NCBI RefSeq assembly: GCF_030161575.1
Contig: NZ_BSUL01000001.1
Location: forward strand, 1,488,001 to 1,552,000
Length of the DNA stretch: 64,000 nt
Source of the DNA: Arenivirga flava
GTDB lineage: Bacteria > Actinomycetota > Actinomycetes > Actinomycetales > Microbacteriaceae
Direction: 5' to 3'
Shown here one piece after another: positions 1 through 64,000 of the stretch. The notes beneath the pieces are model-generated. The model ran no database searches, was not told the origin of the DNA, and was given only the letters and a program-made list of their open reading frames with translations. The translations under genes and the position numbers were made by a program. Position 1 is the first letter of the stretch. Each line of letters begins with the position of its first letter.

Positions 1-528
1 CGCGCGCTCGACGGCCTCGAGATCGACACGGATCTGCGCTGGGAGCTGCTCGAGGGCCTCGTGCTGCTCGGCCGCGCCGGCGAGTCCGAGGTGGTCGCGG
101 CCCTGGAGTCCGACAACACCGCCACCGGCGCCCAGGCGGCCGCACGGCTGCGCGCCGCGATCCCGACGGCCGAGGCGAAGCTGGCGGCGTTCGCGTCACT
201 GGTCGACGTCGACACCGCGCCCAACATGATCGTGCGCAACACGGCGCTGGGCTTCCAGCACGTGATCGACCCGGCGCCGCTCGAGGCCACCGTCGAGCGC
301 TACTTCGACAGCCTCACCACCCTGTGGGCCGAGCGCAGCTACCACATCGCCGACACGGTGATCTCGGGGCTCTACCCGGCGCCGCTGGCCTCCGAGGCGC
401 TGCGCGAGCGCACCGAGGCGTGGCTCGCCGCGAACCCCGGGACGCCGGCGCTGCGCCGCATCGTCATCGAGTCGCTGGCCGGCGTGGAGCGCGCGCTCCT
501 GGCGCAGGAGCGCGACCGCCGGGCCTGA
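1..528 (+). CDS. pepN: Aminopeptidase N, C-terminal fragment
   Basis: The frame is open from the first base, so this is the 3' end of a gene that begins outside the window. About 175 residues are visible, all helical, including DTDLRWELL near the start and a closing ERALLAQERDRRA. This resembles the ERAP1-like C-terminal helical-repeat domain of M1 zinc aminopeptidases (PepN), cytoplasmic enzymes that remove N-terminal residues from peptides. The catalytic HExxH part is not in view, so the family call rests on the tail alone. A strong hairpin (542-573) follows. In mycobacteria pepN also lies close to glbO, as here. Confidence 0.75.
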   Translation, partial: RALDGLEIDTDLRWELLEGLVLLGRAGESEVVAALESDNTATGAQAAARLRAAIPTAEAKLAAFASLVDVDTAPNMIVRNTALGFQHVIDPAPLEATVERYFDSLTTLWAERSYHIADTVISGLYPAPLASEALRERTEAWLAANPGTPALRRIVIESLAGVERALLAQERDRRA

Positions 529-541
529 GCCGAGCGGATGC

Positions 542-573
542 ACGGGGCGTCGACCTTCGGGTCGGCGCCCCGT
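542..573 (+). terminator. Rho-independent-type hairpin after pepN
   Basis: ACGGGGCG pairs with CGCCCCGT. One mismatch and a CGAC/GTCG inner stem follow, closing on a CTTCGG-like loop. It begins 14 bases after the pepN stop, as expected for a terminator. There is no clear T-tract. Confidence 0.65.
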
Positions 574-630
574 CGCCGTCTCAGGGCGACCGCACCCGGC
601 TCCCAGCGACCCCCGACCTAGAATTCGGGG

Positions 631-1644
631 ATGGACGAACCGACCACCGGATTCTGGGCCGGGCTGATCGCCTTCCTGCGGGAGTGGCCCATCCTGCAGG
701 CCCTCATCGTCGTCGTGATCGCGGTCGTCGTGCGCTGGGTGCTGCAGTTCGCCATCCGCCGCACGGTGGCCCAGATCGTCTCCGGCGTCAAGAAGGGCCA
801 GGGCACCTCCGACACGCAGGCGATCATCAACTCGCCGCTGGCCGCGGTGCGCGTCGTGCAGCGCACGCGCACCATCGGCACGGTGCTCGGCAACATCGTC
901 ACCTGGCTGGTCGTCGTCGTTGCGTTCCTCGCCGTCCTCAACCGCTTCCAGGTCGACCTCGGGCCGGTCGTCGGCTCGGCCGCCGTCGCGACCGCAGCGC
1001 TCGGCTTCGGTGCGCAGAACATCATCAAGGACATCCTGCAGGGCCTGTTCATGGTGTTCGAGGACCAGCTCGGCGTCGGCGACGTCGTCGACCTGGGTCC
1101 GGCGACGGGCGTGGTCGAGGAGGTGGGCATCCGCATCACGAAGGTGCGCGACGTCAACGGCACCCTGTGGTTCGTGCGCAACGGCGAGATCCTGCGCGTC
1201 GGCAACATGTCGCAGGGCTGGGCCCGCGTGATCATCGACCTGGCGGTGCCCTACGACACCGACGTGCAGGAGGTGCAGGCGCTCATCCTGAAGACCGCGA
1301 AGGCGCTCGCGGCCGACCCGAAGTGGGCGCCGCGCATCCTCGAGACGCCGGAGCTCTGGGGCCTCGAGTCGATCTCGGCCGAGGCCATGGTCATCCGCCT
1401 CGTCGCGAAGACGCGCACGTCGACCAAGGACGACGTCGCCCGCGAGCTGCGGGTGCGCCTGAAAGGCGCGCTCGACGAGGCCGGCATCAAGCTGCCGCAG
1501 CTCGGCAGCATCGTGCTGAGCGGATTCGAGGGAGCCGCCTCGGTGCGCGGCGCCCAGCCCCCGCGCACCAAGCCGGTGCCGGTGCCGAACAAGGCGCCCC
1601 GGGCCCCGCGCGCGCCGCGCAAGCCGAAGGGCGGCGACGCCTGA
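631..1644 (+). CDS. mscS: Small-conductance mechanosensitive channel, MscS family
   Basis: This 337-residue membrane protein should open under membrane tension and release solutes during hypo-osmotic shock. Hydrophobic segments lie at about residues 18-38 and 82-103. The pore-lining helix carries the MscS-type stretch GFGAQNIIKD at about 125-134, followed by the beta domain (MVFEDQLGVGD and onward). The tail after about 300 is Pro/Lys/Arg-rich and probably disordered. The ATG follows GGGG weakly; no better start is evident. Its TGA overlaps the ATG of the globin gene by one base, so the two are probably translated together. Confidence 0.9.
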   Translation: MDEPTTGFWAGLIAFLREWPILQALIVVVIAVVVRWVLQFAIRRTVAQIVSGVKKGQGTSDTQAIINSPLAAVRVVQRTRTIGTVLGNIVTWLVVVVAFLAVLNRFQVDLGPVVGSAAVATAALGFGAQNIIKDILQGLFMVFEDQLGVGDVVDLGPATGVVEEVGIRITKVRDVNGTLWFVRNGEILRVGNMSQGWARVIIDLAVPYDTDVQEVQALILKTAKALAADPKWAPRILETPELWGLESISAEAMVIRLVAKTRTSTKDDVARELRVRLKGALDEAGIKLPQLGSIVLSGFEGAASVRGAQPPRTKPVPVPNKAPRAPRAPRKPKGGDA

Positions 1645-2066
1645 TGGCCGATCTGACCCTGCGGATGGGCGAGGGCGGCGACAGCGTGCAGAGCACCTTC
1701 TGGAACCAGGTGGGAGGTCGGCCGACCTTCGAGCGGCTGGTGCGCCGCTTCTACGAGGAGGTGCGCGTCGACGACGTGCTCTGGCCGATGTACCCGGAGG
1801 AGGACCTGGAGGGGGCGATCCAGCGCCTCACGGGCTTCCTGGAGCAGTACTGGGGCGGGCCGACGACCTACAGCCGCGAGCGCGGGCATCCCCGGCTGCG
1901 CATGCGGCACATGCCGTTCCGGGTGAACCCGGAGGCGCGCGACCGGTGGCTGCGCTGCATGCGCGTCGCGGTCGACGACCTGCAGCTCTCGCCGCTGCAC
2001 GAGGCGGAGCTCTGGGACTACCTGGAGCGCGCCGCGCACGCCATGGTCAACACCTTCGAGCCTTGA
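1644..2066 (+). CDS. glbO: Truncated haemoglobin, group II (GlbO type)
   Basis: This 140-residue 2/2 globin should bind haem and O2 or act in oxygen/NO chemistry. Visible landmarks are Tyr37 in RRFYEEV (B10), His89 in RMRHMPF (proximal F8) and Trp102 in RDRWLRC (G8), the combination typical of group II (TrHbO). The N-terminal extension before FWNQVGG is about 17 residues. The start ATG overlaps the mscS stop (TGATG), implying translational coupling. It converges on the hypothetical gene ending at 2091. Confidence 0.9.
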   Translation: MADLTLRMGEGGDSVQSTFWNQVGGRPTFERLVRRFYEEVRVDDVLWPMYPEEDLEGAIQRLTGFLEQYWGGPTTYSRERGHPRLRMRHMPFRVNPEARDRWLRCMRVAVDDLQLSPLHEAELWDYLERAAHAMVNTFEP

Positions 2067-2090
2067 ACAGGTGTTTGGGGTAGCGGGCGG

Positions 2091-2768
2091 TCAGCCCGCC
2101 AGGGACCAGTTCGGCCGCTTGACGAGCACGTGCCCGCGCGTCGTGCTGACCCGGGTCCAGGGACCGGCCTCGTAGACCGAGGCCTCGTCGCCATCGGCGA
2201 GGAAGCCCAGCGAGAAGGCCGCGAACGCCGCCGCGGCCGGCACGTGCTCGTGGTCCTCGATGCTGCGGCCCCACACCTCGGCGCGAACGCGCTGCACGAT
2301 CTGCTCGCCCGTGTTGCCGCCGAGCGTGTCCTTGACCTCGTCGATGCCCTCCCGGGCGACGGTCTCGAGCAGGGCCGCGGGGACGGCGTCGAACTCGATC
2401 CAGCCTCCGCGCGGCGGCGAGATGGCCGCCCAGGCGAGCGTCTGCACCTCGATCGGCAGGGTGAGGGTCACCGGACCCGCCACGTCGTCGCTGCGCTCCT
2501 CGAGCCGCGCGAAGCGTTCGAGCAGCGAGCGCATGGGCACGACCACGTCGAGCTCGGCCTCCTCCTCGAGGGCGAGGGTGCGCAGCCCCAGCACGGTCGG
2601 GCTGCGATCGAGCAGCCCCGCCGGGGTGAACACGGCGACGTACACGGCGAGCACGGAGCCGGTCGCGATGAGGCGCACCGAGCCGTCCTCGACCCTCCCG
2701 GCGCGGCGCAGGAACACCTGCAGGTCGGCGAGCGAGAGGGCGTCGGGGAGGATGATCGAGCGGTTCAT
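2091..2768 (-). CDS. Conserved hypothetical protein, 225 aa
   Basis: This is a soluble protein with no signal peptide or membrane segment. It begins MNRSIILPDALSLADL and contains a long alpha/beta body with PPRGGW and a final TRGHVLVKRPNWSLAG. I do not recognise a named family; it looks like an actinobacterial protein of unknown function. It is divergent from tesB (53 bp apart) and convergent with glbO, so it probably has its own promoter in the short gap at 2769-2821. No catalytic motif is obvious. Confidence 0.7.
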   Translation of the reverse strand: MNRSIILPDALSLADLQVFLRRAGRVEDGSVRLIATGSVLAVYVAVFTPAGLLDRSPTVLGLRTLALEEEAELDVVVPMRSLLERFARLEERSDDVAGPVTLTLPIEVQTLAWAAISPPRGGWIEFDAVPAALLETVAREGIDEVKDTLGGNTGEQIVQRVRAEVWGRSIEDHEHVPAAAAFAAFSLGFLADGDEASVYEAGPWTRVSTTRGHVLVKRPNWSLAG

Positions 2769-2821
2769 GCGACCTCTAAACTAACCGTCGCACGACGCCC
2801 ACCGCACGCAGGGAGCCGCCC

Positions 2822-3712
2822 ATGTCCGATCCGCTCGCCAGCTTCCTCACCTCGCTCGACCTCGTCGACACGGGTGCGCGCACGAGCGAGGACATCTCGA
2901 CGGGACCCAGCGAGTGGATGCCGCAGGGCCGCGTCTTCGGCGGCCAGGTGCTCGCCCAGTCGCTCGTCGCGGCCGGGCGCACGGCGCCGGAGGGGCGCGC
3001 GGCCCACTCCATGCACGGCTACTTCCTGCGCCCGGGCGACGCGAACCTTCCGATCACGTTCGGCGTGGACCGCATCCACGACGGCCGCTCGTTCTCGACC
3101 CGCCGCACCCAGGCCTACCAGGAGGGCGTGCCGATCCTGTCGATGATCGCCTCGTTCCAGGAGGAGCAGCCGGGGCTCGAGCACCAGGAGGCGATGCCCG
3201 AGGGCCTGCCCGACCCGGAGTCGCTGCCGAGCGCCGCGGAGGCGCTGCACGGGGTCGACCACCCGGTCGCGAAGCACTGGGCCACCTCGCGCGCCTTCGA
3301 CCTGCGCCACGTCGAGCAGCCGATCTACTTCACCGCCGACGGCGAGCGCACGGCGCGGCAGGCCGTCTGGCTGCGCGCGATCGGACGCCTGCCCGACGAC
3401 CCGATCGTGCATCGGGCCGCCCTCGCCTACGCGAGCGACTACGCCATCCTCGAGCCGATCCTGCGCCGCCACGGTGCGCCGTGGGGCACCCCGGGCCTCA
3501 AGATGGCGAGCCTCGACCACGCCATGTGGTGGCACCGCGACGGACGAGCGGACGAGTGGGTGCTGTACACCCAGGAGTCCCCCTCCGCGAGCTCCGGCCG
3601 CGGGCTCTCGCTGGGGCGGATCTTCGATCGTGCCGGCCGGCTGCTCGCCACCGTGGCGCAGGAGGGCATGGTGCGGGTGCCCGGGGCGTCCCGCGAGACC
3701 CTCACGCGCTGA
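2822..3712 (+). CDS. tesB: Acyl-CoA thioesterase II (double hotdog)
   Basis: This 296-residue enzyme hydrolyses acyl-CoA to free acid and CoA in the cytoplasm. The first hotdog domain shows VFGGQVLAQSLVAA and HSMHGYFLRPGD. The second carries the TesB-type SLDHAMWWHR (catalytic Asp) and ends with RGLSLGRIFDRAGRLLATV plus a Gln in AQEG. The length matches TesB from other bacteria (about 285-300). The ATG is preceded by GGGAGCC. Its 3' end overlaps the convergent UTRA gene by 11 bp. Confidence 0.92.
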   Translation: MSDPLASFLTSLDLVDTGARTSEDISTGPSEWMPQGRVFGGQVLAQSLVAAGRTAPEGRAAHSMHGYFLRPGDANLPITFGVDRIHDGRSFSTRRTQAYQEGVPILSMIASFQEEQPGLEHQEAMPEGLPDPESLPSAAEALHGVDHPVAKHWATSRAFDLRHVEQPIYFTADGERTARQAVWLRAIGRLPDDPIVHRAALAYASDYAILEPILRRHGAPWGTPGLKMASLDHAMWWHRDGRADEWVLYTQESPSASSGRGLSLGRIFDRAGRLLATVAQEGMVRVPGASRETLTR

Positions 3713-4172
3713 CCAGTCGCTCCGGCGCGTGCTCCGGACGGTAGCGGTCGTCGGCCAGCTCGAGTGCGGCGCCCCGCAGGTCGCGCACGGAGCGCACCAC
3801 GCGCAGCACGGGGCTCGAGCGCCGCACGCCGAGCAGCCGGGCGTCCTCCCCGCTCGCAGCCGCGGCGCCCACCCGCCGCACGCTGTGCTCGACGATCAGC
3901 TCGAGGCCCTCCTCGAGGGAGCCCATGATCGAGTCGACGTCGTCCGGCAGCGGCTGGATGGCCGCCGCGAGCCAGCCGGGGTAGGTCGCCCGCGACACCA
4001 GGGCCGGCATCCCGTCGACGCGGAGCAGCCGCAGCACATGCAGCACCGGGTCGCGGCCGGCGAGACCGAACGCGTCGGCCTCGCGCGCGGTGGCGTCCGC
4101 GAGCCGGGAGCGCAGGGTCAGGCCACGCCAGCCGGCGGCGCTGCGCTGCTCGATCGTCATGGTCCCCGTCAT
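3702..4172 (-). CDS. UTRA-domain-only protein (GntR/HutC ligand-binding domain)
   Basis: 156 residues from MTGTMTIEQ, or 152 from the inner ATG at 4160. The sequence VLHVLRLLRVDGMPALVSRATYP and the later LELADDRYRPEHA fit the UTRA domain, the chorismate-lyase fold that senses ligands in HutC-type GntR regulators. The usual N-terminal winged helix is missing: upstream in frame there is no HTH-like sequence, only low-complexity Arg/Pro-rich translation. It could be a stand-alone ligand binder or a co-regulator. It overlaps the tesB 3' end. Confidence 0.6.
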   Translation of the reverse strand: MTGTMTIEQRSAAGWRGLTLRSRLADATAREADAFGLAGRDPVLHVLRLLRVDGMPALVSRATYPGWLAAAIQPLPDDVDSIMGSLEEGLELIVEHSVRRVGAAAASGEDARLLGVRRSSPVLRVVRSVRDLRGAALELADDRYRPEHAPERLVSA

Positions 4173-4302
4173 CCGCCCCGTACGGGGGCGCGCCGAGCCT
4201 CCCAGCCGCGGACGTCCGGATGGTGAGCAGCGGGTGAACGGGGAGCGACGCGCTGGCGCGTGCGGTCGGCCCCTGACCGGGTGGCGCGCGTAGGCTGGTC
4301 GG

Positions 4303-4794
4303 GTGCAGCAGCCGGAAGCGATCCCGCCCCTCGACCTCGTCCTGAAGATCCAGGAGCGTCTCGCCGCCGTCGGCGCCCCGAGCGTCGTGGGCGGTTCCGG
4401 GCTGCTGTACTCGCTGGGGCACGTGACCGAGGTGCGCGGCTGGGACCTCGTGACCGACGCGCCGCCGTCGCGGGTGCGCCCCGTGCTGGGCGCGCTCGGA
4501 CTCGATGTCACCGCCATCGCGCCGCAGGGCGACCTCGTCACCGACCGGCACTTCCGCATCAACGCCGGCGACCACACCATCGACGTGCTCGTGAAGTTCC
4601 GCCTGCGCGCCGGCGAGGAGATCCGCGAGATCCCGGCGACGCCCGGCGCCACCTGGCGGGGTCTCGTCATGGCCCGTCCCGAGGAGTGGGCGCTCGTCTA
4701 CACGCTGGTCGGCCGCTCCGATCGAGCGGCGATGCTCAGCGCTCCGCCAGCACCGCCGACCCAGCCCCCGACCGCACCGGCTGGATGGCGCTGA
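4303..4794 (+). CDS. Nucleotidyltransferase-like protein, 163 aa
   Basis: Starts at GTG (MQQPEAIPPLDL). The region VVGGSGLLYSLG then RGWDLVTDAPPS resembles the GGSGLhh...D(L/V)hhD layout of minimal nucleotidyltransferases, with a possible second acidic strand in DHTIDVLVKF. It lacks an obvious second domain. The final about 20 residues (PPAPPTQPPTAPAGWR) overlap the opposite-strand methyltransferase and may be a read-through tail. The function is uncertain; DNA/RNA or antibiotic substrates cannot be distinguished. Confidence 0.5.
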   Translation: MQQPEAIPPLDLVLKIQERLAAVGAPSVVGGSGLLYSLGHVTEVRGWDLVTDAPPSRVRPVLGALGLDVTAIAPQGDLVTDRHFRINAGDHTIDVLVKFRLRAGEEIREIPATPGATWRGLVMARPEEWALVYTLVGRSDRAAMLSAPPAPPTQPPTAPAGWR

Positions 4795-5250
4795 AGCCGG
4801 CCCGCTCCATCCGCTCGGCCACCGCGGTGAGCACGCCCTCCGCGTCCCGGCCGGGCAGCGCGGCGCCGTAGGCGATCGCCAGCCGACCCCGGGCGCCAGC
4901 GCCTCGCGCAGCACCGCGAGCTCGCGATCGGCGGCCGCCGCCCAGAACACGTTCACGTTGATCGAGAACGCCAGGTCGTAGGTGCCGGCTTGCGGCCGGA
5001 AGTCGGCGAGGCTGCTCTCGACGAGCTCCAGCCGGCCGCTCACGAGGTGCTTCGCGTTGCGATGCCCCGACTGGCGCAGCGCTGTCGCGGAGCGGTCGAC
5101 GAGCGTCATGCGCCCGCCGCCGAGGCGGTCGCAGATGAGCTGCGCGGCCACGCCCGGCCCGCCGCCGATCTCGAGCACCCGCGCATCCGGCCGCGGGGCG
5201 AGCAGCTCCACCAGCCAGCGGACGCGTTCGGGCACGGGCTTCGTCGGCAT
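4736..5250 (-). CDS. SAM-dependent methyltransferase (frameshifted)
   Basis: The N-terminal part starts MPTKPVPERVRWLVELL and shows the class I methyltransferase motif I, VLEIGGGPGVAAQL, then TLVDRSATAL and FSINVNVFW. After LREALAPG the frame is lost. The proper continuation GRLAIAYGAALPG...AVLAER lies in another frame. One extra C in the CCCC run at 4887-4890 restores an open frame of 171 residues. It is probably a sequencing deletion, though a true null cannot be excluded. The substrate is unknown. The small size resembles UbiE-like methyltransferases of actinobacteria. Confidence 0.7.
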
Positions 5251-5367
5251 GCTCCCTGTGTAGGCCACGCACCTGGGTCCCACCCGCACAGGGTACGTCG
5301 AGCGGATGCTCTGGGAACGCGCTGGACACGCTCCGAACGCTCGGCGGCGTGCCGATACCGTGACCGC

Positions 5368-6483
5368 ATGGGCAGCACGAACAGCGAGGCGGACGCGAAG
5401 CTCCGCCGCATCCTCACCGACCGCCTCGGCACCGCCGGACTGCGCAGCCTGCAGGCGCTGCTCGTGCTCGGTCTGGCCGCGGTCGTCGTGCTGGGGCTGC
5501 TGCAGCTGAAGCTCGTCGTGATCCCGGTGATGATCGCCCTCATCGTCGCCTCCGCCTTCGCGCCGGTCATCGGCTGGCTGCGGCGCCACCGGGTGGGTCC
5601 GATGCTCGCGACCTGGATCACGCTCATCAGCAGCCTGGTCGTCTTCGGCGGCGTGATCACCCTCATCGTCTTCGCCGTGCGCACCCAGTGGTCCACGCTC
5701 GCCGACTCTGCGGTGGAGGGCATCGAGCAGCTGCGCGACTTCGTGCTGAACGGCCCCCTCCCGGTCGATCAGGCCCAGATCGACGAGCTCGTCGACACGG
5801 CCACCGGTTTCCTCACGAGCGAGCAGTTCGGCACCGGCGCGGTGGCCGGCCTCTCCGCGGCCGGCGAGATCGCCACGGGCGCCGTGCTGCTCGTCGTGGT
5901 GCTGTTCTTCTTCCTCAAGGACGGCGACCGCATCTGGGCGTTCCTCATCTCGCCGCTGCGCGGCGAGCGCCACCGCCGCGGTGAGGAGATCGGCACGACG
6001 ACCGTCAAGACCTTCGGCGGCTACATCCGCGGCACCGCGATCGTGGCGCTCGTCGACTCGGTGTTCATCGGCATCGGCCTCTGGGTCCTGCAGGTGCCGC
6101 TGGCGCTGCCCCTGGCCGTCATCGTCTTCATCGCGGCCTTCATCCCCATCGTCGGCGCGACGCTCGCCGGCACGCTCGCCGCCCTCGTGGCGCTCGTCGC
6201 CAACGACCCGATCAACGCGATCTGGGTGATCGCGGTGGTCGTGGCCGTCAACCAGATCGAGGGCAACTTTCTGCAGCCGGTCGTCATGGGCCAGTCGCTC
6301 AAGCTGCATCCGCTCGTCATCCTGCTCGCCCTGACCGCGGGCACGATCCTCGGCGGCATCCTCGGTGCGATCCTCTCGGTGCCGATCGCGGCCGCCGGAT
6401 GGCAGATCGCCAAGATCCTCGCGCGCCCGACGCCGGAGGAGGCCGTGGCGCCGCCGAAGCGGCGCCGCCGGCTCTTCGGCTAG
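5368..6483 (+). CDS. AI-2E family transporter (TqsA/PerM family)
   Basis: 371 residues from ATG at 5368. Two N-terminal helices (LQALLVLGLAAVVVLG and LVVIPVMIALIVASAF) are followed by a soluble middle (about 95-165), then a conserved block with VVLFFFLKDGDRIW, LVDSVFIGIG and the terminal helices around FIPIVGATLAGTLAALVAL and NFLQPVVMGQSLKLHPLVIL. This is the typical PF01594 pattern. Members export small molecules (AI-2 in E. coli TqsA) or act as ion-linked exchangers; the substrate here is unknown. The tail is basic (PPKRRRRLFG). It is convergent with the CobW-like gene, overlapping 4 bp. Confidence 0.9.
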   Translation: MGSTNSEADAKLRRILTDRLGTAGLRSLQALLVLGLAAVVVLGLLQLKLVVIPVMIALIVASAFAPVIGWLRRHRVGPMLATWITLISSLVVFGGVITLIVFAVRTQWSTLADSAVEGIEQLRDFVLNGPLPVDQAQIDELVDTATGFLTSEQFGTGAVAGLSAAGEIATGAVLLVVVLFFFLKDGDRIWAFLISPLRGERHRRGEEIGTTTVKTFGGYIRGTAIVALVDSVFIGIGLWVLQVPLALPLAVIVFIAAFIPIVGATLAGTLAALVALVANDPINAIWVIAVVVAVNQIEGNFLQPVVMGQSLKLHPLVILLALTAGTILGGILGAILSVPIAAAGWQIAKILARPTPEEAVAPPKRRRRLFG

Positions 6484-7514
6484 GAGGCCATCGGCGCGTC
6501 CGGCAGCGTGTCCTCGTAGGCGCTCCAGACCGCGGGGCCGGCCAGCAGCTCCCCGTCGGTCAGCAGGCACGCGGCCAGCGAGGAGCGGATGCGGTCGACA
6601 TCGAGTCCCAGCCCCAGCAGCACGAGCTCCTGCCCGATCGGCGCGCCGCGCACGCCCTGGCGCAGCGGGGTGCGGGTCAGCGTCAGCACGTCGCCGGCGC
6701 TGGACCACCCGTGCACCGCGCCACGACGCGACGCCAGGGAGACGAAGCCCTTCGAGCGCAGCACGCGCCCGACGCGCTCGGGTTCGAGCCCGTGCGCGAC
6801 GAGTTCCGCCAGACGGCTCGGGTGGAAGGGGCGCGGATCGCGGAAGACGACGGCGCGCTCGGGCGCCCTGCCGGGCGGGGGCACGGCGCCGGCCAGCTCG
6901 CGCCGCCAGGCGGCGCCGTCGCCCAGGCGACCGAGCTCCGCAGCACCGGTGCACGGGGCCGGCTCGCCCGCGCCGGCGTCGGCGCACACCACGGACGGGT
7001 GGAGCGTCTCGACCGCCGCGATCAGATCGCGGTGCACGGCGGCGCTCACCCGCTCGCAGCCGACGAGCAGCACCACGCTGGCGTGCTCGATCTGGCGGGC
7101 GAGCAGGCTCGGGAGGTAATCGTCCTGCGCCACGAGCTCGTCGGACGGGCGGTGGCCGAGCAGCTGCTCGGCCAGCGGTGCCGCCTCGAGCACGGCGACG
7201 ACGTCGCTGAGATGCAGTCGACCGGCAGCAGCCGGCCCGGCGAGCGCATCCTGCAGTGTGCGGCCCACGGCGACGAAGCGCTCGCAGAGCGGCAGCGCGA
7301 CGATGGCGGGCGGCACCCGCCGCCCCTCCCAGGCGGGCGCCACCAGTCGGCCAGTCAGCTCGGGCACGGCGCCCGGAGCATCCGGGGCTGAGAGCCGCCG
7401 AGCTCGATGGCGGCGGGCGAGCGCTCCGGCCACGGCGTCGAGGTGGTCGTGAGCCGGTCCGATCACGAGGGTCACGGCGCCGTCGCGCATCCGCTGCATG
7501 TGCATCCCATCCAT
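6480..7514 (-). CDS. CobW/COG0523-like protein with degenerate GTPase domain
   Basis: 344 residues. The C-terminal half matches the CobW C-terminal domain: RVGRVLRSKGFVSLASR, a Trp in HGWSSAGDVLTL and a closing QELVLLGLGLD. The N-terminal half keeps the strand order but not the P-loop: where GFLGSGKTT is expected it reads VIGPAHDHLDAVAGAL, and no CxCC metal motif is visible. COG0523 proteins are zinc or other metal chaperones; this copy probably cannot bind GTP in the usual way. A Zur-like palindrome 25 bp upstream suggests zinc-starvation control. The start could also be ATG at 7505 or 7499. Confidence 0.7.
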   Translation of the reverse strand: MDGMHMQRMRDGAVTLVIGPAHDHLDAVAGALARRHRARRLSAPDAPGAVPELTGRLVAPAWEGRRVPPAIVALPLCERFVAVGRTLQDALAGPAAAGRLHLSDVVAVLEAAPLAEQLLGHRPSDELVAQDDYLPSLLARQIEHASVVLLVGCERVSAAVHRDLIAAVETLHPSVVCADAGAGEPAPCTGAAELGRLGDGAAWRRELAGAVPPPGRAPERAVVFRDPRPFHPSRLAELVAHGLEPERVGRVLRSKGFVSLASRRGAVHGWSSAGDVLTLTRTPLRQGVRGAPIGQELVLLGLGLDVDRIRSSLAACLLTDGELLAGPAVWSAYEDTLPDAPMAS

Positions 7515-7538
7515 CGCGCGCGAGTCGCGCCGACTAGA

Positions 7539-7553
7539 TGATAACGGTTCTCA
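7539..7553 (-). promoter_or_regulatory. Candidate Zur box
   Basis: TGATAACGGTTCTCA is a 7-1-7 imperfect palindrome (TGATAAC / GTTCTCA) that matches the general TGAnAAnnnTTnTCA pattern of actinobacterial Zur sites. It sits in the 48-bp gap upstream of the CobW-like gene, where it would overlap the promoter. The match is by eye to the general pattern only. Confidence 0.55.
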
Positions 7554-7562
7554 GCAAGGCGA

Positions 7563-8032
7563 TCACCGGCGGCGCGAGAACTCCAGCGGCGCCTCGAGGT
7601 ACGGCGACCAGACGTCGCGCTCACGGTCCGAGATGCGCCGGGGCCGCTCGCTCGCCCGGTCGACGAGCACGATCGTCGTCGTCGCCCGCGTGTAGAGCAC
7701 CGCGGGCGCGACCTCGGCGGGCGAGCACACCTCGTAGCAGACTTCGAGGCTCGCTCCCCGAGCCGCCCGATCCACAGCTGCACGTCGAGCGGTGCGCGCC
7801 AGTAGGGCACCGGGGCGAGGTACTCGACCTCCTGGCGCGCGATGAGCGAGAGCGTGTCGGCCGTCGGCGAACCGTCGAGCACGGCCGTGCTGGAACCCGC
7901 GGCGGAGGCGTCCGTCGCCCAGAACGCGGCGATGCGCGCCTCCTCCAGCAGCCGCAGCATCTCCGCGTTGTTGACGTGTCCGTAAGCGTCGAGGTCGGAC
8001 CAGCGCAGCTGGATCGGCACGTGAAGTCTCAT
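7563..8032 (-). CDS. Hotdog acyl-CoA thioesterase, 4-hydroxybenzoyl-CoA type (frameshifted)
   Basis: Begins MRLHVPIQLRWSDLDAYGHVNN, the hallmark (D-x-D/N-x-x-G-H-V-N-N) of the 4HBT/YbgC thioesterases with the catalytic Asp. It continues through FEVEYLAP-like EVEYLAPVPYW to LWIGRLG. There the frame breaks and resumes as ASLEVCYEVCSP...VWSPYLEAPLEF. Adding one C to the CCCC run near 7758 restores a 156-residue protein. I think the gene is intact and the base missing. It would hydrolyse a cytoplasmic acyl-CoA of unknown identity. Confidence 0.75.
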
Positions 8033-8325
8033 GAGGTTGCCAGGAATCTCTCTGCTACGGTGGTCGACGGTCCTCCTTACGGGGGACTGCAACAGCCTAG
8101 GCCGCGACCGCGGATTCGGAGCCCTCTGCAGGGGGCGGGAGTCCCGCGGGCGTATGGTCCGGCGGGTGCCGGTGACGATCCCGATGATCGCGCCAGAGCG
8201 CCTCGCGTTCGCCCCGAGTGCATCCAGTGCACGGGCTTGACCGCGAGCCGTCCATGCCCCGTCGACCCGGACGAGACCGAGAGCCCTGGCAGCGCCGACC
8301 CTGCGCGCCGGGCAGCAGGAATCAC
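8033..8325 (+). promoter_or_regulatory. Untranslated leader/promoter region of the betaine transporter operon
   Basis: There is no supported gene in these 293 bases. The region holds a 7-bp hairpin with a four-base loop at 8070-8087 (GTCCTCC/GGGGGAC) and a GTGCA...TGCAC inverted repeat near 8218-8232. A long structured leader or osmoregulated promoter is possible, but I recognise no known riboswitch. Confidence 0.3.
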
Positions 8326-9633
8326 GTGACCGCAAGCAGCAGCAGCAACCCATCCGATCCCATCCTCTCCGTGAAGGGGCTCAGCAAGGCCTTCGGCCGA
8401 CGCCCCAAGGAGGTCGCGAAGCGCGCCGAGGCGGGCGCGACACGCCAGGAGCTCGCGAGCCTCGGCACCGCCGCGGTCATCGACGCGAGCTTCGACGTCG
8501 CCCCCGGCGAGATCTTCGTCGTCATGGGCCTCTCCGGCTCGGGCAAGTCGACCCTCATCCGCACCCTCAACGGGCTGCTGGCACCGACCAGCGGCAGCGT
8601 CGCCATCGCCGGCACCGAGATCGCCGGAGCGGATGCGGCCACCCTGCGCCGCGTGCGCCGCGAGAGCGTCTCGATGGTGTTCCAGCACTTCGCGCTGCTC
8701 CCCCACCGCACCGTCCTCGACAACGCCGCGTACGCCCTCGAGCTGCAGGGCGTCGCGAAGGAGGAGCGCCTGCGCCGGGCGCAGCGCGTCGTCGACGTCG
8801 TCGGCCTGAACGGCTGGGAGCAGAAGCTGCCGAGCGAGCTCTCCGGCGGCATGCAGCAGCGCGTCGGCCTCGCCCGCGCCCTCGCCGCCGACACCCCGAT
8901 CCTGCTCATGGACGAGGCGTTCAGCGCGCTCGACCCGCTCATCCGCCGTGAGATGCAGGAGCAGCTGCTCGAGCTGCAGGCCGAGCTCGGCAAGACCATC
9001 GTCTTCATCACGCACGACCTCAACGAGGCCATGTTCCTGGGCGACCGCATCGCCGTCATGCGCGACGGCCGGATCGTGCAGATCGGCACGCCAGAGGACA
9101 TCCTCACCGACCCCGCCAACGACTACGTGGCGCAGTTCGTGCAGGACGTCGACCGGGCCCGCGTGCTCACCGCCGGCAACGTCATGGAGCGCCCGCTGCT
9201 CGTGGTCGGCGAGGGCTCCGGTCCGCGCACCGCCCTCAAGGCCATGCGCGACGGCTACGCGTCGGCGGTCTACGTGACCGGCCGCGACCGCAAGCTCGTC
9301 GGCGTCGTGCGCGATCGGGACGCGATGCGCCTCGTCCAGAAGGGCGAGACCTCGCTGCGCAGCATCATCCGGCCCACGCCGCACGCGGTGAGCGCCGACG
9401 ACGTGCTCTTCGACCTGTTCGTGCCCGCGCTCGAGTCGGAGGTTCCGCTCGCGGTCACCGACGAGCGCGACCGCCTCGTGGGGGTCATCCCCCGCGTCAC
9501 CCTGCTCGCGGCCCTTGGCCCGGGCACCACGGCGACCGGTGAGATGACCATCCCGGTGCCCGCCAACGAGATCGACGAGCTGCTGGCGGAGAGCGCCGTG
9601 CCGGCGTCCGCGGCGAACGAGGAGGTGCGCTGA
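8326..9633 (+). CDS. proV: Glycine betaine/proline ABC transporter, ATP-binding subunit with CBS domains
   Basis: 435 residues from GTG at 8326, chosen because AGCAGGA precedes it and the ProV/OpuAA N-terminus (DPILSVKGLSKAFG) starts about 10 residues later. Walker A GLSGSGKST is at about 68-76, the signature LSGGMQQRVGLARA and Walker B ILLMDEAFSALDP follow, and the last about 140 residues form a CBS pair. CBS domains in OpuA-type ATPases sense ionic strength and gate uptake of osmoprotectants. It is the first gene of a proVWX-like operon and overlaps proW by one base. Confidence 0.9.
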   Translation: MTASSSSNPSDPILSVKGLSKAFGRRPKEVAKRAEAGATRQELASLGTAAVIDASFDVAPGEIFVVMGLSGSGKSTLIRTLNGLLAPTSGSVAIAGTEIAGADAATLRRVRRESVSMVFQHFALLPHRTVLDNAAYALELQGVAKEERLRRAQRVVDVVGLNGWEQKLPSELSGGMQQRVGLARALAADTPILLMDEAFSALDPLIRREMQEQLLELQAELGKTIVFITHDLNEAMFLGDRIAVMRDGRIVQIGTPEDILTDPANDYVAQFVQDVDRARVLTAGNVMERPLLVVGEGSGPRTALKAMRDGYASAVYVTGRDRKLVGVVRDRDAMRLVQKGETSLRSIIRPTPHAVSADDVLFDLFVPALESEVPLAVTDERDRLVGVIPRVTLLAALGPGTTATGEMTIPVPANEIDELLAESAVPASAANEEVR

Positions 9634-10520
9634 TGGAGGGGTTCCGTATCCCGATCGGCGAGTGGGCGGCCACCGCCCTCAACTGGATCAAGGCCAATCT
9701 GGACGGACTCCTCGAGTTCATCCGCACCGTGCTCGGCGGCGCCGTCGACGGCCTCACCGACGGCCTGCTCGGCGTGCCGATCATCGGCATCGTCGTCGTC
9801 GCGGCGCTCATCGGCTGGACCGTGCGCTCCTGGCGGCTCGCGCTCGGCACGGTGGTCGGCTTCGGGCTGATCCTGGGCATGGACGTCTGGACGCCCGCGA
9901 TGCAGACCCTGTCGCTCGTGCTCGTCGCGACGCTCATCGCCATCGCCGTGGCCGTGCCGCTCGGCATCCTGGCCGCGCGCAACGACACCGTGAGCGCCGC
10001 GCTGCGCCCGGTGCTCGACTTCATGCAGACGATGCCCGCGTACGTCTACCTCATCCCGACCGTGCTGTTCTTCAGCATCGGCGTGGTGCCCGGTGTCGTC
10101 TCCACCATCATCTTCGCCCTGCCGCCCGGCGTGCGCCTTACCGAGCTGGGCATCCGCAGCGTCGACCCGGAGAAGGTCGAGGCCGGTCAGGCCTTCGGCG
10201 CGACCCCGGGCCAGATCCTGCGCGGCGTGCAGCTCCCGCTGGCGAGCCCCACCATCCTCAGCGGCATCAACCAGGTGATCATGCTCGCCCTGTCGATGGC
10301 CGTCGTCGCCGGCATCGCGGGCGCGCCGGGCCTCGGCAAGGAGGTCGTCGCGGCGATCTCCACGCTGAACATCGGCCAGGGCGTCGAGGCGGGCCTCGGC
10401 GTGGTCGTGCTCGCCGTCTACCTCGATCGCGTCACCTCGGCGCTCGGCGGGCGTGCGCAGAACCGCGGCTCGCTGCTGTCGATCATCGCCCGCCGCCGCG
10501 CGCACGCGCTCGCCGCCTGA
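9633..10520 (+). CDS. proW: Glycine betaine/proline ABC transporter permease
   Basis: 295 residues. The N-terminus is amphipathic (WAATALNWIKANLDGLLEFI), then come several membrane helices. The permease (EAA-type) loop region reads EAGQAFGATPGQILRGVQLPLA, and LDFMQTMPAYVYLIPTVLFF is typical of ProW/OpuAB. It forms the membrane channel for the ProV ATPase. Its ATG overlaps the proV stop (TGATG) and 74 bp separate it from the binding protein gene. Confidence 0.92.
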   Translation: MEGFRIPIGEWAATALNWIKANLDGLLEFIRTVLGGAVDGLTDGLLGVPIIGIVVVAALIGWTVRSWRLALGTVVGFGLILGMDVWTPAMQTLSLVLVATLIAIAVAVPLGILAARNDTVSAALRPVLDFMQTMPAYVYLIPTVLFFSIGVVPGVVSTIIFALPPGVRLTELGIRSVDPEKVEAGQAFGATPGQILRGVQLPLASPTILSGINQVIMLALSMAVVAGIAGAPGLGKEVVAAISTLNIGQGVEAGLGVVVLAVYLDRVTSALGGRAQNRGSLLSIIARRRAHALAA

Positions 10521-10594
10521 CCCACCGAACCGCAGTCCCGTCCGACGGGTCGCTCCTGCGCGCCGTCGGGCACACCAGAGAGGAAACACAGCAC

Positions 10595-11512
10595 ATGACG
10601 AATCGGAGCACCTTCCTGCGCCGCAGCATCGCCGTCGGAGGCGCCGCAGCGCTCTCGCTCGGCCTGGCCGCCTGCGCCACCGGCGCCGACGTCGAGGCGG
10701 GTGGCGACGGCGACAGCCTCGGCACGATCACCCTCGGCTACATCCCCAGCTGGACCGACGGCCTCAGCACCGCGTACCTGCTGCAGGACCAGCTCGAGAA
10801 GATGGGCTACACGGTCGAGATGAACGAGCTCACCGAGGCCGCGCCGCTCTACACCGGCCTCGCCAACGGCGACGTCGACATCTTCCCGTCGGCCTGGCCC
10901 GAGGTCACCCACGCCGCCTACATGGAGACCTACGGCGACCAGATCGAGGACCTCGGCGCGTACTACGACAACGCCGTGCTGACCCTCGCGGTGCCCACCT
11001 ACACCGACATCGACTCGATCGACCAGCTCGCCGGTCAGGCCGACCGCTTCGGCGGCCGCATCGTGGGCATCGAGCCGGGCGCCGGCCTCACCGCCATGAC
11101 CCAGGACTCCGCCATGCCGGGCTACGGCCTCGACGGCGAGTACGAGCTCGTCACCTCCTCGACCGCCGCGATGCTCACCGAGCTGCAGAGCGCCATCGAC
11201 GCCCAGGAGGACATCGTCGTGACGCTGTGGAAGCCCTTCTGGGCGAACGCCGCGTTCGACATCAAGACGCTCGAAGACCCGCAGGGCGCCATGGGCGAGT
11301 CCGAGGCGCTGCACTTCCTCGCGACCGACGGCTTCTCGTCCGAGTACGCCGACATCGCCGAGTACATCGCGCAGATCAAGCTCGACGACACCACCTACGG
11401 TGCGCTCGAGGACATGGTCGTGAACGAGTACGGCGAGGGCAACGAGGCGGAGGCCATCGACGCCTGGATCGCCGAGTACGGCGACGCCTACCCGGGCATC
11501 CTCACGGACTGA
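10595..11512 (+). CDS. proX: Glycine betaine-type substrate-binding lipoprotein
   Basis: 305 residues; a clear GAGAGGAA ribosome site precedes the ATG. The signal peptide has an Arg pair (FLRRS) and a lipobox LAAC at about residues 26-29, so the protein is anchored outside the membrane. The mature part is an OpuAC-type domain with aromatic residues at the expected ligand-box positions: YIPSWTDGLS, FPSAWPEVTH and TLWKPFWAN. It delivers quaternary amines or proline to ProVW. It ends just before a perfect terminator hairpin. Confidence 0.9.
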   Translation: MTNRSTFLRRSIAVGGAAALSLGLAACATGADVEAGGDGDSLGTITLGYIPSWTDGLSTAYLLQDQLEKMGYTVEMNELTEAAPLYTGLANGDVDIFPSAWPEVTHAAYMETYGDQIEDLGAYYDNAVLTLAVPTYTDIDSIDQLAGQADRFGGRIVGIEPGAGLTAMTQDSAMPGYGLDGEYELVTSSTAAMLTELQSAIDAQEDIVVTLWKPFWANAAFDIKTLEDPQGAMGESEALHFLATDGFSSEYADIAEYIAQIKLDDTTYGALEDMVVNEYGEGNEAEAIDAWIAEYGDAYPGILTD

Positions 11513-11526
11513 CCCGTCAGCACGAC

Positions 11527-11560
11527 GAAAGGGGCCCCGCCGATCGGCGGGGCCCCTTTC
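11527..11560. terminator. Perfect bidirectional terminator
   Basis: A 34-base uninterrupted palindrome with 17-base arms (GAAAGGGGCCCCGCCGA and its complement) lies between the convergent proX and M23 genes. The A and T runs at its two ends would give a U-tract for both directions. Confidence 0.85.
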
Positions 11561-11574
11561 GCGCGCTCGGGCCG

Positions 11575-12879
11575 TCAGAGGATGATGCCCTTGCCGGCGA
11601 AGAACGTGGACGGGTTGGTCTGCACGCCGTTCACGTTGACCTTCACGTCGAGGTGGCAGCCGGTGCCCACGCCCGTGTCGCCGACGTTCGCCACGATCTG
11701 ACCAGCGCTGACGCTCTGACCGGCGCGCACCTGGAACGAGCCGTTCTGGATGTGACCGTAGATCACCTCGACGCCATCGCCGAGGTCCATGATGACGCGG
11801 TTGCCGAAGCCGCTGACGTGGCCCGTGAAGGTGACGCGACCGTTGTAGGCGGCCTTGAGCGGACGCCCGCACGGGTCGCCGAGGTCGACGCCGGCGTGGA
11901 ACGGGTTCGAGCAGCCGTTGCTGTTGCAGATGATGCGGCGGGGGCCGTAGTCGCTCGTCTTCGGGCCCGGGGCGGGGCGGTACCAGCCCTGCGGCGAGGG
12001 GCTGAAGTAGGTGCCGTTCGCGCCGCTCGGGGTCGGCGTGCCGACGTTGCCGCCGCCGCCCGACGGGCGGGCCGCTGCGGCGGCCTCGGCGGCCTTCCGC
12101 TGGCGCTCGGCTTCGATCGCCGCGAGGCGGCGCTGCTCGGCCTGGCCAGCCTCGTAGCCCTGCTCGATCTCGGCCGTACGGCCCTCGAGCACCGCGAGCT
12201 GGGCGGCGAGCGTGATGCGCGCCTCCTCCTGCGCGGCGACCGCCTGCTGCGCCGCGGCGCTGGCCTGCTCGGCGGCCTCGAACTCGACCTCCGCCGCCGC
12301 GCGGCGGTCGGCCAGCTCGCGGGAGACGACCTCCGACTGCTCCTCGAGGCTCGAGACCGCGTTCGCGTCGAGGACGGCCTGGTCGACGACGCGGCTCGAC
12401 GCATCCGCCATCCGCGTCATCGCCCCGAGCTGGTAGAGCACGTCGCTCGTCTCCTCCGGCACCGCCATGGCGCGCATGGAGGCATCGACCGACCCCGACC
12501 GGCTCAGCTGCGAGATGTAGTTCGAGGCCTCGCCGCGCGAGGACTCGGCCGTGGCCCGGGCCCCCTCGAGCTCGACCTGCAGCTCCGTGAGCTGCTCCTC
12601 GGCCTCGGCGGCGAGCGCGTAGGCCTGCTGGTAGCGCTCCTGCGCTGCTGCGGCCGCCTCCTGCGCGGCGGCGAGCTCGGCGTCGAGCTCCGCGATGAGC
12701 GCGTCGATCTCGGTGACCTGCGCGCGCTGCGCGGCCTCGTTCCCGCGGGCCTGCTCCACCTCCTCCCAGGTGGGGTACTTCGAGGCGGCGGCAGCGGGTC
12801 CGGCGACGGAGAGAGCGGCGAGGAGGGCGCCGATCAGGGCGCCGTGGAGGGCGAGGCGGAGGGATCGTTCACGGCGCAT
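11575..12879 (-). CDS. Secreted coiled-coil protein with M23-type peptidase domain
   Basis: 434 residues: a signal peptide (about 1-32, ending PAAAASK), a long Ala/Glu/Gln-rich coiled coil (about 35-295), a Gly/Pro/Ser linker, then an M23 (LytM) domain. The FtsX/EnvC-like plan suggests a septal peptidoglycan hydrolase or its activator. HAGVD and YGH match conserved M23 positions, but the final HxH is HLD (GCHLDVKV), so one usual zinc ligand is Asp. Two Cys pairs may form disulfides. The start at ATG 12879 lacks a strong Shine-Dalgarno site. Confidence 0.85.
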   Translation of the reverse strand: MRRERSLRLALHGALIGALLAALSVAGPAAAASKYPTWEEVEQARGNEAAQRAQVTEIDALIAELDAELAAAQEAAAAAQERYQQAYALAAEAEEQLTELQVELEGARATAESSRGEASNYISQLSRSGSVDASMRAMAVPEETSDVLYQLGAMTRMADASSRVVDQAVLDANAVSSLEEQSEVVSRELADRRAAAEVEFEAAEQASAAAQQAVAAQEEARITLAAQLAVLEGRTAEIEQGYEAGQAEQRRLAAIEAERQRKAAEAAAAARPSGGGGNVGTPTPSGANGTYFSPSPQGWYRPAPGPKTSDYGPRRIICNSNGCSNPFHAGVDLGDPCGRPLKAAYNGRVTFTGHVSGFGNRVIMDLGDGVEVIYGHIQNGSFQVRAGQSVSAGQIVANVGDTGVGTGCHLDVKVNVNGVQTNPSTFFAGKGIIL

Positions 12880-12961
12880 GATGCACTGATGGTAGGCATG
12901 CGGACCGCGATCCCGCACGCCCGGCGGGCGGCGGGTCGCGGATCCCCCGGTCGTGGGCCGC

Positions 12962-13809
12962 TCAGCCGGCCTGCAGGATCTCGATGTCGCCGACGGTGCT
13001 GGCGAGCCGGTAGCTGCGCTCGGCACCGGGCGTCGACGGGATCGCGGAGGCCACCTCGCCGAGCGTCGACTCGGTGCGCAGCTCGTAGTCGCCCCTCGGG
13101 AGCGCGATGCGCAGATCGCCGGCGGTGGTCGCGGCATCGACGGTCGCGGGCGCGCGATCGAACGCCAGATCGACGTCGCCTGCGGTCGCCTCGACGGTCA
13201 GCTCCGCGATCTCGAGCCCGTATCCGACGGTGCTGCCGGCGGTGGTGCGCAGGTCGAGGCTCACCGCCGAGCCCGCGAGGCGCACCTCGCCGACGGCGGC
13301 CTCGACATCGACCGCTCCCCAGTCGCCGTCGAGCCGCACCGAGCCGGCCGAGGCGGCCAGATCGAGGTCGACCCCGGCCGTGTCCGCCGGCAGCAGCACG
13401 GTCAACGTGGCCGGCCCGCGGTATCCGCCCGACCACCAGCCGAAGGGGTCCCATCCGCGATCCCGCACCCGCACGTCGAGCTCGCCGTCCGCGAGCTCGC
13501 TGCGCAGACGCAGCCCGGTGGCGCCGGCATCCCACTCGACCGTCGGCTCGGCGACATCGGCCAGCCGCACGACGAGATCGGCGATCGCCGCGTCGACACG
13601 CACGGTGGAGACGTCGCCGGCCAGCACGCGGGTGCCGTCGCCGGCCTCCTCGCCGGTCGCGCGGGCGGCGCGCGCCACGCCGATCACCGAGCCGATGACC
13701 GTGAGCGCCAGGGCCGCGCTGCCGACGGCGAGCAGCACGGTGCGCAGCGTGCGCTGCGGGGTGACGGGGGCTGAGGCGATGCGAAGGTCATGATGTCGGT
13801 TCCGTTCAT
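12962..13809 (-). CDS. Membrane-anchored DUF4097-like beta-helix protein (probable frameshift near start)
   Basis: One N-terminal transmembrane segment (TVLLAVGSAALALTVIGSVIG) is followed by a repetitive beta-rich ectodomain with many VDLDLAASAGSVRLDG-like repeats, typical of DUF4097 (putative adhesin). The open frame has no ATG or GTG before the helix. A good N-terminus (MNGTDIMTFASPQPP) lies in the frame reached by adding one G to the 5-G run at 13765-13769. It starts 2 bp after the response-regulator stop, so it belongs to that operon. An alternative is a short protein starting at an internal GTG. Its role is probably as an envelope target or sensor. Confidence 0.65.
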
Positions 13810-13811
13810 GT

Positions 13812-14468
13812 TCAGACGAGGGGCTCGCTGCGCAGGTAGCGCAGCACGGCGAGGACGCGGCGGTTGCCGTGCTCCTCGATGGGCAGCCCGAGCTTCGTGA
13901 AGATGGCCGAGATGTGCTTCTCGACACTGCCCTCGGTGACGTGCATGGCGGCGGCGATCGCGCTGTTGGAGCGGCCCTCGGCCATGAGCTGAAGCGTCTC
14001 GCGCTCGCGGTTCGAGAGGCCGCCGAGGCCGTCGCCGCGGCGCGAGCGCACGACGATCTGCGTCACGACCTCGGGATCGAGCGCGGTGCCGCCGGAGCCG
14101 ACGGTCTCGACGGCAGCGAGGAAGTCGCCCACGTCGGCGACGCGGTCCTTGAGCAGGTACCCGAGCCCGCCGCTGTTCTCGGCGATCAGCTCGCTCGCGT
14201 AGCGCTCCTCCACGTACTGGCTCAGCACCAGCACGGCGGTGGCGGCGTGCTGCGCCCGCAGGACCACCGCGGCCCGCACGCCCTCGTCGGTGTACGTGGG
14301 CGGCATCCGCACGTCGACCACCGCCAGGTCCGGAGCGTGCTCGGCGACCGCGCGCAGCAGCGCCTCGGCGGTGTCGACGGCCGCGAGCACCTCGTGCCCG
14401 GCGTCGGTCAGCAGGCGTTCGATGCCGGCCCTGAGGAGGACGGAGTCCTCGGCGATCACGATGCGCAC
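13812..14468 (-). CDS. Response regulator, NarL/LuxR type
   Basis: 218 residues. The receiver domain begins MRIVIAEDSVLLRAGIERLL, with the phosphoacceptor Asp in LAVVDVRMPP and a Lys in YLLKDRV. The C-terminal LuxR HTH reads LSNRERETLQLMAEGRSN...VEKHISAIFTKLGL. It is a DNA-binding partner of the overlapping histidine kinase (13-bp overlap) and probably controls the DUF4097-like gene downstream. Confidence 0.93.
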   Translation of the reverse strand: MRIVIAEDSVLLRAGIERLLTDAGHEVLAAVDTAEALLRAVAEHAPDLAVVDVRMPPTYTDEGVRAAVVLRAQHAATAVLVLSQYVEERYASELIAENSGGLGYLLKDRVADVGDFLAAVETVGSGGTALDPEVVTQIVVRSRRGDGLGGLSNRERETLQLMAEGRSNSAIAAAMHVTEGSVEKHISAIFTKLGLPIEEHGNRRVLAVLRYLRSEPLV

Positions 14469-15655
14469 GGCACCTCCACGGTGATGATGGTCGGCCCGCC
14501 GACCGAGCTGTCGATGTGCAGGGTGCCGCCGGCGGCGCGCACCCGCTCGCGCATGCCGGTGAGCCCGGCACCGGACCCGATGGCCGCGCCGCCGCGACCG
14601 TCATCGCGGATGACCGCGCGCACGCCCCCGTCGATCGGCTCGACCTCGACGGATGCGCTGCTCGCCTGCGCGTGCTTGGCCACGTTGGTGAGCGCCTCCG
14701 CCACCGAGAAGTAGACCACCGCCTCCGCCTCCGCCGGCAGCCGGCCCGGCAATCGCACGCTGACGGCGGTCGGCACGGGGCTCTGCCCGGCGACCGCGGA
14801 GAGCGCCGCGTCGAGGCCGCGGTCGGTCAGGACGGCGGGATGGATGCCGCGCACCAGACGGCGCAGCTCCGTGATGTTCTGCTTCGCCTGCGCGTGCGCC
14901 GTGTCGAGCAGCTCGCGCGCAGCGTCCGGATCGGCGCCGAGCCTGGTCCGCGCCAGGTCGATCGTCATCGCGACGCTGACCAGCCCCGGCTGCACGCCGT
15001 CGTGCAGGTCGCGCTCGATGCGGGAGCGGTCGACCTCGGCGGAGGCCACGGCGCCCTGGCGGGCGTCGGCGAGCTGGTCGACCCGGCGCTCCAGCACCGC
15101 GGTGCGGCTCGTGCCGAGGAGCGCGCGCGAGACCACGCGGTCGAGACTGCCGGCACCGTAGACGTACCCGGCGAGCACGACGATCGCCAGCAGCGCGGCG
15201 CCGATCGCCGGCAGCGGCCCGCGAAGCCCCAGCACGCCGACCCCGGCGAGGTCGGCGACGAGCTGCACGGCCCGACCGAGGAGCCAGGCGAGGAGGCCGC
15301 CTGCGAGCGCGGAGAAGAGGTGGTGGAGCAGCGTCTTCCACGTCGACGGCGCGGCGAGGTCGACGAACGCCTGGGCGACGGGCGCCCATCCGCTCGTCAC
15401 CCGCGTCAGGCGCCGGGGTTGCGGGGTGATGGTCACCTCGAGCAGCGCCGCGGCGCGATGCCGTTCGATGAAGCCCGTGAGCCGCGCGGCCTGCGCGGCG
15501 GCCAGGATGAGCAGCACGCCGAATCCGAGCGCGGGGAGGGTGAGCGCGCCGAGCCCGAGCAGACCCACGATGCCGACGAGGAAGATGGTGCCGACCGCGC
15601 CGTCGATCCAGAGATCGACGGCGGCGGCCCAGAGGAATCGGAGTTGCCGTCGCAT
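14456..15655 (-). CDS. Sensor histidine kinase, HisKA_3 (NarX/DesK-like)
   Basis: 399 residues. The first half is membrane-embedded (helices near LWIDGAVGTIFLVGIVGLL, LLHHLFSALAGGLLAWLLG and LLAIVVLAGYVYGAG). The dimerisation/phosphoacceptor box is IERDLHDGVQPGLVSVAM, with the His in DLHDG. The ATPase domain has LTNVAKHAQAS (N box) and DDGRGG...GSGAGLTGMRERV (G boxes). There is no large extracellular loop, so it may sense a membrane or cell-envelope state. It is first gene of a kinase-regulator-DUF4097 operon. Confidence 0.93.
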   Translation of the reverse strand: MRRQLRFLWAAAVDLWIDGAVGTIFLVGIVGLLGLGALTLPALGFGVLLILAAAQAARLTGFIERHRAAALLEVTITPQPRRLTRVTSGWAPVAQAFVDLAAPSTWKTLLHHLFSALAGGLLAWLLGRAVQLVADLAGVGVLGLRGPLPAIGAALLAIVVLAGYVYGAGSLDRVVSRALLGTSRTAVLERRVDQLADARQGAVASAEVDRSRIERDLHDGVQPGLVSVAMTIDLARTRLGADPDAARELLDTAHAQAKQNITELRRLVRGIHPAVLTDRGLDAALSAVAGQSPVPTAVSVRLPGRLPAEAEAVVYFSVAEALTNVAKHAQASSASVEVEPIDGGVRAVIRDDGRGGAAIGSGAGLTGMRERVRAAGGTLHIDSSVGGPTIITVEVPCAS

Positions 15656-15746
15656 GACCTCGACGCTACCGAGCAGCGGGCGTGCGCCCCCATGCGGGCA
15701 TCCGGCCTCTTGCTCCGGGGGTTATCCCCCGGCGCTGCGTAGCGGG

Positions 15747-15816
15747 GCGATCACCCCGGCACCGCTCGTGCGGCGATCAGCCCGGCACCCCGCAGTGGGG
15801 CGATCAGCCCGGCACC
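15747..15816. repeat. Three tandem copies of a 26-27 bp repeat
   Basis: GCGATCASCCCGGCACC begins at 15747, 15773 and 15800. Copies 2 and 3 share a longer CCCGGCACCCC core. Each unit contains a small GGGGCGATCANCCC-type inverted sequence. The function is unknown. Confidence 0.7.
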
Positions 15817-15830
15817 CCACGTGCGCGATG

Positions 15831-15910
15831 CCGAATGACGGAGATCCTCGCGCCGATGCCGCGGCACACCGAGCGGGGTCGCGGTCGGCGCCAGGAACTC
15901 CGTCATTCGG
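15831..15910. repeat. Large imperfect inverted repeat
   Basis: CCGAATGACGGAG (15831-15843) is exactly complementary to CTCCGTCATTCGG (15898-15910). Pairing continues inward with few mismatches through GATCCTCGCGCCGA / TCGGCGCCAGGAAC, giving an arm of about 28-30 bp around a loop of roughly 20. It resembles an intergenic palindromic (REP/MITE-like) unit more than a terminator. Confidence 0.65.
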
Positions 15911-16045
15911 GATCCGATGCGCGGGTGGGGCGGGATCGGAGCGGGGCGGGATCGGGGCGGGATCGGAGCGGGGGCAGGGCGCGGGCGAGGCGGGGCCGGT
16001 TCCCCTCGGGAGCGCGGCCGGATGGTCGGCGCGGCCCGCGGCGCG

Positions 16046-16759
16046 TCAGCGCTGCGAGACCGGGCTGAGCACGAGCTCGTCGATGCGCACGTGCGACGGC
16101 GCGGTGATGGCGTAGAGGGCGGCGTCGGCCACGTCGGCCGGCGTGAGCATGACGGCGCGCGCCGCGGCGTCGGGCACGGTGGGGCGCTGCTGCAGGAAGT
16201 CGCTGTCGATGTCGCCCGGGCAGAGATGGGTGGCGCGCACGCCGGCGCCGGCCTCCTGGTCGTTGATGGTGCGCACGATCGGGGCGAGCGCCGTCTTGCT
16301 GGCGCTGTAGGCCACGCCGGCCCCGGGCGCGGGGCGCCAGCCCGCGATCGACGAGACGACCACGACGACGCCGGATGCGGCGCGCAGGGCGGGCAGCGAC
16401 GCGTCGACCGCGCGGACGACGCCGAGCAGGTTGGTCTGCACGACGGCCTCGAAGTCGGCCATGCCCTGGTCGGCCCAGGCGCGCCGCGGGTGGTTGAGGC
16501 CGGCGGCGAGCACGAGCGCGTCCAGGCGGTCGCCGATCGTCGGGAGCGCCACCCGGGGGTCGTCTGATCCGACGTCGAAGGGCAGCTCGACGGGCGTGCC
16601 GCCCGCGTCGCGCACGAGGCGCGCGGTCTCGGACAGCGCATCCGTCCTCCGCCCCGACAGCACGACCCGCCAGCCGAGCGCACCGAGCGCGTCCGCGGTC
16701 GCCCGCCCCACGCCGCTGCCGGCTCCGGTGACCCACGCGGTCTTCATCGCATCCGTCAT
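16046..16759 (-). CDS. SDR family oxidoreductase
   Basis: 237 residues from ATG at 16759 (or 233 from 16747, MKTAWVTGAG). It is a classical short-chain dehydrogenase: the NAD(P) motif TGAGSGVG near the start, an Arg in SGRRTDAL, LVLAAGLNHP in place of NNAG, Ser in VSSIAGW and the catalytic YSASK. A later LCPGDIDSDF fits the usual PG motif. The substrate is not predictable. It is divergent from a second SDR gene across 46 bp, with shared regulatory sequence. Confidence 0.88.
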   Translation of the reverse strand: MTDAMKTAWVTGAGSGVGRATADALGALGWRVVLSGRRTDALSETARLVRDAGGTPVELPFDVGSDDPRVALPTIGDRLDALVLAAGLNHPRRAWADQGMADFEAVVQTNLLGVVRAVDASLPALRAASGVVVVVSSIAGWRPAPGAGVAYSASKTALAPIVRTINDQEAGAGVRATHLCPGDIDSDFLQQRPTVPDAAARAVMLTPADVADAALYAITAPSHVRIDELVLSPVSQR

Positions 16760-16805
16760 GAGGGCTAGAATAATCATACTTTTCAGTGACGAGCGAGGAG
16801 CGAGC
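16760..16805. promoter_or_regulatory. AT-rich divergent promoter between two SDR genes
   Basis: AGAATAATCATACTTTTCAG is one of the few A+T-rich stretches in the window. It should hold promoter elements for both divergent SDR genes and perhaps the operator of the FadR regulator encoded downstream at 17570. GAGGAG before 16806 is the ribosome site. Confidence 0.45.
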
Positions 16806-17573
16806 ATGCTGATCGACCTGACCGGACGCACGGTGCTGATCTCCGGCGGGGGTCGCGGCATCGGCCGCGCCCTCGTCGAGCGCTTCGCCGAGGAGGGTGC
16901 GCGCGTCGCCGCGCTCGACGTGGCGTTCCCCGAGCCGCTGCCGCAGGGCGTGCTCGCGGTGACGGGCGACGTGACCGACCCCGACTCCGTCGCAGCGGCG
17001 GTCGCGCAGGTCGTGGATCGCTTCGGCGGCCTGGACGTGCTGGTCAACAACGCCGGCGTCAACGTGGAGGGCTACGTCGAGGACCTCGACCTCGCCGCCT
17101 GGAAGCGCTGCTTCGACGTCAACGTCGCCGGGGTGTTCCTGCTCTCGCAGGCCGCGATCCCCCATCTGAAGGCCTCCGGGCGAGGCCGCATCCTCAACGC
17201 CGCATCCTTCGCCGCCATCGTGCCGAGCGTCGGCGCCGCCGCCTACGGTGCCTCGAAGGCCGCCGTCGTGCAGTTCACCAGGGTGCTGGCCGGCGAGCTC
17301 GGCCCCTGGGGCGTCACCGTGAACGCCTACGCGCCGGGCATGGTGCCGAGCGCCATGAACGGCTTCGCCGAGATGCCGCAGGCCGCCCAGGATCGCCTGC
17401 TCGACACCCTCACCCTGCGCCGCTGGGAGTCGCCGGGCGACATCGCCGACCTGCTCGTCTTCCTCGCCGGCGACGCGGCGGGCTACCTCACCGGCACCCT
17501 GGTCGACGTGAGCGGCGGCAAGCTCGCCACGCAGCTGCCGCAGCGCGCGTACGAGCGGGCCGCCTCGCGGTGA
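16806..17573 (+). CDS. SDR family oxidoreductase (gluconate-5-dehydrogenase-like)
   Basis: 255 residues with all classical SDR motifs: SGGGRGIG at about 12-19, Asp in ALDVAFP, VNNAGVN, Ser in NAASFAA, catalytic YGASK, and NAYAPGMVPS. The final WESPGDIADLLVFLAGD...DVSGGK is typical of sugar or polyol dehydrogenases. The ATG is preceded by GAGGAG at good spacing. Its TGA is embedded in the GTG start of the FadR regulator, so they form a unit in which the regulator probably senses the dehydrogenase pathway. Confidence 0.9.
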   Translation: MLIDLTGRTVLISGGGRGIGRALVERFAEEGARVAALDVAFPEPLPQGVLAVTGDVTDPDSVAAAVAQVVDRFGGLDVLVNNAGVNVEGYVEDLDLAAWKRCFDVNVAGVFLLSQAAIPHLKASGRGRILNAASFAAIVPSVGAAAYGASKAAVVQFTRVLAGELGPWGVTVNAYAPGMVPSAMNGFAEMPQAAQDRLLDTLTLRRWESPGDIADLLVFLAGDAAGYLTGTLVDVSGGKLATQLPQRAYERAASR

Positions 17574-18262
17574 GCCGCCGAGCCGCGCTCGTCGGGCAGC
17601 TCGGCGCGGCGATCGCGCAGCACGAGCTCGTCCCCGGTGCGGTGCTCGATCCCGAGGCGATCGCGGCCCGGCACGGCGTCTCGCGCACCGTCGTGCGCGA
17701 GGCGCTGCGCACGCTCGAGACGCTGGGGCTGGTCACCGCCCGACAGCGGGTGGGCACGGTCGTGCAGCCCGTCGCGGCCTGGAACCTGCTGCACCCCGAC
17801 GTCATCGCGTGGCGGGGACGGGGAGCGGATGCGCCGGCCCAGCTGCGCGAGCTCACCCGGCTCCGCGAGGCGGTCGAGCCGGCCGCAGCGGAGCTCGCCG
17901 CGGAGCACGCGGACCCCGATCAGCTCGCCGCGCTCCATGACGCGGTCGAGCGGATGCGTGCGGCCGCCGCCGCGGGCGACGTCGCCGCCTTCGCCGCGGC
18001 CGACGCGGCCTTCCATGCGCTGACCGTGACCGCATCCGGCAGCGCCGTGCTCGCTCAGCTGCTCGGCACGCTCGAGGCGGCGCTGCGCTCGCGCTACGCG
18101 CACGAGCTGCCGGTCTTCGGCGCGGCGGGCACCCGCTCCCTCGAACAGCACGCGGCCCTGGCGTCGGCGCTCGCGCAGCGCGACGGCCAGCTGGCGGCGG
18201 ACATCACGCGCCGGATCGTCCGCGAGACCGGCGAACGGCTGGGCGCCCACGACGCCGGGTGA
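17570..18262 (+). CDS. GntR/FadR-family transcriptional regulator
   Basis: 230 residues starting at GTG, overlapping the SDR stop (GTGA). The N-terminal winged helix includes LDPEAIAARHGVSRTVVREALRTLETLGLV. The FCD ligand domain has the helix bundle with metal-site-like ADAAFHALTV, SLEQHAAL and terminal helices. FadR-type regulators typically repress oxidative or sugar-acid pathways. Its likely target is the adjacent SDR pair. It is convergent with the ABC permease gene. Confidence 0.88.
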   Translation: MSRRAALVGQLGAAIAQHELVPGAVLDPEAIAARHGVSRTVVREALRTLETLGLVTARQRVGTVVQPVAAWNLLHPDVIAWRGRGADAPAQLRELTRLREAVEPAAAELAAEHADPDQLAALHDAVERMRAAAAAGDVAAFAAADAAFHALTVTASGSAVLAQLLGTLEAALRSRYAHELPVFGAAGTRSLEQHAALASALAQRDGQLAADITRRIVRETGERLGAHDAG

Positions 18263-18274
18263 ACCGCCGAGCCG

Positions 18275-19015
18275 CTACCAGCGCACGACGATGCGCTCGA
18301 CGAGCCCGATGAGCCCGAGCAGCGCCAGCGAGACGAGCGCCGAGACGAGGATCGCCACCCACATCTGCGGCAGGTTGAGGTAGGTCGTCGCGGTGACGAT
18401 GGTCGCGCCCAGGCCACGGGTGGAGCCGGTGAACTCCGAGACGATCGCGCCGACCATGGCGGCGCTGGCCGAAAGCCGCGCCCCCGCGAACAGGTAGCGC
18501 AGACTGCTCGGCAGCCGCAGCCGCAGGAACACGTCCGTGCGGCTCGCGGCCATCGACCGGAACACCTCGAGCGATCCCCGGTCGACGTTCCGGAACCCGG
18601 CGAGCGCGTTGATGAGCATCGGGAAGAAGGCCGTCAGCGCCGCGACCACGATGTTCGGCACCTGCGTGAAGCCGAAGGCCACCACGAGCGCCGGGGCGAT
18701 CGCGACCACCGGCGTCACGTTCAGCAGCAGCGCCACCGGCAGCACGGCCGACCGCAGCACCGGCGCGTGCACGACGGCGATCGCCAGCAGCAGGGCCGCG
18801 CCGACGCCGATGCCGAAGCCGCTGAGCGCCGACACGAGGGTGTGCCCGAGGTTGCGCACGTAGAAGTCCGGCCGCGCGGCGAGCTCGGCGGGCAGCGAGG
18901 CGAGCGGCGGCAGCACGCTCGGATTCGCGGATGCGGTCCACGACCAGAGCAGCCCCAGCAGCAGCAGGAGCGCCGCGGGGGCGCCGACGGCGAGGGCGAC
19001 GCGGCGGGCGCTCAT
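18275..19015 (-). CDS. ABC transporter permease (SsuC/TauC type)
   Basis: 246 residues with about six helices, beginning VALAVGAPAALLLLLGLLW. The permease loop includes SMAASRTDVFLRLRLPSSLRYLFAG, the EAA-like motif of nitrate/sulfonate/taurine/pyrimidine-type importers. The start ATG overlaps the ATPase stop (ATGA). It forms one complex with the next two genes; the transported solute is unknown. Confidence 0.9.
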   Translation of the reverse strand: MSARRVALAVGAPAALLLLLGLLWSWTASANPSVLPPLASLPAELAARPDFYVRNLGHTLVSALSGFGIGVGAALLLAIAVVHAPVLRSAVLPVALLLNVTPVVAIAPALVVAFGFTQVPNIVVAALTAFFPMLINALAGFRNVDRGSLEVFRSMAASRTDVFLRLRLPSSLRYLFAGARLSASAAMVGAIVSEFTGSTRGLGATIVTATTYLNLPQMWVAILVSALVSLALLGLIGLVERIVVRW

Positions 19016-19797
19016 CCGCTCGCCCCCGCGCGCAGGGCCGCGGTGATCTCGCGCTCGACCGCGCGGACGGCGTCGCTGTCGGCGGCGCAGTCGGCGCGCG
19101 GACGCGGGATGGGCACCTCGATCTCGGCGGTGATGCGGCCGGGTCGCGGCGAGAGCACGATGACGCGGTCGGAGAGCAGCGCCGCCTCCTCGGCGGAGTG
19201 GGTCACGAAGACGACGGTCTTGCGGTGCCGCTCCCAGAGGTCGAGCAGCTGCAGGCGCACGGACGAGCGGGTGATCTCGTCGAGCGCCGAGAAGGGCTCG
19301 TCCATGAGCAGCAGCGGTGCGCCCTGCACGAAGACGCGGGCGAGAGCGGCCCGCTGCTGCATGCCGCCGGAGAGCTGGCCGGGGCGTGCGTCGGCGAAGT
19401 CGGCGAGGCCCACCTCGGCGAGGATGCCGTCGACGTCCTGCGGCACCCGCTGCGGATGCGAGGAGCGGTCGGCCCGTCGGTTCACGAGCGCGCTGAGGCC
19501 GGCGTTCGTGCGCACCCTCGCCCACGGCAGCAGGGCGGCGTTCTGCGGCACCCAGCCGATGTCCTTGCGGCGGGCCGCCTCGCGGGGCGGGCCGCCGAGC
19601 ACCTGGACGGTGCCCGCATCCGCTCGTTCCAGGCCGGCGATGATGCGCAGCAGCGTCGACTTGCCGCTGCCGGAGGGGCCGAAGAGCGTGACGAACTCGC
19701 CGGCGCGCACCGTCAGGTCGATGCCGTCGAGCGCGGCGATCGGACGCCGGCCGGCGAAGGTGCGGCCGATGCCGCGGAGGACGACCGCCTCGCTCAT
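19012..19797 (-). CDS. ABC transporter ATP-binding protein (SsuB/ThiZ type)
   Basis: 261 residues: Walker A FGPSGSGKST, Q-loop WVPQNAALLPW, signature QLSGGMQQRAALARV, Walker B LLLMDEPFSALDE and switch His in FVTHSAEEA. The TVFVTHSAEEA-type end and the RPGRI stretch are typical of nitrate/taurine-family ATPases. It is translationally coupled to both neighbours by 4-bp overlaps. Confidence 0.93.
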   Translation of the reverse strand: MSEAVVLRGIGRTFAGRRPIAALDGIDLTVRAGEFVTLFGPSGSGKSTLLRIIAGLERADAGTVQVLGGPPREAARRKDIGWVPQNAALLPWARVRTNAGLSALVNRRADRSSHPQRVPQDVDGILAEVGLADFADARPGQLSGGMQQRAALARVFVQGAPLLLMDEPFSALDEITRSSVRLQLLDLWERHRKTVVFVTHSAEEAALLSDRVIVLSPRPGRITAEIEVPIPRPRADCAADSDAVRAVEREITAALRAGASG

Positions 19798-20867
19798 CCC
19801 TCGTCGGGCCAGACGATCGCGCCCGCGTCGGTGACCGACTCGAGGAAGGAGGCGTCGAAGGCGGCGCGCAGGTCGGGCTCGGTGCGGATGAGGTCGAAGC
19901 GGGCGAGGATCCCGGCCTCGGGGCGCCACTGCGCCTCGTCCATCCAGCCGATCGGCCAGCCCTCCGGCAGCGACTCCTCGACGAGCTCGACCTCGCGCTG
20001 CCAGCGGGCGCGGCTCACCTCGACGTCGTACCCGGCCTCGCTGCGCGCCTCGGCCCAGCCGAGCGCCTCGTCGAGGTTGGCGTCCGAGGCGTTGATCCAG
20101 TCGTAGGCGTGCAGGCTCGCCCGCAGGAAGTCGGCCACGGCGGCCGGGTGCTCCTCGGCGAACGCCGAGTTGACCACCTGGGCGTTGAAGGTGCTGGGCA
20201 CCCCGTAGTCGTCCGGATCCCATTCGACGATGTCGTCGCCGGCCCCGCGCAGCACCAGCGGCTCGTTCGACTTGTAGGCGGCCAGGGCGTCGACCTGGCC
20301 GTCGGGCAGGATGCTCGGGTCGTAGCCGACCGAGACCCACTCGATGCCGTCCGGGTCGACGCCGTGATCCAGCAGCATCGCTTGGAACTGCGGAGGGATG
20401 ACCTCCTTGTAGCCGATCGTCGCGCCCGCGAAGTCGCCGATCGCGTCGATGCCCCCGTCGGCCATCGTGAGCAGCTCGATGGCGCCCTGGTTGCCGTAGA
20501 CCGCGATCGCCTCCAGCTCCGCGCCGTTGTCGCGCGCCACCAGCACGTCGCTCGCGCCGCCGATGCCGGCGAACTGCGCGGTGCCGGCACTCACCAGCTG
20601 CGTGTTGGCGCTGCCGGGCTCGAGGGTCACATCGAGGCAGAGCTGATCGAAGTAGCCCAGCTCGTCGGCCGCGAGCACGTCGAGGATGCCCACGGAGGCG
20701 GCGTAGCCGAAGGAGGTGAGGAACGTGATCGGCCCGGCGTCGCGGTTCGCCTGGCAGTCGTCCTCGCCGAGCAGCGGTTCGACGTCCGAGCCGCCGCCGG
20801 CGACGCATCCGGTCAGCAGCAGCGGCAGCGCGAATGCGGTCGCGAGGGCGCGGGTGCGTGCGGGCAT
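19794..20867 (-). CDS. ABC substrate-binding lipoprotein, NMT1/THI5-like
   Basis: 357 residues. The signal peptide ends in a lipobox LLTGC (about 17-21). The mature domain has the NMT1-like pattern FLTSFGYAASVGILDVLAADELGYF, with AQFAGIGGASDVLVA and ATIGYKEVIPPQ. Such proteins bind thiamine pyrimidine precursors, sulfonates or riboflavin-like ligands. I find no TPP riboswitch upstream, so a thiamine link is unproven. GGAAGGA precedes the ATG, and it is the first gene of a three-gene importer operon. Confidence 0.85.
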   Translation of the reverse strand: MPARTRALATAFALPLLLTGCVAGGGSDVEPLLGEDDCQANRDAGPITFLTSFGYAASVGILDVLAADELGYFDQLCLDVTLEPGSANTQLVSAGTAQFAGIGGASDVLVARDNGAELEAIAVYGNQGAIELLTMADGGIDAIGDFAGATIGYKEVIPPQFQAMLLDHGVDPDGIEWVSVGYDPSILPDGQVDALAAYKSNEPLVLRGAGDDIVEWDPDDYGVPSTFNAQVVNSAFAEEHPAAVADFLRASLHAYDWINASDANLDEALGWAEARSEAGYDVEVSRARWQREVELVEESLPEGWPIGWMDEAQWRPEAGILARFDLIRTEPDLRAAFDASFLESVTDAGAIVWPDEG

Positions 20868-20943
20868 GCGGGGGTCCTTCCGCCAGGATCGGCGCGGTGG
20901 GGTGACGACGGAGCAACGCTACCGCGGGGGCGGGGATTCCCCG

Positions 20944-22779
20944 TCAGCCGTCGAGCCCGGTCAGCTCCCGGATCGTCACCGCCGCGTTCACGAGCCCGAG
21001 ATGCGAGAGCCCCTGCGGCAGGTTGCCCCAGAACGCCCCGGTCGCCGGGTCGATCATCTCGGCCATGATGCCGACGTCGTTCGGCGTGGTCGCGACGAGC
21101 TCGTCCATGAGCGCGATCGCCTCGTCGTGGCGGCCGACGCACGCGAGCGCGGAGGCCGTCCAGAAGCCGCAGGCCACGAAGGCTGGCTCCTCCTGGCCGA
21201 CACCGGTGTAGCGCAGCAGGTGCGGGCCGACACCGAGCTCGCGGCGCAGCGCGTCGATGGTGCGGCTCATCCGCTCGCCCCGGTCGAAACCGCTCACCGA
21301 GTGCAGCAGCACCGAGGCGTCGAGCTCGTCGCTGCCCGGCGAGATCGTGTAGGCCCCGATCTCCTCGTTCCAGCCGTGCTCCTCGACCCACGAGCGGATG
21401 CGCTCCCGCTCCGCCTTCCAGCGGTCGGCGCTGCCGGGGATGTGCCCGCCCTCGGCGAGCTCGACGGCGGCGTCGAGCGCCTGCCAGCAGCCCATCTTCG
21501 AGCTGGTGTGGTGCCGCGTCTCCGGCAGCTCCCACATGCCGGCATCCGGCGAGCGCCACTGATCGCAGGTGCCGTCGGCGAAGGAGGCGAGCAGACGGCC
21601 GGTCTCGGGGTCGAGCACGTTGCCGGCGCTCACGTAGAGCCGCACGATGTCGAAGAGGTCGCCGAAGACGCCGAGCTGCAGCTGGTGCTGCGCGCCGTTG
21701 CCCGTGACGACCGGGCCGATGCCGCGCCAGCCGTCGACGTGGTGCATCTCGACCTCGGCCGGCACCCCGCCGTCGAGCCCGTAGAAGATGTGCAGCTCGG
21801 GGCCGTTGGCACGGATGGTCTTCAGCAGCCACGAGATCGCGGCGTGGGTCTCCTCGCGCAGCCCGAACTTCACGAGGGCGCGCATCGTGTACGCCGCGTC
21901 GCGCACCCACGCGTAGCGGTAGTCCCAGTTCTTGCCGCCCCGCGCGTCCTCGGGCAGGGACGTGGTCGCGGCCGCGGCGATGGCGCCCGAGGGGCTGTAG
22001 AGCAGCAGCTTGAGGGCGAGCGCGCTGCGCTGCACCTCCTCCTGCCAGGGGCCCTCGTAGCGGAACTCCTCGCTCCAGCGCTGCCAGTTGCGGATCGTGC
22101 GGTCGACGCCCTCGTCGACGATGGACGGGTTCGGCAGGTGCAGCGGCTCGCCGTCGGTGCCGACCAGCGCGATGAGGTGGCGCGACCCCTCCTCGGTGGT
22201 GAAGCGGCCCTCGATCCGCTCGCCGTGGTCGGGCACCGGCCCGTGGTCGAGTCCGACCACGCTGAGCATCACGCTGCCGGAGCGGATGACCGGGCCGTGC
22301 TCGTTCTCCTCGATCCAGGGCGAGGCGTGCCCGAGGCGGGTTCCCGGGCGCACGCACCAGCGCATCCGCACCGAGCCCTCGACGCCCTCGACGCGGCGGG
22401 CGAGCTCGGTCCAGGGCAGGCGGCCGGCGACCCCGGTGATCAGCGCATCCGTCACCCGCGCGGTGCCGGAGGCGGTGGTGTACGTCGTCTCGAGCACGTT
22501 GGTGCCGGGCACGTAGCGCCGCACCACCTCGAACTCCTCCTCGGGGGCGAGGTCGCTGAAGCCGCCGTCGTCCGAGTCGAGGACGGCGTCGAAGAGCGGA
22601 CGGGCATCGAGCTCGGGCACCGGGAACCAGTCGACTCGGCCGTCGGTGCGGATGAGGGCAACGGTGCGCCCGTCGCCGATCGCCGCGTAGTCGCGCAGCT
22701 CGGCGAAGTCGCCCGGCGCCGGCGGGAAGCGGGTGCCGGGCGCGGGGTCGCCGGCGGCCGGGTCCGCCGCGATGCTCAC
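20944..22779 (-). CDS. Glycoside hydrolase family 15 (trehalase/glucoamylase-like)
   Basis: 611 residues from GTG. The N-terminal beta domain begins ELRDYAAIGDGRTVALI. The (alpha/alpha)6 barrel contains KNWDYRYAWVRDAAYTMRAL (sugar-binding Trp/Arg/Asp), DGWRGIGPVVTGNGA, CDQWRSPDAGMWE (a catalytic-acid-like Glu) and a later CGFWTASALACVGR. No signal peptide is seen, so it acts in the cytoplasm, most likely on trehalose or short alpha-glucans as in mycobacterial and other actinobacterial homologues. It is downstream of dps on the same strand behind a hairpin. Confidence 0.9.
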   Translation of the reverse strand: MSIAADPAAGDPAPGTRFPPAPGDFAELRDYAAIGDGRTVALIRTDGRVDWFPVPELDARPLFDAVLDSDDGGFSDLAPEEEFEVVRRYVPGTNVLETTYTTASGTARVTDALITGVAGRLPWTELARRVEGVEGSVRMRWCVRPGTRLGHASPWIEENEHGPVIRSGSVMLSVVGLDHGPVPDHGERIEGRFTTEEGSRHLIALVGTDGEPLHLPNPSIVDEGVDRTIRNWQRWSEEFRYEGPWQEEVQRSALALKLLLYSPSGAIAAAATTSLPEDARGGKNWDYRYAWVRDAAYTMRALVKFGLREETHAAISWLLKTIRANGPELHIFYGLDGGVPAEVEMHHVDGWRGIGPVVTGNGAQHQLQLGVFGDLFDIVRLYVSAGNVLDPETGRLLASFADGTCDQWRSPDAGMWELPETRHHTSSKMGCWQALDAAVELAEGGHIPGSADRWKAERERIRSWVEEHGWNEEIGAYTISPGSDELDASVLLHSVSGFDRGERMSRTIDALRRELGVGPHLLRYTGVGQEEPAFVACGFWTASALACVGRHDEAIALMDELVATTPNDVGIMAEMIDPATGAFWGNLPQGLSHLGLVNAAVTIRELTGLDG

Positions 22780-22806
22780 GGGCGCCGCCCCGAGGGAGCG
22801 GCGCCC
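22780..22806 (-). terminator. Hairpin between dps and the GH15 gene
   Basis: GGGCGCCGC (22780-22788) pairs perfectly with GCGGCGCCC (22798-22806) around a nine-base loop. It sits directly before the GTG of the GH15 gene. It could terminate dps transcripts or attenuate the GH15 gene by masking its weak ribosome site. Confidence 0.55.
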
Positions 22807-22843
22807 GTCAGGGCGAGCGATCGCGTCAGCGGCGCCGAGCGGA

Positions 22844-23383
22844 TCAACGGCTCACAGTGCGGTTCTCGGCGCCCACCATCCAGGCGAACTGCTCGAGGCG
22901 CTCGATGATGCCGTGCAGGATGTCGGCGCTCGTGGGGTCGTCCTCGTCCACGTCGTCGTGCACCTCGCGCATGGTCCCGACGGTGGCCTCGAGGCGCTGC
23001 ACGACGAGGTCGACGGTCTCGGCCGTGTCGATCTCGCCGTGCGGGAACTCGGGCAGCGTGGTGGTCGCGGCCACGACGTCGCTGCGGCCGTCCGGCACCG
23101 CGTGCAGGGCGCGCAGACGCTCGGCGATGTCGTCGCTCGCCTCGCGGGCGAAGTCGATGATCTCGTCGAGCTGCAGGTGCAGGTCGCGGAAGTTCTTGCC
23201 GACCACGTTCCAGTGCGCCTGCTTGCCCTGCAGGTGCAGCTCGATGAGATCGACGAGCACGAGCTGCAGGTGCGCGCCCAGGCGCTTCGGGGCGACGAAG
23301 CCCTTCTCGGCGTTCTGCCGCCGGGTCTTCTTGACGCCGGAGCCGGACGGGGCCTCGGTGGGGCGGTCGATGGTGCTGGTCAT
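22844..23383 (-). CDS. dps: DNA-binding protein from starved cells (Dps ferritin)
   Basis: 179 residues; GAAGGAGA precedes the ATG. A basic N-terminal tail (GVKKTRRQNAEKGFVAPKR, likely DNA contact) leads into the four-helix Dps fold. It carries the ferroxidase signature: HWNVVGKNFRDLHLQLDEIIDFA, with His, Asp and Glu of the inter-subunit iron site. Dps dodecamers oxidise and store iron and protect DNA from peroxide. It lies 43 bp downstream of a flavoprotein reductase, suggesting a stress operon. Confidence 0.95.
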   Translation of the reverse strand: MTSTIDRPTEAPSGSGVKKTRRQNAEKGFVAPKRLGAHLQLVLVDLIELHLQGKQAHWNVVGKNFRDLHLQLDEIIDFAREASDDIAERLRALHAVPDGRSDVVAATTTLPEFPHGEIDTAETVDLVVQRLEATVGTMREVHDDVDEDDPTSADILHGIIERLEQFAWMVGAENRTVSR

Positions 23384-23426
23384 GGTGTCTCCTTCGTTCG
23401 GTGGGATGGAGGTCGGGTCGCGGCGC

Positions 23427-24605
23427 TCAGGCCAGCTGCTCGGCCGAGAGGGGCGGGTCGGAGGCGAGCACCGAGCGCGCCTCGTCGAGCCGGTCCTCGA
23501 GGTTCCAGTTGAGGACGCCGACCGGGTGGCCGTCGCCGTCGAGGTAGTAGACGACGCCCTCGCGGCCGCCGTCGAGCCAGCGCTCCACGGTCCGCAGGGA
23601 GGCGTCGAGGGTGCCGACCGCCTCGTAGCGGTTGCCGAAGAGCGCCGAGTAGTAGAAGGGCGTGTGCTCGTAGACCTCGTCCGCGCCCGCGAGGTTGCGG
23701 CCGGCCGTGCGGCCCTGCGCCTGCGCGTTGTCGACGTGCTCGATGCGACGGCGGCCGAGGATGCGGTCCGGGTAGTTGGCCACGTCGCCGGCGGCCAGCA
23801 CGTCGGCGGCGCTCGTGCGCAGCCGCTCGTCGACGAGCACCCCGTCGCCGACATCGATGCCGGCCTCCTCGGCGAGACCCGTCGCCGGCTCGATGCCGAG
23901 GCCGACCACGACCGCGTCGGCCTGCAGGGACGTGCCGTCCTCCAGGTCGACCGTCACGACGCCGTCAGCCTCGCGACCGCCGGTCGCCCGCGCCTCGGTG
24001 ACGAGCTCGACCCCGGCGTCGCGGAACATGGCGTCGACGGTGCGCGCCAGAGCGGCGGGGAACACGGCGCCGCCCACGACCGCGTCCGGCAGCACGAGCG
24101 TGACGCGCACGCCCTCCTGCACGAGCGCCGCGGCGATCTCCTGCCCGATGTAGCCGCCACCGACGACCACGACATGGCCGCGGCCGTTCGCGATGGCGCG
24201 CAGGCGGCGGTAGTCGGCCGCGCTGCGGTAGAGCAGCACGCGCTCCGACTCCTCGAAACCGGGCGCGCTCGGGTGCCCACCGGTGGCGAGCAGCAGCCGG
24301 CCGTAGCCGATCCGCTCGCCATCGACGGTGGTGATCTCGTGGGCGTCGGTGTCGATCGCGATCACGCGGGTGGCGAGGCGCACCTCCGCCCCGGTCTCGC
24401 CGGCCGTGTCGAGCTCGGCGTCGGACCAGGCGAAGTCGGGGTCCGTCCAGAGCTTCTTGGAGAGGGCCGGGCGCGCGTAGGGCGGGTCGACGTCCTCGCT
24501 GAGGATGGCGATGGAACCCTCGCCGTCCACCTCGCGGAATCCCTTGGCGGCCGCGTCGGCGGTCATCCCGCCGCCGATGATCAGGGCGTCGAAACGGTCG
24601 GTCAT
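23427..24605 (-). CDS. FAD-dependent NAD(P)H:ferredoxin/rubredoxin-type reductase
   Basis: 392 residues; AGGAGGA precedes the ATG. The FAD motif LIIGGGMTADAAAKGFRE is at the N-terminus, GHVVVVGGGYIGQEIAAAL binds NAD(P)H in the middle, and the second FAD motif is VLAAGDVANYP. The C-terminal dimerisation region carries YYSALFGNRYEAVG. There is no redox-active CxxC. Fitting the rubredoxin/ferredoxin reductase (AIF-like) class, it may feed electrons to a partner linked to iron release or stress; co-directional dps supports that. Confidence 0.85.
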   Translation of the reverse strand: MTDRFDALIIGGGMTADAAAKGFREVDGEGSIAILSEDVDPPYARPALSKKLWTDPDFAWSDAELDTAGETGAEVRLATRVIAIDTDAHEITTVDGERIGYGRLLLATGGHPSAPGFEESERVLLYRSAADYRRLRAIANGRGHVVVVGGGYIGQEIAAALVQEGVRVTLVLPDAVVGGAVFPAALARTVDAMFRDAGVELVTEARATGGREADGVVTVDLEDGTSLQADAVVVGLGIEPATGLAEEAGIDVGDGVLVDERLRTSAADVLAAGDVANYPDRILGRRRIEHVDNAQAQGRTAGRNLAGADEVYEHTPFYYSALFGNRYEAVGTLDASLRTVERWLDGGREGVVYYLDGDGHPVGVLNWNLEDRLDEARSVLASDPPLSAEQLA

Positions 24606-24754
24606 CCGGTCCTCCTCGGGCGTCGTGCGGCGGAGACGGTCGAGCACCGCCCTGCAGCTCGAACGTATGGACACGCTCTGAGCGGCGACTCCGCCCGCCC
24701 TGGACGCGCGCTGTCCGCTCGGCGGCGGTCCGGATGCGGGCCCCGTGCGCGTGC

Positions 24755-24769
24755 GGGATACAGTGTCCC
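24755..24769 (+). promoter_or_regulatory. Candidate MarR operator/promoter palindrome
   Basis: GGGATACAGTGTCCC is a 7-1-7 palindrome with one mismatched pair, 58 bp before the marR start and containing a TACAGT that could serve as -10 element. It lies in the 222-bp divergent gap with the reductase-dps operon, a natural place for autoregulation. Confidence 0.4.
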
Positions 24770-24827
24770 GAGCTGCGGGCGACCCGTGCCCGCGGCGGCC
24801 CTGCACGACGAGAGCGGACCCGAGCAC

Positions 24828-25319
24828 GTGAGCGAAGAGCTGTCCAGCCGGTACTGGTACGAGACCGGCGACGATGCCGAACGACTGCGCTCCGTGGCCA
24901 TCCTGCAGGCCATGCGCGCCTACCGCGCCGGCGAGGCGGCGATGCGCCGCCGTACCCGCGACTCCATGTCGATGGGCGAGAACGACCTGCTCGTGCTGCG
25001 CTACCTCCTCAAGGCGAAGCAGCAGCAGAGCGCCGTCGCGATGCCCGAGCTCGCCGCCTACCTGGCCGTGTCGACCAGCGCTGCGCGCGCCCTCGTGGCA
25101 CGCCTCGAGCGCAGCGGCCACCTGGTCGTCGAGGGCGACGAGGTGCGCACGACGGTCGAGAGCGACGCCGAGGTGCGCGCCACGCTGGGGCGGATGCACG
25201 AGCGGATGCTCGAGGCCGCGGGCGGGATGACCCCGGACGAGGGCCGCGCCGTCGTGGCGTTCCTGGGTCGCATGCTCGATGCGGTCGACCGCATCGACGC
25301 GCACGACTCCGTGCACTGA
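24828..25319 (+). CDS. MarR-family transcriptional regulator
   Basis: 163 residues from GTG (MSEELSSRYWYETGDDAERL). The winged helix reads MSMGENDLLVLRYLLKAKQQ...VAMPELAAYLAVSTSAARALVARLERSGHLV. The wing is followed by the usual dimerisation helices. It has no Cys, so it is not an obvious thiol sensor. It is divergent from the reductase-dps-GH15 set and may control it. Confidence 0.85.
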   Translation: MSEELSSRYWYETGDDAERLRSVAILQAMRAYRAGEAAMRRRTRDSMSMGENDLLVLRYLLKAKQQQSAVAMPELAAYLAVSTSAARALVARLERSGHLVVEGDEVRTTVESDAEVRATLGRMHERMLEAAGGMTPDEGRAVVAFLGRMLDAVDRIDAHDSVH

Positions 25320-25363
25320 ATCGCGGCCCGAAAATGATTCGACAGCCGGATAATCTCTCGACT

Positions 25364-25382
25364 CGTCGTTCATTGAACGACG
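25364..25382. promoter_or_regulatory. Perfect 19-bp palindrome, operator candidate
   Basis: CGTCGTTCATTGAACGACG has 9-base arms around one central T, with no mismatch. It lies 16 bp before the GTG of a small unknown gene and just downstream of a GATAAT -10-like element (about 25349-25354). The position fits a repressor operator. Confidence 0.65.
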
Positions 25383-25397
25383 TGCGAGACTGAGGCC

Positions 25398-25649
25398 GTG
25401 ACTGCATCCGAGCGCCCCTCGCGCGACCAGTTCGTCGAACTCGACGGTGTCGCGCTCGTGGGCTTCGACGACCTCGTCGATCGCGTCCTCGCCTCCTACC
25501 CCGAGCTCGGACGGGCCGTCGTCGAGTCCAGCGCACTGCGCGAGTACGAGGCGTTCACCGGTGGCATCCCGCTGGCCGTCCCCGCCGAACTCGAGGCCGG
25601 TCTGCACGAGCTGTTCGGCGCCGGCGCCCGCGACGAGGACGCGGCGTAG
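25398..25649 (+). CDS. Small acidic protein of unknown function, 83 aa
   Basis: It starts at GTG (MTASERPSRDQFVELDGVALVGF) and ends FGAGARDEDAA. It is acidic and soluble, with no recognised domain. A coding function is supported by G+C-rich third positions, the clean promoter-palindrome arrangement upstream, and its separation from the MarR gene by 78 bp. It may be co-transcribed with the NTP-transferase-like gene 123 bp downstream. Confidence 0.5.
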   Translation: MTASERPSRDQFVELDGVALVGFDDLVDRVLASYPELGRAVVESSALREYEAFTGGIPLAVPAELEAGLHELFGAGARDEDAA

Positions 25650-25772
25650 ACCGCTTCCGCTCGTGACGCTCGCTCGCTTTCCCGGTGCCGTCACATCGGT
25701 GGACGGATATAACTGAAGGATGAGCTCCTCCGGCCCCGCCCCTGGCCCTCGCCGCCCGCGCGCACCCGCGCC

Positions 25773-26363
25773 GTGACGGCCTCGGGCATCGCCTCCAGCG
25801 AGGCCGGCGGCGTCAGCGGAGTCGTGCTCGCCGCGGACCTCCGATCGGCCGGAGGCCGACCCTCAGCGCTGGCCAGCGACCGCGAGGGCCCGTGGCTGCC
25901 ACGCGCCGTGAACACCCTGCTCGCGGCCGGATGCGACCCCGTCTTCGTCGTGCTCGGCGCCGCCTCCGACGAGGCCGCCGAGCTCGTGCCGCCGGACCCG
26001 CGCGTGCGCACCATCGTCTCCGGCGACTGGCAGCGCGGGCAGTCGCACTCGCTGCGCACCGGGTTGCGGATGGCCGCCATCACCCGCTCGCGCGGCCTGC
26101 TGCTCACCCGCGTCGAGCTGCCCAACCTGCACGCCTCGGCGGTGCACCGCATCGTCGAGGGCGCCGACGAGCGCACGCTGCGCCGCGCGGTCTACGACGA
26201 CCGGCCGGGCTACCCCGTCTTCATCGGTCGCGAGCACTGGACCGACCTGCGCCTCGGCCTCACGGGAGACGCCGGCGCGCACGGATTCCTCGAGCAGCAC
26301 GACGGCGAGGACGTCGACTGCAGCGACGTCGGCGGCGGAGCGGAGCCCGGCACCGACGCCTGA
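25773..26363 (+). CDS. MobA-like NTP transferase fold protein (degenerate signature)
   Basis: 196 residues from GTG. The order of elements matches molybdenum-cofactor-type nucleotidyltransferases: GVVLAADLRSAGG, then ALASDREGPWLPRAVNTLLAAGCDPVFVVLG and later DWQRGQSHSLRTGL. The standard LAAGxSxRMGxPK loop is altered to LAADLRSAGGRPSAL, so nucleotide transfer may be lost or changed. No molybdopterin genes are nearby. The annotation is a fold-level assignment. Confidence 0.6.
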   Translation: MTASGIASSEAGGVSGVVLAADLRSAGGRPSALASDREGPWLPRAVNTLLAAGCDPVFVVLGAASDEAAELVPPDPRVRTIVSGDWQRGQSHSLRTGLRMAAITRSRGLLLTRVELPNLHASAVHRIVEGADERTLRRAVYDDRPGYPVFIGREHWTDLRLGLTGDAGAHGFLEQHDGEDVDCSDVGGGAEPGTDA

Positions 26364-26640
26364 GCCCCGCGGGCGGCCCGCCCGCTGCCGCGGACTGCAC
26401 CGACCATCGCTCGGGGGGACGTTCCGATGGGCGGGGTCTCAGCGACCGCGAGCGGGCCTCGATCCCGTGGGATCTTCCCGACGCCGGCTCCGGGGGGACT
26501 GGCCGGCGACGGACGGGAGGCGGTCGGCCGGGTTCGGGCGACCGTCCGCTGGCCTCCTGCCGAGTATTCTTCGGCATCCGCTCGTCGGCCGCCTCCCCCA
26601 GTCGGAGGGACGTCCTCAGAATGGAGGACAGCGGGGTACA
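26364..26640. other. Gene-free gap between NTP transferase and SGNH lipoprotein
   Basis: I see no supportable gene. TGCCGAGTATTCTTCGGCA (about 26559-26577) forms a small inverted repeat with AT-rich centre, and GAGGACGTCCTC-like repeats follow near 26608. Both flanking genes end here, so these may be terminators. Confidence 0.35.
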
Positions 26641-27300
26641 TCATAAGCCGAGTTCGCGGAGTCCTTCATCCATGATCTCCGCGATCTTCTTGTACCCCGT
26701 ATCGCTCGGGTGGAGCCCATCCGCGGCCATCATCTCGTCCGAGCCGCCCTCGAGCCACGTCGCGGCGCCCTCCATCCGCTCGGCGCCGACGCGGTCTGCG
26801 GACTCGGCCACCCAGGCGGCGACCTGACGAGACTCGGGCGTCGCCTCCTCGAGGTACCAGAACGGCTCCGACACGATCAGGCGCGCCTCGGGCAGCTCGT
26901 CGCGGAAGCGGTCGAAGTCGTCGTCGATGGCCGAGCGGATGCGCTCCGCAGCACCGTCCATCGAGAAGGCGTCGTTGAGACCCATGGTCACGATCACGAT
27001 GTCGGGCTGCTGCTCGACGATGAGGTCGACGAGGTCGTCCGTTCGCCCGTCGCGCTGATTGACGAAACCGAGACCGTTGACGCTGGGGTTGAACTCGCGC
27101 CAGCCGCGCTCCTCGCTCACGAGCGTCGACCAGCGCAGCGACGGGTCGCTCGCCCCGGTGCCGAGCGTGTAGGAGTCGCCGTAGAAGGCGACGAGCGGGC
27201 CATCGCCCTCCGGCGGCGGGCTCGGCGCCGGGCCGGGGGCGGCGCAGGCGGCGAGGCCGAGGACGGCGACCACGGTCAGCAGCAGACGAGGGGTTCGCAT
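26641..27300 (-). CDS. SGNH/GDSL hydrolase lipoprotein
   Basis: 219 residues from ATG at 27300. The signal peptide has a lipobox LAAC (about 16-19). The hydrolase shows block I FYGDSYTLGTGA (nucleophile Ser), Gly in VNGLGFVNQ, block III GLNDAF and block V DGLHPSDTGY (catalytic Asp and His). It is probably an extracytoplasmic esterase or acetyl-transferring lipase acting on a wall polymer or lipid. Confidence 0.88.
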   Translation of the reverse strand: MRTPRLLLTVVAVLGLAACAAPGPAPSPPPEGDGPLVAFYGDSYTLGTGASDPSLRWSTLVSEERGWREFNPSVNGLGFVNQRDGRTDDLVDLIVEQQPDIVIVTMGLNDAFSMDGAAERIRSAIDDDFDRFRDELPEARLIVSEPFWYLEEATPESRQVAAWVAESADRVGAERMEGAATWLEGGSDEMMAADGLHPSDTGYKKIAEIMDEGLRELGL

Positions 27301-27347
27301 GCGGGTGGTTCGCTGCGACGACCGGTGCGGTTCGGTCGCTGCCCCGA

Positions 27348-28016
27348 TCACGCGCCCCCATCGGCGCGCTCCGCGCCAGGCGCCTCGGGCACGTCCTGCC
27401 CGGGCTCGTGCGGCCCGGGCTCGTTCGGCTCGGCGAACACCGACACGGCGAGCGCCGCGAGCTCGATGGTCTTCTCCGCGGCCGCGTCGTCGCGGTCGCC
27501 GAGCCAGGTCAGGGACAGCCCGTCCGTGAAGGTCGCGAACAGGTGGGCCATCTCATCCATGGGCCGGTTCCAGCGGACATCGCTGACGGTCGCGGCGAGT
27601 TCGAGCAGGGCCCCCGCGGTCTGCCGGTAGATGCGGTACTGGATCTGCGGCAGGTGGGCGAGCTCGGGATCGCGCAGCGCATGGTTCATGAGCTCGTTGA
27701 GCATCACCTCGCGCAGCGGATCGGCCCTCACGTGCCCGAGGTACGCGCGCAGCCCGTTGCGCACCGTCTCGGCGATGTCCTTGCCCGGCTCGAGGCTCAT
27801 GCTCGCCACCGCCTCGACGTCCCCGACGATCGCCGCGATGACCTCGCGGATCAGCTCGTCGCGCGAGTCGAAGACGTAGTGGAAGCTGGCCAGCGACATG
27901 CCCGCCTCGGCGACGACCGTACGGGTCGTGGCTGCGGCGACGCCGTCCCGGTAGATGACGGCCAACGCCGCCTGCACCAGCGCCTGCCTGCGCTGCTCGG
28001 CAGGGATCCTCGCCAT
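27348..28016 (-). CDS. TetR-family transcriptional regulator
   Basis: 222 residues from ATG at 28016 (GGGGA upstream); an in-frame GTG at 28034 would add six residues. The TetR HTH is AATTRTVVAEAGMSLASFHYVFDSRDELIREV. The ligand domain ends in a Pro/Glu-rich tail (PNEPGPHEPGQDVPEAPG), which is unusual. Neighbouring genes are a secreted esterase and a membrane protein; either could be its target. Confidence 0.85.
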   Translation of the reverse strand: MARIPAEQRRQALVQAALAVIYRDGVAAATTRTVVAEAGMSLASFHYVFDSRDELIREVIAAIVGDVEAVASMSLEPGKDIAETVRNGLRAYLGHVRADPLREVMLNELMNHALRDPELAHLPQIQYRIYRQTAGALLELAATVSDVRWNRPMDEMAHLFATFTDGLSLTWLGDRDDAAAEKTIELAALAVSVFAEPNEPGPHEPGQDVPEAPGAERADGGA

Positions 28017-28236
28017 CGGTCCCCCGTCCGTCACCGTAGCCGCGTCGGCCTCGATCCGACGGCCCCCGGGACGCGCACCCCGGTCGTCAGCGATTGTCCT
28101 GCCGCCTGCGATGCCGCGTCAAGCCCGTAACGCCGCTCGCGGACCTCACCTGGCCGGCGGCGCGCCCGTGCGCTCCACCGAATCACAGCCGACGCCCGCA
28201 CAATGGAGCCATCGACCGCAGCAGACCGGGTACCTC

Positions 28237-30384
28237 GTGACCTCAACCACGTCGAGCACGACCGCTCGCGCCCCGAGGAGGGCGCTGCTCGGCGTGCGCG
28301 CCGGCATCGCGTCGACCGCGACGATGCTGCTGCTCGCCGCTGCGGTGCTCGGCGGGGCGTCCGCGAGCGCGGCACCGGCGGAGGGTGCGACGGCATCGCC
28401 GTCGCCGAGCCCGTCGGCTCCGGTCGCGGTCGCGATCACGGATGTCTCGAGCGAGTTCTCCGATGCCGGCACGGTCACCGTGAGCGGAACTGCTCCGCCG
28501 AACGCGGTGGTCAGCGTCAACGCGGGTGGGCGCACGGCGAACGACACCGCAGACGCCGAAGGGGCCTGGAGCGCCTCGGTGTCGGGAATCGCGAACGGCC
28601 CCCGCCAGGAGATCTTCGCAATGAGCCCCGGCTTGAAGAGGGCCGAGACCGACTCCACCATCTCGGTGCTCTCCCCTCCGACGATCAACGCCAACCAGAC
28701 GCGGGACGGCGTGCTCGGAGGCACCGGCTACCCGGGAACCCAGGTCTCGCTGCGCGGGCTCGGAGCAGACCGCGTGGCTTCCGTGAGCTCGACCGGCAAC
28801 TGGGAGGTCACCTTCGATCAGGCCTCGGTGCCGGCGCGCGCGTATTCGTTGACCGCGACGCAGACCGGACCGACGCCTGATTGGCCGGCGGGGAGCACCA
28901 GCCGTCCGACGTCCAGCACCGTTTCGATCTCATGGGCGGCACCCACACCCCAGACCCCGCAGGCCCCCGCCATCACCGCTCCCGCCGCCGGCGCGCGCGT
29001 GACCGGCTCGCCCGTGCAGGTCTCCGGCACGGGCGTCGACGGCGCGACCGTCAGCGTGTTCGCCGACAACGGCTCCGGCAGCTGCACCGCCACCGTGGCG
29101 GGCGGACGGTGGAGTTGCGCGGTGCCGGTCGCGGGCGAGGGCACGATCACCTTCTACGCCTCCCAGGCGCTCGACCCGTCCCGCCCCAGCCAGCCCGGAA
29201 CCCTGTCCGTGGCGCTGGCGCTCGGCGGCAGCGGCGCCGACGAGGACGACGACGCCGAGGAGGAGCCCGAGCCGTCCGCGACGCCCGCCCCCGAACCCGA
29301 CGAGGGGGCCTCCCCCGCGCCGATCCCCGGCATCGATGCGGACGACGGCGAGGACGGTGGGGACCGGCAGCCGATCGGCCCCATCGAGCGCTCCCTCGGC
29401 ACCGGATGGGGCATCCCCACCGGATTCGGCTTCATGCTGCCGGATGCGCGCAGCGTGCTCGATCCCATCCGCTGGGTCACCGCGATCGCGCTGGCGATCG
29501 CCTTCGTGCTCTTCGTGGCGCTGCCGCTGCGGCTGCTGTTCGCGGCGCTGCAGCGGCGATTCCACCTGCCGCGGCTGCACCTCACCGGGCGCAATCAGAA
29601 CGTGCCCGCGGAGGCCGCCGACGACGGACCGCCGCTGCAGCCTCGGACGCTCGCCGCGGTCACCCTCGCGGGGTCCGCTGCGGTCATCGCGATCGCCTGG
29701 GGCGTCGATGCCCAGCCGAGCTCGCTGCGCCTGCTCGTCGGCATCGGCATCGGGCTGGTGCTGCTCAATCTGCTCGCCGTCGCGCTGCCCGCGTGGATCG
29801 GCCGCCGCCGGCTCGGGCTGAGCATCGAGGCGCGCACCCTGCCGTTCCTCGTGCTCGTCGGTGCCGTGCTCGCGCTGATCAGCCGCGGCTTCGACCTCGA
29901 CCCGCCGATCATCACGGGCGTCATCGGCACCTTCGCGTTCGTCGCCGGCGAGTCCCGCAGCCGTCGCGTCGCGGTGAACCTCGGACAGTTCGGCACGATC
30001 TTCCTGGTGAGCATCGCCGCGTGGTGGGCGCACGCCCTCATCGGTCCCGGCCTGGGCGCCGAGCGCATCCTGCTGCGCGAGGTGCTCGCCACCATGGTGC
30101 TCGCCGGGGTCGGATCGCTCGTGGTGCTCGCCCTGCCGGTGCGCGGCCTGCCCGGGCGACTGGTCTACGACTGGTCCCGACCGGTCTGGATCGGCACCGC
30201 CGGGACCAGCGTCGTGCTCGCCGCCCTCATGCTGCTCGGCGACCTCGGCACCACGCACTTCCCGGCGCTGCTGCTCGGCATCCTCGCCGCCTGCTTCGGC
30301 GGGCTCTGCGTGCTGGTGTGGGCCTGGTTCCGCTTCGCCCACGAGTACGTGCTCCGCGGGCACGCGGTCACCTCGCGCGGCTGA
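28237..30384 (+). CDS. Large membrane protein with Ig-like ectodomains and multi-pass C-terminus
   Basis: 715 residues from GTG at 28237, in the only frame with a signal peptide (STATMLLLAAAVLGGASASAAPA). Then come two or three bacterial Ig-like domains (DAGTVTVSGTAPPNAVVSV... and SPVQVSGTGVDGATVSVFA), an acidic Glu/Asp/Pro linker (about 340-385), and about ten membrane helices in the last 300 residues. The fold suggests a surface protein with a permease-like or anchoring module. The family is unknown to me; the ribosome site is weak. Confidence 0.8.
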   Translation: MTSTTSSTTARAPRRALLGVRAGIASTATMLLLAAAVLGGASASAAPAEGATASPSPSPSAPVAVAITDVSSEFSDAGTVTVSGTAPPNAVVSVNAGGRTANDTADAEGAWSASVSGIANGPRQEIFAMSPGLKRAETDSTISVLSPPTINANQTRDGVLGGTGYPGTQVSLRGLGADRVASVSSTGNWEVTFDQASVPARAYSLTATQTGPTPDWPAGSTSRPTSSTVSISWAAPTPQTPQAPAITAPAAGARVTGSPVQVSGTGVDGATVSVFADNGSGSCTATVAGGRWSCAVPVAGEGTITFYASQALDPSRPSQPGTLSVALALGGSGADEDDDAEEEPEPSATPAPEPDEGASPAPIPGIDADDGEDGGDRQPIGPIERSLGTGWGIPTGFGFMLPDARSVLDPIRWVTAIALAIAFVLFVALPLRLLFAALQRRFHLPRLHLTGRNQNVPAEAADDGPPLQPRTLAAVTLAGSAAVIAIAWGVDAQPSSLRLLVGIGIGLVLLNLLAVALPAWIGRRRLGLSIEARTLPFLVLVGAVLALISRGFDLDPPIITGVIGTFAFVAGESRSRRVAVNLGQFGTIFLVSIAAWWAHALIGPGLGAERILLREVLATMVLAGVGSLVVLALPVRGLPGRLVYDWSRPVWIGTAGTSVVLAALMLLGDLGTTHFPALLLGILAACFGGLCVLVWAWFRFAHEYVLRGHAVTSRG

Positions 30385-30460
30385 GCGGATGCGCCGCCCC
30401 CGGAAGCGGGGACGGCTGCTAGCGTTCGAGAGCCCGCTCACCGGCTCGGAACAGGACACC

Positions 30461-31540
30461 ATGAACGATCAGACCCCGCTGCCCGCACCCGGTTGGTACG
30501 CCGACCCCGCCGCGCCCGGGTCGGCGCTGCGCTACTGGGACGGCGCGACCTGGACCGAGCACACGCATCCGGCAGCGCCGGCGGTTCCCGAAGCGAGTGC
30601 GCCGGTCGGCGACGCAGCGGATGCGGAACAGCCCGCGACGACGCCGGGAGCGGATGCGAGCGAGCAGCCGGCCGGGACGGCCCCGACCGCCCCGGACACC
30701 GACGTGCCGAGCGCCGGTGCGACCGAGTCGACCGCGAACGGCCGCACCGCATCCACCGAGCCGGCACCCGCACCCGCACCCGCACCGCATGCTCCCGTGC
30801 ACCAGCCGAACCCCTCCGCACGGCCCGGCGATCAGCCGGGCGGCCCCGGGGCGACGGGGCATCCAGCACCGCCCGCCGCTCCGTGGGCGCAGGGCCCGGG
30901 CAACCCCTACCGGTCCCCCCAGGTCGCGCAGTACGGGGCGCCGGCCGGCGCTCCGCCTTCCCGCACGGGTCTCTGGATCGGTCTCGGCATCGGCGGCGGC
31001 GTGTTCCTGCTGCTCGTGATCGGCGTCATCGTCGCCGTCGCCGCCTTCCTCGGAGCCGTGAACCAGGGCATCCGCAACCTGCCGGCGCCCGACTACGGGC
31101 AGGAGCAGCCGGAGCAGCCGGCCCCGGATCGCGAGGCCGAGACCTTCGCGATGGGCGAGACGTTCGTGGTCGAAGACCCCCTGGAGCTCGGCTACGACTG
31201 GCAGCTGACCGTCACCGACTTCTCGGCCGAGGCCGCCGAGGCGGCGCTGGCGCCCTCGGACGCCAAGGCCTTCGCCGTGCTCGTCGAGGCCACGAACATC
31301 GGTTCGGAGGCTTCGGACCCGTGGGTCGCCCTCACGCCGTACCTCGTCGACTCGGACGGCGTCGAGCACCCCGACTCGGGCGCGATCGAGCCCGGCCTCT
31401 TCGACGTGGACCAGATCGAACCGGGCGGCTCGACGCGCTTCACGCTCACCTTCGAGGTGCCGCTGGACGTGGCCGATGGCGGCACCGTCCTCTTCTACGA
31501 CGGCTACGGCGACCCGGCTGCGGCCATCGCGGTCGGCTGA
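30461..31540 (+). CDS. DUF2510 membrane protein with DUF4352-like ectodomain
   Basis: 359 residues; AGGA precedes the ATG. The N-terminal DUF2510 motif is PGWYADPAAPGSALRYWDGATWTEH, with three Trp. A long Pro/Ala/Thr-rich disordered segment follows (PAPAPAPAPH repeats), then one membrane helix (LWIGLGIGGGVFLLLVIGVI, about 192-220). The extracytoplasmic beta domain contains LVEATNIGSEASDPW, as in DUF4352. The role is unknown; the plan is common in actinobacteria. Confidence 0.8.
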   Translation: MNDQTPLPAPGWYADPAAPGSALRYWDGATWTEHTHPAAPAVPEASAPVGDAADAEQPATTPGADASEQPAGTAPTAPDTDVPSAGATESTANGRTASTEPAPAPAPAPHAPVHQPNPSARPGDQPGGPGATGHPAPPAAPWAQGPGNPYRSPQVAQYGAPAGAPPSRTGLWIGLGIGGGVFLLLVIGVIVAVAAFLGAVNQGIRNLPAPDYGQEQPEQPAPDREAETFAMGETFVVEDPLELGYDWQLTVTDFSAEAAEAALAPSDAKAFAVLVEATNIGSEASDPWVALTPYLVDSDGVEHPDSGAIEPGLFDVDQIEPGGSTRFTLTFEVPLDVADGGTVLFYDGYGDPAAAIAVG

Positions 31541-31552
31541 CCTCTACGAGGC

Positions 31553-31587
31553 GACGGCCCGCCCGCGCATCGCGCGAGCGGGCCGTC
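31553..31587. terminator. Terminator hairpin between DUF2510 gene and tRNA-Leu
   Basis: GACGGCCCGC (31553-31562) pairs perfectly with GCGGGCCGTC (31578-31587), with additional GC pairs in the loop. It can serve the gene ending at 31540 and the oppositely transcribed tRNA. Confidence 0.7.
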
Positions 31588-31595
31588 GGCGTCGG

Positions 31596-31669
31596 TACCC
31601 CCGGTCGGGTTCGAACCGACACTGCGCGGATTTTAAGTCCGCCGCCTCTGCCAATTGGGCTACGGGGGC
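31596..31669 (-). tRNA. tRNA-Leu(UAA), short variable arm
   Basis: 74 nt. The acceptor stem is GCCCCCG/CGGGGGU with discriminator A, the D arm GCC...GGC contains AAUUGGCAG, and the anticodon stem is GCGGA/UCCGC around loop CUUAAAA. The anticodon UAA is at 31633-31635, and the T arm GUCGG/CCGAC encloses UUCGAAC. CCA is not encoded. The variable loop is only 5 nt, whereas leucine tRNAs are normally class II with a long arm; the anticodon nonetheless reads UUA. Confidence 0.85.
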
Positions 31670-31736
31670 ACGGGACCTGGGGCCCCGCTCCAGCGTAGCC
31701 GTCCGCATCCGCTCGGCCGTGCGTCCGGGCACGACG

Positions 31737-31766
31737 ACGGCCCCGCTCCTGTCGGAGCGGGGCCGT
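31737..31766. terminator. Terminator hairpin after ndh
   Basis: ACGGCCCCGCTCC and GGAGCGGGGCCGT form perfect 13-bp arms around TGTC, starting 17 bp beyond the ndh stop on the minus strand. Confidence 0.8.
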
Positions 31767-31782
31767 CGATTGTGCTGCTGCG

Positions 31783-33102
31783 TTACGCCTTGGGGCGCGA
31801 GGCGAAGGCCTCGAAGAACTCGCGGGGCGCCTCGCGCTTGCTCAGCGCGACGTTGTCGCGGCCGAGCACGAGGTTCCAGAACCACCCGCCGAAGACGCGG
31901 ATCTTGCGCTCCCACATCGGGATCGCCAGGCCGTGGTAGCCGCGGTGCATGACCCAGGCCGGGAAGCCCTTGACCGCGATCTTGCCGCTCTGGAAGACGC
32001 CGACGCCGAGGCCGAGGCCCGCGACCGCGCCGAGGTTCTTGTGCTTGTACTCGACGGTGCTCTCGCCGCGCAGGACCGCCACGAGGTTCTTAGCGAGGCG
32101 CTTGGCCTGGCGCACCGCGTGCTGGGCGTTGGGCACGCAGAAGCCGCCCACGCCGCCGCCGGTGAGGTCGGGCACGGCCGAGTTGTCGCCGGCGCCCCAG
32201 GCGCCCTCGACGACGCCCTCGTCATCCACGACGCGCAGGTCGGCCTGCACGCGCAGGCGACCGCGCTCCTCGATGGGCAGGTCGGAGTTGCGCAGCGAGG
32301 GGCTCGCCATGACGCCGGCCGTCCAGATGATGAGGTCGCTCTCGAAGCTCTCGCCGGTCGACAGCTGGATGACGCCGTCGACGGCGGACTGCAGCTGCGT
32401 GTCGAGGTGCACGGTGGCCTCGCGCTGGGCGAGGTTCTTGAGCACCCAGTGGCTGGTGGGCAGCGACACCTCGGGCATGATGCGGCCCATGGCCTCGATG
32501 AGGTGGAAGTGCGTGTCGTCGATCGTGAGCTGCGGGTAGTCCTTGAGCAGCGCGCTCGCGAGGCTGCGGAGCTCCGCGAAGGTCTCGATGCCGGCGAAGC
32601 CGCCGCCGACGACGACCACGGTGAGCAGGCGGTCGCGCTCGGGGCCCGCGGGCAGCACGGCGGCCTTGTCGAAGTTGTCGAGCAGGCGGTCGCGCACGGC
32701 CACGGCCTCCTCGATCGACTTGAGGCCGATCGCCTCGTCGGCGACGCCCGGGATCGGGAAGGTGCGCGAGACGGAGCCCGCGGTGACGACGATCTGGTCG
32801 TACGCGTACTCGTACGCCTCGCCGACCACCGGGGTGATGGTGGCGACCTTGGCGGCGTGGTCGATCTTGGTGACCTTACCTGTGACGAGGTTGGTCTTCT
32901 TGAGGTGGCGGCGGTGCGAGGTGACCGCGTGACGGGGCTCGATCGAGCCGGCCGCGACCTCCGGGAGGAAGGGGAGGTAGGTCATGTAGGGAAGCGGGTC
33001 GACCATGGTGACCTCGGCCTCGCCGTGGCGGAGGTGCTTCTCGAGCTTCTTGGCGGTGTAGAAGCCGGCGTAGCCGCCGCCGACGATCAGGATCTTGCTC
33101 AC
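31783..33102 (-). CDS. ndh: Type II NADH dehydrogenase
   Basis: 439 residues from GTG with GAGGAGAA upstream. The FAD motif is ILIVGGGYAGFYTAKKL at the N-terminus, LTVVVVGGGFAGIETFAEL binds NADH, and the second FAD motif is GAWGAGDNSAVPD. The C-terminal amphipathic/membrane-binding part includes GFPAWVMHRGYHGLAIP. It transfers electrons from NADH to menaquinone at the inner face of the membrane without proton pumping. It is a stand-alone gene with its own terminator. Confidence 0.95.
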   Translation of the reverse strand: MSKILIVGGGYAGFYTAKKLEKHLRHGEAEVTMVDPLPYMTYLPFLPEVAAGSIEPRHAVTSHRRHLKKTNLVTGKVTKIDHAAKVATITPVVGEAYEYAYDQIVVTAGSVSRTFPIPGVADEAIGLKSIEEAVAVRDRLLDNFDKAAVLPAGPERDRLLTVVVVGGGFAGIETFAELRSLASALLKDYPQLTIDDTHFHLIEAMGRIMPEVSLPTSHWVLKNLAQREATVHLDTQLQSAVDGVIQLSTGESFESDLIIWTAGVMASPSLRNSDLPIEERGRLRVQADLRVVDDEGVVEGAWGAGDNSAVPDLTGGGVGGFCVPNAQHAVRQAKRLAKNLVAVLRGESTVEYKHKNLGAVAGLGLGVGVFQSGKIAVKGFPAWVMHRGYHGLAIPMWERKIRVFGGWFWNLVLGRDNVALSKREAPREFFEAFASRPKA

Positions 33103-33139
33103 AGTGGGGGTTCTCCTCAGGCGAAAATTCGCCTCTACC

Positions 33140-34471
33140 CTACTCCGGGCGGGGAGGCGCTTCGAATTCGACGGGATCGGGGACTTCCCGACGCACCCGC
33201 ACCATCTTAGGAGCCTTTCGCAGACCCGCGAGCTCCCGCACCGCGAAGACCACGAGCCCGGTCGCGGCGAGCCCGAAACCGAGCAGCAGGGCCAGTGGGA
33301 TGCCCACCTCCCGCAGCTGCGCGGCGCTCGGCAGCAGGACGCCTCCGGACGGATCGGCGCCCGCGCGCGGCACCGCGCTGGGCAGCGGCGCGGGGCCCGC
33401 CGCACCCGCATCGGCCCCGTCGGCGGGTTCGTCGACGGCGGCGCGGCGGTGCACGCGCACCCACTCGGCGAGGTCGCCCATGGGGTTCGCGGTGACGGCG
33501 GGGACGGCCCGGCCCACCGCATCCGCTGCGCGCAGCAGCCCGAAGCCGTAGAGCGGACCGGGCACCTCCGCGCCGACCGGCTCGGCCGTGGCGACGATGC
33601 GCTCGATGACGTTCGCGGCGTCGAGGTCCGGATGGGCGGCGCGCACCAGCGCGGCGACTCCCGAGACCAGCGGCGTCGCACCGCTCGTGCCCTGCCAGGT
33701 GACGTAGCCGCCACCGGGCACGGCGCCGACGAGCTGCTCGCTCGGCGCCGAGACGCCGATCGTGATGCCCTGCGACGACGCGTCGAGGCTCGCGACGCCG
33801 CGGCGGTCCACCCCGGCCACGGTCAGCACGCCCGGCATGGTCGCCGGCGCCCCGACGATCTCGGTGCCGGCGGCGCGGTTGCCGGCGGCGGCGATCACCA
33901 CCACGTCGTGCTCCGCGGCGTGCAGGAACGCCTCGTCCCAGCTCTCGGGCCAGTCGAGGGTGTTGCGGGTCAGCGACAGGTTGATGACGTCGGCGCCGTT
34001 GTCCACGGCCCAGGTGACGGCCTCGGCGACCTCCGTGTCCACCGGACGGGGACCCGCGCCGAAGCCCACGGAGATCGTCAGCAGCGAGGCCTCGGGGGCG
34101 ACGCCGATGACGCCGAGGCCGCCGGGCTGCCCACGGCCCGCGAGCAGGGAGGCGACCATCGTGCCGTGCCCGCTGTCCTCGCCGACCGGGGTGCGCCCAT
34201 CCGCTCCACCGATGCCGGAGACGTCGGTGCCGCCGACCACGGCGCCGGCGAGGTCGGGATGCGAAGCGTCCACGCCCGTGTCGATCACCGCGACCGTCAC
34301 CCCGGCGCCGCGCGTCGTGCCCCAGGCCTCGCGCACGCCGTAGTCGTCGAGCCAGTACTCCATGCCCTGCACCCGGGTCGCGGCGGCGGCGGGCCCCGCC
34401 GGCAGCAGCGGCAGGGTCAGCGCCGTCAGCGCGGCGAGCGCGAGGCCACGACGACGAGCGGATGCGCGCAT
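33140..34471 (-). CDS. Subtilisin-family serine protease, mycosin-like, membrane-anchored
   Basis: 443 residues from ATG at 34471, which places a signal peptide (RRRGLALAALTALTLPLLPAG) right at the start; ATG at 34504 would add eleven residues. The S8 triad is present: Asp in VAVIDTGVDASHPDL, His in DSGHGTMVASLLAG and Ser in GTSGATPLVSG. A Pro/Ala linker leads to one C-terminal helix (IPLALLLGFGLAATGLVVFAV) and a cytoplasmic tail. This is the layout of mycosins, which mature type VII secretion products, but no ESX genes are nearby. Confidence 0.88.
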   Translation of the reverse strand: MRASARRRGLALAALTALTLPLLPAGPAAAATRVQGMEYWLDDYGVREAWGTTRGAGVTVAVIDTGVDASHPDLAGAVVGGTDVSGIGGADGRTPVGEDSGHGTMVASLLAGRGQPGGLGVIGVAPEASLLTISVGFGAGPRPVDTEVAEAVTWAVDNGADVINLSLTRNTLDWPESWDEAFLHAAEHDVVVIAAAGNRAAGTEIVGAPATMPGVLTVAGVDRRGVASLDASSQGITIGVSAPSEQLVGAVPGGGYVTWQGTSGATPLVSGVAALVRAAHPDLDAANVIERIVATAEPVGAEVPGPLYGFGLLRAADAVGRAVPAVTANPMGDLAEWVRVHRRAAVDEPADGADAGAAGPAPLPSAVPRAGADPSGGVLLPSAAQLREVGIPLALLLGFGLAATGLVVFAVRELAGLRKAPKMVRVRREVPDPVEFEAPPRPE

Positions 34472-34547
34472 CCGTCCCCCGTCTGCGCGGCCGGCTCCGT
34501 GCATCCGCTCTCCCCCGTCGCCCGTGCCTCGTCGCGGACCGCGCCGC

Positions 34548-35075
34548 TCAGGCGGCGGGCGCCCAGGTCTCGCCGAGCAGCGGGCGCAGCTCGGGGAAGC
34601 GCTGCCAGAGGAGCGCGATGGACCGATCCCCGAAGGGGTTCACGCCGGGCCCGGCGGAGAGCGCGTGGCCGACGAGGGCGTGCAGGCACTTGACCCGGGT
34701 GGGCATGCCGCCGGCGGAGATGCCGTCGATCTCGGGCACCTCGCCGAACTGCGCGCGGTCCTCGAGGTAGCCGCGGTGGGCGGCCCGGTAGGCGGCCGCG
34801 AGGTCGGCGTCGGCCTCGAGCTCGGCCGTGAACTCCGGCATGACGCCGGTGGCCTCGAGCGTCGAGACCGCCGCGGTGAGCGCCGGGTGGCACAGGTAGT
34901 AGAGCGTCGGGAACGGGGTGCCGTCGCCGAGCCGCGGGCGGGTCGAGACCACGGCGGGCGCTCCGTCGGCGGTGCGCGCCGGGATCCCGACGACGTCGCG
35001 GGCGGGTCGTCCGAGCTGCTCGGTGACGTCGGCCACGTCCTGCTCGGTGACGGCTTCGAAGGGCGGACGGGTCAC
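34548..35075 (-). CDS. DUF501 family protein
   Basis: 175 residues from GTG. It begins PFEAVTEQDVADVTEQLGRPARDVVGIPAR and has the DUF501 blocks PFPTLYYLCHP and CLHALVGHALSAGPGVNPFGD. The function is unknown. The conserved position between ftsB/divIC and phosphatase or protease genes in actinobacteria suggests an envelope or division link. Its start overlaps the ftsB stop by 4 bp. Confidence 0.88.
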   Translation of the reverse strand: MTRPPFEAVTEQDVADVTEQLGRPARDVVGIPARTADGAPAVVSTRPRLGDGTPFPTLYYLCHPALTAAVSTLEATGVMPEFTAELEADADLAAAYRAAHRGYLEDRAQFGEVPEIDGISAGGMPTRVKCLHALVGHALSAGPGVNPFGDRSIALLWQRFPELRPLLGETWAPAA

Positions 35076-35560
35076 GGTGCCGGGGTCTCCTCGCGGGGCT
35101 GATCGGTGAGGCCCGAGACGAGCACGGTGCCGAGCATGGCCTGCAGCCAGTCGACCTCGGTGGTGCTGATCTCGTCGCTCACCGCTTCGGGGTCGACCTC
35201 CTCGGCGATGCCGAGGTCGTCGTTGACGTTGTAGCTGTACTCGCCGGGCATGACGTAGTCGAGCCGCTCGCGGGCCTGCGCCTCGATGTAGGCGGGGTCG
35301 TCCCAGCGGGCCTCCTGCTCGCCGAGCTCATCGACGTGTTCCTGCTGCTGGCTGATCTGCTCGCGCAGCGCCGCGAGCTGCTGCTGCTGCTCGACGAGGG
35401 TGCGCAGGCTCGGCGCGAGCACCACGATCGCGAGCACGAGCAGCCCGAGCACCATGACGGTGAAGCCGGAGAGGCGGATGCTGCGGAACCAGCGGAGCGA
35501 GGCGGCCTCGTCCGCCGGGGCGTCGACCGCGACGCGGTTCGTGCGGGGGCGGCGGGGCAT
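35072..35560 (-). CDS. ftsB: Septum formation initiator FtsB/DivIC
   Basis: 162 residues from ATG at 35560. A short basic cytoplasmic N-terminus is followed by one membrane helix (FTVMVLGLLVLAIVVLAPSL) and a periplasm-facing coiled coil (LVEQQQQLAALREQISQQQ...LGEQEARW). ARERLDYVMPGE is the typical DivIC/FtsB closing motif. It should bind FtsL/FtsQ at the division site. The C-terminal acidic tail is longer than in E. coli. It lies directly downstream of eno, as in most actinobacteria. Confidence 0.9.
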   Translation of the reverse strand: MPRRPRTNRVAVDAPADEAASLRWFRSIRLSGFTVMVLGLLVLAIVVLAPSLRTLVEQQQQLAALREQISQQQEHVDELGEQEARWDDPAYIEAQARERLDYVMPGEYSYNVNDDLGIAEEVDPEAVSDEISTTEVDWLQAMLGTVLVSGLTDQPREETPAP

Positions 35561-35634
35561 GGCACCAGGGTAGACGAGCGGGGCGGGACGGATGCTGCGC
35601 GCCGCACCGCGCATCCGCTCGTCCCGGGTACGGC

Positions 35635-35667
35635 GGAGGGGCCCCGCGCGTCGCGCGGGGCCCCTCC
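35635..35667. terminator. Terminator hairpin after eno
   Basis: GGAGGGGCCCCGCGCG pairs with CGCGCGGGGCCCCTCC (one unpaired T in the centre). It starts 9 bp beyond the eno stop and separates it from ftsB. Confidence 0.8.
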
Positions 35668-35675
35668 GGGACGGC

Positions 35676-38205
<2,530 letters not shown>

Positions 38206-38297
38206 TCCCGCTGACCCCCGCGTCCTGACCGCCGACGAGGGCAGCGCCGCGACCGCTCGCTACGCTCCACTATCGGCATCCGGCGACGGAACTCGAC

Positions 38298-38368
38298 GCT
38301 TTGGGGCACCCTGGCGACGATGGGCCGTGCGGGCGCATGCCCCGATGTCGCCGAAGCGCCCCAAAGCG
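38298..38368. repeat. Hairpin repeat, copy B (inverted relative to copy A)
   Basis: GCTTTGGGGCACCCTGGCGAC (38298-38318) and GTCGCCGAAGCGCCCCAAAGC (38347-38367) form an imperfect stem around CGTGCGGGCGCATGCCCCG, the reverse complement of copy A's core. It lies between convergent genes, where it may also terminate transcription. Confidence 0.8.
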
Positions 38369-38405
38369 AGCAGAGTCGTCGAGACCGACGCGGTGCGGCC
38401 GGGCG

Positions 38406-39727
38406 TCAGCCGATCGGCTTGAGCTCGATCGACTCGGGGGTGGTGTCCTCGCGTACGAAGGCGAAGGCGCAGAAGCCGTCGGCGGCGAGCGCGTCGAGCA
38501 GCGCTGCGACCTTCTTCGGCTTGCGCTCGAGGCGCACGCGCCGGCCCTGGGCGACGAGCGCGGCCTTCAGCGCGGCCAGCTGCGGGAGGGGCGCACCGTC
38601 GTGCAGCAGGGCGACCGCATCCGCCGCATCCGCCGCCGGCAGCGAGACGAGGTCGACGATGCGCTCGAAGCCGATCGAGAAGCCGGCCGCCGGCACGTCG
38701 CTGCCGAGGAAGCGGCCGATCATGCCGTCGTAGCGGCCACCGCCGCCGAGCGAGAACGCGAAGTCGGGGTGGTGGATCTCGAAGATGGTGCCCGTGTAGT
38801 AGCCCATGCCGCGCACGAGGAAGGGGTCGAAGATCAGCGGCACCGCGTCGACGGCGGCGACCGCCTCGTCCACGGCGTCCACCACGACGGACGGCGCACC
38901 CCCGCCGCGACCGCCGCACCGATCGCCGCGAGCGAGGCCACGGCCTCGTCGGGCACGCCCTCGGGCAGCTCCCGGCGGATCGCCGGCTCGCCGAACGGCA
39001 TCGCCTGCAGCGTGCGCGGACGGGTGAGGAACGCCTCGGCGGCGTCGACCGCGCCGGTCGTGAAGCCGCGCTCGCGCAGCTCGGCGACGACGCCCTCGAT
39101 GCCGAGCTTGTCGAGCTTGTCCAGCGTGATGAGCACCGAGTCGTGCTCCGTGGCCGCGAAGCCGAAAACCTCGAGCATGCCGAAGAGCAGCCGGCGGTCG
39201 TTGATGCGGATCGTGCAGCCCTCGAGGCCGAGCGCCGCGAGCGTGTCGAGCGTCGCCGCGATGAGCTCGACCTCGGCGAGCGCCGAGGCCTCGCCGAGGA
39301 TGTCGATGTCGCACTGCACGAACTGCCGGTAGCGACCCTTCTGCGGCCGCTCGGCCCGCCAGACCGGAGCGACCTGCACCGAGCGGAAGACGCCGGGCAG
39401 CTCCGCGCGGTGCGAGGCGTAGAAGCGGGCCAGCGGCACCGTCAGATCGAAGCGCAGGCCGAGGTCGGCGAGGTCCAGCGCGCTCTCGGCCCCCTGCAGG
39501 TCCTCCGTCGTGAGGCCGCGCTTGAGCACGCCGAACGCCAGCTTCTCGTTGTCGCCGCCGAGGCCGGCGTGCAACCGCGAGCTGTCCTCCATCACCGGCG
39601 TCTCGATCTCGTCAAAGCCGTGCGCGGCGTAGCGGTCGCGGATGACGGCGAGCACGCGCTCGCGACGAGCCTTCTCGGCGGGCAGGAAGTCCCGCATGCC
39701 GCGGGGCGGGTTGACGGAGGTGGCCAT
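38406..39727 (-). CDS. hisS: Histidyl-tRNA synthetase (frameshifted in this assembly)
   Basis: The class II synthetase starts MATSVNPPRGMRDFLPAEKARRE (motif 1 region) and has motif 2 FRSVQVAPVWRAERPQKGRYRQF. The frame breaks after AAIGAAVAAG, and the rest, with GMGYYTGTIFEIHHPDF and motif 3 GFSIGFERIVDL plus the anticodon-binding domain, is in another frame. Adding one C to the CCCCC run at 38899-38903 gives 440 residues, the normal length. The gene is essential and no other copy is in view, so a sequence error is likely. Confidence 0.9.
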
Positions 39728-39847
39728 GCCCCCATCCTTCCAGGACGGCGGACGAGCGGATGCACGTCATCCTGCTGGACGATTCCCCCGCGTCCGCCGC
39801 GTCCCTAGGCTTCGAGGCGGGGATCGGGAACCGAACGGAGCGCATCC

Positions 39848-40789
39848 ATGGCCGCAGGCGGCATCCAGGTCGAGGGGGTGCGCCGTTCCTTCGCGGGCGT
39901 GCACGCGCTCGTCGACGCGAGCCTCGACGCCCCTCCGGGTGCCGTGACGGGGCTCATCGGCCCGAACGGTTCCGGCAAGACCACGCTCATGCTCATCCTC
40001 GCGAGCCTGCTGCGGCCCGATGCCGGCAGCGTGCGCGTGGACGGCGTCGACCCGGTCGCCGACCCGGCCGGTGCCCGCCGCGCGCTGGGCTGGATGCCCG
40101 ACATCCTCGGCTCCTGGGCGACGCTCACCGTGCGCGAGACGCTCGTCACGACCGGGCGTCTGCACGGCATCGGCAAGGAGGCGGCGAGGCAGCGCGCCGC
40201 GGAGCTGATCGCGCTGATCGGTCTCGAGCAGCTCGCCGACCGCCCTACGCGGGTGCTCTCCCGCGGCCAGAAGCAGAAGCTGAGCCTGGCCCGCGCGCTG
40301 GTGCACGACCCGAGCGTGCTGCTGCTCGACGAACCGGCCAGCGGACTCGATCCGGCGGCACGCATCGAGCTGCGCGTGCTGGTGCGCCGCCTCGCCGACG
40401 AGGGCCGAACCGTGCTCGTCTCGAGCCACGTGCTGGCCGAGCTCGACGAGATGGCCGACGGCGCCGTGTACCTCGAGCAGGGCGCCACCGCCTCGGCCGA
40501 GCGCCTGGAGCGGGCGCGCACGAGCCTGCGCGAGTGGCGCATCCGCACTCTCGATCCGGGCGAGCAGGGCGCCGGCCTCGTCGCCGCCGCCGCGCGCGCC
40601 GCGGGCATCGAGGCCGAGCGGATGCGGGCCGACCACCAGGGACTGCTCGTGCAGGTCTCCGGCGATGCGGAGGCGGCCGCGCTGCTCGCCGCCCTCGTCG
40701 CGGGCGGCGTGCGCATCAGCGCGTTCGCGCCGGCCGTCGGCGATCTGGAGCACACCTTCCTCGACCTCGGACGGGAGCACCTCGCGTGA
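39848..40789 (+). CDS. ABC transporter ATP-binding protein (ABC-2 exporter)
   Basis: 313 residues: Walker A LIGPNGSGKTT, signature VLSRGQKQKLSLARAL (RGQKQ in place of SGGQ), Walker B VLLLDEPASGLDP and H-loop VLVSSHVLAELDE. The C-terminal about 90-residue extension is typical of drug/Na+-type ABC-2 ATPases. It is coupled to the permease gene by a GTGA overlap. The substrate is unknown. Confidence 0.92.
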   Translation: MAAGGIQVEGVRRSFAGVHALVDASLDAPPGAVTGLIGPNGSGKTTLMLILASLLRPDAGSVRVDGVDPVADPAGARRALGWMPDILGSWATLTVRETLVTTGRLHGIGKEAARQRAAELIALIGLEQLADRPTRVLSRGQKQKLSLARALVHDPSVLLLDEPASGLDPAARIELRVLVRRLADEGRTVLVSSHVLAELDEMADGAVYLEQGATASAERLERARTSLREWRIRTLDPGEQGAGLVAAAARAAGIEAERMRADHQGLLVQVSGDAEAAALLAALVAGGVRISAFAPAVGDLEHTFLDLGREHLA

Positions 40790-41874
40790 GCGCGTACCTC
40801 AGCGGCATCGGCGTCGTCGTCGGCCTGGAGCTCAAGCAGCGGGTGCGCAGCGTCGCCTGGTACGTGCTGCTCGGTGTCAGCGGCTTCCTCGTGCTCGTCG
40901 TCACCGCCGTGCTCGGCCTGTCGCTGGGCGCGTTCGGCAACGACGACGTCGGCGGCGCCGTCTTCTCCGCGCTGATCTTCTTCGTGCTGCTGCTCGGCAC
41001 CCTCGTCAGCCCCGCCGTGAGCGGCAACGCCGTCAACGGCGACCGCGACGCCGGCACCCTCGCCACCACGCAGGTCACGCAGGCGAGCGCGGGCCAGCTC
41101 GTGCTCGGCAAGTTCGTCGCGGCGTGGCTCACGGCGCTGTCGTTCCTCGCCGTCTCCGTCCCCTTCCTCATCGTCGCTGTGGTGATCGGCGGCGTGCCGC
41201 TCGCGACGGTGCTCGTCGCGATCCCCGTGGTCGCGGTCGAGCTCGGTGTCGTCGCGGCCGTCGGCGTGGGCCTCTCCGGCGTCATCCAGCGACCGCTCTT
41301 CTCCGTCGTCGTCACCTACCTGACGGTCGCGGCCCTCAGCCTCGGCACCCTGATCGCCTTCGGCCTGGCCATGCTGACGGTGCGCACCGAGGTGACGACG
41401 ACCTACGTCGACGTCGACTACGAGGCGAGCGAGTTCGACGAGCAGACCGGCGAGATCACCGGCGAGATCGTCTGCGCCGATCCGGTGACGAGCACGTACG
41501 AGGTGCCGCGAGCGGACACCGTCTGGTGGCTGCTGGCCGCGAACCCCTACGTCGTGCTGGCGGATGCGGTGCCGCCGAGCTTCGATCGCGACGGCAACGG
41601 ACTCGACCTCTTCACCGGGATCGCCGGCCAGGTGCGCCAGGCGCAGATCGCCCCCGAGGTCGAGGACTTCGTCGACTACTGCGCCGAGTACGACAACCTC
41701 TACTCCGGCAGCACCGACTACGACACCGTCGAGGACGTCTACGGCAAGACCGTGCCGAGCTGGTTCGTCGGCCTCGCCATCCACGTGGCGATCGCGGCGG
41801 TCGCGCTGTGGGGCGCGACCAGGGCGACCCGCACTCCGTCAGTGCGCCTCGCGAAGGGCAGCCGCATCGCCTGA
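40786..41874 (+). CDS. ABC-2 type transporter permease
   Basis: 362 residues from GTG overlapping the ATPase stop. It has six membrane segments. The ABC-2 pattern is clear: GLELKQRVRSVAWYVLLG at the start, VSGNAVNGDRDAGTLATTQVTQ, and GKFVAAWLTALSFLAVSVPF. A large acidic extracytoplasmic loop (about 195-315, many Asp/Glu/Tyr) between the last two helices is unusual and may bind a cation or protein. It forms an exporter with the ATPase. Confidence 0.88.
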   Translation: MSAYLSGIGVVVGLELKQRVRSVAWYVLLGVSGFLVLVVTAVLGLSLGAFGNDDVGGAVFSALIFFVLLLGTLVSPAVSGNAVNGDRDAGTLATTQVTQASAGQLVLGKFVAAWLTALSFLAVSVPFLIVAVVIGGVPLATVLVAIPVVAVELGVVAAVGVGLSGVIQRPLFSVVVTYLTVAALSLGTLIAFGLAMLTVRTEVTTTYVDVDYEASEFDEQTGEITGEIVCADPVTSTYEVPRADTVWWLLAANPYVVLADAVPPSFDRDGNGLDLFTGIAGQVRQAQIAPEVEDFVDYCAEYDNLYSGSTDYDTVEDVYGKTVPSWFVGLAIHVAIAAVALWGATRATRTPSVRLAKGSRIA

Positions 41875-41879
41875 CGCGT

Positions 41880-41926
41880 GCGCAGCGGATGCGCGGAGCC
41901 GGTCGGGCTCCGCGCATCCGCTGCGC
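41880..41926. terminator. Terminator, 21-bp perfect stem
   Basis: Arms at 41880-41900 and 41906-41926 are exactly complementary around the five-base loop GGTCG. The arm contains GCGGATGC, the genome-wide over-represented octamer. It lies between the convergent permease and nucleotidase genes. Confidence 0.85.
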
Positions 41927-41949
41927 TCCGGCGGTCGCCGCTGGAAGGG

Positions 41950-44001
41950 TCAGCTCGCGCGGTGTCGGCGGCGCCGGCGCGCCGCGATCGTCGCCGCCGC
42001 GCCGAGCAGCATGAGCACGAGGCCGATGACGCCCGCGAGCACCGGCGCACCGTCCGCACCGGTCGAGGCCAGGTCGCCGGACGATGCGTCGTCGCCCAGC
42101 GCTGCGTCGTCCAGCGCCGCGTCGGCCGAACCGGCGGGGGCGGGGATCGGAGCCGGCGCGGGCTCGCCCGGCTCCGTGGTCGGGGTCGGCCCCGGCGCGG
42201 GGATGGCGCCCGCCGTCGAGGTGGTCACGGCCCAGTTCTCGTCGAAGAGCTCCGTCGCGTCGATGACGCCTCGGTCCTGAGCCCAGTCGATGAGCAGCTG
42301 GCGGATCTCCTGCAGCTCGTCGTAGACCACGGGCGCGTCCGCGACGTGCGGGAATGCCCCACCGCCGCTCTGACGGTAGTTGTTGACCGCGAGCACGAAC
42401 TCGTCGTCGTCGGCCACCGCGGTGCCATCGGGGTGGGTGAGCCCCTGGATGCGGTCGCCGACCTCGCGCGAGACGTCGATCGTGTAGTCGACGCCGGAGA
42501 GCGCGTCGTAGTTGTAGTCCGGCACGCCCTCGGGGCGGTCCGGGTAGGCAGCGTTGGTACCCGTCGCCGGATCGAAGTCGGCGCCCTCCTCGGTCTGCAC
42601 GAAGTATCGCGCCGAGTACTCGAGGTAGTCCCGCAGCTGCGCGCCCGTGAGCAGCACGCCGCGCAGGGTGTTCTCGTAGATGTAGAGCCCCGCGATGTCG
42701 CGGATGGTCACCTCGCCCTGCGGGAACCGCGCCGTGCGCGAGAACGGCGAGGCCTGCGAGACCACCGGCGCTCCGGCGTACTCGGTACCCACCAGGGCCT
42801 GACTCACGGTCTCCGCCTGCACGGTGTTGATGAAGTCGATGATGGGCGTGTCCTCGTAGCGGGAGGTCTCGGTGAGCATCTCCTCGACGGACTCGGCCAC
42901 GGGGGTGTTCACGTACTCGACCGTGGTGGCGTGCTGCTGCGCGACCGCCGCGACGACGTCCGGGTCCTCCTCCGTCACCTCCGTGCCGTAGTGGGGCGTG
43001 ACCGAGGGCGCGGAGCCCGCGGACCAGTCGACGGCGAGTCCGCCCGCCCCATCGGGCGCCAGGTTCAACCGCACCTCGCTGACGCTGCGCGCCCAGTGCG
43101 AGGGCTGCGTGAGCAGCACCGGCTCCCCGGCGGAGTTGGTGACGATCGTCTGCGGCTCGTCGCGGTGACTGTGACCGACGACGAGCACATCGATGCCGGG
43201 CACCTGGACGGCGACGTTGTTCGCCACGTCCTCATTGAGGTCGGCGGGGTCGTAGTCGGCATCCGGTACGGTGCCCTGGCCGGAGTGCGCGAGCACCACG
43301 ACGACGTCGGCCTGCTGCTCGACGATCGGCACCCACTCGGCCGCGGTCTCGACGACGTCGCGGAACTCCAGCTCGCCCTCGACGTACTGGCGGTCCCAGA
43401 CCCGCACGCCCGGCGTCACGAGTCCGATCACACCCACGGTCACGGTCTGGCCGTCGATCTCGCGCTCGATGAGCGTGTAGGGGTCGTGATAGGGCTCGCC
43501 CGTGTCCACGTCGATGACGTTGGCGCCCAGCAGCGGTGCCTGCAGGTCGTCCTCGTAGGCGCCGAGCAGGCCGAGGTCGTAGTTGTACTCGTGGTTGCCG
43601 ACGACCTGCGCGTCGTAGTCGATCGCGTTGAAGGCCGAGGCCATCGGGTGCGCGATCTCGTCGGCGAGCACCTCCGGGGCGCCGTCCCCCAGCCCGTAGT
43701 AGTAGGTGAGCGGCGTGCCCTGCAGGGCGTCGCCGTTGTCGAGCACGACCACCGACTCCGCGCCGCGCTCCGCGCGCACGTCGTCGACGACCGTGCCGAC
43801 GCGGGTGAGGCCGAGCGTGTCGTCGTCCGGGAAGGGCGCGTTGCGGAAGTAGTCCCAGTCCATGACGTGCCCGTGCACGTCGGTCGTGGCCATGAGCGTC
43901 AGCTCGATGCGCTGCGGGGTCGTCGCGGCGCCGGCTGCGCCGGCTGTCGAGAGGACCAGGACGAGGGATCCGGCGATGGCTGCGGTGCCGATGCGTCGCA
44001 T
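41950..44001 (-). CDS. Cell-wall-anchored 5'-nucleotidase/2',3'-cyclic phosphodiesterase
   Basis: 683 residues; AAGGAGAA precedes the ATG. The signal peptide ends GAAGA; the metallophosphatase domain has MATTDVHGHVMDWDYF, VVLDNGDALQGTP, GNHEYNYD, and HSGQG then GHSHRDE. The 5'-nucleotidase C-terminal domain (about 350-560) follows with TARFPQGEVTIRDI. It ends in a sorting signal: LASTG, a hydrophobic helix and RRRRRHR. It should release phosphate and nucleosides from extracellular nucleotides on the wall. Confidence 0.93.
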   Translation of the reverse strand: MRRIGTAAIAGSLVLVLSTAGAAGAATTPQRIELTLMATTDVHGHVMDWDYFRNAPFPDDDTLGLTRVGTVVDDVRAERGAESVVVLDNGDALQGTPLTYYYGLGDGAPEVLADEIAHPMASAFNAIDYDAQVVGNHEYNYDLGLLGAYEDDLQAPLLGANVIDVDTGEPYHDPYTLIEREIDGQTVTVGVIGLVTPGVRVWDRQYVEGELEFRDVVETAAEWVPIVEQQADVVVVLAHSGQGTVPDADYDPADLNEDVANNVAVQVPGIDVLVVGHSHRDEPQTIVTNSAGEPVLLTQPSHWARSVSEVRLNLAPDGAGGLAVDWSAGSAPSVTPHYGTEVTEEDPDVVAAVAQQHATTVEYVNTPVAESVEEMLTETSRYEDTPIIDFINTVQAETVSQALVGTEYAGAPVVSQASPFSRTARFPQGEVTIRDIAGLYIYENTLRGVLLTGAQLRDYLEYSARYFVQTEEGADFDPATGTNAAYPDRPEGVPDYNYDALSGVDYTIDVSREVGDRIQGLTHPDGTAVADDDEFVLAVNNYRQSGGGAFPHVADAPVVYDELQEIRQLLIDWAQDRGVIDATELFDENWAVTTSTAGAIPAPGPTPTTEPGEPAPAPIPAPAGSADAALDDAALGDDASSGDLASTGADGAPVLAGVIGLVLMLLGAAATIAARRRRRHRAS

Positions 44002-44094
44002 GTGCGGTTGTTCTCCTTGTGCCCCGTCCGGGGGACGGGATTGGCGTGGTTGCCAACGTTATCGGGGCAGGGAGGGACCGTGAGGGCGGTGCGG

Positions 44095-44796
44095 TTACGT
44101 TCGTGTGTCCATCGCGTTGCGCGACGCCTGCGACTCCGCCTCGCGGATCTCGTCGGTCAGTCCGCGCAGGGCCGTGCGCAGCGCGCGCTCGGCGTCGAGG
44201 CCGTTCGCCTTCGCGCTCGCGACGATGGCCAGCAGCAGCGGACCCAGCTCCTCCTCCGTCTCGACCGCCACGGCGCGCGGCAGCTCCTCGAGCACGCCCG
44301 CCTTCTGCGCTCGGCCCAGCAGCTTGTCGGCCAGGAGCAGCGAGGGCATCGCCATCGGGATGCCGTCGAGCACGCTCGTGCGCTCGCTCTTCTCCGCTGC
44401 TTTGACGTCGTCCCAGAGCGCGACGACCTCCTCGGCCGTGGCAGCCTCGCGCTCACCGAAGACGTGCGGGTGACGGCCGACCATCTTCAGGCGCGACGCC
44501 CTCGCGACGTCCTGCAGGTCGAAGTCCTCGCCGCGCGTGTGGGCGGCGATGTCCGCGTGGAACAGCACCTGGTAGAGCACGTCGCCGAGCTCCTCGATGA
44601 GGTCCTCGCGGCTGCCCTGCTCGATGGCGTCGACGAGCTCGTGGCTCTCCTCGAGCAGGTACCGCACGAGCGACTCGTGGGTCTGCTCGCCGTCCCAGGC
44701 GCAGCCACCCGGCGCCCGCAGCCTCGCGACGGTCTCGACGAGCTGGTCGAGCTCGCTCGGCTGGTCGAGCCCGCCGGGCTCGCGGTGGTCGGTCAT
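44095..44796 (-). CDS. mazG: Nucleoside triphosphate pyrophosphohydrolase MazG
   Basis: 233 residues. A MazG domain starts at about 12 (LVETVARLRAPGGCAWDGEQTHESL) with the EExxE/D metal site in LLEESHELVDAIEQG and LIEELGDVLYQVLFHADIA. It hydrolyses NTPs or dNTPs, including oxidised ones, to NMP and pyrophosphate. The mazG gene usually sits beside mfd in actinobacteria; here nhaA and a repeat region lie between them. Confidence 0.93.
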   Translation of the reverse strand: MTDHREPGGLDQPSELDQLVETVARLRAPGGCAWDGEQTHESLVRYLLEESHELVDAIEQGSREDLIEELGDVLYQVLFHADIAAHTRGEDFDLQDVARASRLKMVGRHPHVFGEREAATAEEVVALWDDVKAAEKSERTSVLDGIPMAMPSLLLADKLLGRAQKAGVLEELPRAVAVETEEELGPLLLAIVASAKANGLDAERALRTALRGLTDEIREAESQASRNAMDTRT

Positions 44797-44925
44797 GCGG
44801 CGCCTTCCCTCGGGATTCCCACCCTAGGGCTGTGACCGGTACGGTGGTTCGCGGTGCGCCGGGAAGTCTGGTCGGCCGCCGCGGAACGCGGTGCATCCGT
44901 CCATCGATCCCGAAAGCTCGTCATC

Positions 44926-46152
44926 ATGCCCATCCGCCGCGCCGTCAAGGCCGTCCACCGAGCGAGCGTGCTCCGCTCCGACCGCTTCTCCGCATTCCTG
45001 CTGCTCGGCGCCGCCGTGCTCGCGCTCCTGCTGGCCAATTCCGCGATCGGACCGGCCGTGCTCGACGCCAAGGCGTCCTACCTCGGCATCGCCGGCCTCG
45101 AGCTCTCCATCGGCCACTGGATCCAGGACTTCCTGCTCGCGATCTTCTTCTTCGTCGTGGCGGTCGAGCTCAAGCACGAGCTCGTCGTCGGGCAGCTCTC
45201 GTCGTTCGGCAAGGCGATCGTGCCGGCCATCGGCGCGATCGGCGGGGTCGCCGTCCCGGCGCTGCTCTATCTCGCCATCGCGGGCTCGACCAGCCCTCAG
45301 GGCTGGCCGATCCCGACCGCGACCGACATCGCCTTCGCCCTCGGCGTCTTCGCCGTGTTCGGCAAGGGCCTGCCGAGCACCCTGCGCGTCTACCTGCTCG
45401 CGCTGGCGGTGCTCGACGACCTCATCGCGATCGTCTTCATCGCGGTCTTCTTCACCGCAGACCTCGACGTGGTCTCGCTGGTGCTGGGCGTCGTCGCCAT
45501 CGCCGCGTTCGGCGTGCTCAGCGCCCTCCTCGCCCGGACCTCGGGCGCCGCGAAGATCGCGCTCGGCATCGCGATGGGCGTGCTCGCCCTCGTCTCGTGG
45601 GTGCTCGTCTACGAGTCGGGCGTGCACGCGACGCTCGCCGGCGTCGGCCTCGGCCTCGTCATGGCGCGCAGCGTCGGGCACACCGCGGCCGACGTGATCC
45701 AGCCCTACTCCAACGCGATCGTGCTGCCCGTCTTCGCCCTGAGCGCCGCGCTCGTGGCGATCCCGCAGGTGGCGCCGTCCGAGCTCGAACCGGCGTTCTA
45801 CGGCATCGCGATCGCACTGCCCTTCGGCAAGATCCTCGGCATCACGCTCGCCGGCACGATCGCGCACCTCATCGTGCGCCGTCGTGGCAAGGAGGCGCTG
45901 CACGGCATGGACCTCGTCACCGTGGCGGCGGTGGCGGGCATCGGCTTCACCGTCTCGCTGCTCATGAACGAGCTCGCCTTCGCGAGCACGCCGCTCATCG
46001 TGGCCGAGGGCACGCTGGCCGTGCTGCTCGGCTCGGCGATCGCGATCGTGCTCGGCGGCTCCCTCGTGGCGCTGCGCTCCCGCTACTACCGTCGCCACGC
46101 CCATCCGGCCGAAGCGGATGCGGTCGAGCAGCAGGAACCGCACGCCGACTGA
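44926..46152 (+). CDS. nhaA: Na+/H+ antiporter NhaA
   Basis: 408 residues from ATG at 44926 (a longer in-frame extension is non-conserved). It has 12 expected helices. The NhaA signatures are VAVELKHELVVGQL, the ion-binding Asp pair in LALAVLDDLIAIV, and PTATDIAFALGVFAVFG, plus GIGFTVSLLMNELAF near the end. It extrudes Na+ or Li+ in exchange for protons. It is a lone gene between two core loci. Confidence 0.95.
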   Translation: MPIRRAVKAVHRASVLRSDRFSAFLLLGAAVLALLLANSAIGPAVLDAKASYLGIAGLELSIGHWIQDFLLAIFFFVVAVELKHELVVGQLSSFGKAIVPAIGAIGGVAVPALLYLAIAGSTSPQGWPIPTATDIAFALGVFAVFGKGLPSTLRVYLLALAVLDDLIAIVFIAVFFTADLDVVSLVLGVVAIAAFGVLSALLARTSGAAKIALGIAMGVLALVSWVLVYESGVHATLAGVGLGLVMARSVGHTAADVIQPYSNAIVLPVFALSAALVAIPQVAPSELEPAFYGIAIALPFGKILGITLAGTIAHLIVRRRGKEALHGMDLVTVAAVAGIGFTVSLLMNELAFASTPLIVAEGTLAVLLGSAIAIVLGGSLVALRSRYYRRHAHPAEADAVEQQEPHAD

Positions 46153-46247
46153 CCGCGGCGGCGGCGTGCGGCGGCGTGCTGCGGCGGCGGCGTGCTGCGG
46201 CCGGAGGCGGCGCAGCTCGCGCAGCCGGTAGCGCAGCCCGTAGCGCA

Positions 46248-46373
46248 GCGGTGCGACTCGTGGCGGCCCCTGCAGGGCCGCCGCGCCGGGCGGTGCGAGT
46301 CGTAGCGACCCCGGCCGAGCCGCCGCGCCAAGCGGTGCGAGACCTCGCGACCCCGCGCCAGACCGGGCCTGCA
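46248..46373. repeat. Three 42-bp tandem repeats
   Basis: GCGGTGCGASTCGTRGCGRCCCC-like units begin at 46248, 46290 and 46332, exactly 42 bp apart, with the third more divergent. The same GGTGCGAGTCGT core recurs at 46612 and 46908 as the right end of the 280-bp units. Confidence 0.75.
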
Positions 46374-46650
46374 GAACTCGCACCGCTGCTGCGACGGATA
46401 CCGTCCCACGGCCCCCTCGAGCCGGACGACAGCGGTTGGCGCACCGGCGACTCAGCACCGGCGCGACGACTCAGGTCCGAGAAGAGCGCTGACTCGTCGT
46501 CCCGGTGCTGAGTCGTCCGTCCACGCGAGAACCGGGCCGGCGTGCGGGCGCGCCGCGGGCGAGAGCGCCGCGGTGGGTGCCGCGGCGCCTTCCCGTGCCA
46601 GAGCCGCCGCAGCGGTGCGAGTCGTGGCACCCCCGCGCCGCACCGGATAT
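46371..46650. repeat. 280-bp repeat unit 1, MITE-like with inverted ends
   Basis: The ACTCGCACCGCTG end at 46376-46388 is the exact inverse of CAGCGGTGCGAGT at 46610-46622, enclosing 247 bp. Inside is a hairpin: CGACTCAGCACCGG (46448-46461) against CCGGTGCTGAGTCG (46502-46515), with imperfect pairing further inward. It carries no transposase. Confidence 0.75.
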
Positions 46651-46930
46651 GCAGAACTCGCACCGCTGCTGCGACGGATACCGTCCCACGGCCCCCTCGG
46701 GCCGGACGACAGCGGATGCGACGCACCGGCGACTCAGCACCGGCGCGACGACTCAGGTCCGAGAAGAGCGCTGACTCGTCGTCCCAGTGCTGAGTCGTCC
46801 GTCCACGCGAGGACCGGGCCGGCGTGCGGGCGCGCCGCGTGCAGGCGCGCCGCGGGCGAGAGCGCCGCGGTGGGTGCCGCGGCGTCTCCCCTGCCAGAGG
46901 CGCCGCAGCAATGCGAGTCGTGGCGCACCC
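46651..46930. repeat. 280-bp repeat unit 2
   Basis: A direct tandem copy of the preceding unit with few substitutions. The left end ACTCGCACCGCTG is identical (46656-46668). The right end is CAGCAATGCGAGT (46906-46918, two changes). The internal hairpin arms are at 46730-46743 and 46784-46797 (one change). Confidence 0.75.
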
Positions 46931-46975
46931 CGCCGCGCCGGCGCGCCGCAGGCCGGCGCGCCGCCGGGCCGGGGA

Positions 46976-47026
46976 TCAGGCCGGGGCGGGGCTCAGGCCG
47001 GGCCGGGGCTCAGGCCGGGGCGGGCG
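46976..47026. repeat. 17-bp tandem repeat spanning the mfd stop codon
   Basis: TCAGGCCGGGGCGGGGC-like units begin at 46976, 46993 and 47010. The third contains the mfd stop and last codons. Because 17 is not a multiple of three, copy-number change would alter the Mfd C-terminus. Confidence 0.7.
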
Positions 47027-50000
47027 CGGGCTGGGCCGGCGCGAGGGCGCCGAGCAGCGCCTCCGTCCAGGCGATGAGCTCGGCGTCGGTCGCCGGTTCG
47101 CCGTGCTTGGCGCCCGGCAGGGGCACGCTGAGACTGCGCGTCTGGTTGAAGAGGCGCGCCCCCGGGTAGAGCCGCTGCAGGCGGATCTGCAGGGAGTCGG
47201 GCAGGTCGATCGGGGCGAGTCGCAGGTTGCCGCCCATCGCGACGACCTCGCCGAGGCCGAGCTTCTGCGCGGCGCGGCGCAGGCGCGAGACCGCGATGAG
47301 GTGCTCCACCGGCTCGGGCGGGGTGCCGTAGCGGTCGCCGAGCTCGTCGAGCACGGCATCGATCGCGTCGTCGGCCGCGTTCGGGCCGCTCGCGGCCGAG
47401 AGCTTCTGGTACGCCTCCAGGCGGAGGCGCTCGCTGTCGACGTAGTCCTCGGGGATGCGCGCATCGATGGGCAGTTCCAGCCGCAGCTCGGTCTGACCCT
47501 CGGCGACCTCGCCGCGGAAGGTGCTGACCGCCTCGCCGATCATGCGCAGGTAGAGGTCGAAGCCGACGCCCGCGATGTGGCCGGACTGCTCGCCGCCGAG
47601 CAGGTTGCCGGCGCCGCGGATCTCGAGGTCCTTCAGCGCGATCTGCATGCCGCCGCCGAGCTCGTTGTTCGCGGCGATCGTCTGCAGCCGGTCGTGGGCC
47701 GTCTCGCTGAGCGGCTTCTCGGCGTCGTACAGGAAGTACGCGTAGGCCCGCTCACGGCCGCGGCCCACGCGGCCGCGCAGCTGATGCAGCTGGCTGAGGC
47801 CGTACTTGTCGGCCCGGTCGATGATCATGGTGTTCGCGTTCGACACGTCGAGGCCGGTCTCGATGATGGTCGTCGAGACGAGCACGTCGAAGCGGCGCTC
47901 CCAGAAGTCGACCATGATCTGCTCGAGCGCGCCCTCGCTCATCTGCCCGTGCGCCACCGCGATGCGCGCCTCGGGCACCAGCTCGGCGAGCTGGCTCGCG
48001 ACGCGGTTGATCGACGAGACGCGGTTGTGCACGAAGAACACCTGGCCCTCGCGCAGCAGCTCGCGCCGGATCGCGGCCTGCACCTGCTTCTCGTGGTACG
48101 GCCCCACGAAGGTGAGGATCGGGTGGCGGTCCTCCGGCGGCGTCGCGAGCGTCGACATCTCGCGGATGCCGGTGACCGCCATCTCGAGGGTGCGCGGGAT
48201 CGGGGTGGCCGACATCGCGAGGATGTCGACGTTGGTCTTGAGCTTCTTCAGCGCGTCCTTGTGCTCGACGCCGAAGCGCTGCTCCTCGTCGATGATGACC
48301 AGCCCGACGTCCTTGAACTGCACGGACTCGCTGAGGATGCGGTGGGTGCCGATGACCATGTCGACGGTGCCGTCGAGCAGCCCGGCGACGATCTCCTTCG
48401 ACTCCTTGGCCGTCTGGAAGCGGCTGAGGCCGCGGATCTTCACCGGGAAGCCGGCGAAGCGCTCGACGAAGGTCTCGAGGTGCTGGCGCACGAGCAGGGT
48501 GGTGGGCACCAGCATGGCCACCTGCTTGCCATCCTGGATGGCCTTGAACGCTGCGCGCACCGCGACCTCGGTCTTGCCGTAGCCGACATCGCCCGAGAGC
48601 AGGCGGTCCATCGGGATCGACCGCTCCATGTCGGCCTTGACCTCGTCGATCGTGGTCAGCTGGTCGGCGGTCTCGGCGAAGGGGAAGGCCTCCTCCAGCT
48701 CGCGCTGCCACGGGGTGTCCGGGCCGAAGGCATGGCCCTTGCTCGCCATGCGTGCAGAGTAGAGCTTGACGAGCTCGACCGCGATGTCGCGCACCGCCTT
48801 GCGGGCCTTGCCCTTCGCGGCGGCCCAGTCCGATCCGCCCATCTTCGACAGCTGCGGGGCCTCGCCGCCGACGTAGCGGCTCAGCAGGTCGAGCTGGTCG
48901 GTGGGCACGTAGAGCTTGTCGCCGGGGTAGCCGCGCTTCGAGGGCGCGTACTCCAGCACCAGGAACTCGCGGGTGGTCTTGACGGCGTTGCGGCCACCGG
49001 TGGAGACCTCGCGCTGCACCAGCTCGAGGAACCTGCCGATGCCGTGGGTCGTGTGCACGACGTGGTCGCCGGGCTGCAGCTGCAGCGGGTCGACGACGTT
49101 CTTGCGCCGGCTGGCGAGCTTGCGCACCTGGCGCGAGCCGTAGCCCGCGGTGCGGCCGAAGAAGTCCGCCTCGCCGAGCACCGCCACCTTCAGGTCGGGC
49201 AGCTCGAAGCCCTGCTCGAGCGCGCCCTGCACGAGGTGCACGACGGCCGGCTCGGGCTGCTCGGGCAGCGCATCGACGGGGCGAGCCGCGAGGCCCTGCT
49301 CACCGAGCACGTCGACGGCGCGCTCGATGAGCCCGGTGCCGCGCAGCGTCACCACGAGCGACCAGCCGTCGGCGGCCCGCGCGGCGAGGTGCTCGAGGGC
49401 GCCCTCGGCTCGACCGGCGAAGCTCGGCACCGGCTCGCCGTCCAAGCGCACGTAGTCGCCGGCGGCATCGACCCGCTCGGCGTCGGTGAGGTCGACGGGC
49501 TCGGCGGCCCCGCTGTCGAAGGCGGTGATGGTCCACCACGGCCGGCGACCGGCAGCGGCGCGAAGCTTCTGTGGGCTCAGGAACTCACCCGAGCCGAGAT
49601 CGATCGGAGCCTCGGCGCCGGCGGTCGCGGCGTTCCACGCCGCGGCGAGGAACTCGCTGTTCGTCTCGGCGAGGTTCGCGACCCGGCCGCGCACCTTCTC
49701 CGGTTCGATGAGGGCGATCGCGGCATCCTCCGGCAGGTAGTCGGTGATCGGCACCATGCCGTCCACGAGGGCCGGGGCGAGCGACTCCATGCCGTCGACC
49801 GGGATGCCCTCGACGATCTTCTCGAGCAGCGGGGCGAGGCTCGGGAACTCGCCGCGCATCTCGCGGGCTCGCTGGCGGACGGATGCGGTGAGCAGCAGCT
49901 CCCGGCTCGGCGCCAGGTCGACCCGGGCGATCGGCTCGGGCGTGGAGCGCTGGTCGGCCACGGAGAACTCGCGGATCTGCTCGACCTCGTCACCGAAGAA

Positions 50001-50597
50001 GTCGACGCGCACGGGATGCTCGGCCGTGGGCGGGAAGACGTCGAGGATGCCGCCGCGCACCGCGAACTCGCCGCGGCGCGTGACCATGTCGACGCGCACG
50101 TACGCCGCCTCGACGAGGTCGAGCGCGATGCCGCGCAGGTCGTGCCCACGGGCGCCGGCCTCGAGCACGATGGGCGGGGTCGATGCGAGGCCGGGCACGA
50201 GGGGCTGGAAGGCGGCGCGCACGGAGGCGACCACCACGAGCGGGGCATCGGATGCGCCGTGCTCGGCGAGCGCGCGCAGCGTCGCGAGCCGTCTGCCGAC
50301 GGTCTCGGCGCTCGGGCTGAGCCGCTCGTGCGGCAGCGTCTCCCACGCGGGGAACTCGAGGATGCGTGCGGTCGGCAGCAGCGTGCCGAGCGCCTCGCGC
50401 AGCGCCTCGGACTCGCGGCCCGTGGCCGCGACGACGAGCAGGCTGGCGCCGGGGCCGCGCTGCTCGAGCAGCCCGGCGAGCAGCGGTGCGCGCAGACCCT
50501 CGACGGCGGAGAAGTCCGCATCCCTGCGGTGCTGGTCGAGCGCCCGCCCGAAGCTCTCGGACCGGGAGACGACGCGCGACAGACCCTGCAGACTCAC
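47010..50597 (-). CDS. mfd: Transcription-repair coupling factor Mfd
   Basis: 1195 residues from GTG. The N-terminal UvrB-homology region is followed by the RNA-polymerase-interacting domain (GDHVVHTTHGIGRFLELV), then the translocase: Walker A-type SGDVGYGKTEVAVRAAF, DEEQRFGVEHK (DEEQ box), SATPIPRTLEMA and TTIIETGLDVSNANT, and the TRCF C-terminal domain. It removes stalled RNA polymerase and recruits UvrA to lesions. The tail (LAPAQPAPAPA) is low complexity and formed partly by DNA repeats. Confidence 0.97.
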   Translation of the reverse strand: MSLQGLSRVVSRSESFGRALDQHRRDADFSAVEGLRAPLLAGLLEQRGPGASLLVVAATGRESEALREALGTLLPTARILEFPAWETLPHERLSPSAETVGRRLATLRALAEHGASDAPLVVVASVRAAFQPLVPGLASTPPIVLEAGARGHDLRGIALDLVEAAYVRVDMVTRRGEFAVRGGILDVFPPTAEHPVRVDFFGDEVEQIREFSVADQRSTPEPIARVDLAPSRELLLTASVRQRAREMRGEFPSLAPLLEKIVEGIPVDGMESLAPALVDGMVPITDYLPEDAAIALIEPEKVRGRVANLAETNSEFLAAAWNAATAGAEAPIDLGSGEFLSPQKLRAAAGRRPWWTITAFDSGAAEPVDLTDAERVDAAGDYVRLDGEPVPSFAGRAEGALEHLAARAADGWSLVVTLRGTGLIERAVDVLGEQGLAARPVDALPEQPEPAVVHLVQGALEQGFELPDLKVAVLGEADFFGRTAGYGSRQVRKLASRRKNVVDPLQLQPGDHVVHTTHGIGRFLELVQREVSTGGRNAVKTTREFLVLEYAPSKRGYPGDKLYVPTDQLDLLSRYVGGEAPQLSKMGGSDWAAAKGKARKAVRDIAVELVKLYSARMASKGHAFGPDTPWQRELEEAFPFAETADQLTTIDEVKADMERSIPMDRLLSGDVGYGKTEVAVRAAFKAIQDGKQVAMLVPTTLLVRQHLETFVERFAGFPVKIRGLSRFQTAKESKEIVAGLLDGTVDMVIGTHRILSESVQFKDVGLVIIDEEQRFGVEHKDALKKLKTNVDILAMSATPIPRTLEMAVTGIREMSTLATPPEDRHPILTFVGPYHEKQVQAAIRRELLREGQVFFVHNRVSSINRVASQLAELVPEARIAVAHGQMSEGALEQIMVDFWERRFDVLVSTTIIETGLDVSNANTMIIDRADKYGLSQLHQLRGRVGRGRERAYAYFLYDAEKPLSETAHDRLQTIAANNELGGGMQIALKDLEIRGAGNLLGGEQSGHIAGVGFDLYLRMIGEAVSTFRGEVAEGQTELRLELPIDARIPEDYVDSERLRLEAYQKLSAASGPNAADDAIDAVLDELGDRYGTPPEPVEHLIAVSRLRRAAQKLGLGEVVAMGGNLRLAPIDLPDSLQIRLQRLYPGARLFNQTRSLSVPLPGAKHGEPATDAELIAWTEALLGALAPAQPAPAPA

Positions 50598-50729
50598 CGG
50601 GGCAGTCTACGGGCGGCCGGAGACATCCATCCGCTCGCTCCGCTCAGGGCGGAGCCGGCATCCAGCGGAGCGGCGCATCGGGGCGCGGGAGGAACGGGCT
50701 CAGCAGCGACGGGCGCAGGAGGTACGGGC

Positions 50730-51347
50730 TCAGGAGGACGGAGCGTGCCAGCGCTGCTGCGCGGCGAGCAGCCCGTCGGTGGTGAGCTGCTCGACGGCGT
50801 CGGCGGCGTCGCCGAGCAGGTTCGGCAGCACGGAGCGCTCGGCGGCGCTGAAGTCGCGCAGCACGAAGTCGGCCGCGGGCTGCCGTCCGGGCGGCCGTCC
50901 GATGCCGACGCGCACGCGCAGGAAGTCGGGGCTGTCGATGGCCTTGATGATGTCGCGCAGCCCGTTGTGACCGCCGTGGCCGCCGCCCTGCTTCAGCCTG
51001 ATGAGGTCGAAGTCGATGTCGAGCTCGTCGTGGACGACGATGATGCGCTCGGGCGGCACCTTGTAGAACCGCGCCAGACCCGCGACGGGGCCGCCGGACG
51101 TGTTCATGAAGCTGTTCGGCTTGGCGAGGACCAGCCGGGGGCCGCCCGGGAAGGAGCGGCCCTCGGCGATGGTCGCGTTCGCCTTGTGGTTCGAGAAGCG
51201 GGCGGAGATGCGGTGTGCGAGCTCCGCGATCACCATCTGCCCCACGTTGTGGCGGTTGCCGGCGTAGCCGGGCCCGGGGTTGCCGAGCCCGACCACGAGC
51301 CAGTGATCGCCCTCGACCGATGCCTGGGACTTCGTGAAGAGGGCGAT
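50730..51347 (-). CDS. pth: Peptidyl-tRNA hydrolase (start codon problem)
   Basis: The Pth fold is clear: [24 protein letters not shown] (catalytic Asn and His), [12 protein letters not shown] and [29 protein letters not shown]. It cleaves peptidyl-tRNA. The first GTG (51296) would start at VGLGNPG and drop the first strand. In frame upstream there is no ATG/GTG/TTG before the rplY stop, but TAAGGACCCGTC then ATC (51347) gives a good ribosome site and a 205-residue protein. An ATC start or a base error at that codon is likely. Confidence 0.85.
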
Positions 51348-51356
51348 GACGGGTCC

Positions 51357-51980
51357 TTACTCGGCGTCGGCGTCGGCGTCCGCGGCGGGGGCCTCGTCGG
51401 CCTCCTCGCCCTCGGCGGCCTCGTCCTCGTCCTCGACCGGGGCGGCGGGAACGGTGACGTTGACGATGAGGGTCTCGCCGTCGCTGAGCAGGGTGGCGCC
51501 CTTGGGCAGCTCGACGTCGGCGGCCGTGACCTGGCTGCCCTCCTCGAGGCCCTCGATCGAGACCGAGACGCTCTCGGGGATGTGGGTGGCCTCGACCTCG
51601 ACGGAGATCGAGGTGGTCTCCTGCACGTGGATGGTGCCGGGGCCGCTCTCGCCCTCGACGTGCACGGGCACGTCGACGGTGACCTTCTCGCCCTTCTTCA
51701 CGATGACGAGGTCGATGTGCTCGATGATGCGGCGCACCGGGTCGGTCTGCACGTCTTTGACGAGCGCGAGCTGGTTGCTGCCCTCGATGGAGAGGTTCAG
51801 CACGGCGTTCGCCTTGCGGGTGAGCAGCATGGTCTGGTGGCCCGGGAGGGTCAGGTGCACCGGCTCGGTGCCGTGGCCGTAGAGCACGGCGGGGATCTTG
51901 TCGGCGGCGCGGATCTTGCGCGCGGCGCCCTTGCCGAAGGACGTGCGGATCTCGACGTTCAGCGTGGCCTCGTCAGCCAT
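51357..51980 (-). CDS. rplY: 50S ribosomal protein L25/general stress protein Ctc
   Basis: 207 residues; AAGGAGAG precedes the ATG. The L25 N-domain (EIRTSFGKGAARKIRAADKIPAVLYGHG) binds 5S rRNA, the C-terminal beta domain (VDVPVHVEGES...) is of the TL5/CTC type, and the tail is very acidic (Glu/Asp/Ala). It lies immediately before pth, so both are translated from one message. Confidence 0.95.
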   Translation of the reverse strand: MADEATLNVEIRTSFGKGAARKIRAADKIPAVLYGHGTEPVHLTLPGHQTMLLTRKANAVLNLSIEGSNQLALVKDVQTDPVRRIIEHIDLVIVKKGEKVTVDVPVHVEGESGPGTIHVQETTSISVEVEATHIPESVSVSIEGLEEGSQVTAADVELPKGATLLSDGETLIVNVTVPAAPVEDEDEAAEGEEADEAPAADADADAE

Positions 51981-52157
51981 GGTTCTCTCCTTGACGGGCC
52001 GATGCGGCCCGGGTCGTGTGCGGTTGTCATCTCGAACGCATGCGCGTGAGGACAGACTCGAGGCCTCATCCACCGCGTCGATCACGGAGCCGCATCCTCG
52101 CGGATGCGCTCCTCGCCGAAGTTCGCAGGAAGTCTACCCCAGCGATCGGATGCGCGC

Positions 52158-53177
52158 TCAGCGCGCGGTGGACTCCCGCGGCACCCAGGTGGTCGCGATG
52201 CCCTGCACCGACGGTCGGCGGGTGCGCAGATGCTCGACCACCGCCCGTCCCGCGGCGGCTCCGAGGGTGCGGCCGTCGAGCTGCACCGAGCTCAGCGAGG
52301 GTCGCAGCAGCGCTGCCGGCGGCAGATCGTCGAACGCGGCGAGCCCCAGATCCTCGGGGATGCGCAGACCGAGCCCGGCGGCACCCTTGATCACGCCGTA
52401 GGCGAGCCGCTCGTCGCCGCAGACCACGGCCTGCACGCCGAGCTCGGACCAGCGGGGCCAGCGCGCGACGAAGGCCGCGGCGACCGCGTCGCGATCCGGT
52501 CCGGGCACGCCGAGATCCTCGGCGGGGTCGAGCAGGTGCACGTCGTGCCGTGCGAGGGCCCCGGCCACGCGCGGACGGCGTTGCACGAGGCTGGCCGTGC
52601 CGTGCTCGAACGCGAGGTAGCCGACCGTGAGCATGCCGGCCTCGCGCATCCGCTCCCCCATCCCCCGCAGCGCCTCGTCGTAGTCGATGGGCACGCTGGA
52701 GAACGATTCCGGCAGATCGTCGACGTCGAGCACGACCGTCGGCACACCGGTGCGCTCGAGTTCGCCGAGGACGGCCCGCGACGCGCCGACGACGATGAAG
52801 GCGGCCGGCGCGAGGGCGAGCGCGCGGTCGAGCGGCGCTCGCGGCGCGGCCGCGTCGGCCGGGCGGTTGTCGACGAGCTGCACCTCCCAGTCCTCGCCGA
52901 GCGCGGCCGTCACCTCGTCGACGACGTCGCCGAAGAAGCTGAACCGGGCACCCGGGAAGAAAAGCACGACCGTGCGGCTGCTGCCGGTCGAGAGGTGGCG
53001 CGCCGCGCGGTTGGGCACGTAGCCGAGCTCGTCGATCGCGGCGGCGATGCGCTGGCGCCACGCCTCCGTGAGCCGTCCCTCGGCCTTGCCGTTGAGGTAC
53101 AGCGAGACCGCTGCGGTCGAGCAGCCGGCGCGGCTCGCGACGTCCGCTGCGGTCACCCTCCGTTGCTGGTCTGGCAT
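52158..53177 (-). CDS. LacI-family transcriptional regulator (1)
   Basis: 339 residues from ATG at 53177 (ATG at 53189 adds four). The HTH is VTAADVASRAGCSTAAVSLYLNGKAEGRLTE, and the hinge region holds YVPNRAARHLSTGSSRTV. The periplasmic-binding-like sensor domain includes VDDLPESFSSVPIDYDEAL and FDDLPPAALLRPSLSSVQ. It shares the strand of the oxidoreductase pair 53234-55482 and sits 56 bp downstream, so it may be co-transcribed and sense their substrate. Confidence 0.88.
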   Translation of the reverse strand: MPDQQRRVTAADVASRAGCSTAAVSLYLNGKAEGRLTEAWRQRIAAAIDELGYVPNRAARHLSTGSSRTVVLFFPGARFSFFGDVVDEVTAALGEDWEVQLVDNRPADAAAPRAPLDRALALAPAAFIVVGASRAVLGELERTGVPTVVLDVDDLPESFSSVPIDYDEALRGMGERMREAGMLTVGYLAFEHGTASLVQRRPRVAGALARHDVHLLDPAEDLGVPGPDRDAVAAAFVARWPRWSELGVQAVVCGDERLAYGVIKGAAGLGLRIPEDLGLAAFDDLPPAALLRPSLSSVQLDGRTLGAAAGRAVVEHLRTRRPSVQGIATTWVPRESTAR

Positions 53178-53233
53178 GAACCCGAACATAGCGTGGTCCA
53201 CGAGCCGACGACCGTCGGGTACGCGGGCGGACC

Positions 53234-54136
53234 TCAGACCTGGTGGCTGCGGCGTTCGATCTCGCGGATGAGCCCGGTGTGGTCGAGCCCTCCGTCCCCG
53301 TGCGCCACGAGGGCCTCGAACAGTTCGAGGCTCGTAGCGGTCGCCGGCATCGCCACCCCGACGCGCTGCGCTGCGGCGAGCGCGAAGCGGAGGTCCTTGA
53401 CCTGATTCACCGCGACGCCCCCGGCGACGTGCTCGTCGGCGACCCAGTTGCCGCCCTTCTGCCGCAGCAGCTCGCTCCCGGCCAGCCCACCCTCGAGCAG
53501 CCGACGCAGGGCGGCGAGATCGAGCCCGCTGCGCCCGGCCAGCAGGAAGGCCTCCGAGATCACGGCGATCGTGCCGGCGACGATGCTCTGATTGCAGGCC
53601 TTCGCGAGCTGTCCGGCCCCGAGCGGGCCGAGGTGCTCCACGACGGATCCGACCGCGCGCAGGAACGGCGACGCCTCGGCGACGTCCGCATCCGCTCCAC
53701 CGACCATCACGCTGAGCGTCGCCGCCTCGGCGCCGGTGACGCCGCCGCTGACCGGGGCGTCGACGATGCGCACCGGGGCGAGCTCGGCGGCCAGCTCGGC
53801 GGTGGCCGCCGGCGAGTGGGTGCCCATGAGCACGAGCAGCGGATGCGCGATGCACGCCGCCGCCCATCCGTCCCGCAGCCCGTCCAGCAGGCCGAGCACG
53901 TCGTCGAGGTCGGTGAGCACGGTGATGACCACGGGGCGAGCAGCCTCCGCCAGCGAGGCCGCGACCGGCACGCCGACGGCGCGGAACGGCTCGGCCCGCG
54001 CCGGGGTGCGGTTCCAGACCACGAGATCGGCGCCCGCTGCGTGCAGGTTGCGGGCCATCGGCGCTCCCATGGCGCCGAGGCCCAGGAGGGCGACCGGGGC
54101 GGAGCGGCCCCGGTCGCCCGCGAGGGTCGCGCGCAT
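53234..54136 (-). CDS. 3-hydroxyisobutyrate-dehydrogenase-family oxidoreductase (1)
   Basis: 300 residues. The NAD(P) motif VALLGLGAMGAPMARNL, the substrate loop DAPVSGGVTGAEAATLSVMVGG and the catalytic Lys in GAGQLAKACNQSIV are all intact. This family oxidises beta-hydroxy acids (L-threonate, tartronate semialdehyde, 3-hydroxyisobutyrate). Its ATG overlaps the TGA of the COG4091-type gene upstream, so they act in one pathway. Confidence 0.88.
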   Translation of the reverse strand: MRATLAGDRGRSAPVALLGLGAMGAPMARNLHAAGADLVVWNRTPARAEPFRAVGVPVAASLAEAARPVVITVLTDLDDVLGLLDGLRDGWAAACIAHPLLVLMGTHSPAATAELAAELAPVRIVDAPVSGGVTGAEAATLSVMVGGADADVAEASPFLRAVGSVVEHLGPLGAGQLAKACNQSIVAGTIAVISEAFLLAGRSGLDLAALRRLLEGGLAGSELLRQKGGNWVADEHVAGGVAVNQVKDLRFALAAAQRVGVAMPATATSLELFEALVAHGDGGLDHTGLIREIERRSHQV

Positions 54137-55482
54137 CAGACCGCAGCGGCCGTGAGCAGCGCCTCGGTCTCACGACGCAGCGCGATGGCCGTCTCGAGGG
54201 ACTCGTCGACCCGCACGTCCTCCCAGCGGACGATGCCTCCCTCGGGCACGGCGTTGAGCAGCGGCACGTGATGCGCGAGCGCGACCGGCAGCGCCCCTCG
54301 CGCGACCGACGTCTCGGCGGAGATGAGCTTGCCCCAGACGGTGAAGCCGCCCTCGCCGTCGAGCGTCTCGCCGGCCTCGAGGTCCTTCTTGGCGCAGGCC
54401 ACGACGTCGGCGTAGAAGCCGGCCGGTGCGCCGGTGGCGACACCCCGCAGCACGGCGTTGGCGATGGAGATGTTCAGCTCGAGGCCGACGTAGTGGTACG
54501 GACGGAACAGCGCGGCGTACTGCCCGGACGGGTCGGGGTGCCAGGGGTACTCGGCGAAGCAGCTGGCGACGTAGGGGTTCGCGGCCTTGACCACGACGTA
54601 GACGCCCTCCTGGGTGTTGAACGGGATCCACTCGCCGTTCCGGGTGACGCTCGACATCACGTCGACGGTGCCCTCGTGGTCGAGCACCCCGCCGGCGCTG
54701 CGCGGGCTCTGGATGCTGGCGATGTGCTCGATGTCGCCGGGGGTGAAGGTGAGCCCCCTGTCGCTCGGCACCAGCTTCGCCGCGTTGGCGACCGCGGCCA
54801 TCTCGATCGCCGCCTTGGTGCCGTCGCGGAACGAGGTGTGCATGAACGGGTTGAGCTGCCCGGAATCGGTGAGCTCCTTCGAGAACTCCCAGTGCTCCCA
54901 GACGTTGTCGGGGTTCATCGCGTGGTAGTGCTCGAGGTACTTGGCGCCCTTGCCGGCGCAGACCACGTCGAAGCCGGAGGCGCGGGCCCAGTCGACGAGC
55001 TCCCAGATGAGCGCCGGCTGGTCGCCGTATGCGAGGGAGTACACGACGCCCGCCCGCTCGGCTCGACGGGCGAGTGCGGGCCCGGCCAGCGCATCCGCCT
55101 CGACCGTGACCATGACGATGTGCTTGCCGGTCTCGATCGCGCGCAGTGCGTGGTCGATGCCGACGATGGGATTGCCGGTGGCCTCGACGACGACATCCAG
55201 GTCGTGCTCGAAGAGCCCCGCGCTGTCGCTGACGATCGTCGTCGTCCGATTCGCGATGGCCGTCGGGATGTCGGCCGCGTAGGCCTCCTCGGGCCAACCC
55301 ACGAGCGCGAGCGCGCCCTTCGCCCGCTCGACGTCGATGTCGGCGATCGCCACGACGTGCACCCCGGGGATGTTGCGGGCCTGCGCGAGGTACATGGTGC
55401 CGAAGCGCCCGGCGCCGATGAGGCCGATGCGGATGGGGCGGCCGGCTTCTTCGCGGGCCGTCAGGAGGTGGTGGAGGTTCAT
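54136..55482 (-). CDS. COG4091-type oxidoreductase with SAF domain (A)
   Basis: 448 residues from ATG at 55482 (ATG at 55494 overlaps the predicted operator and has no counterpart in the paralogue). The Rossmann motif is IGLIGAGRFGTMYLAQA. The homoserine-dehydrogenase-like part includes VVEATGNPIVG and AYGDQPALIWELVDWA. The C-terminal SAF domain starts near AKKDLEAGETLDGEGG. Known members act on hydroxy or sugar acids; the substrate is unknown here. It is paired with a second, very similar protein at 56690. Confidence 0.82.
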   Translation of the reverse strand: MNLHHLLTAREEAGRPIRIGLIGAGRFGTMYLAQARNIPGVHVVAIADIDVERAKGALALVGWPEEAYAADIPTAIANRTTTIVSDSAGLFEHDLDVVVEATGNPIVGIDHALRAIETGKHIVMVTVEADALAGPALARRAERAGVVYSLAYGDQPALIWELVDWARASGFDVVCAGKGAKYLEHYHAMNPDNVWEHWEFSKELTDSGQLNPFMHTSFRDGTKAAIEMAAVANAAKLVPSDRGLTFTPGDIEHIASIQSPRSAGGVLDHEGTVDVMSSVTRNGEWIPFNTQEGVYVVVKAANPYVASCFAEYPWHPDPSGQYAALFRPYHYVGLELNISIANAVLRGVATGAPAGFYADVVACAKKDLEAGETLDGEGGFTVWGKLISAETSVARGALPVALAHHVPLLNAVPEGGIVRWEDVRVDESLETAIALRRETEALLTAAAV

Positions 55483-55496
55483 GCCGGTGAGCATAC

Positions 55497-55510
55497 TGGA
55501 AACGATTCCA
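55497..55510. promoter_or_regulatory. LacI-type operator O1
   Basis: TGGAAACGATTCCA is palindromic except one pair (TGGAA.CG.TTCCA). It lies directly before the COG4091 A gene and 81 bp before the divergent lacI (55591). Confidence 0.7.
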
Positions 55511-55540
55511 CTTTTGTTCCAATAGCTGCTGCATCCAGTC

Positions 55541-55554
55541 GGTAAACGGTTCCA
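55541..55554. promoter_or_regulatory. LacI-type operator O2
   Basis: GGTAAACGGTTCCA keeps the CG centre and right half of O1, with a weaker left half, 44 bp from it, close to the lacI start. Confidence 0.55.
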
Positions 55555-55590
55555 CTACGCTGATCGGGACGACTCTCGGAGGGGGACGGC

Positions 55591-56604
55591 ATGGCCAGGA
55601 GCGCGACCATCCGCGACGTCGCCTCGGCGGCCGGCGTCTCGATCGCCGTCGTCTCCCGCGTCATCAACCCGGGCTCGGGACCGGTGCGCGCCGAGACGCG
55701 CGATCGGGTGCTCGCCGCCATCGAGCAGCTCGCCTACCGCCCCCGGACGGCGGCCCGCGAGCTCAAGCAGGCCGGCGCGGCGACGACCCTCGGCCTCGTG
55801 CTGGCCGACGTCACCAACCCCTTCTTCGCGCGGCTCGCCGACCGCGTGGTGTGGGAGGCGCGCAGCCGCGGGGTGCAAGTCCTGCTCATGACCACGCAGG
55901 AGGACCCGCACCTCGAGGAGGAGGCCCTGGCCACGCTCGTGTCGCGGCGCGTCGGCGGCGTCATCGCCACCCCCACCGCGACGAACCCCGACTCGTGGGC
56001 GCGTCTGCGGCAGCTCGACACGAACGTGGTCTTCGTCGACCGATCGCTCGACGACGTGCCCGGTGCGCACACGGTGAGCATCGACAACGTGCGCTCCGCG
56101 CGCCAGGCGACCGAGCACCTCGTCGACCTCGGACATCGGCGCATCGGCTTCATCTCGGGCCCCGAGACCTCGAGCACCGGGCGGGCCCGCACGGCGGGCC
56201 ATCGCGCCGTGCTGGCCGAGCGGGGCGTCGAGCAGGACGACGCCCTCGTGCGGCACGTGCCGTTCCGCGGCGAGCAGGGCGGCGACGCCGTGGGCGCGCT
56301 CCTCGCACTGCCGGAGCCGCCGACCGCGCTGGTCGTCGCGAACACCGCGCAGGTCGTCGCCGCGCTGCGCCGCCTGCGCCTGCGAGGCACCGCGGTGCCG
56401 GCCGACCTCTCGGTGGTCGTCTTCGACGACGACCCCTGGACGGAGCTGTTCGAGCCGGCGCTCACCATCATCCGCCAGCCCATAGCGATGCTGGCCGCCC
56501 ATTCGGTCGAGCTCGCCCTCGCCGAGCGGGCGAGCGCGGCGGAGCCCCGTTCGATCGCCGTCGAGGCGGAGTTCGTGCCGCGCGCGAGCACCTCGGCCCC
56601 TTGA
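55591..56604 (+). CDS. LacI-family transcriptional regulator (2)
   Basis: 337 residues. The HTH is ATIRDVASAAGVSIAVVSRVINPGSGPV, and the hinge is LAYRPRTAARELKQAGAATTLGLVLADVTNPFF. Residues typical of the LacI/GalR sensor domain follow (VVFVDRSLDDV, VSIDNVRSARQATEHLVDLGHRRIGFISGP). Divergent from COG4091 A across two matching operators, it is the probable local repressor. Downstream, a GntR-type site precedes COG4091 B. Confidence 0.93.
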   Translation: MARSATIRDVASAAGVSIAVVSRVINPGSGPVRAETRDRVLAAIEQLAYRPRTAARELKQAGAATTLGLVLADVTNPFFARLADRVVWEARSRGVQVLLMTTQEDPHLEEEALATLVSRRVGGVIATPTATNPDSWARLRQLDTNVVFVDRSLDDVPGAHTVSIDNVRSARQATEHLVDLGHRRIGFISGPETSSTGRARTAGHRAVLAERGVEQDDALVRHVPFRGEQGGDAVGALLALPEPPTALVVANTAQVVAALRRLRLRGTAVPADLSVVVFDDDPWTELFEPALTIIRQPIAMLAAHSVELALAERASAAEPRSIAVEAEFVPRASTSAP

Positions 56605-56637
56605 CATCCCAGGGTGTCGGCATCACGCTGTACGCAT

Positions 56638-56648
56638 TGGTCTGACCA
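56638..56648. promoter_or_regulatory. FadR-type operator before COG4091 B
   Basis: TGGTCTGACCA is a perfect 5-1-5 palindrome of the TnGTnnnACnA type, 41 bp before the GTG start. The same 11-mer lies at 62762-62772, before the TRAP operon. Confidence 0.7.
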
Positions 56649-56689
56649 TCTGAACATAGGTGGCTCATGCACGACGGAGAGGTGGTCAC

Positions 56690-58048
56690 GTGAATCTGCA
56701 CACCCTGCTCGAGGCACGCACGGAGGCGTCGGGTCCGGTCCGCGTGGGGGTGATCGGCGCCGGCAAGTTCGCGTCGATGTTCCTCACGCAGGCGTCCGTC
56801 TCCCCCACCCTGCACGTCGTCGCCGTCGCGGACCTCGACGTGCCGAAGGCGAGGGCGGCGATGGAGCGCACCGGATGGGCGCCGGAGCGCTTCGCTGCGG
56901 CGGGCTTCGACCAGGCGCTGCGCGACGGCACCACGTTCGTGACGGACAGCTCGGATGATCTGCTGCGTCGCGGCGAGATCGAGGTCGTGCTCGAGGTCAC
57001 CGGCAACCCCATCGTCGGCACCCACCACGCCCTCACGGCCATCGAGCACGGTAAGCACGTGATCATGGTCAACGTCGAGGCCGACTGCATGGTGGGCCCG
57101 ATCCTCGCTCGCCGCGCACGGGAGGCAGGGGTCGTGTACTCGATGGCCTACGGCGACCAGCCGGCGCTGATCTGCGAGCTCGTCGACTGGTGCCGCACGG
57201 TCGGCTTCGACGTCGTGGCGGCAGGCAAGGGCACCAAGTACCTGCCCGAGTACCACTACTCCACCCCGGACACCGTGTGGGACCACTACGGCTTCACCGA
57301 CGAGCAGCTCGCCAGCGGCGACTTCAACCCGAAGATGTTCAACTCCTTCCTCGACGGCACGAAGTCCGCGATCGAGATGGCCGCCGTCGCGAACGGCACC
57401 GGACTCATCCCGCAGGACGAGGGCCTTCTCTTCCCGCCGGCCGGCGTCGACGACCTGCCCGCCGTCTACCGCCCGCGGGAGCTCGGCGGGTCGCTGACCC
57501 GGCGCGGCACCGTCGAGATCGCCTCGAGCCTCCACCGCGACGGCACCGAGGTGCCGCGCGATCTGCGCTGGGGCGTCTACGTCACCTTCGAGGCGAGGAC
57601 CGACTACGCCGCGCAGTGCTTCACCGAGTACGGCGTGCACACGGACAGCACCGGACGCTACGGGTCGCTGTACCGGCCGTACCACATGATCGGGCTCGAG
57701 CTCGGCGTCAGCATCGCCGCCGCCGTGCTGCGCGGCGAGCCCACCGGCGTGCCCACCGGCTTCCGCGGCGATGTCGTCACCACCGCGAAGCGCGACCTCG
57801 CGGCCGGCGAGACGCTCGACGGCGAGGGCGGCTACACCGTCTACGGCACGCTGCGGCCGGCCCACTACTCGCTCGGGAGGGCGGCGCTGCCGCTCGGCCT
57901 GGCGCACGGCGCCAGGCTCGTCCGCGACGTCGCGAAGGACCAGTCGGTGACCTGGGACGATGTGCAGGTCGACGAGTCCGCCCTCGCGGTGCGGGTGCGC
58001 CGGCAGCTCGAGTCGGAGTTCAGAGCGGAGTCGCTCGCCGCGGTCTGA
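56690..58048 (+). CDS. COG4091-type oxidoreductase with SAF domain (B)
   Basis: 452 residues from GTG with GGAGAGG upstream. It is clearly paralogous to the gene at 54136: GNPIVG, GKHVIMVNVEAD, YSMAYGDQPALICELVDW and the closing SAF domain after AKRDLAAGETLDGEGGYT are shared. The Rossmann loop here is GAGKFASMF, with Ala in place of the last Gly. Two related copies in one island may act on successive or stereoisomeric hydroxy acids. Confidence 0.82.
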   Translation: MNLHTLLEARTEASGPVRVGVIGAGKFASMFLTQASVSPTLHVVAVADLDVPKARAAMERTGWAPERFAAAGFDQALRDGTTFVTDSSDDLLRRGEIEVVLEVTGNPIVGTHHALTAIEHGKHVIMVNVEADCMVGPILARRAREAGVVYSMAYGDQPALICELVDWCRTVGFDVVAAGKGTKYLPEYHYSTPDTVWDHYGFTDEQLASGDFNPKMFNSFLDGTKSAIEMAAVANGTGLIPQDEGLLFPPAGVDDLPAVYRPRELGGSLTRRGTVEIASSLHRDGTEVPRDLRWGVYVTFEARTDYAAQCFTEYGVHTDSTGRYGSLYRPYHMIGLELGVSIAAAVLRGEPTGVPTGFRGDVVTTAKRDLAAGETLDGEGGYTVYGTLRPAHYSLGRAALPLGLAHGARLVRDVAKDQSVTWDDVQVDESALAVRVRRQLESEFRAESLAAV

Positions 58049-58051
58049 CCA
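58041..58051. promoter_or_regulatory. FadR-type operator before gntR (58120)
   Basis: CGGTCTGACCA differs from the other two sites by one base. It overlaps the stop codon of COG4091 B and lies 69 bp before the gntR ATG, as for an autoregulated gene. Confidence 0.55.
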
Positions 58052-58119
58052 TCGGAATCTAGGATTGCGAGGGCGTCGACGGCCGGTCGGCGCCCTCGCG
58101 CACGAAGGGGGCACGTCCG

Positions 58120-58844
58120 ATGAGCGACGCCGACTGGGCGCCGGTGCAGCGCCTGCGCGCGCACGAGCAGGTCATGACGCAGATCGAGGAGCGCATCCTC
58201 GACGGCCGCCTCGGCGCCGGGGACCATCTGCCGAGCGAGCGCGATCTCGCCGCCGCGCTCGGCGTCTCCCGTCCCTCGCTGCGCGAGAGCCTGCGCGTGC
58301 TCGAGGCTCTGGGCCTGCTCGAGGTGCGCCGAGGCGGCGGCCCGGAGGAGGCGCGAAGCTGGTCACGGAGCCCGGCAGCGGCCTCGTCGACCTGCTGCGC
58401 CTGCAGCTCGCCCTCGGCCACTTCGACCAGCGCGACGTGCTGCGCACCCGCCTCGCGCTCGAGACCTGGAGCTGCAGCGAGGCGGCGCTGCACGCCAGCG
58501 CCGAGGACCATGCGGAGCTCGCGGCGATCCTCGACGAGATGGACCGGCCCGGCATCGGCACGGGTGACTTCAACCGTCTCGACGCCGCCTTCCACGTGCG
58601 CATCGCCGCATCGAGCGGCAACCTGCTCACCGGGCATCTGATGAGCTCGCTTCGCGGCGCCATCAACCGCCAGATGATCGACGCCTACGCGACGCTCGAG
58701 GACTGGCAGCGCACCGCCGAGACGGTGCGCTCCGAGCACCGGGCCATCCTCGCCGCCATCGTCGCCGGCGACGCCGACGCGGCCTCGCGCGCCGTCCGCG
58801 AGCACATCGAGAGCTTCTGGGCCCTGGGCCGCATCGCCGACTGA
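58120..58844 (+). CDS. GntR/FadR-family regulator (frameshifted)
   Basis: The winged helix is clear: AHEQVMTQIEERILDGRLGAGDHLPSERDLAAALGVSRPSLRESLRVLEAL...EVRRGGG. After this the frame shifts near 58342-58350; one added C or G restores an open frame into AKLVTEPGSGLVDLLRL and the FCD domain with FHVRIAASSGN, EHRAILAAI and VREHIESF (metal-ligand positions). The rejoined length is 241 residues, normal for FadR. It is the candidate controller of the TGGTCTGACCA sites. Confidence 0.78.
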
Positions 58845-58867
58845 GCCCGCCCGGCGGGCCGGACGAG

Positions 58868-58909
58868 CGGATGCGGGCGGCCGGCGCGCCCGCCGACCAC
58901 CCGCATCCG
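58868..58909. terminator. Bidirectional terminator
   Basis: CGGATGCGGG (58868-58877) pairs with CCCGCATCCG (58900-58909), with further imperfect G/C pairing inside. It lies between convergent gntR and the dehydrogenase gene. Confidence 0.65.
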
Positions 58910-58918
58910 TGCCTGCGA

Positions 58919-59778
58919 CTAGCGGTAGGTCTGCACCACCTGAGAGTCGTCGGCGCTCCCCCAGCCGCGCTCGGCGGCGAGGGCGAAGCGGTCGCGTGCG
59001 GCGATGAGCACCGGGAGGTCGATCCCCACTGACTCCGCGGCGCTCGCGACGAGACCGCTGTCCTTCACGAAGATGCCCACCGTGCTGGAGACCTCCTCAG
59101 GCTCGGCGAGCATCCGCGAGCCCCGGTCGCCGAGCATCCACGAGGCGCCTGCGCCGGCGCCGACGAGGTCGAGCACCGCCGCCGCGTCCAGCCCGAGGCC
59201 CTCGGCGAGCGCCACGGCCTCGGCGGCGGCCACGAGGTGCACCGAGCAGAGCAGCTGATTGATCACCTTGACCGCCTGGCCGGCACCGAGCGATGCGCCG
59301 ACGGTCGCCGGGGTGCCCAGCGCCTCGAGCACGGATCGCGCCGCGGTGAGGTCGTCCTCGTGGCCGGCGGCGAAGATCCGCAGCCGGGCAGCCCGGGCGC
59401 CGGTGACGCCGCCTGTGACGGGGGCGTCGACGAGCCAGGCACCCGCGGACTCGAGGCGCGCGCCGTCGCGGCGCACCGCATCCGGGCCGACCGTGCTCAT
59501 GACGATCCAGAGCTGGTGCTCGACGTCGCCCTCGAGGGCCGCGTCGACCACGGCGGTCAGCTGCTCGGCGGTAGCCACCATGACCACGGTCACCGGCGAG
59601 GCCGGCGCCTCGGCGAGCGCCGCGACCACGGGGAGTCCGGAGGAGGCCGCGCGATCGCGCGCGGCCTCCCGGGCTCCACCCCGGTCACGGCGAACCCCGC
59701 GGCCTGCAATCGCTGCGCCATCGGGAGACCGATGGCGCCGACCCCGATGAAGCGGACATCGGGTCGGGGGTCGGCCAT
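58919..59778 (-). CDS. 3-hydroxyisobutyrate-dehydrogenase-family oxidoreductase (2, frameshifted)
   Basis: The N-terminal frame reads MADPRPDVRFIGVGAIGLPMAQRL (NAD(P) motif, with Ile for the usual Met) to TGVEPG, then breaks near 59668. The remainder, with DAPVTGGVTGARAARLRIFAAG and the catalytic Lys in GAGQAVKVINQLL, is in another frame. One added base in the CCC/GGG run gives 286 residues. It is the last gene of the TRAP operon (stop of dctP at 59783), so it probably processes the transported acid. Confidence 0.78.
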
Positions 59779-59782
59779 CACG

Positions 59783-60790
59783 TCAGCCCTGGATGCGCGA
59801 GATCCACTCGCGTACCTGCTCCGGCTGGCCGTCGCGGATGCCCTGGGTGGCCTCGACCCACGCGTCGCGGTCGGTGATGTCGTTGAACACGGCGCCGCCG
59901 TCGACGAGCTGCTGCTCGTAGTCCGCGAAGCTCGCGATCGTGTCCGCGGTGTACTCCTCGCCGACCTGGTCCGCGGCGTCGCGGATGATCGCCTGGTACT
60001 CCTCGGGCAGGCCGGCGAGCGCCTCGCCCCAGTACAGGAAGTGGTAGTTCGCGTACATGTGGCTCGTCCGGGCGATGTTCGGTGCCACCTCGTGGATGGA
60101 GTTGAACAGGATCGCGTCGAGCGGGTTCTCCTGGCCGTCGAGCACGCCCGACTCGAGCGCCGAGTAGACCTCGTTGAACGGCAGCGCCTCGGCGCGGGCG
60201 CCCAGCGCCTCCCAGGTGGCGAGCATCGTGTTCGCGCTCGGGGTGCGGATGGTCAGCCCGTCCACGTCGCCGAGCTCGGTCACCGGCTCCTTCGTGGTGA
60301 GCTCGCGCGGACCGCGGTACAGGTTGCCGAGGATGTCGTATCCGGTAGCGTCGGTGATCGCGGTCTTGATCTCGTCGCCCAGCTCGCCGTCCCAGACCTC
60401 GAAGAACTGGTCCTCGCCGTCGTAGAGGAAGGGTGTGGTCTCGACGCTCGCGAGGTCGCTGTACGTCTCGAGCGAGAGCAGCGATTCGATGACGATGTCG
60501 ATGGTGCCGAGCTGCTGGCCCTCGATCATCTCCTCCCAGGTGCCGAGCGTCGACGATGCGTGCACCTCGACGGTGATGTCGCCGTCCGACGCCTCCTCGA
60601 CGAGCTCGGCGAGCCGGAGAGCGGCCGTCTGGCGGGGGTCGGTCTCGCTGCCGGCGTGGCCGAGGACGAGCGTGACGGGCTCGCCGGCCTCGGCGCCGCC
60701 CCCGCCTCCTCCGCCGCCGCCGGTGCAGCCGGTGAGGGCCATGGCTCCGGCGGCGAGGCCGGCGATGAGGATGATGCGCTTCTTCTTCAT
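59783..60790 (-). CDS. dctP: TRAP transporter substrate-binding lipoprotein, DctP family
   Basis: 335 residues. The lipobox LTGC (about 19-22) is followed by a run of nine Gly, a flexible linker. The mature domain has VTLVLGHAGSETDPRQTAALRLAE, LGTWEEMIEGQQLGTIDIV and GLTIRTPSANTMLATWEALGA, with a conserved Arg (LTIRTPS) for carboxylate binding. It captures a C4-C6 organic or sugar acid for DctQM. Confidence 0.92.
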   Translation of the reverse strand: MKKKRIILIAGLAAGAMALTGCTGGGGGGGGGAEAGEPVTLVLGHAGSETDPRQTAALRLAELVEEASDGDITVEVHASSTLGTWEEMIEGQQLGTIDIVIESLLSLETYSDLASVETTPFLYDGEDQFFEVWDGELGDEIKTAITDATGYDILGNLYRGPRELTTKEPVTELGDVDGLTIRTPSANTMLATWEALGARAEALPFNEVYSALESGVLDGQENPLDAILFNSIHEVAPNIARTSHMYANYHFLYWGEALAGLPEEYQAIIRDAADQVGEEYTADTIASFADYEQQLVDGGAVFNDITDRDAWVEATQGIRDGQPEQVREWISRIQG

Positions 60791-60831
60791 GATCACTTCC
60801 TTGTGTCGTGAACTGCAGGGGATGGTCGGGG

Positions 60832-62150
60832 TCAGCCGAGCAGCAGGTTCGGCAGGAACAGGGAGATCTGCGGCACGAACGTGATGAGCAGCAGGAACGC
60901 GATGCCGGCGATGAGGAACGGGGCCACCGCCCTGATCGCCTTCACCATCGACACCTTCGCGAGCTCTGCGGAGAGCATGAGCCCGATGCCGACCGGCGGC
61001 GTCAGCAGGCCGACACTGAGGTTGACGACGATGATGATGCCGAGGTGCACCGGATCGACGCCCATAGAGGTGGCGACCGGGTAGAGGATCGGGGTCAGGA
61101 TGATCAGCGCCGCGTTCGCCTCGATGAACATGCCGACGACGAGCAGTACGGCGTTGATCAGCAGCAGCAGGACGATCGGGTTCTCGGTGATCGTGAAGAT
61201 CGCCTCGGCGGCCATCTGCGGCACGAGGCCCGAGGTCAGCGCCCACGAGTAGATCTGCGCAGCCGAGAGCACGAGCATGATGAGGCCCACGATGAGCGTC
61301 GAGTCGGCGAGCGCGTAGACGAGCCGTTTGATGCTGAGCTCCCGGTACACCGCGAAGCCGACCACGAGGGCGTACACCACGGCGATCGCGGCAGCCTCCG
61401 TGGGGGTGAAGACGCCGAAGCGGATGCCGCCGAGGATGAGCACCGGCAGCAGCAGCGCAGGCAGCGCCTTCCACAGCGACGGCAGGAACTTCGGACGGTC
61501 CTCCTTGGGCGTCATGCCGATGCGCGCCTTGTCCTGCGCGATCGCGATCGCCTCCTTGGTGAAGCCGAGCCTCTTCACCGTGAAGTGGATCAGGACCATG
61601 AGCATCAGCACGTAGAGGACCGCGGGCACGATGCCGGCAAAGAACAGCGCGCCGATCGAGGTGCCGCTGACCACTCCGTAGACGATCATCGTGATGCTCG
61701 GAGGCATGATCGGGTCGACCACCGGGGCTGCGGCCATCACCGCGGAGGCGTACTCGGGGCGGTACTTGCGCTGCTTCATCGCCGGGATGAGGATGCGGCC
61801 CAGGCTCGAGACGCTCGCCACGGCTGATCCCGAGATGCCACCGAAGAACAGCGAGCTGAGCACCGTCGTCTGAGCGATGCCGCCGCGCAGGCCGCCGACG
61901 ATCGAGTCCGCCAGATCGAGCATCCGCTTCGTCATACCGCCCTCGTTCATGACCGCACCGGCCAGGACGAACAGCGGGATCGCGAGCAGCGGGAAGGGGT
62001 GATGCCCGCGATGATGCGCTGCGGACCGATCGTGAGGGGCACGTCGGTGACCAGCACCAGCGCCACGAAGGACGCCGCGACGAGCGCGAAGCCGATGGGG
62101 ACGCGCAGCAGCATCGCCACGCCGAAGTTGCCGAGCAGCCAAGCACCCAT
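60832..62150 (-). CDS. dctM: TRAP transporter large permease, DctM family (frameshifted)
   Basis: The first 50 residues (MGAWLLGNFGVAMLLRVPIGFAL...QRIIAGIT) and the rest (FPLLAIPLFVLAGAVMNEGG...LPNLLLG) lie in different frames. One added G in the GGGG run near 61998 gives 439 residues. DctM features are GGMTKRMLDLADSIVGGLRGGIAQT, SSLFFGGISGSAVASV and PSITMIVYGVVSGTSIG. It is the membrane channel of the Na+-coupled importer. It starts 3 bp after the dctQ stop. Confidence 0.9.
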
Positions 62151-62152
62151 GG

Positions 62153-62730
62153 TTACAGCTCTCCCTTGATCACGATGACGTCGTCGGGCTGGAACAGGAC
62201 CTTGGCCTGCAGCGGGTCCTCCCCCGTTCGGCGTGGAAGGTCCTCCACCACGCCTCGATCGCGAAGAGCAGCGAGAACGCGCAACCCACGGGCACGGCGA
62301 GCGAGACCCAGCCCATGGGCAGCCCGAGGCCGGGCATCGTGCGGCGCCAGGCCGGGCCGAGCGCCTCGAGGCCGAACCATACGAGCGCGGCCAGGGCGCC
62401 GACGACGACCAGCGCGGCGAGGGTGTCGACGGTACGGACCAGCCAACGGCGGTAGGGGACGAACTCCCAGATGTCGAGGAGCATGTGCCGGCCGCGCCGC
62501 ACGCCGAGTGCGATCGCGATCATCGCGAGCCACACGAAGGCGTACGAGGCCAGTTCGCTCGTCCACGCGGACGGCGTCGAGGTGACGTAGCGGGCGATCA
62601 CCTGCCAGGTGACGGCGAAGACCACCGTCAAAAGCAGGAGGATGCCCGCGATCTGCAGGGTTCGGTCGAGGGCCGCGAGGACCTTGTCGACCACGGTCGA
62701 GATGCTGATGATCGCTCCTTTGCGATTCAT
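62153..62730 (-). CDS. dctQ: TRAP transporter small permease, DctQ family (frameshifted near C-terminus)
   Basis: 192 residues after repair. Four membrane helices (LLLLTVVFAVTWQVIARYV, ELASYAFVWLAMIAIALGV, LAALVVVGALAALVW, LAVPVGCAFSLLFAIEAWW) match DctQ. The frame breaks after FHAERG in the CCCCC run at about 62221-62225; the restored end is EDPLQAKVLFQPDDVIVIKGEL. It is the first gene of dctQMP-dehydrogenase; a FadR-type site lies 31 bp upstream. Confidence 0.85.
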
Positions 62731-62761
62731 GAGGGGGTCCCTCGGCCATTCCGTTAGACTT

Positions 62762-62772
62762 TGGTCTGACCA
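62762..62772. promoter_or_regulatory. FadR-type operator before the TRAP operon
   Basis: TGGTCTGACCA, identical to the site at 56638-56648 including the flanking TTGG start and ATCTG end; 32 bp before the dctQ start. Confidence 0.75.
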
Positions 62773-62875
62773 TCTGGCGTTACCCGATGATGATGGAGGG
62801 GGCCGGCCGCGTCAATCCCTCCGACGGAGGGACTGAGCCGTGATCGAGCCGGCCTCGAGCGCCGCGAAAAGCAAG

Positions 62876-62889
62876 TGTAACCGATTCCA
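62876..62889. promoter_or_regulatory. LacI-type operator O3
   Basis: TGTAACCGATTCCA matches O1 (TGGAAACGATTCCA) at 12 of 14 positions. The flank CACTTTGTTC resembles CACTTTTGTTC after O1, so the similarity extends beyond the core. Confidence 0.6.
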
Positions 62890-63031
62890 CTTTGTTCACC
62901 TAGGAAGGCCTAATGCGAGCTGCGGTCATTGCAGCACGCCGCGGGTTGAACTGTCAACAATCGAGCACCTCGACGTCCTGCGTCTAGAGTCGAAGCGCAC
63001 GGCACCGGGGACGGCCGGCACGGAAGGGATC

Positions 63032-63719
63032 ATGGCAGCCAGCAGGGTCAGCGCGCTCAGCACGATCGGCAACGTCGACAGGAAGACGCTCCGCGAGCTC
63101 ACGCTCGCCCGAGTGCGCGAGGCGATCGCCGACGGGCAGCTGCCTCCGGGCACGCACCTCGCCGAGATCGAGCTCAGCGAGGCGCTCTCGGTGAGCCGCG
63201 GCACCCTGCGCGAGGCGCTGCGGCACCTCCAGCAGGAGGGGCTGCTGCAGGCCGACAGCCGCGGTCGGCTGACCGTGCGCGTGGTCACGGCGGAGGAGGT
63301 GCACGACATCTTCAGCGTGCGCGCCGCGCTCGAGGCGCTCGCCTTCGAGGAGATCTGCCGCCGCGACGACCGGGGAGATCGTCGCCGAGCTGCGCGCGCT
63401 GCTCGCCCCGCTCGCGGACCCCGCGGTGCCCCTGCCCGAGAAGCTCGAGGCGGACCTGCTCTTCCACCGCGCCCTCTGCCGGCTCAGCGGCAATGCGACG
63501 CTCTACGGCGCCTGGCAGAGCGTCAGCGGCCTCGCCCGCGCCTCCATCACCGCAGCCGGCAGCGTCAACGCGCTCACCAACATGTCGCACGACCGGCACG
63601 CGCCGATCGTGGCGCTGCTGGAGCGCGGCGACGTGGAGGCCGGACGTCTCTTCCTGCGGCAGCACATGCACGAGGCCGCGGAGCGCATCCTGGCCGATCT
63701 GGCCGCCGGCTCGGACTGA
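63032..63719 (+). CDS. GntR/FadR-family regulator (2, frameshifted)
   Basis: GGAAGGGATC precedes ATG. The winged helix is ARVREAIADGQLPPGTHLAEIELSEALSVSRGTLREALRHLQQEGLL. The frame is lost after EEICRRDDR; removing one G from the GGGG run near 63373 rejoins EIVAELRALLAPLADPAVPLPEKLEADLLFHRALCRLSGN and the FCD domain ending QHMHEAAERILADLA. The rejoined length is 228 residues. It lies divergent from the TRAP operon and is a second candidate sensor of its substrate. Confidence 0.75.
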
Positions 63720-63740
63720 GCCGCGCCGGCGACCGTCAGG

Positions 63741-64000
63741 TCAGAGCGCGCCCTTGACGGCGTCGCCGACGGGGATCGGCACCAGGCGGGTGACCTCGAC
63801 CGGAGCGGCGAGCAGCCCGTCGTTCGCGACGTTCAGGTCGGCGACCGGCCGGCCGGCACCGTGCGCGTCGAGCAGCTCGGCGCTCGTCCACTTCTCGATC
63901 ATGACGATCGAGCCGTCGGGCGCATCGGTGATGGCGTACAGCTCGCATCCCTCCTCCTCGTGCACGAGCGGGATGGCGACGCGCAGGTTGGCCAGCACCT
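63741..64000 (-). CDS. Antibiotic-biosynthesis-monooxygenase-like protein, 5' truncated
   Basis: The gene continues beyond the window; only its C-terminal about 86 residues are visible. The GTG near 63998 is probably internal, because the usual start strand precedes LANLRVAIPLVHEEEGCELYAITDA. The sequence DGSIVMIEKWTSAELLDAHGAG fits the ABM/YgiN-like ferredoxin fold, small quinol or sugar-derived-substrate enzymes. Its location next to the catabolic island suggests membership. Confidence 0.65.
   Translation of the reverse strand, partial: VLANLRVAIPLVHEEEGCELYAITDAPDGSIVMIEKWTSAELLDAHGAGRPVADLNVANDGLLAAPVEVTRLVPIPVGDAVKGAL

Follow-up and report, generated by a model that had tools for sequence, protein, structure and literature searches.

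In the D-apionate and apiose pathways, reportedly described by Carter et al. in 2018, an NAD-linked oxidoisomerase feeds a DUF1537 kinase or an erythrulose branch. Tetronates are catabolized via LtnD/DenD, OtnI, OtnK and OtnC (Zhang et al. 2016, as summarized in PMC12540250), and a three-step variant is cited in the same source (Guo et al. 2024).

Here we describe an island at positions 52158–63719 of a 64,000-nucleotide stretch of the Arenivirga flava genome (the window) that contains two COG4091 oxidoreductases. We take COG4091 to be the PF21135 family. Consistent with this, the DxrII set was drawn from COG4091 (PMC10663253). According to PMC3847144, DXR-II is a one-enzyme reductoisomerase in which Thr229, together with Lys191 and Lys193, anchors fosmidomycin; the related DLO1 and DLO2 families were named there in 2013 and left uncharacterized, and a DXR mutant was not complemented by any of four DLO1/DLO2 sequences. 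Among the matches listed in a limited literature search, no later assignment of a function to the DLO families was found.

Results

Profile matches bore out the gene inventory of the original prediction, namely two COG4091 proteins, two 3-hydroxyisobutyrate dehydrogenase (3-HIBADH)-like enzymes, dctQMP, two LacI and two FadR regulators. The gene called 3' of HIBADH-A is the LacI-family regulator LacI-1 (52158..53156, minus strand; PF00356, 44.2 bits; PF13377, 73.6 bits), for which an alternative in-frame start farther upstream, up to about 53213, is possible. LacI-1 is only 26% identical to the LacI of a related locus, L025, and is therefore not the conserved LacI. By contrast, LacI-2 (55591..56604, plus strand; PF00356 passed) shares 68% identity with the L025 protein and is divergent from DRL-A. 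HIBADH-A, a beta-hydroxyacid dehydrogenase (53234..54136, minus strand; PF03446 and PF14833), overlaps with its start the stop of DRL-A (54136..55494, minus strand), whose own start may be at 55482. DRL-B (56690..58048) lies on the plus strand.

The predicted gene positions were confirmed, but comparison with relatives revealed that five reading frames are shifted in the assembly: those of FadR-1, HIBADH-B, DctM, DctQ (3' end) and FadR-2. These breaks may reflect sequencing indels or decay; they were left unmended. FadR-1 (58120..58844, plus strand) is broken near 58340, and tblastn recovers it in two pieces, from frames 1 and 3, one matching GntR (72.0) and the other FCD (86.0) in a profile search. 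The threonate-dehydrogenase-like HIBADH-B (58919 to about 59757, minus strand; PF03446 and PF14833) is interrupted at 59644–59671. The solute-binding lipoprotein DctP (59783..60796; PF03480, 204.9 bits), the large permease DctM (60832..62150; PF06808, 372.5 bits; break near 62000) and the small permease DctQ (62170..62730; PF04290, 95.0 bits; 3'-end homology in another frame, near 62225), all on the minus strand and all over the Pfam cut-off, make up a complete TRAP transporter set. FadR-2 (63032..63728, plus strand) is broken at 63358–63441, and its first piece passes GntR (57.3). An ABM-family small protein (63741..64000, minus strand; PF03992, 34.7 bits, cut-off 23.1) runs past the window end and is complete in the adjoining stretch (L005:5742-6059); its cluster is present in nine of 13 A-clade neighbourhoods.

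DRL-A and DRL-B are 54% identical and match DRL_cat (PF21135) with 174.9 and 200.2 bits, respectively (cut-off 27). Unlike that of DXR-II, the DRL match spans 184 residues of the 164-position profile. DRL-B additionally carries a SAF domain (31.8 bits, cut-off 21); DRL-A gave no SAF match at E 1e-3, and its C-terminus can be aligned to that of DRL-B. In the tree the two proteins fall into an A clade (n = 13, support 1.00) and a B clade (n = 31, support 0.99). The tree was built without the DRLs of L020 and L023, which the gene finder did not call, and with identical proteins counted once, while locus counts outside the tree may hold repeats because some pairs of loci, for example L029/L057, L034/L050 and L035/L053, come from the same genome. 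A phylum-wide DRL search (64 of 396 genomes) yielded mostly members with a shorter catalytic domain and did not enter the counts.

Brucella DXR-II (3upl) resembles DRL-A and DRL-B in its PF21135 domain and in Gly-Lys-Gly with Lys191, Glu141 and His323, which both proteins keep. They differ from it in the replacement of Thr229 and Glu168 and in their catabolic context. Position 229 is Ala in all 13 A, Ser in all 31 B and Asp in all seven C sequences, and position 168 is Gln in every A, B and C DRL aligned. The C clade also lacks Lys193 and Glu174, and its member in this genome, DRL-C, is only 29% identical to DRL-B. Ser or Ala at position 229 fits the DLO2 description in PMC3847144, our own tree having been built without published DLO2 sequences. 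The DRLs might instead be DXR-II enzymes making MEP for isoprenoids, with the transport genes as chance neighbours; DXR-II does belong to the same Pfam family, and 3upl/3upy are the only solved sequences significantly matching the DRLs. However, operator-like sites are common to the DRL genes and the transporter (see below), the four DLO1/DLO2 sequences of PMC3847144 did not replace DXR, and the genome encodes a canonical DXR. On account of the canonical DXR and the replaced active-site residues we rejected such a role for the DRLs, and we give it next to no credence.

HIBADH-A falls in a clade of 12 (support 1.00); its best NCBIfam match, TIGR01505 (199.7 bits), is below the cut-off of 340.75. 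The 236-residue part of the frame-broken HIBADH-B scored 154.7 bits with ThreonDh (cut-off 350) and falls in an orthologue clade. In 12 of 13 loci a HIBADH gene is found no more than five genes from DRL-A; taking in the adjoining stretch L027 brings this to all 13.

The island resembles sugar-acid TRAP transporters in its DctP, DctQ and DctM families and in the solved sequence nearest to DctP, 4pc9/4pcd (143.2 bits), which is presumably a D-mannonate/L-galactonate binder. The structural model of DctP (pTM 0.68, five sequences) aligns with 4pcd at 28% identity and ties with many TRAP proteins at Z 25–27.5, and no ligand is assigned from it.

The LacI-2 pattern was read off ten LacI/DRL-A promoters and is present at all ten loci examined. 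The palindrome before DRL-A (55495..55512) has one mismatch to the strict pattern and none once one position is relaxed, while a second site before dctQ (62874..62891) matches every version of the pattern without mismatch. With the position relaxed, these two sites are the only 0-mismatch places in the genome; an unrelated place, C1:150100, has one mismatch. At two mismatches or fewer the genome contains 5 and 6 strand matches versus 3 and 5 in the backward control, which is little above the control; it is the places without mismatch that carry the LacI-2 claim. Across 1.79 Mb of other loci, a search with the same tolerance of mismatches found only the window's own site, seen again in L005. 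Three of the four TRAP islands with this LacI (the window, L025 and L063) have a LacI-2-type site before dctQ; the fourth, L013, has none by dctQ even at four mismatches.

A FadR-1-type motif, TGGTNNNACCA, precedes 26 of the 31 B-clade DRLs. The site before DRL-B (56637..56652, TTGGTCTGACCATCTG) recurs as an identical 16-mer at 62761..62776, about 30 bp before the dctQ ATG, and these two are the only exact sites (TTGGTCTGACCA) in the genome, four places elsewhere having one mismatch (control, 2 and 0). The site before dctQ is confined to the window, none being found in the other five islands with both DRLs, and neither FadR-1 nor FadR-2 has a strict site in L063. The FadR-2 motif, located between dctQ and fadR-2 (62950..62961), has two exact places in the genome: position 62950 and about 50 bp before a distant TIM48-SDR4 operon. 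Five of the six islands with both DRLs together hold nine such sites, all of them outside genes; the 1.89 Mb of other loci yielded none but the window's own site, in L005. The single match in the window at one mismatch or fewer is not above chance alone, as 20 of 100 shuffles also have one.

All three patterns were derived from promoters they describe; that of FadR-2 was drawn up by eye, and its examples included the sites in the window and at C1:1726621. Independent support comes from the LacI-2 and FadR-1 sites before dctQ and from the near absence of the motifs elsewhere. Thus, the shared operator-like sites, which are predicted operators, support a tie between dctQ and both DRL genes, in line with the single imported-acid pathway originally proposed.

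A comparison of neighbourhoods, as that proposal had suggested, revealed both DRLs with the same TRAP genes in five relatives besides the window, the neighbours being conserved together. Within this set, L051 and L071 have DRL-B, dctQMP, DRL-A and HIBADH in this order and in one direction. More generally, DRL-A accompanies HIBADH-A, and DRL-B accompanies FadR-1 and a kinase; since DRL-A and DRL-B are often apart and have different partners, they look like two modules with a common transporter. This separation in many genomes would also suit a loose collection of unrelated genes, with an ordinary dicarboxylate as the TRAP substrate and with independent DRL modules, but the co-directional arrangement and the operator-like sites in common make that very unlikely.

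Acid-sugar kinases recur near DRL genes. Across 150 genomes of the family Microbacteriaceae, to which the organism belongs, a DUF1537 kinase lies at most 5 kb from 18 of 39 DRL genes (0.16 expected), and 22 of the 31 B-clade DRLs have one within five genes. All seven C-clade loci have a kinase over the OtnK cut-off and an OtnC-cluster gene. DRL-C, the third DRL of this genome, adjoins OtnK (402.1, cut-off 350) and an OtnC-type gene (C1:2.465-2.468 Mb), and the DRL-B of L060, 76% identical to that of the window, adjoins the 3-oxo-tetronate kinase OtnK (382.3, cut-off 350) and an OtnC-like gene. The three OtnC-type proteins scanned, among them those of DRL-C (205.4) and L060 (163.5), were all below the cut-off of 250, the remaining one scoring 217.3. 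These C-type and L060 clusters resemble the tetronate pathway in their kinase and OtnC-type gene, and more broadly the likeness extends to DUF1537 kinases and HIBADH-family dehydrogenases. The difference is a PF21135 protein where LtnD/DenD and OtnI would be expected: no LtnD or OtnI relative was found near the L060 DRL-B, and six of the eight loci (seven C-type and L060) have no HIBADH or TIM48 relative among the called genes. The latter absences are soft because the gene finder missed the L060 OtnC-type gene, which was recovered from the ORF list. In L017 a HIBADH and a TIM-barrel gene stand four to six genes away; L007 gave a weak TIM match, in L014 an SDR follows DeoR, and L060 has a gene of the alcohol-dehydrogenase cluster at a distance of six genes.

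The window differs from the tetronate pathway in having no adjacent kinase or decarboxylase. As predicted, no kinase or aldolase of the pathway was seen in 50000–64000, the part annotated; no OtnK or OtnC was recognized within the island, and no kinase stands beside DRL-B in this genome. Its two DUF1537 kinase genes are located about 0.9 and 1.4 Mb from the island; one adjoins DRL-C, and the other has a broken frame and falls outside the B-type kinase group. Two B-type kinases scanned were below every NCBIfam cut-off, and the L063 kinase has no solved relative at E 1e-5. The predicted link to four-carbon acid sugars holds in kind, by way of DUF1537 kinases and OtnK/OtnC clusters in relatives and of the DRL-C locus. 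A class II FBA (PF01116) beside many B operons was considered as a stand-in for OtnC and rejected, as the genome's own gene of the same cluster is similarly placed without a DRL (L045); we read it as a probable housekeeping gene.

TIM48 and SDR4 are also found in L025 and L063, together with a kinase of the DAK family and an isomerase of the RpiB family; in L025 the promoter region that they share contains a FadR-2 motif. The TIM48 model (pTM 0.88) matches sugar isomerases and epimerases, with the matches tied. These genes would suit a branched or linear five-carbon, apionate-like acid on which a DRL runs DXR-type chemistry oxidatively, loss of CO2 yielding erythrulose and the DAK kinase and RpiB-type isomerase leading to erythrose 4-phosphate; the single-enzyme reductoisomerase activity of DXR-II, as given in PMC3847144, speaks for such chemistry. 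Against it, the stretches fetched of L039, L051 and L071 contain no gene of the DAK or RpiB clusters, the genome's own DAK and RpiB genes have no FadR-2 site, and the OtnK/OtnC partners point to C4 acids. In addition, a separate cluster (L045) encodes one protein resembling ApnL (187.6, cut-off 750) and another that matches KARI_N and that we assume to be ApnO-like, and neither ApnL nor ApnO was found among the island's scanned proteins. The likeness to the apionate and apiose pathways is therefore one of idea, an NAD-linked oxidoisomerase before a DUF1537 kinase or an erythrulose branch, and the separate cluster makes apionate less likely as substrate of the island, its two proteins being distant from the named families. 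A five-carbon acid appears quite improbable to us.

Discussion

We propose, with a probability of roughly 55%, that the island forms a catabolic regulon under repressor control, serving one sugar acid or a few related ones. The acid would be imported unphosphorylated by DctPQM and undergo cytoplasmic oxidation by NAD(P)-dependent enzymes ahead of any kinase. DRL-B, and DRL-C elsewhere, would convert an acid sugar to an oxo-acid that a DUF1537 kinase then phosphorylates, alone replacing LtnD/DenD and OtnI of the known tetronate pathway. The pair of DRL-A and HIBADH-A may act on the TRAP-imported acid or, in relatives, on one that a dehydrogenase and a lactonase produce from a neutral sugar. The remaining steps, possibly involving the isomerase-like TIM48, SDR4 and kinases, would be encoded within the island in relatives and dispersed in this genome. 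From the gene neighbourhoods we infer that DRLs oxidize unphosphorylated acid sugars to the oxo-acid used by the kinase, which fits the loss of Thr229 of DXR-II. Counted against this model were the broken frames, the divergence of DRL-C, the sub-cut-off OtnC-type proteins and B-type kinases, the kinase-less DRL-B, the FadR-1 site before dctQ being confined to the window, the sites missing from L013 and L063, and the dehydrogenase- and TIM-type genes near the DRLs of L017, L007, L014 and L060.

The E. coli L-idonate pathway is a model for an oxidation-reduction epimerase route to gluconate. DRL-A and HIBADH-A could likewise be an epimerase pair, a six-carbon aldonate being oxidized at C2 or C3 and reduced back with opposite stereochemistry to D-gluconate, the substrate of a gluconokinase. 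Four of five ABC-type islands have a gluconokinase-cluster gene no more than five genes from DRL-A, and that of L012, the only one scanned, passes a GntK/IdnK-type model (167.7, cut-off 113.75). The L012 ABC solute-binding protein has D-allose binders and two entries of engineered appearance as its nearest matches, and the match of DctP to 4pc9/4pcd also agrees with such a pair. The island is followed in this genome by gnd, a gluconokinase-like gene and a gene of the GntP family; the gluconokinase-like gene, of FGGY type, lies 1.98 kb beyond the end of the window (L005:7979-9517; 444.5 bits, short of the cut-off of 648.55). Yet the TRAP islands of the five relatives with both DRLs contain no gluconokinase-cluster gene as fetched, and DRL-B, TIM48, SDR4 and the DUF1537/DAK kinases would be left without explanation; we consider an epimerase pair unlikely. 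The ABC-type A islands end in a gluconokinase and not in a DUF1537 kinase, an observation that counts against the regulon model.

Going beyond the proposed regulon, we tentatively suggest that the DLO2-like branch of COG4091 comprises acid-sugar oxido-isomerases. These would combine oxidation and rearrangement of an unphosphorylated branched or epimeric acid to a 3-oxo-acid in one active site, the reverse kind of DXR-II chemistry, and replace a dehydrogenase and an isomerase before DUF1537 kinases in Actinomycetota. Two of them would here share one TRAP importer under three repressors, each reading a different intermediate.

The island type is a variant of already known acid-sugar catabolism, in which the two DRL enzymes probably supply a known sugar-acid kinase with its substrate. 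The candidate operators predict which genes belong to the pathway, and the link between DRLs and kinases, together with the L060-type cluster, makes DRL function a question for a short assay. If the model is true, an isoprenoid-pathway enzyme fold would serve sugar-acid catabolism.

Results and Discussion

All genes that the original prediction had named are present in the window, as gene calls and domain matches confirmed, and profile matches of the window proteins assign its COG4091 proteins to Pfam family PF21135 ('Oxidoreductase DRL, catalytic domain'). We refer to the two island members as DRL-A (54136-55494, minus strand) and DRL-B (56690-58048, plus strand). Compared with relatives, five reading frames of the island are broken, namely those of the regulators FadR-1 (after DRL-B) and FadR-2 (divergent from dctQ), the 3-hydroxyisobutyrate-dehydrogenase-like (HIBADH) protein HIBADH-B, DctM, and the end of DctQ; a truncated DUF1537 gene is also found elsewhere in this genome (3.25 Mb, five contigs, completeness 92.98%; the window covers 1488001-1552000 of its first contig, C1). 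Indel errors of the assembly would be a simple reading of the broken frames, with decay as the alternative.

For comparison, 34 stretches around PF21135 matches were fetched from 150 family genomes along with the top 80 of 574 candidate named loci, and their genes were called by a codon-usage script and clustered. Both DRL genes occur together with the TRAP importer genes dctQMP in the window and in loci L025, L039, L051 (Agrococcus sediminis), L063 (a Microbacteriaceae MAG) and L071 (Microbacterium sp. Root53), those of L051 and L071 running in a single direction in the order DRL-B, dctQ, dctM, dctP, DRL-A, HIBADH. All five relatives have adjoining genes for an isomerase-like TIM-barrel protein (TIM48; PF01261 in L063) and an SDR (SDR4). 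Their counterparts in A. flava are located at 1724919-1726573 of the contig, about 175 kb from the island (TIM48 54% identical to the L063 copy, SDR 80% to the L025 copy). Extra genes in L025 and L063 encode a DUF1537 kinase, a DAK kinase and an RpiB-family isomerase (families assigned from the L063 copies).

An 18-bp palindrome is located between DRL-A and the orthologue of the divergent regulator LacI-2 (55591-56604) in 10 of 10 loci examined; the window, L025 and L063 have a site of this type before dctQ as well. The pattern gave five strand matches at three places of the window with up to three mismatches (0.11 expected); without mismatches, and relaxed at one position, it marked 55495-55512 and 62874-62891 in the whole genome. 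With up to two mismatches, 1.79 Mb of other loci yielded no site except that of the window itself, which the overlapping stretch L005 also contains. L039, L051 and L071 lack both the LacI-2 orthologue and its site, and L013, a fourth TRAP island with such an orthologue, has no LacI-2-type site before dctQ. The motif TGGTNNNACCA is present upstream of 26 of the 31 B-clade DRL genes, and this genome contains two exact matches to TTGGTCTGACCA, one ahead of DRL-B and one ahead of dctQ. None of the five other islands with both DRLs has a FadR-1-type site by dctQ; in L051 and L071, dctQ is already in line with DRL-B. Two positions in the genome match a further palindrome, AYTGTYRACART, exactly: 62950-62961 of the window, and 1726621-1726632 of the contig, about 50 bp ahead of TIM48-SDR4. 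Nine such sites in the window, L025, L039, L051 and L071 are all intergenic, and 1.89 Mb of further loci gave a single site, the L005 copy of the one in the window. Position and co-occurrence suggest that LacI-2, FadR-1 and FadR-2 bind their respective sites. Shared sites and conserved gene order support the view of the island as a single regulon.

A tree of 117 DRLs, rooted on 3upl as outgroup, places DRL-A and DRL-B in separate clades of 13 (support 1.00) and 31 members (0.99). HIBADH genes are found within five genes of the A-clade DRL in 12 of 13 loci; the thirteenth, L026, stops at the border of its stretch, and a HIBADH gene opens the adjoining L027. Other neighbours within this distance (n = 13) are LacI (10), ABM (9), DctP (7), RbsB (5) and gluconokinase (4). 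The frequent companion of the ABM family (PF03992), a small protein, is encoded at 63741-64000 in the window and in nine of 13 A-clade loci. Five A-clade islands carry an ABC importer, an NAD-epimerase-family dehydrogenase and an Amidohydro_2 protein in place of TRAP. In L012, whose copies were scanned, these two enzymes match PF01370 and PF04909, the latter protein being a distant L-fuconolactonase match (95.2; cut-off 400). We infer that the ABC-type islands would convert a neutral sugar to an acid, and that TRAP-type islands would import an acid directly. Neighbours of B-clade DRLs (n = 31) are FadR (27), an MFS carrier (22) and a DUF1537 kinase (22; 21 in one cluster plus L060).

The DRL-B operon is located between class II fba and glpX in L028, L029, L031, L033, L038, L047, L057 and L061 (L029 and L057 being the same genome). 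Other acid-sugar genes adjoin fba in A. flava, too, and the fba neighbourhood is a recurrent insertion site for such genes. One cluster beside fba (L045:8393-19901; contig 2.967-2.978 Mb) comprises GntR-type, frame-cut DUF1537 kinase and HIBADH genes followed by ApnL-like, SDR, MFS, TIM-barrel and presumably ApnO-like genes, and is possibly of the apionate type. Just beyond the window end, L005:6210-15069 encodes a 6-phosphogluconate dehydrogenase, a gluconokinase-like FGGY protein, a GntP-family permease, a GntR-type regulator and a transporter set that we take to be TctCBA-like; this gene set was not found in the relatives' TRAP islands. A row of triose-phosphate-isomerase-like, GntP-cluster, dehydrogenase, RpiB-cluster and DAK-family genes (L133:4734-10432; contig 1174.2-1179.9 kb) has no FadR-2-type site and perhaps represents a tetrulose pathway. 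Another DRL clade is accompanied by an HpaI-type aldolase and FadR in six of six loci (L032, L040, L068, L069, L070, L082), by a KdgT permease in five and by a NIPSNAP-cluster gene in some, and is a third catabolic version. In L093, L100, L108, L111, L113, L114 and L122, PhyH dioxygenase and GntR genes precede the DRL; these are mostly proteobacterial records, and the PhyH domain was confirmed in L083 and L100.

Alignment with the MEP-forming relative DXR-II (numbering after PMC3847144) showed that Lys191 is retained in the A, B and C clades (C holding DRL-C, a third DRL of this genome) and Lys193 in A and B, with Glu in C. Glu168 is replaced by Gln in all three, and Thr229 by Ala (13/13 A), Ser (31/31 B) or Asp (7/7 C). 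Thr229 is one of three residues reported to anchor fosmidomycin in DXR-II; the DLO1 and DLO2 families are described as uncharacterised, four of their members being unable to replace DXR (PMC3847144). These active-site changes argue for a DRL substrate without phosphate, which fits action ahead of a kinase. Other PF21135 proteins adjoin E1-alpha/E1-beta genes of the 2-oxo-acid or acetoin dehydrogenase type (L021, L022 from the same genus, L102, L013). The L021 and L022 DRLs retain Thr229, Glu168 and Lys193-Asn-Asn, as does that of L024, yet the latter lacks E1 neighbours. One thought is that E1-associated DRLs could serve methylerythritol breakdown via deoxyxylulose.

Among the 150 family genomes (A. 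flava included), 28 have a DRL and 70 a PF07005 (DUF1537) kinase, the latter present in 21 of 28 genomes with and 49 of 122 without DRL (Fisher p 8e-4). Eighteen of 39 DRL genes lie within 5 kb of a kinase gene (0.16 expected) and 20 within 10 kb (0.32 expected). DRL-C is 29% identical to DRL-B; the kinase beside it passes the 3-oxo-tetronate kinase cut-off (402.1; 350), and the adjacent OtnC-type protein scores below its own (205.4; 250). Both genes are found near the DRL in seven of seven C-clade loci, with all kinases above the cut-off. The B-clade DRL of L060 (labelled Arcanobacterium haemolyticum) shares 76% identity with DRL-B and is followed by FadR, MFS, OtnK (382.3; 350), OtnC-like (163.5; 250) and DeoR genes. 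Six of these eight loci have no HIBADH or TIM48 relative among their called genes; L017 has both some genes off, and L007 a weak TIM match. In the two copies scanned, the commoner B-type kinase exceeds the cut-off of no named kinase model, and it may therefore act on a different oxo-acid.

DctP has its best match among solved structures in 4pc9/4pcd, whose ligands we take to be D-mannonate and L-galactonate, and the L012 ABC solute-binding protein most resembles D-allose binders and related entries. These matches hint at six-carbon acids for the A module, and OtnK/OtnC at four-carbon acids for relatives of the B module; one importer could possibly serve two related substrates.

In the known tetronate route, as described in PMC12540250, LtnD forms 2-oxo-threonate, which OtnI turns into 3-oxo-threonate, the compound used by OtnK. 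Judged by gene content, the DRL seems to take the place of the LtnD-OtnI pair. It would then catalyse either direct oxidation at C3 or oxidation plus rearrangement, like DXR-II reversed. The role first predicted for COG4091 proteins, enzymes of hydroxy acids, can be narrowed: they are probably oxidoreductases that feed DUF1537 acid-sugar kinases.
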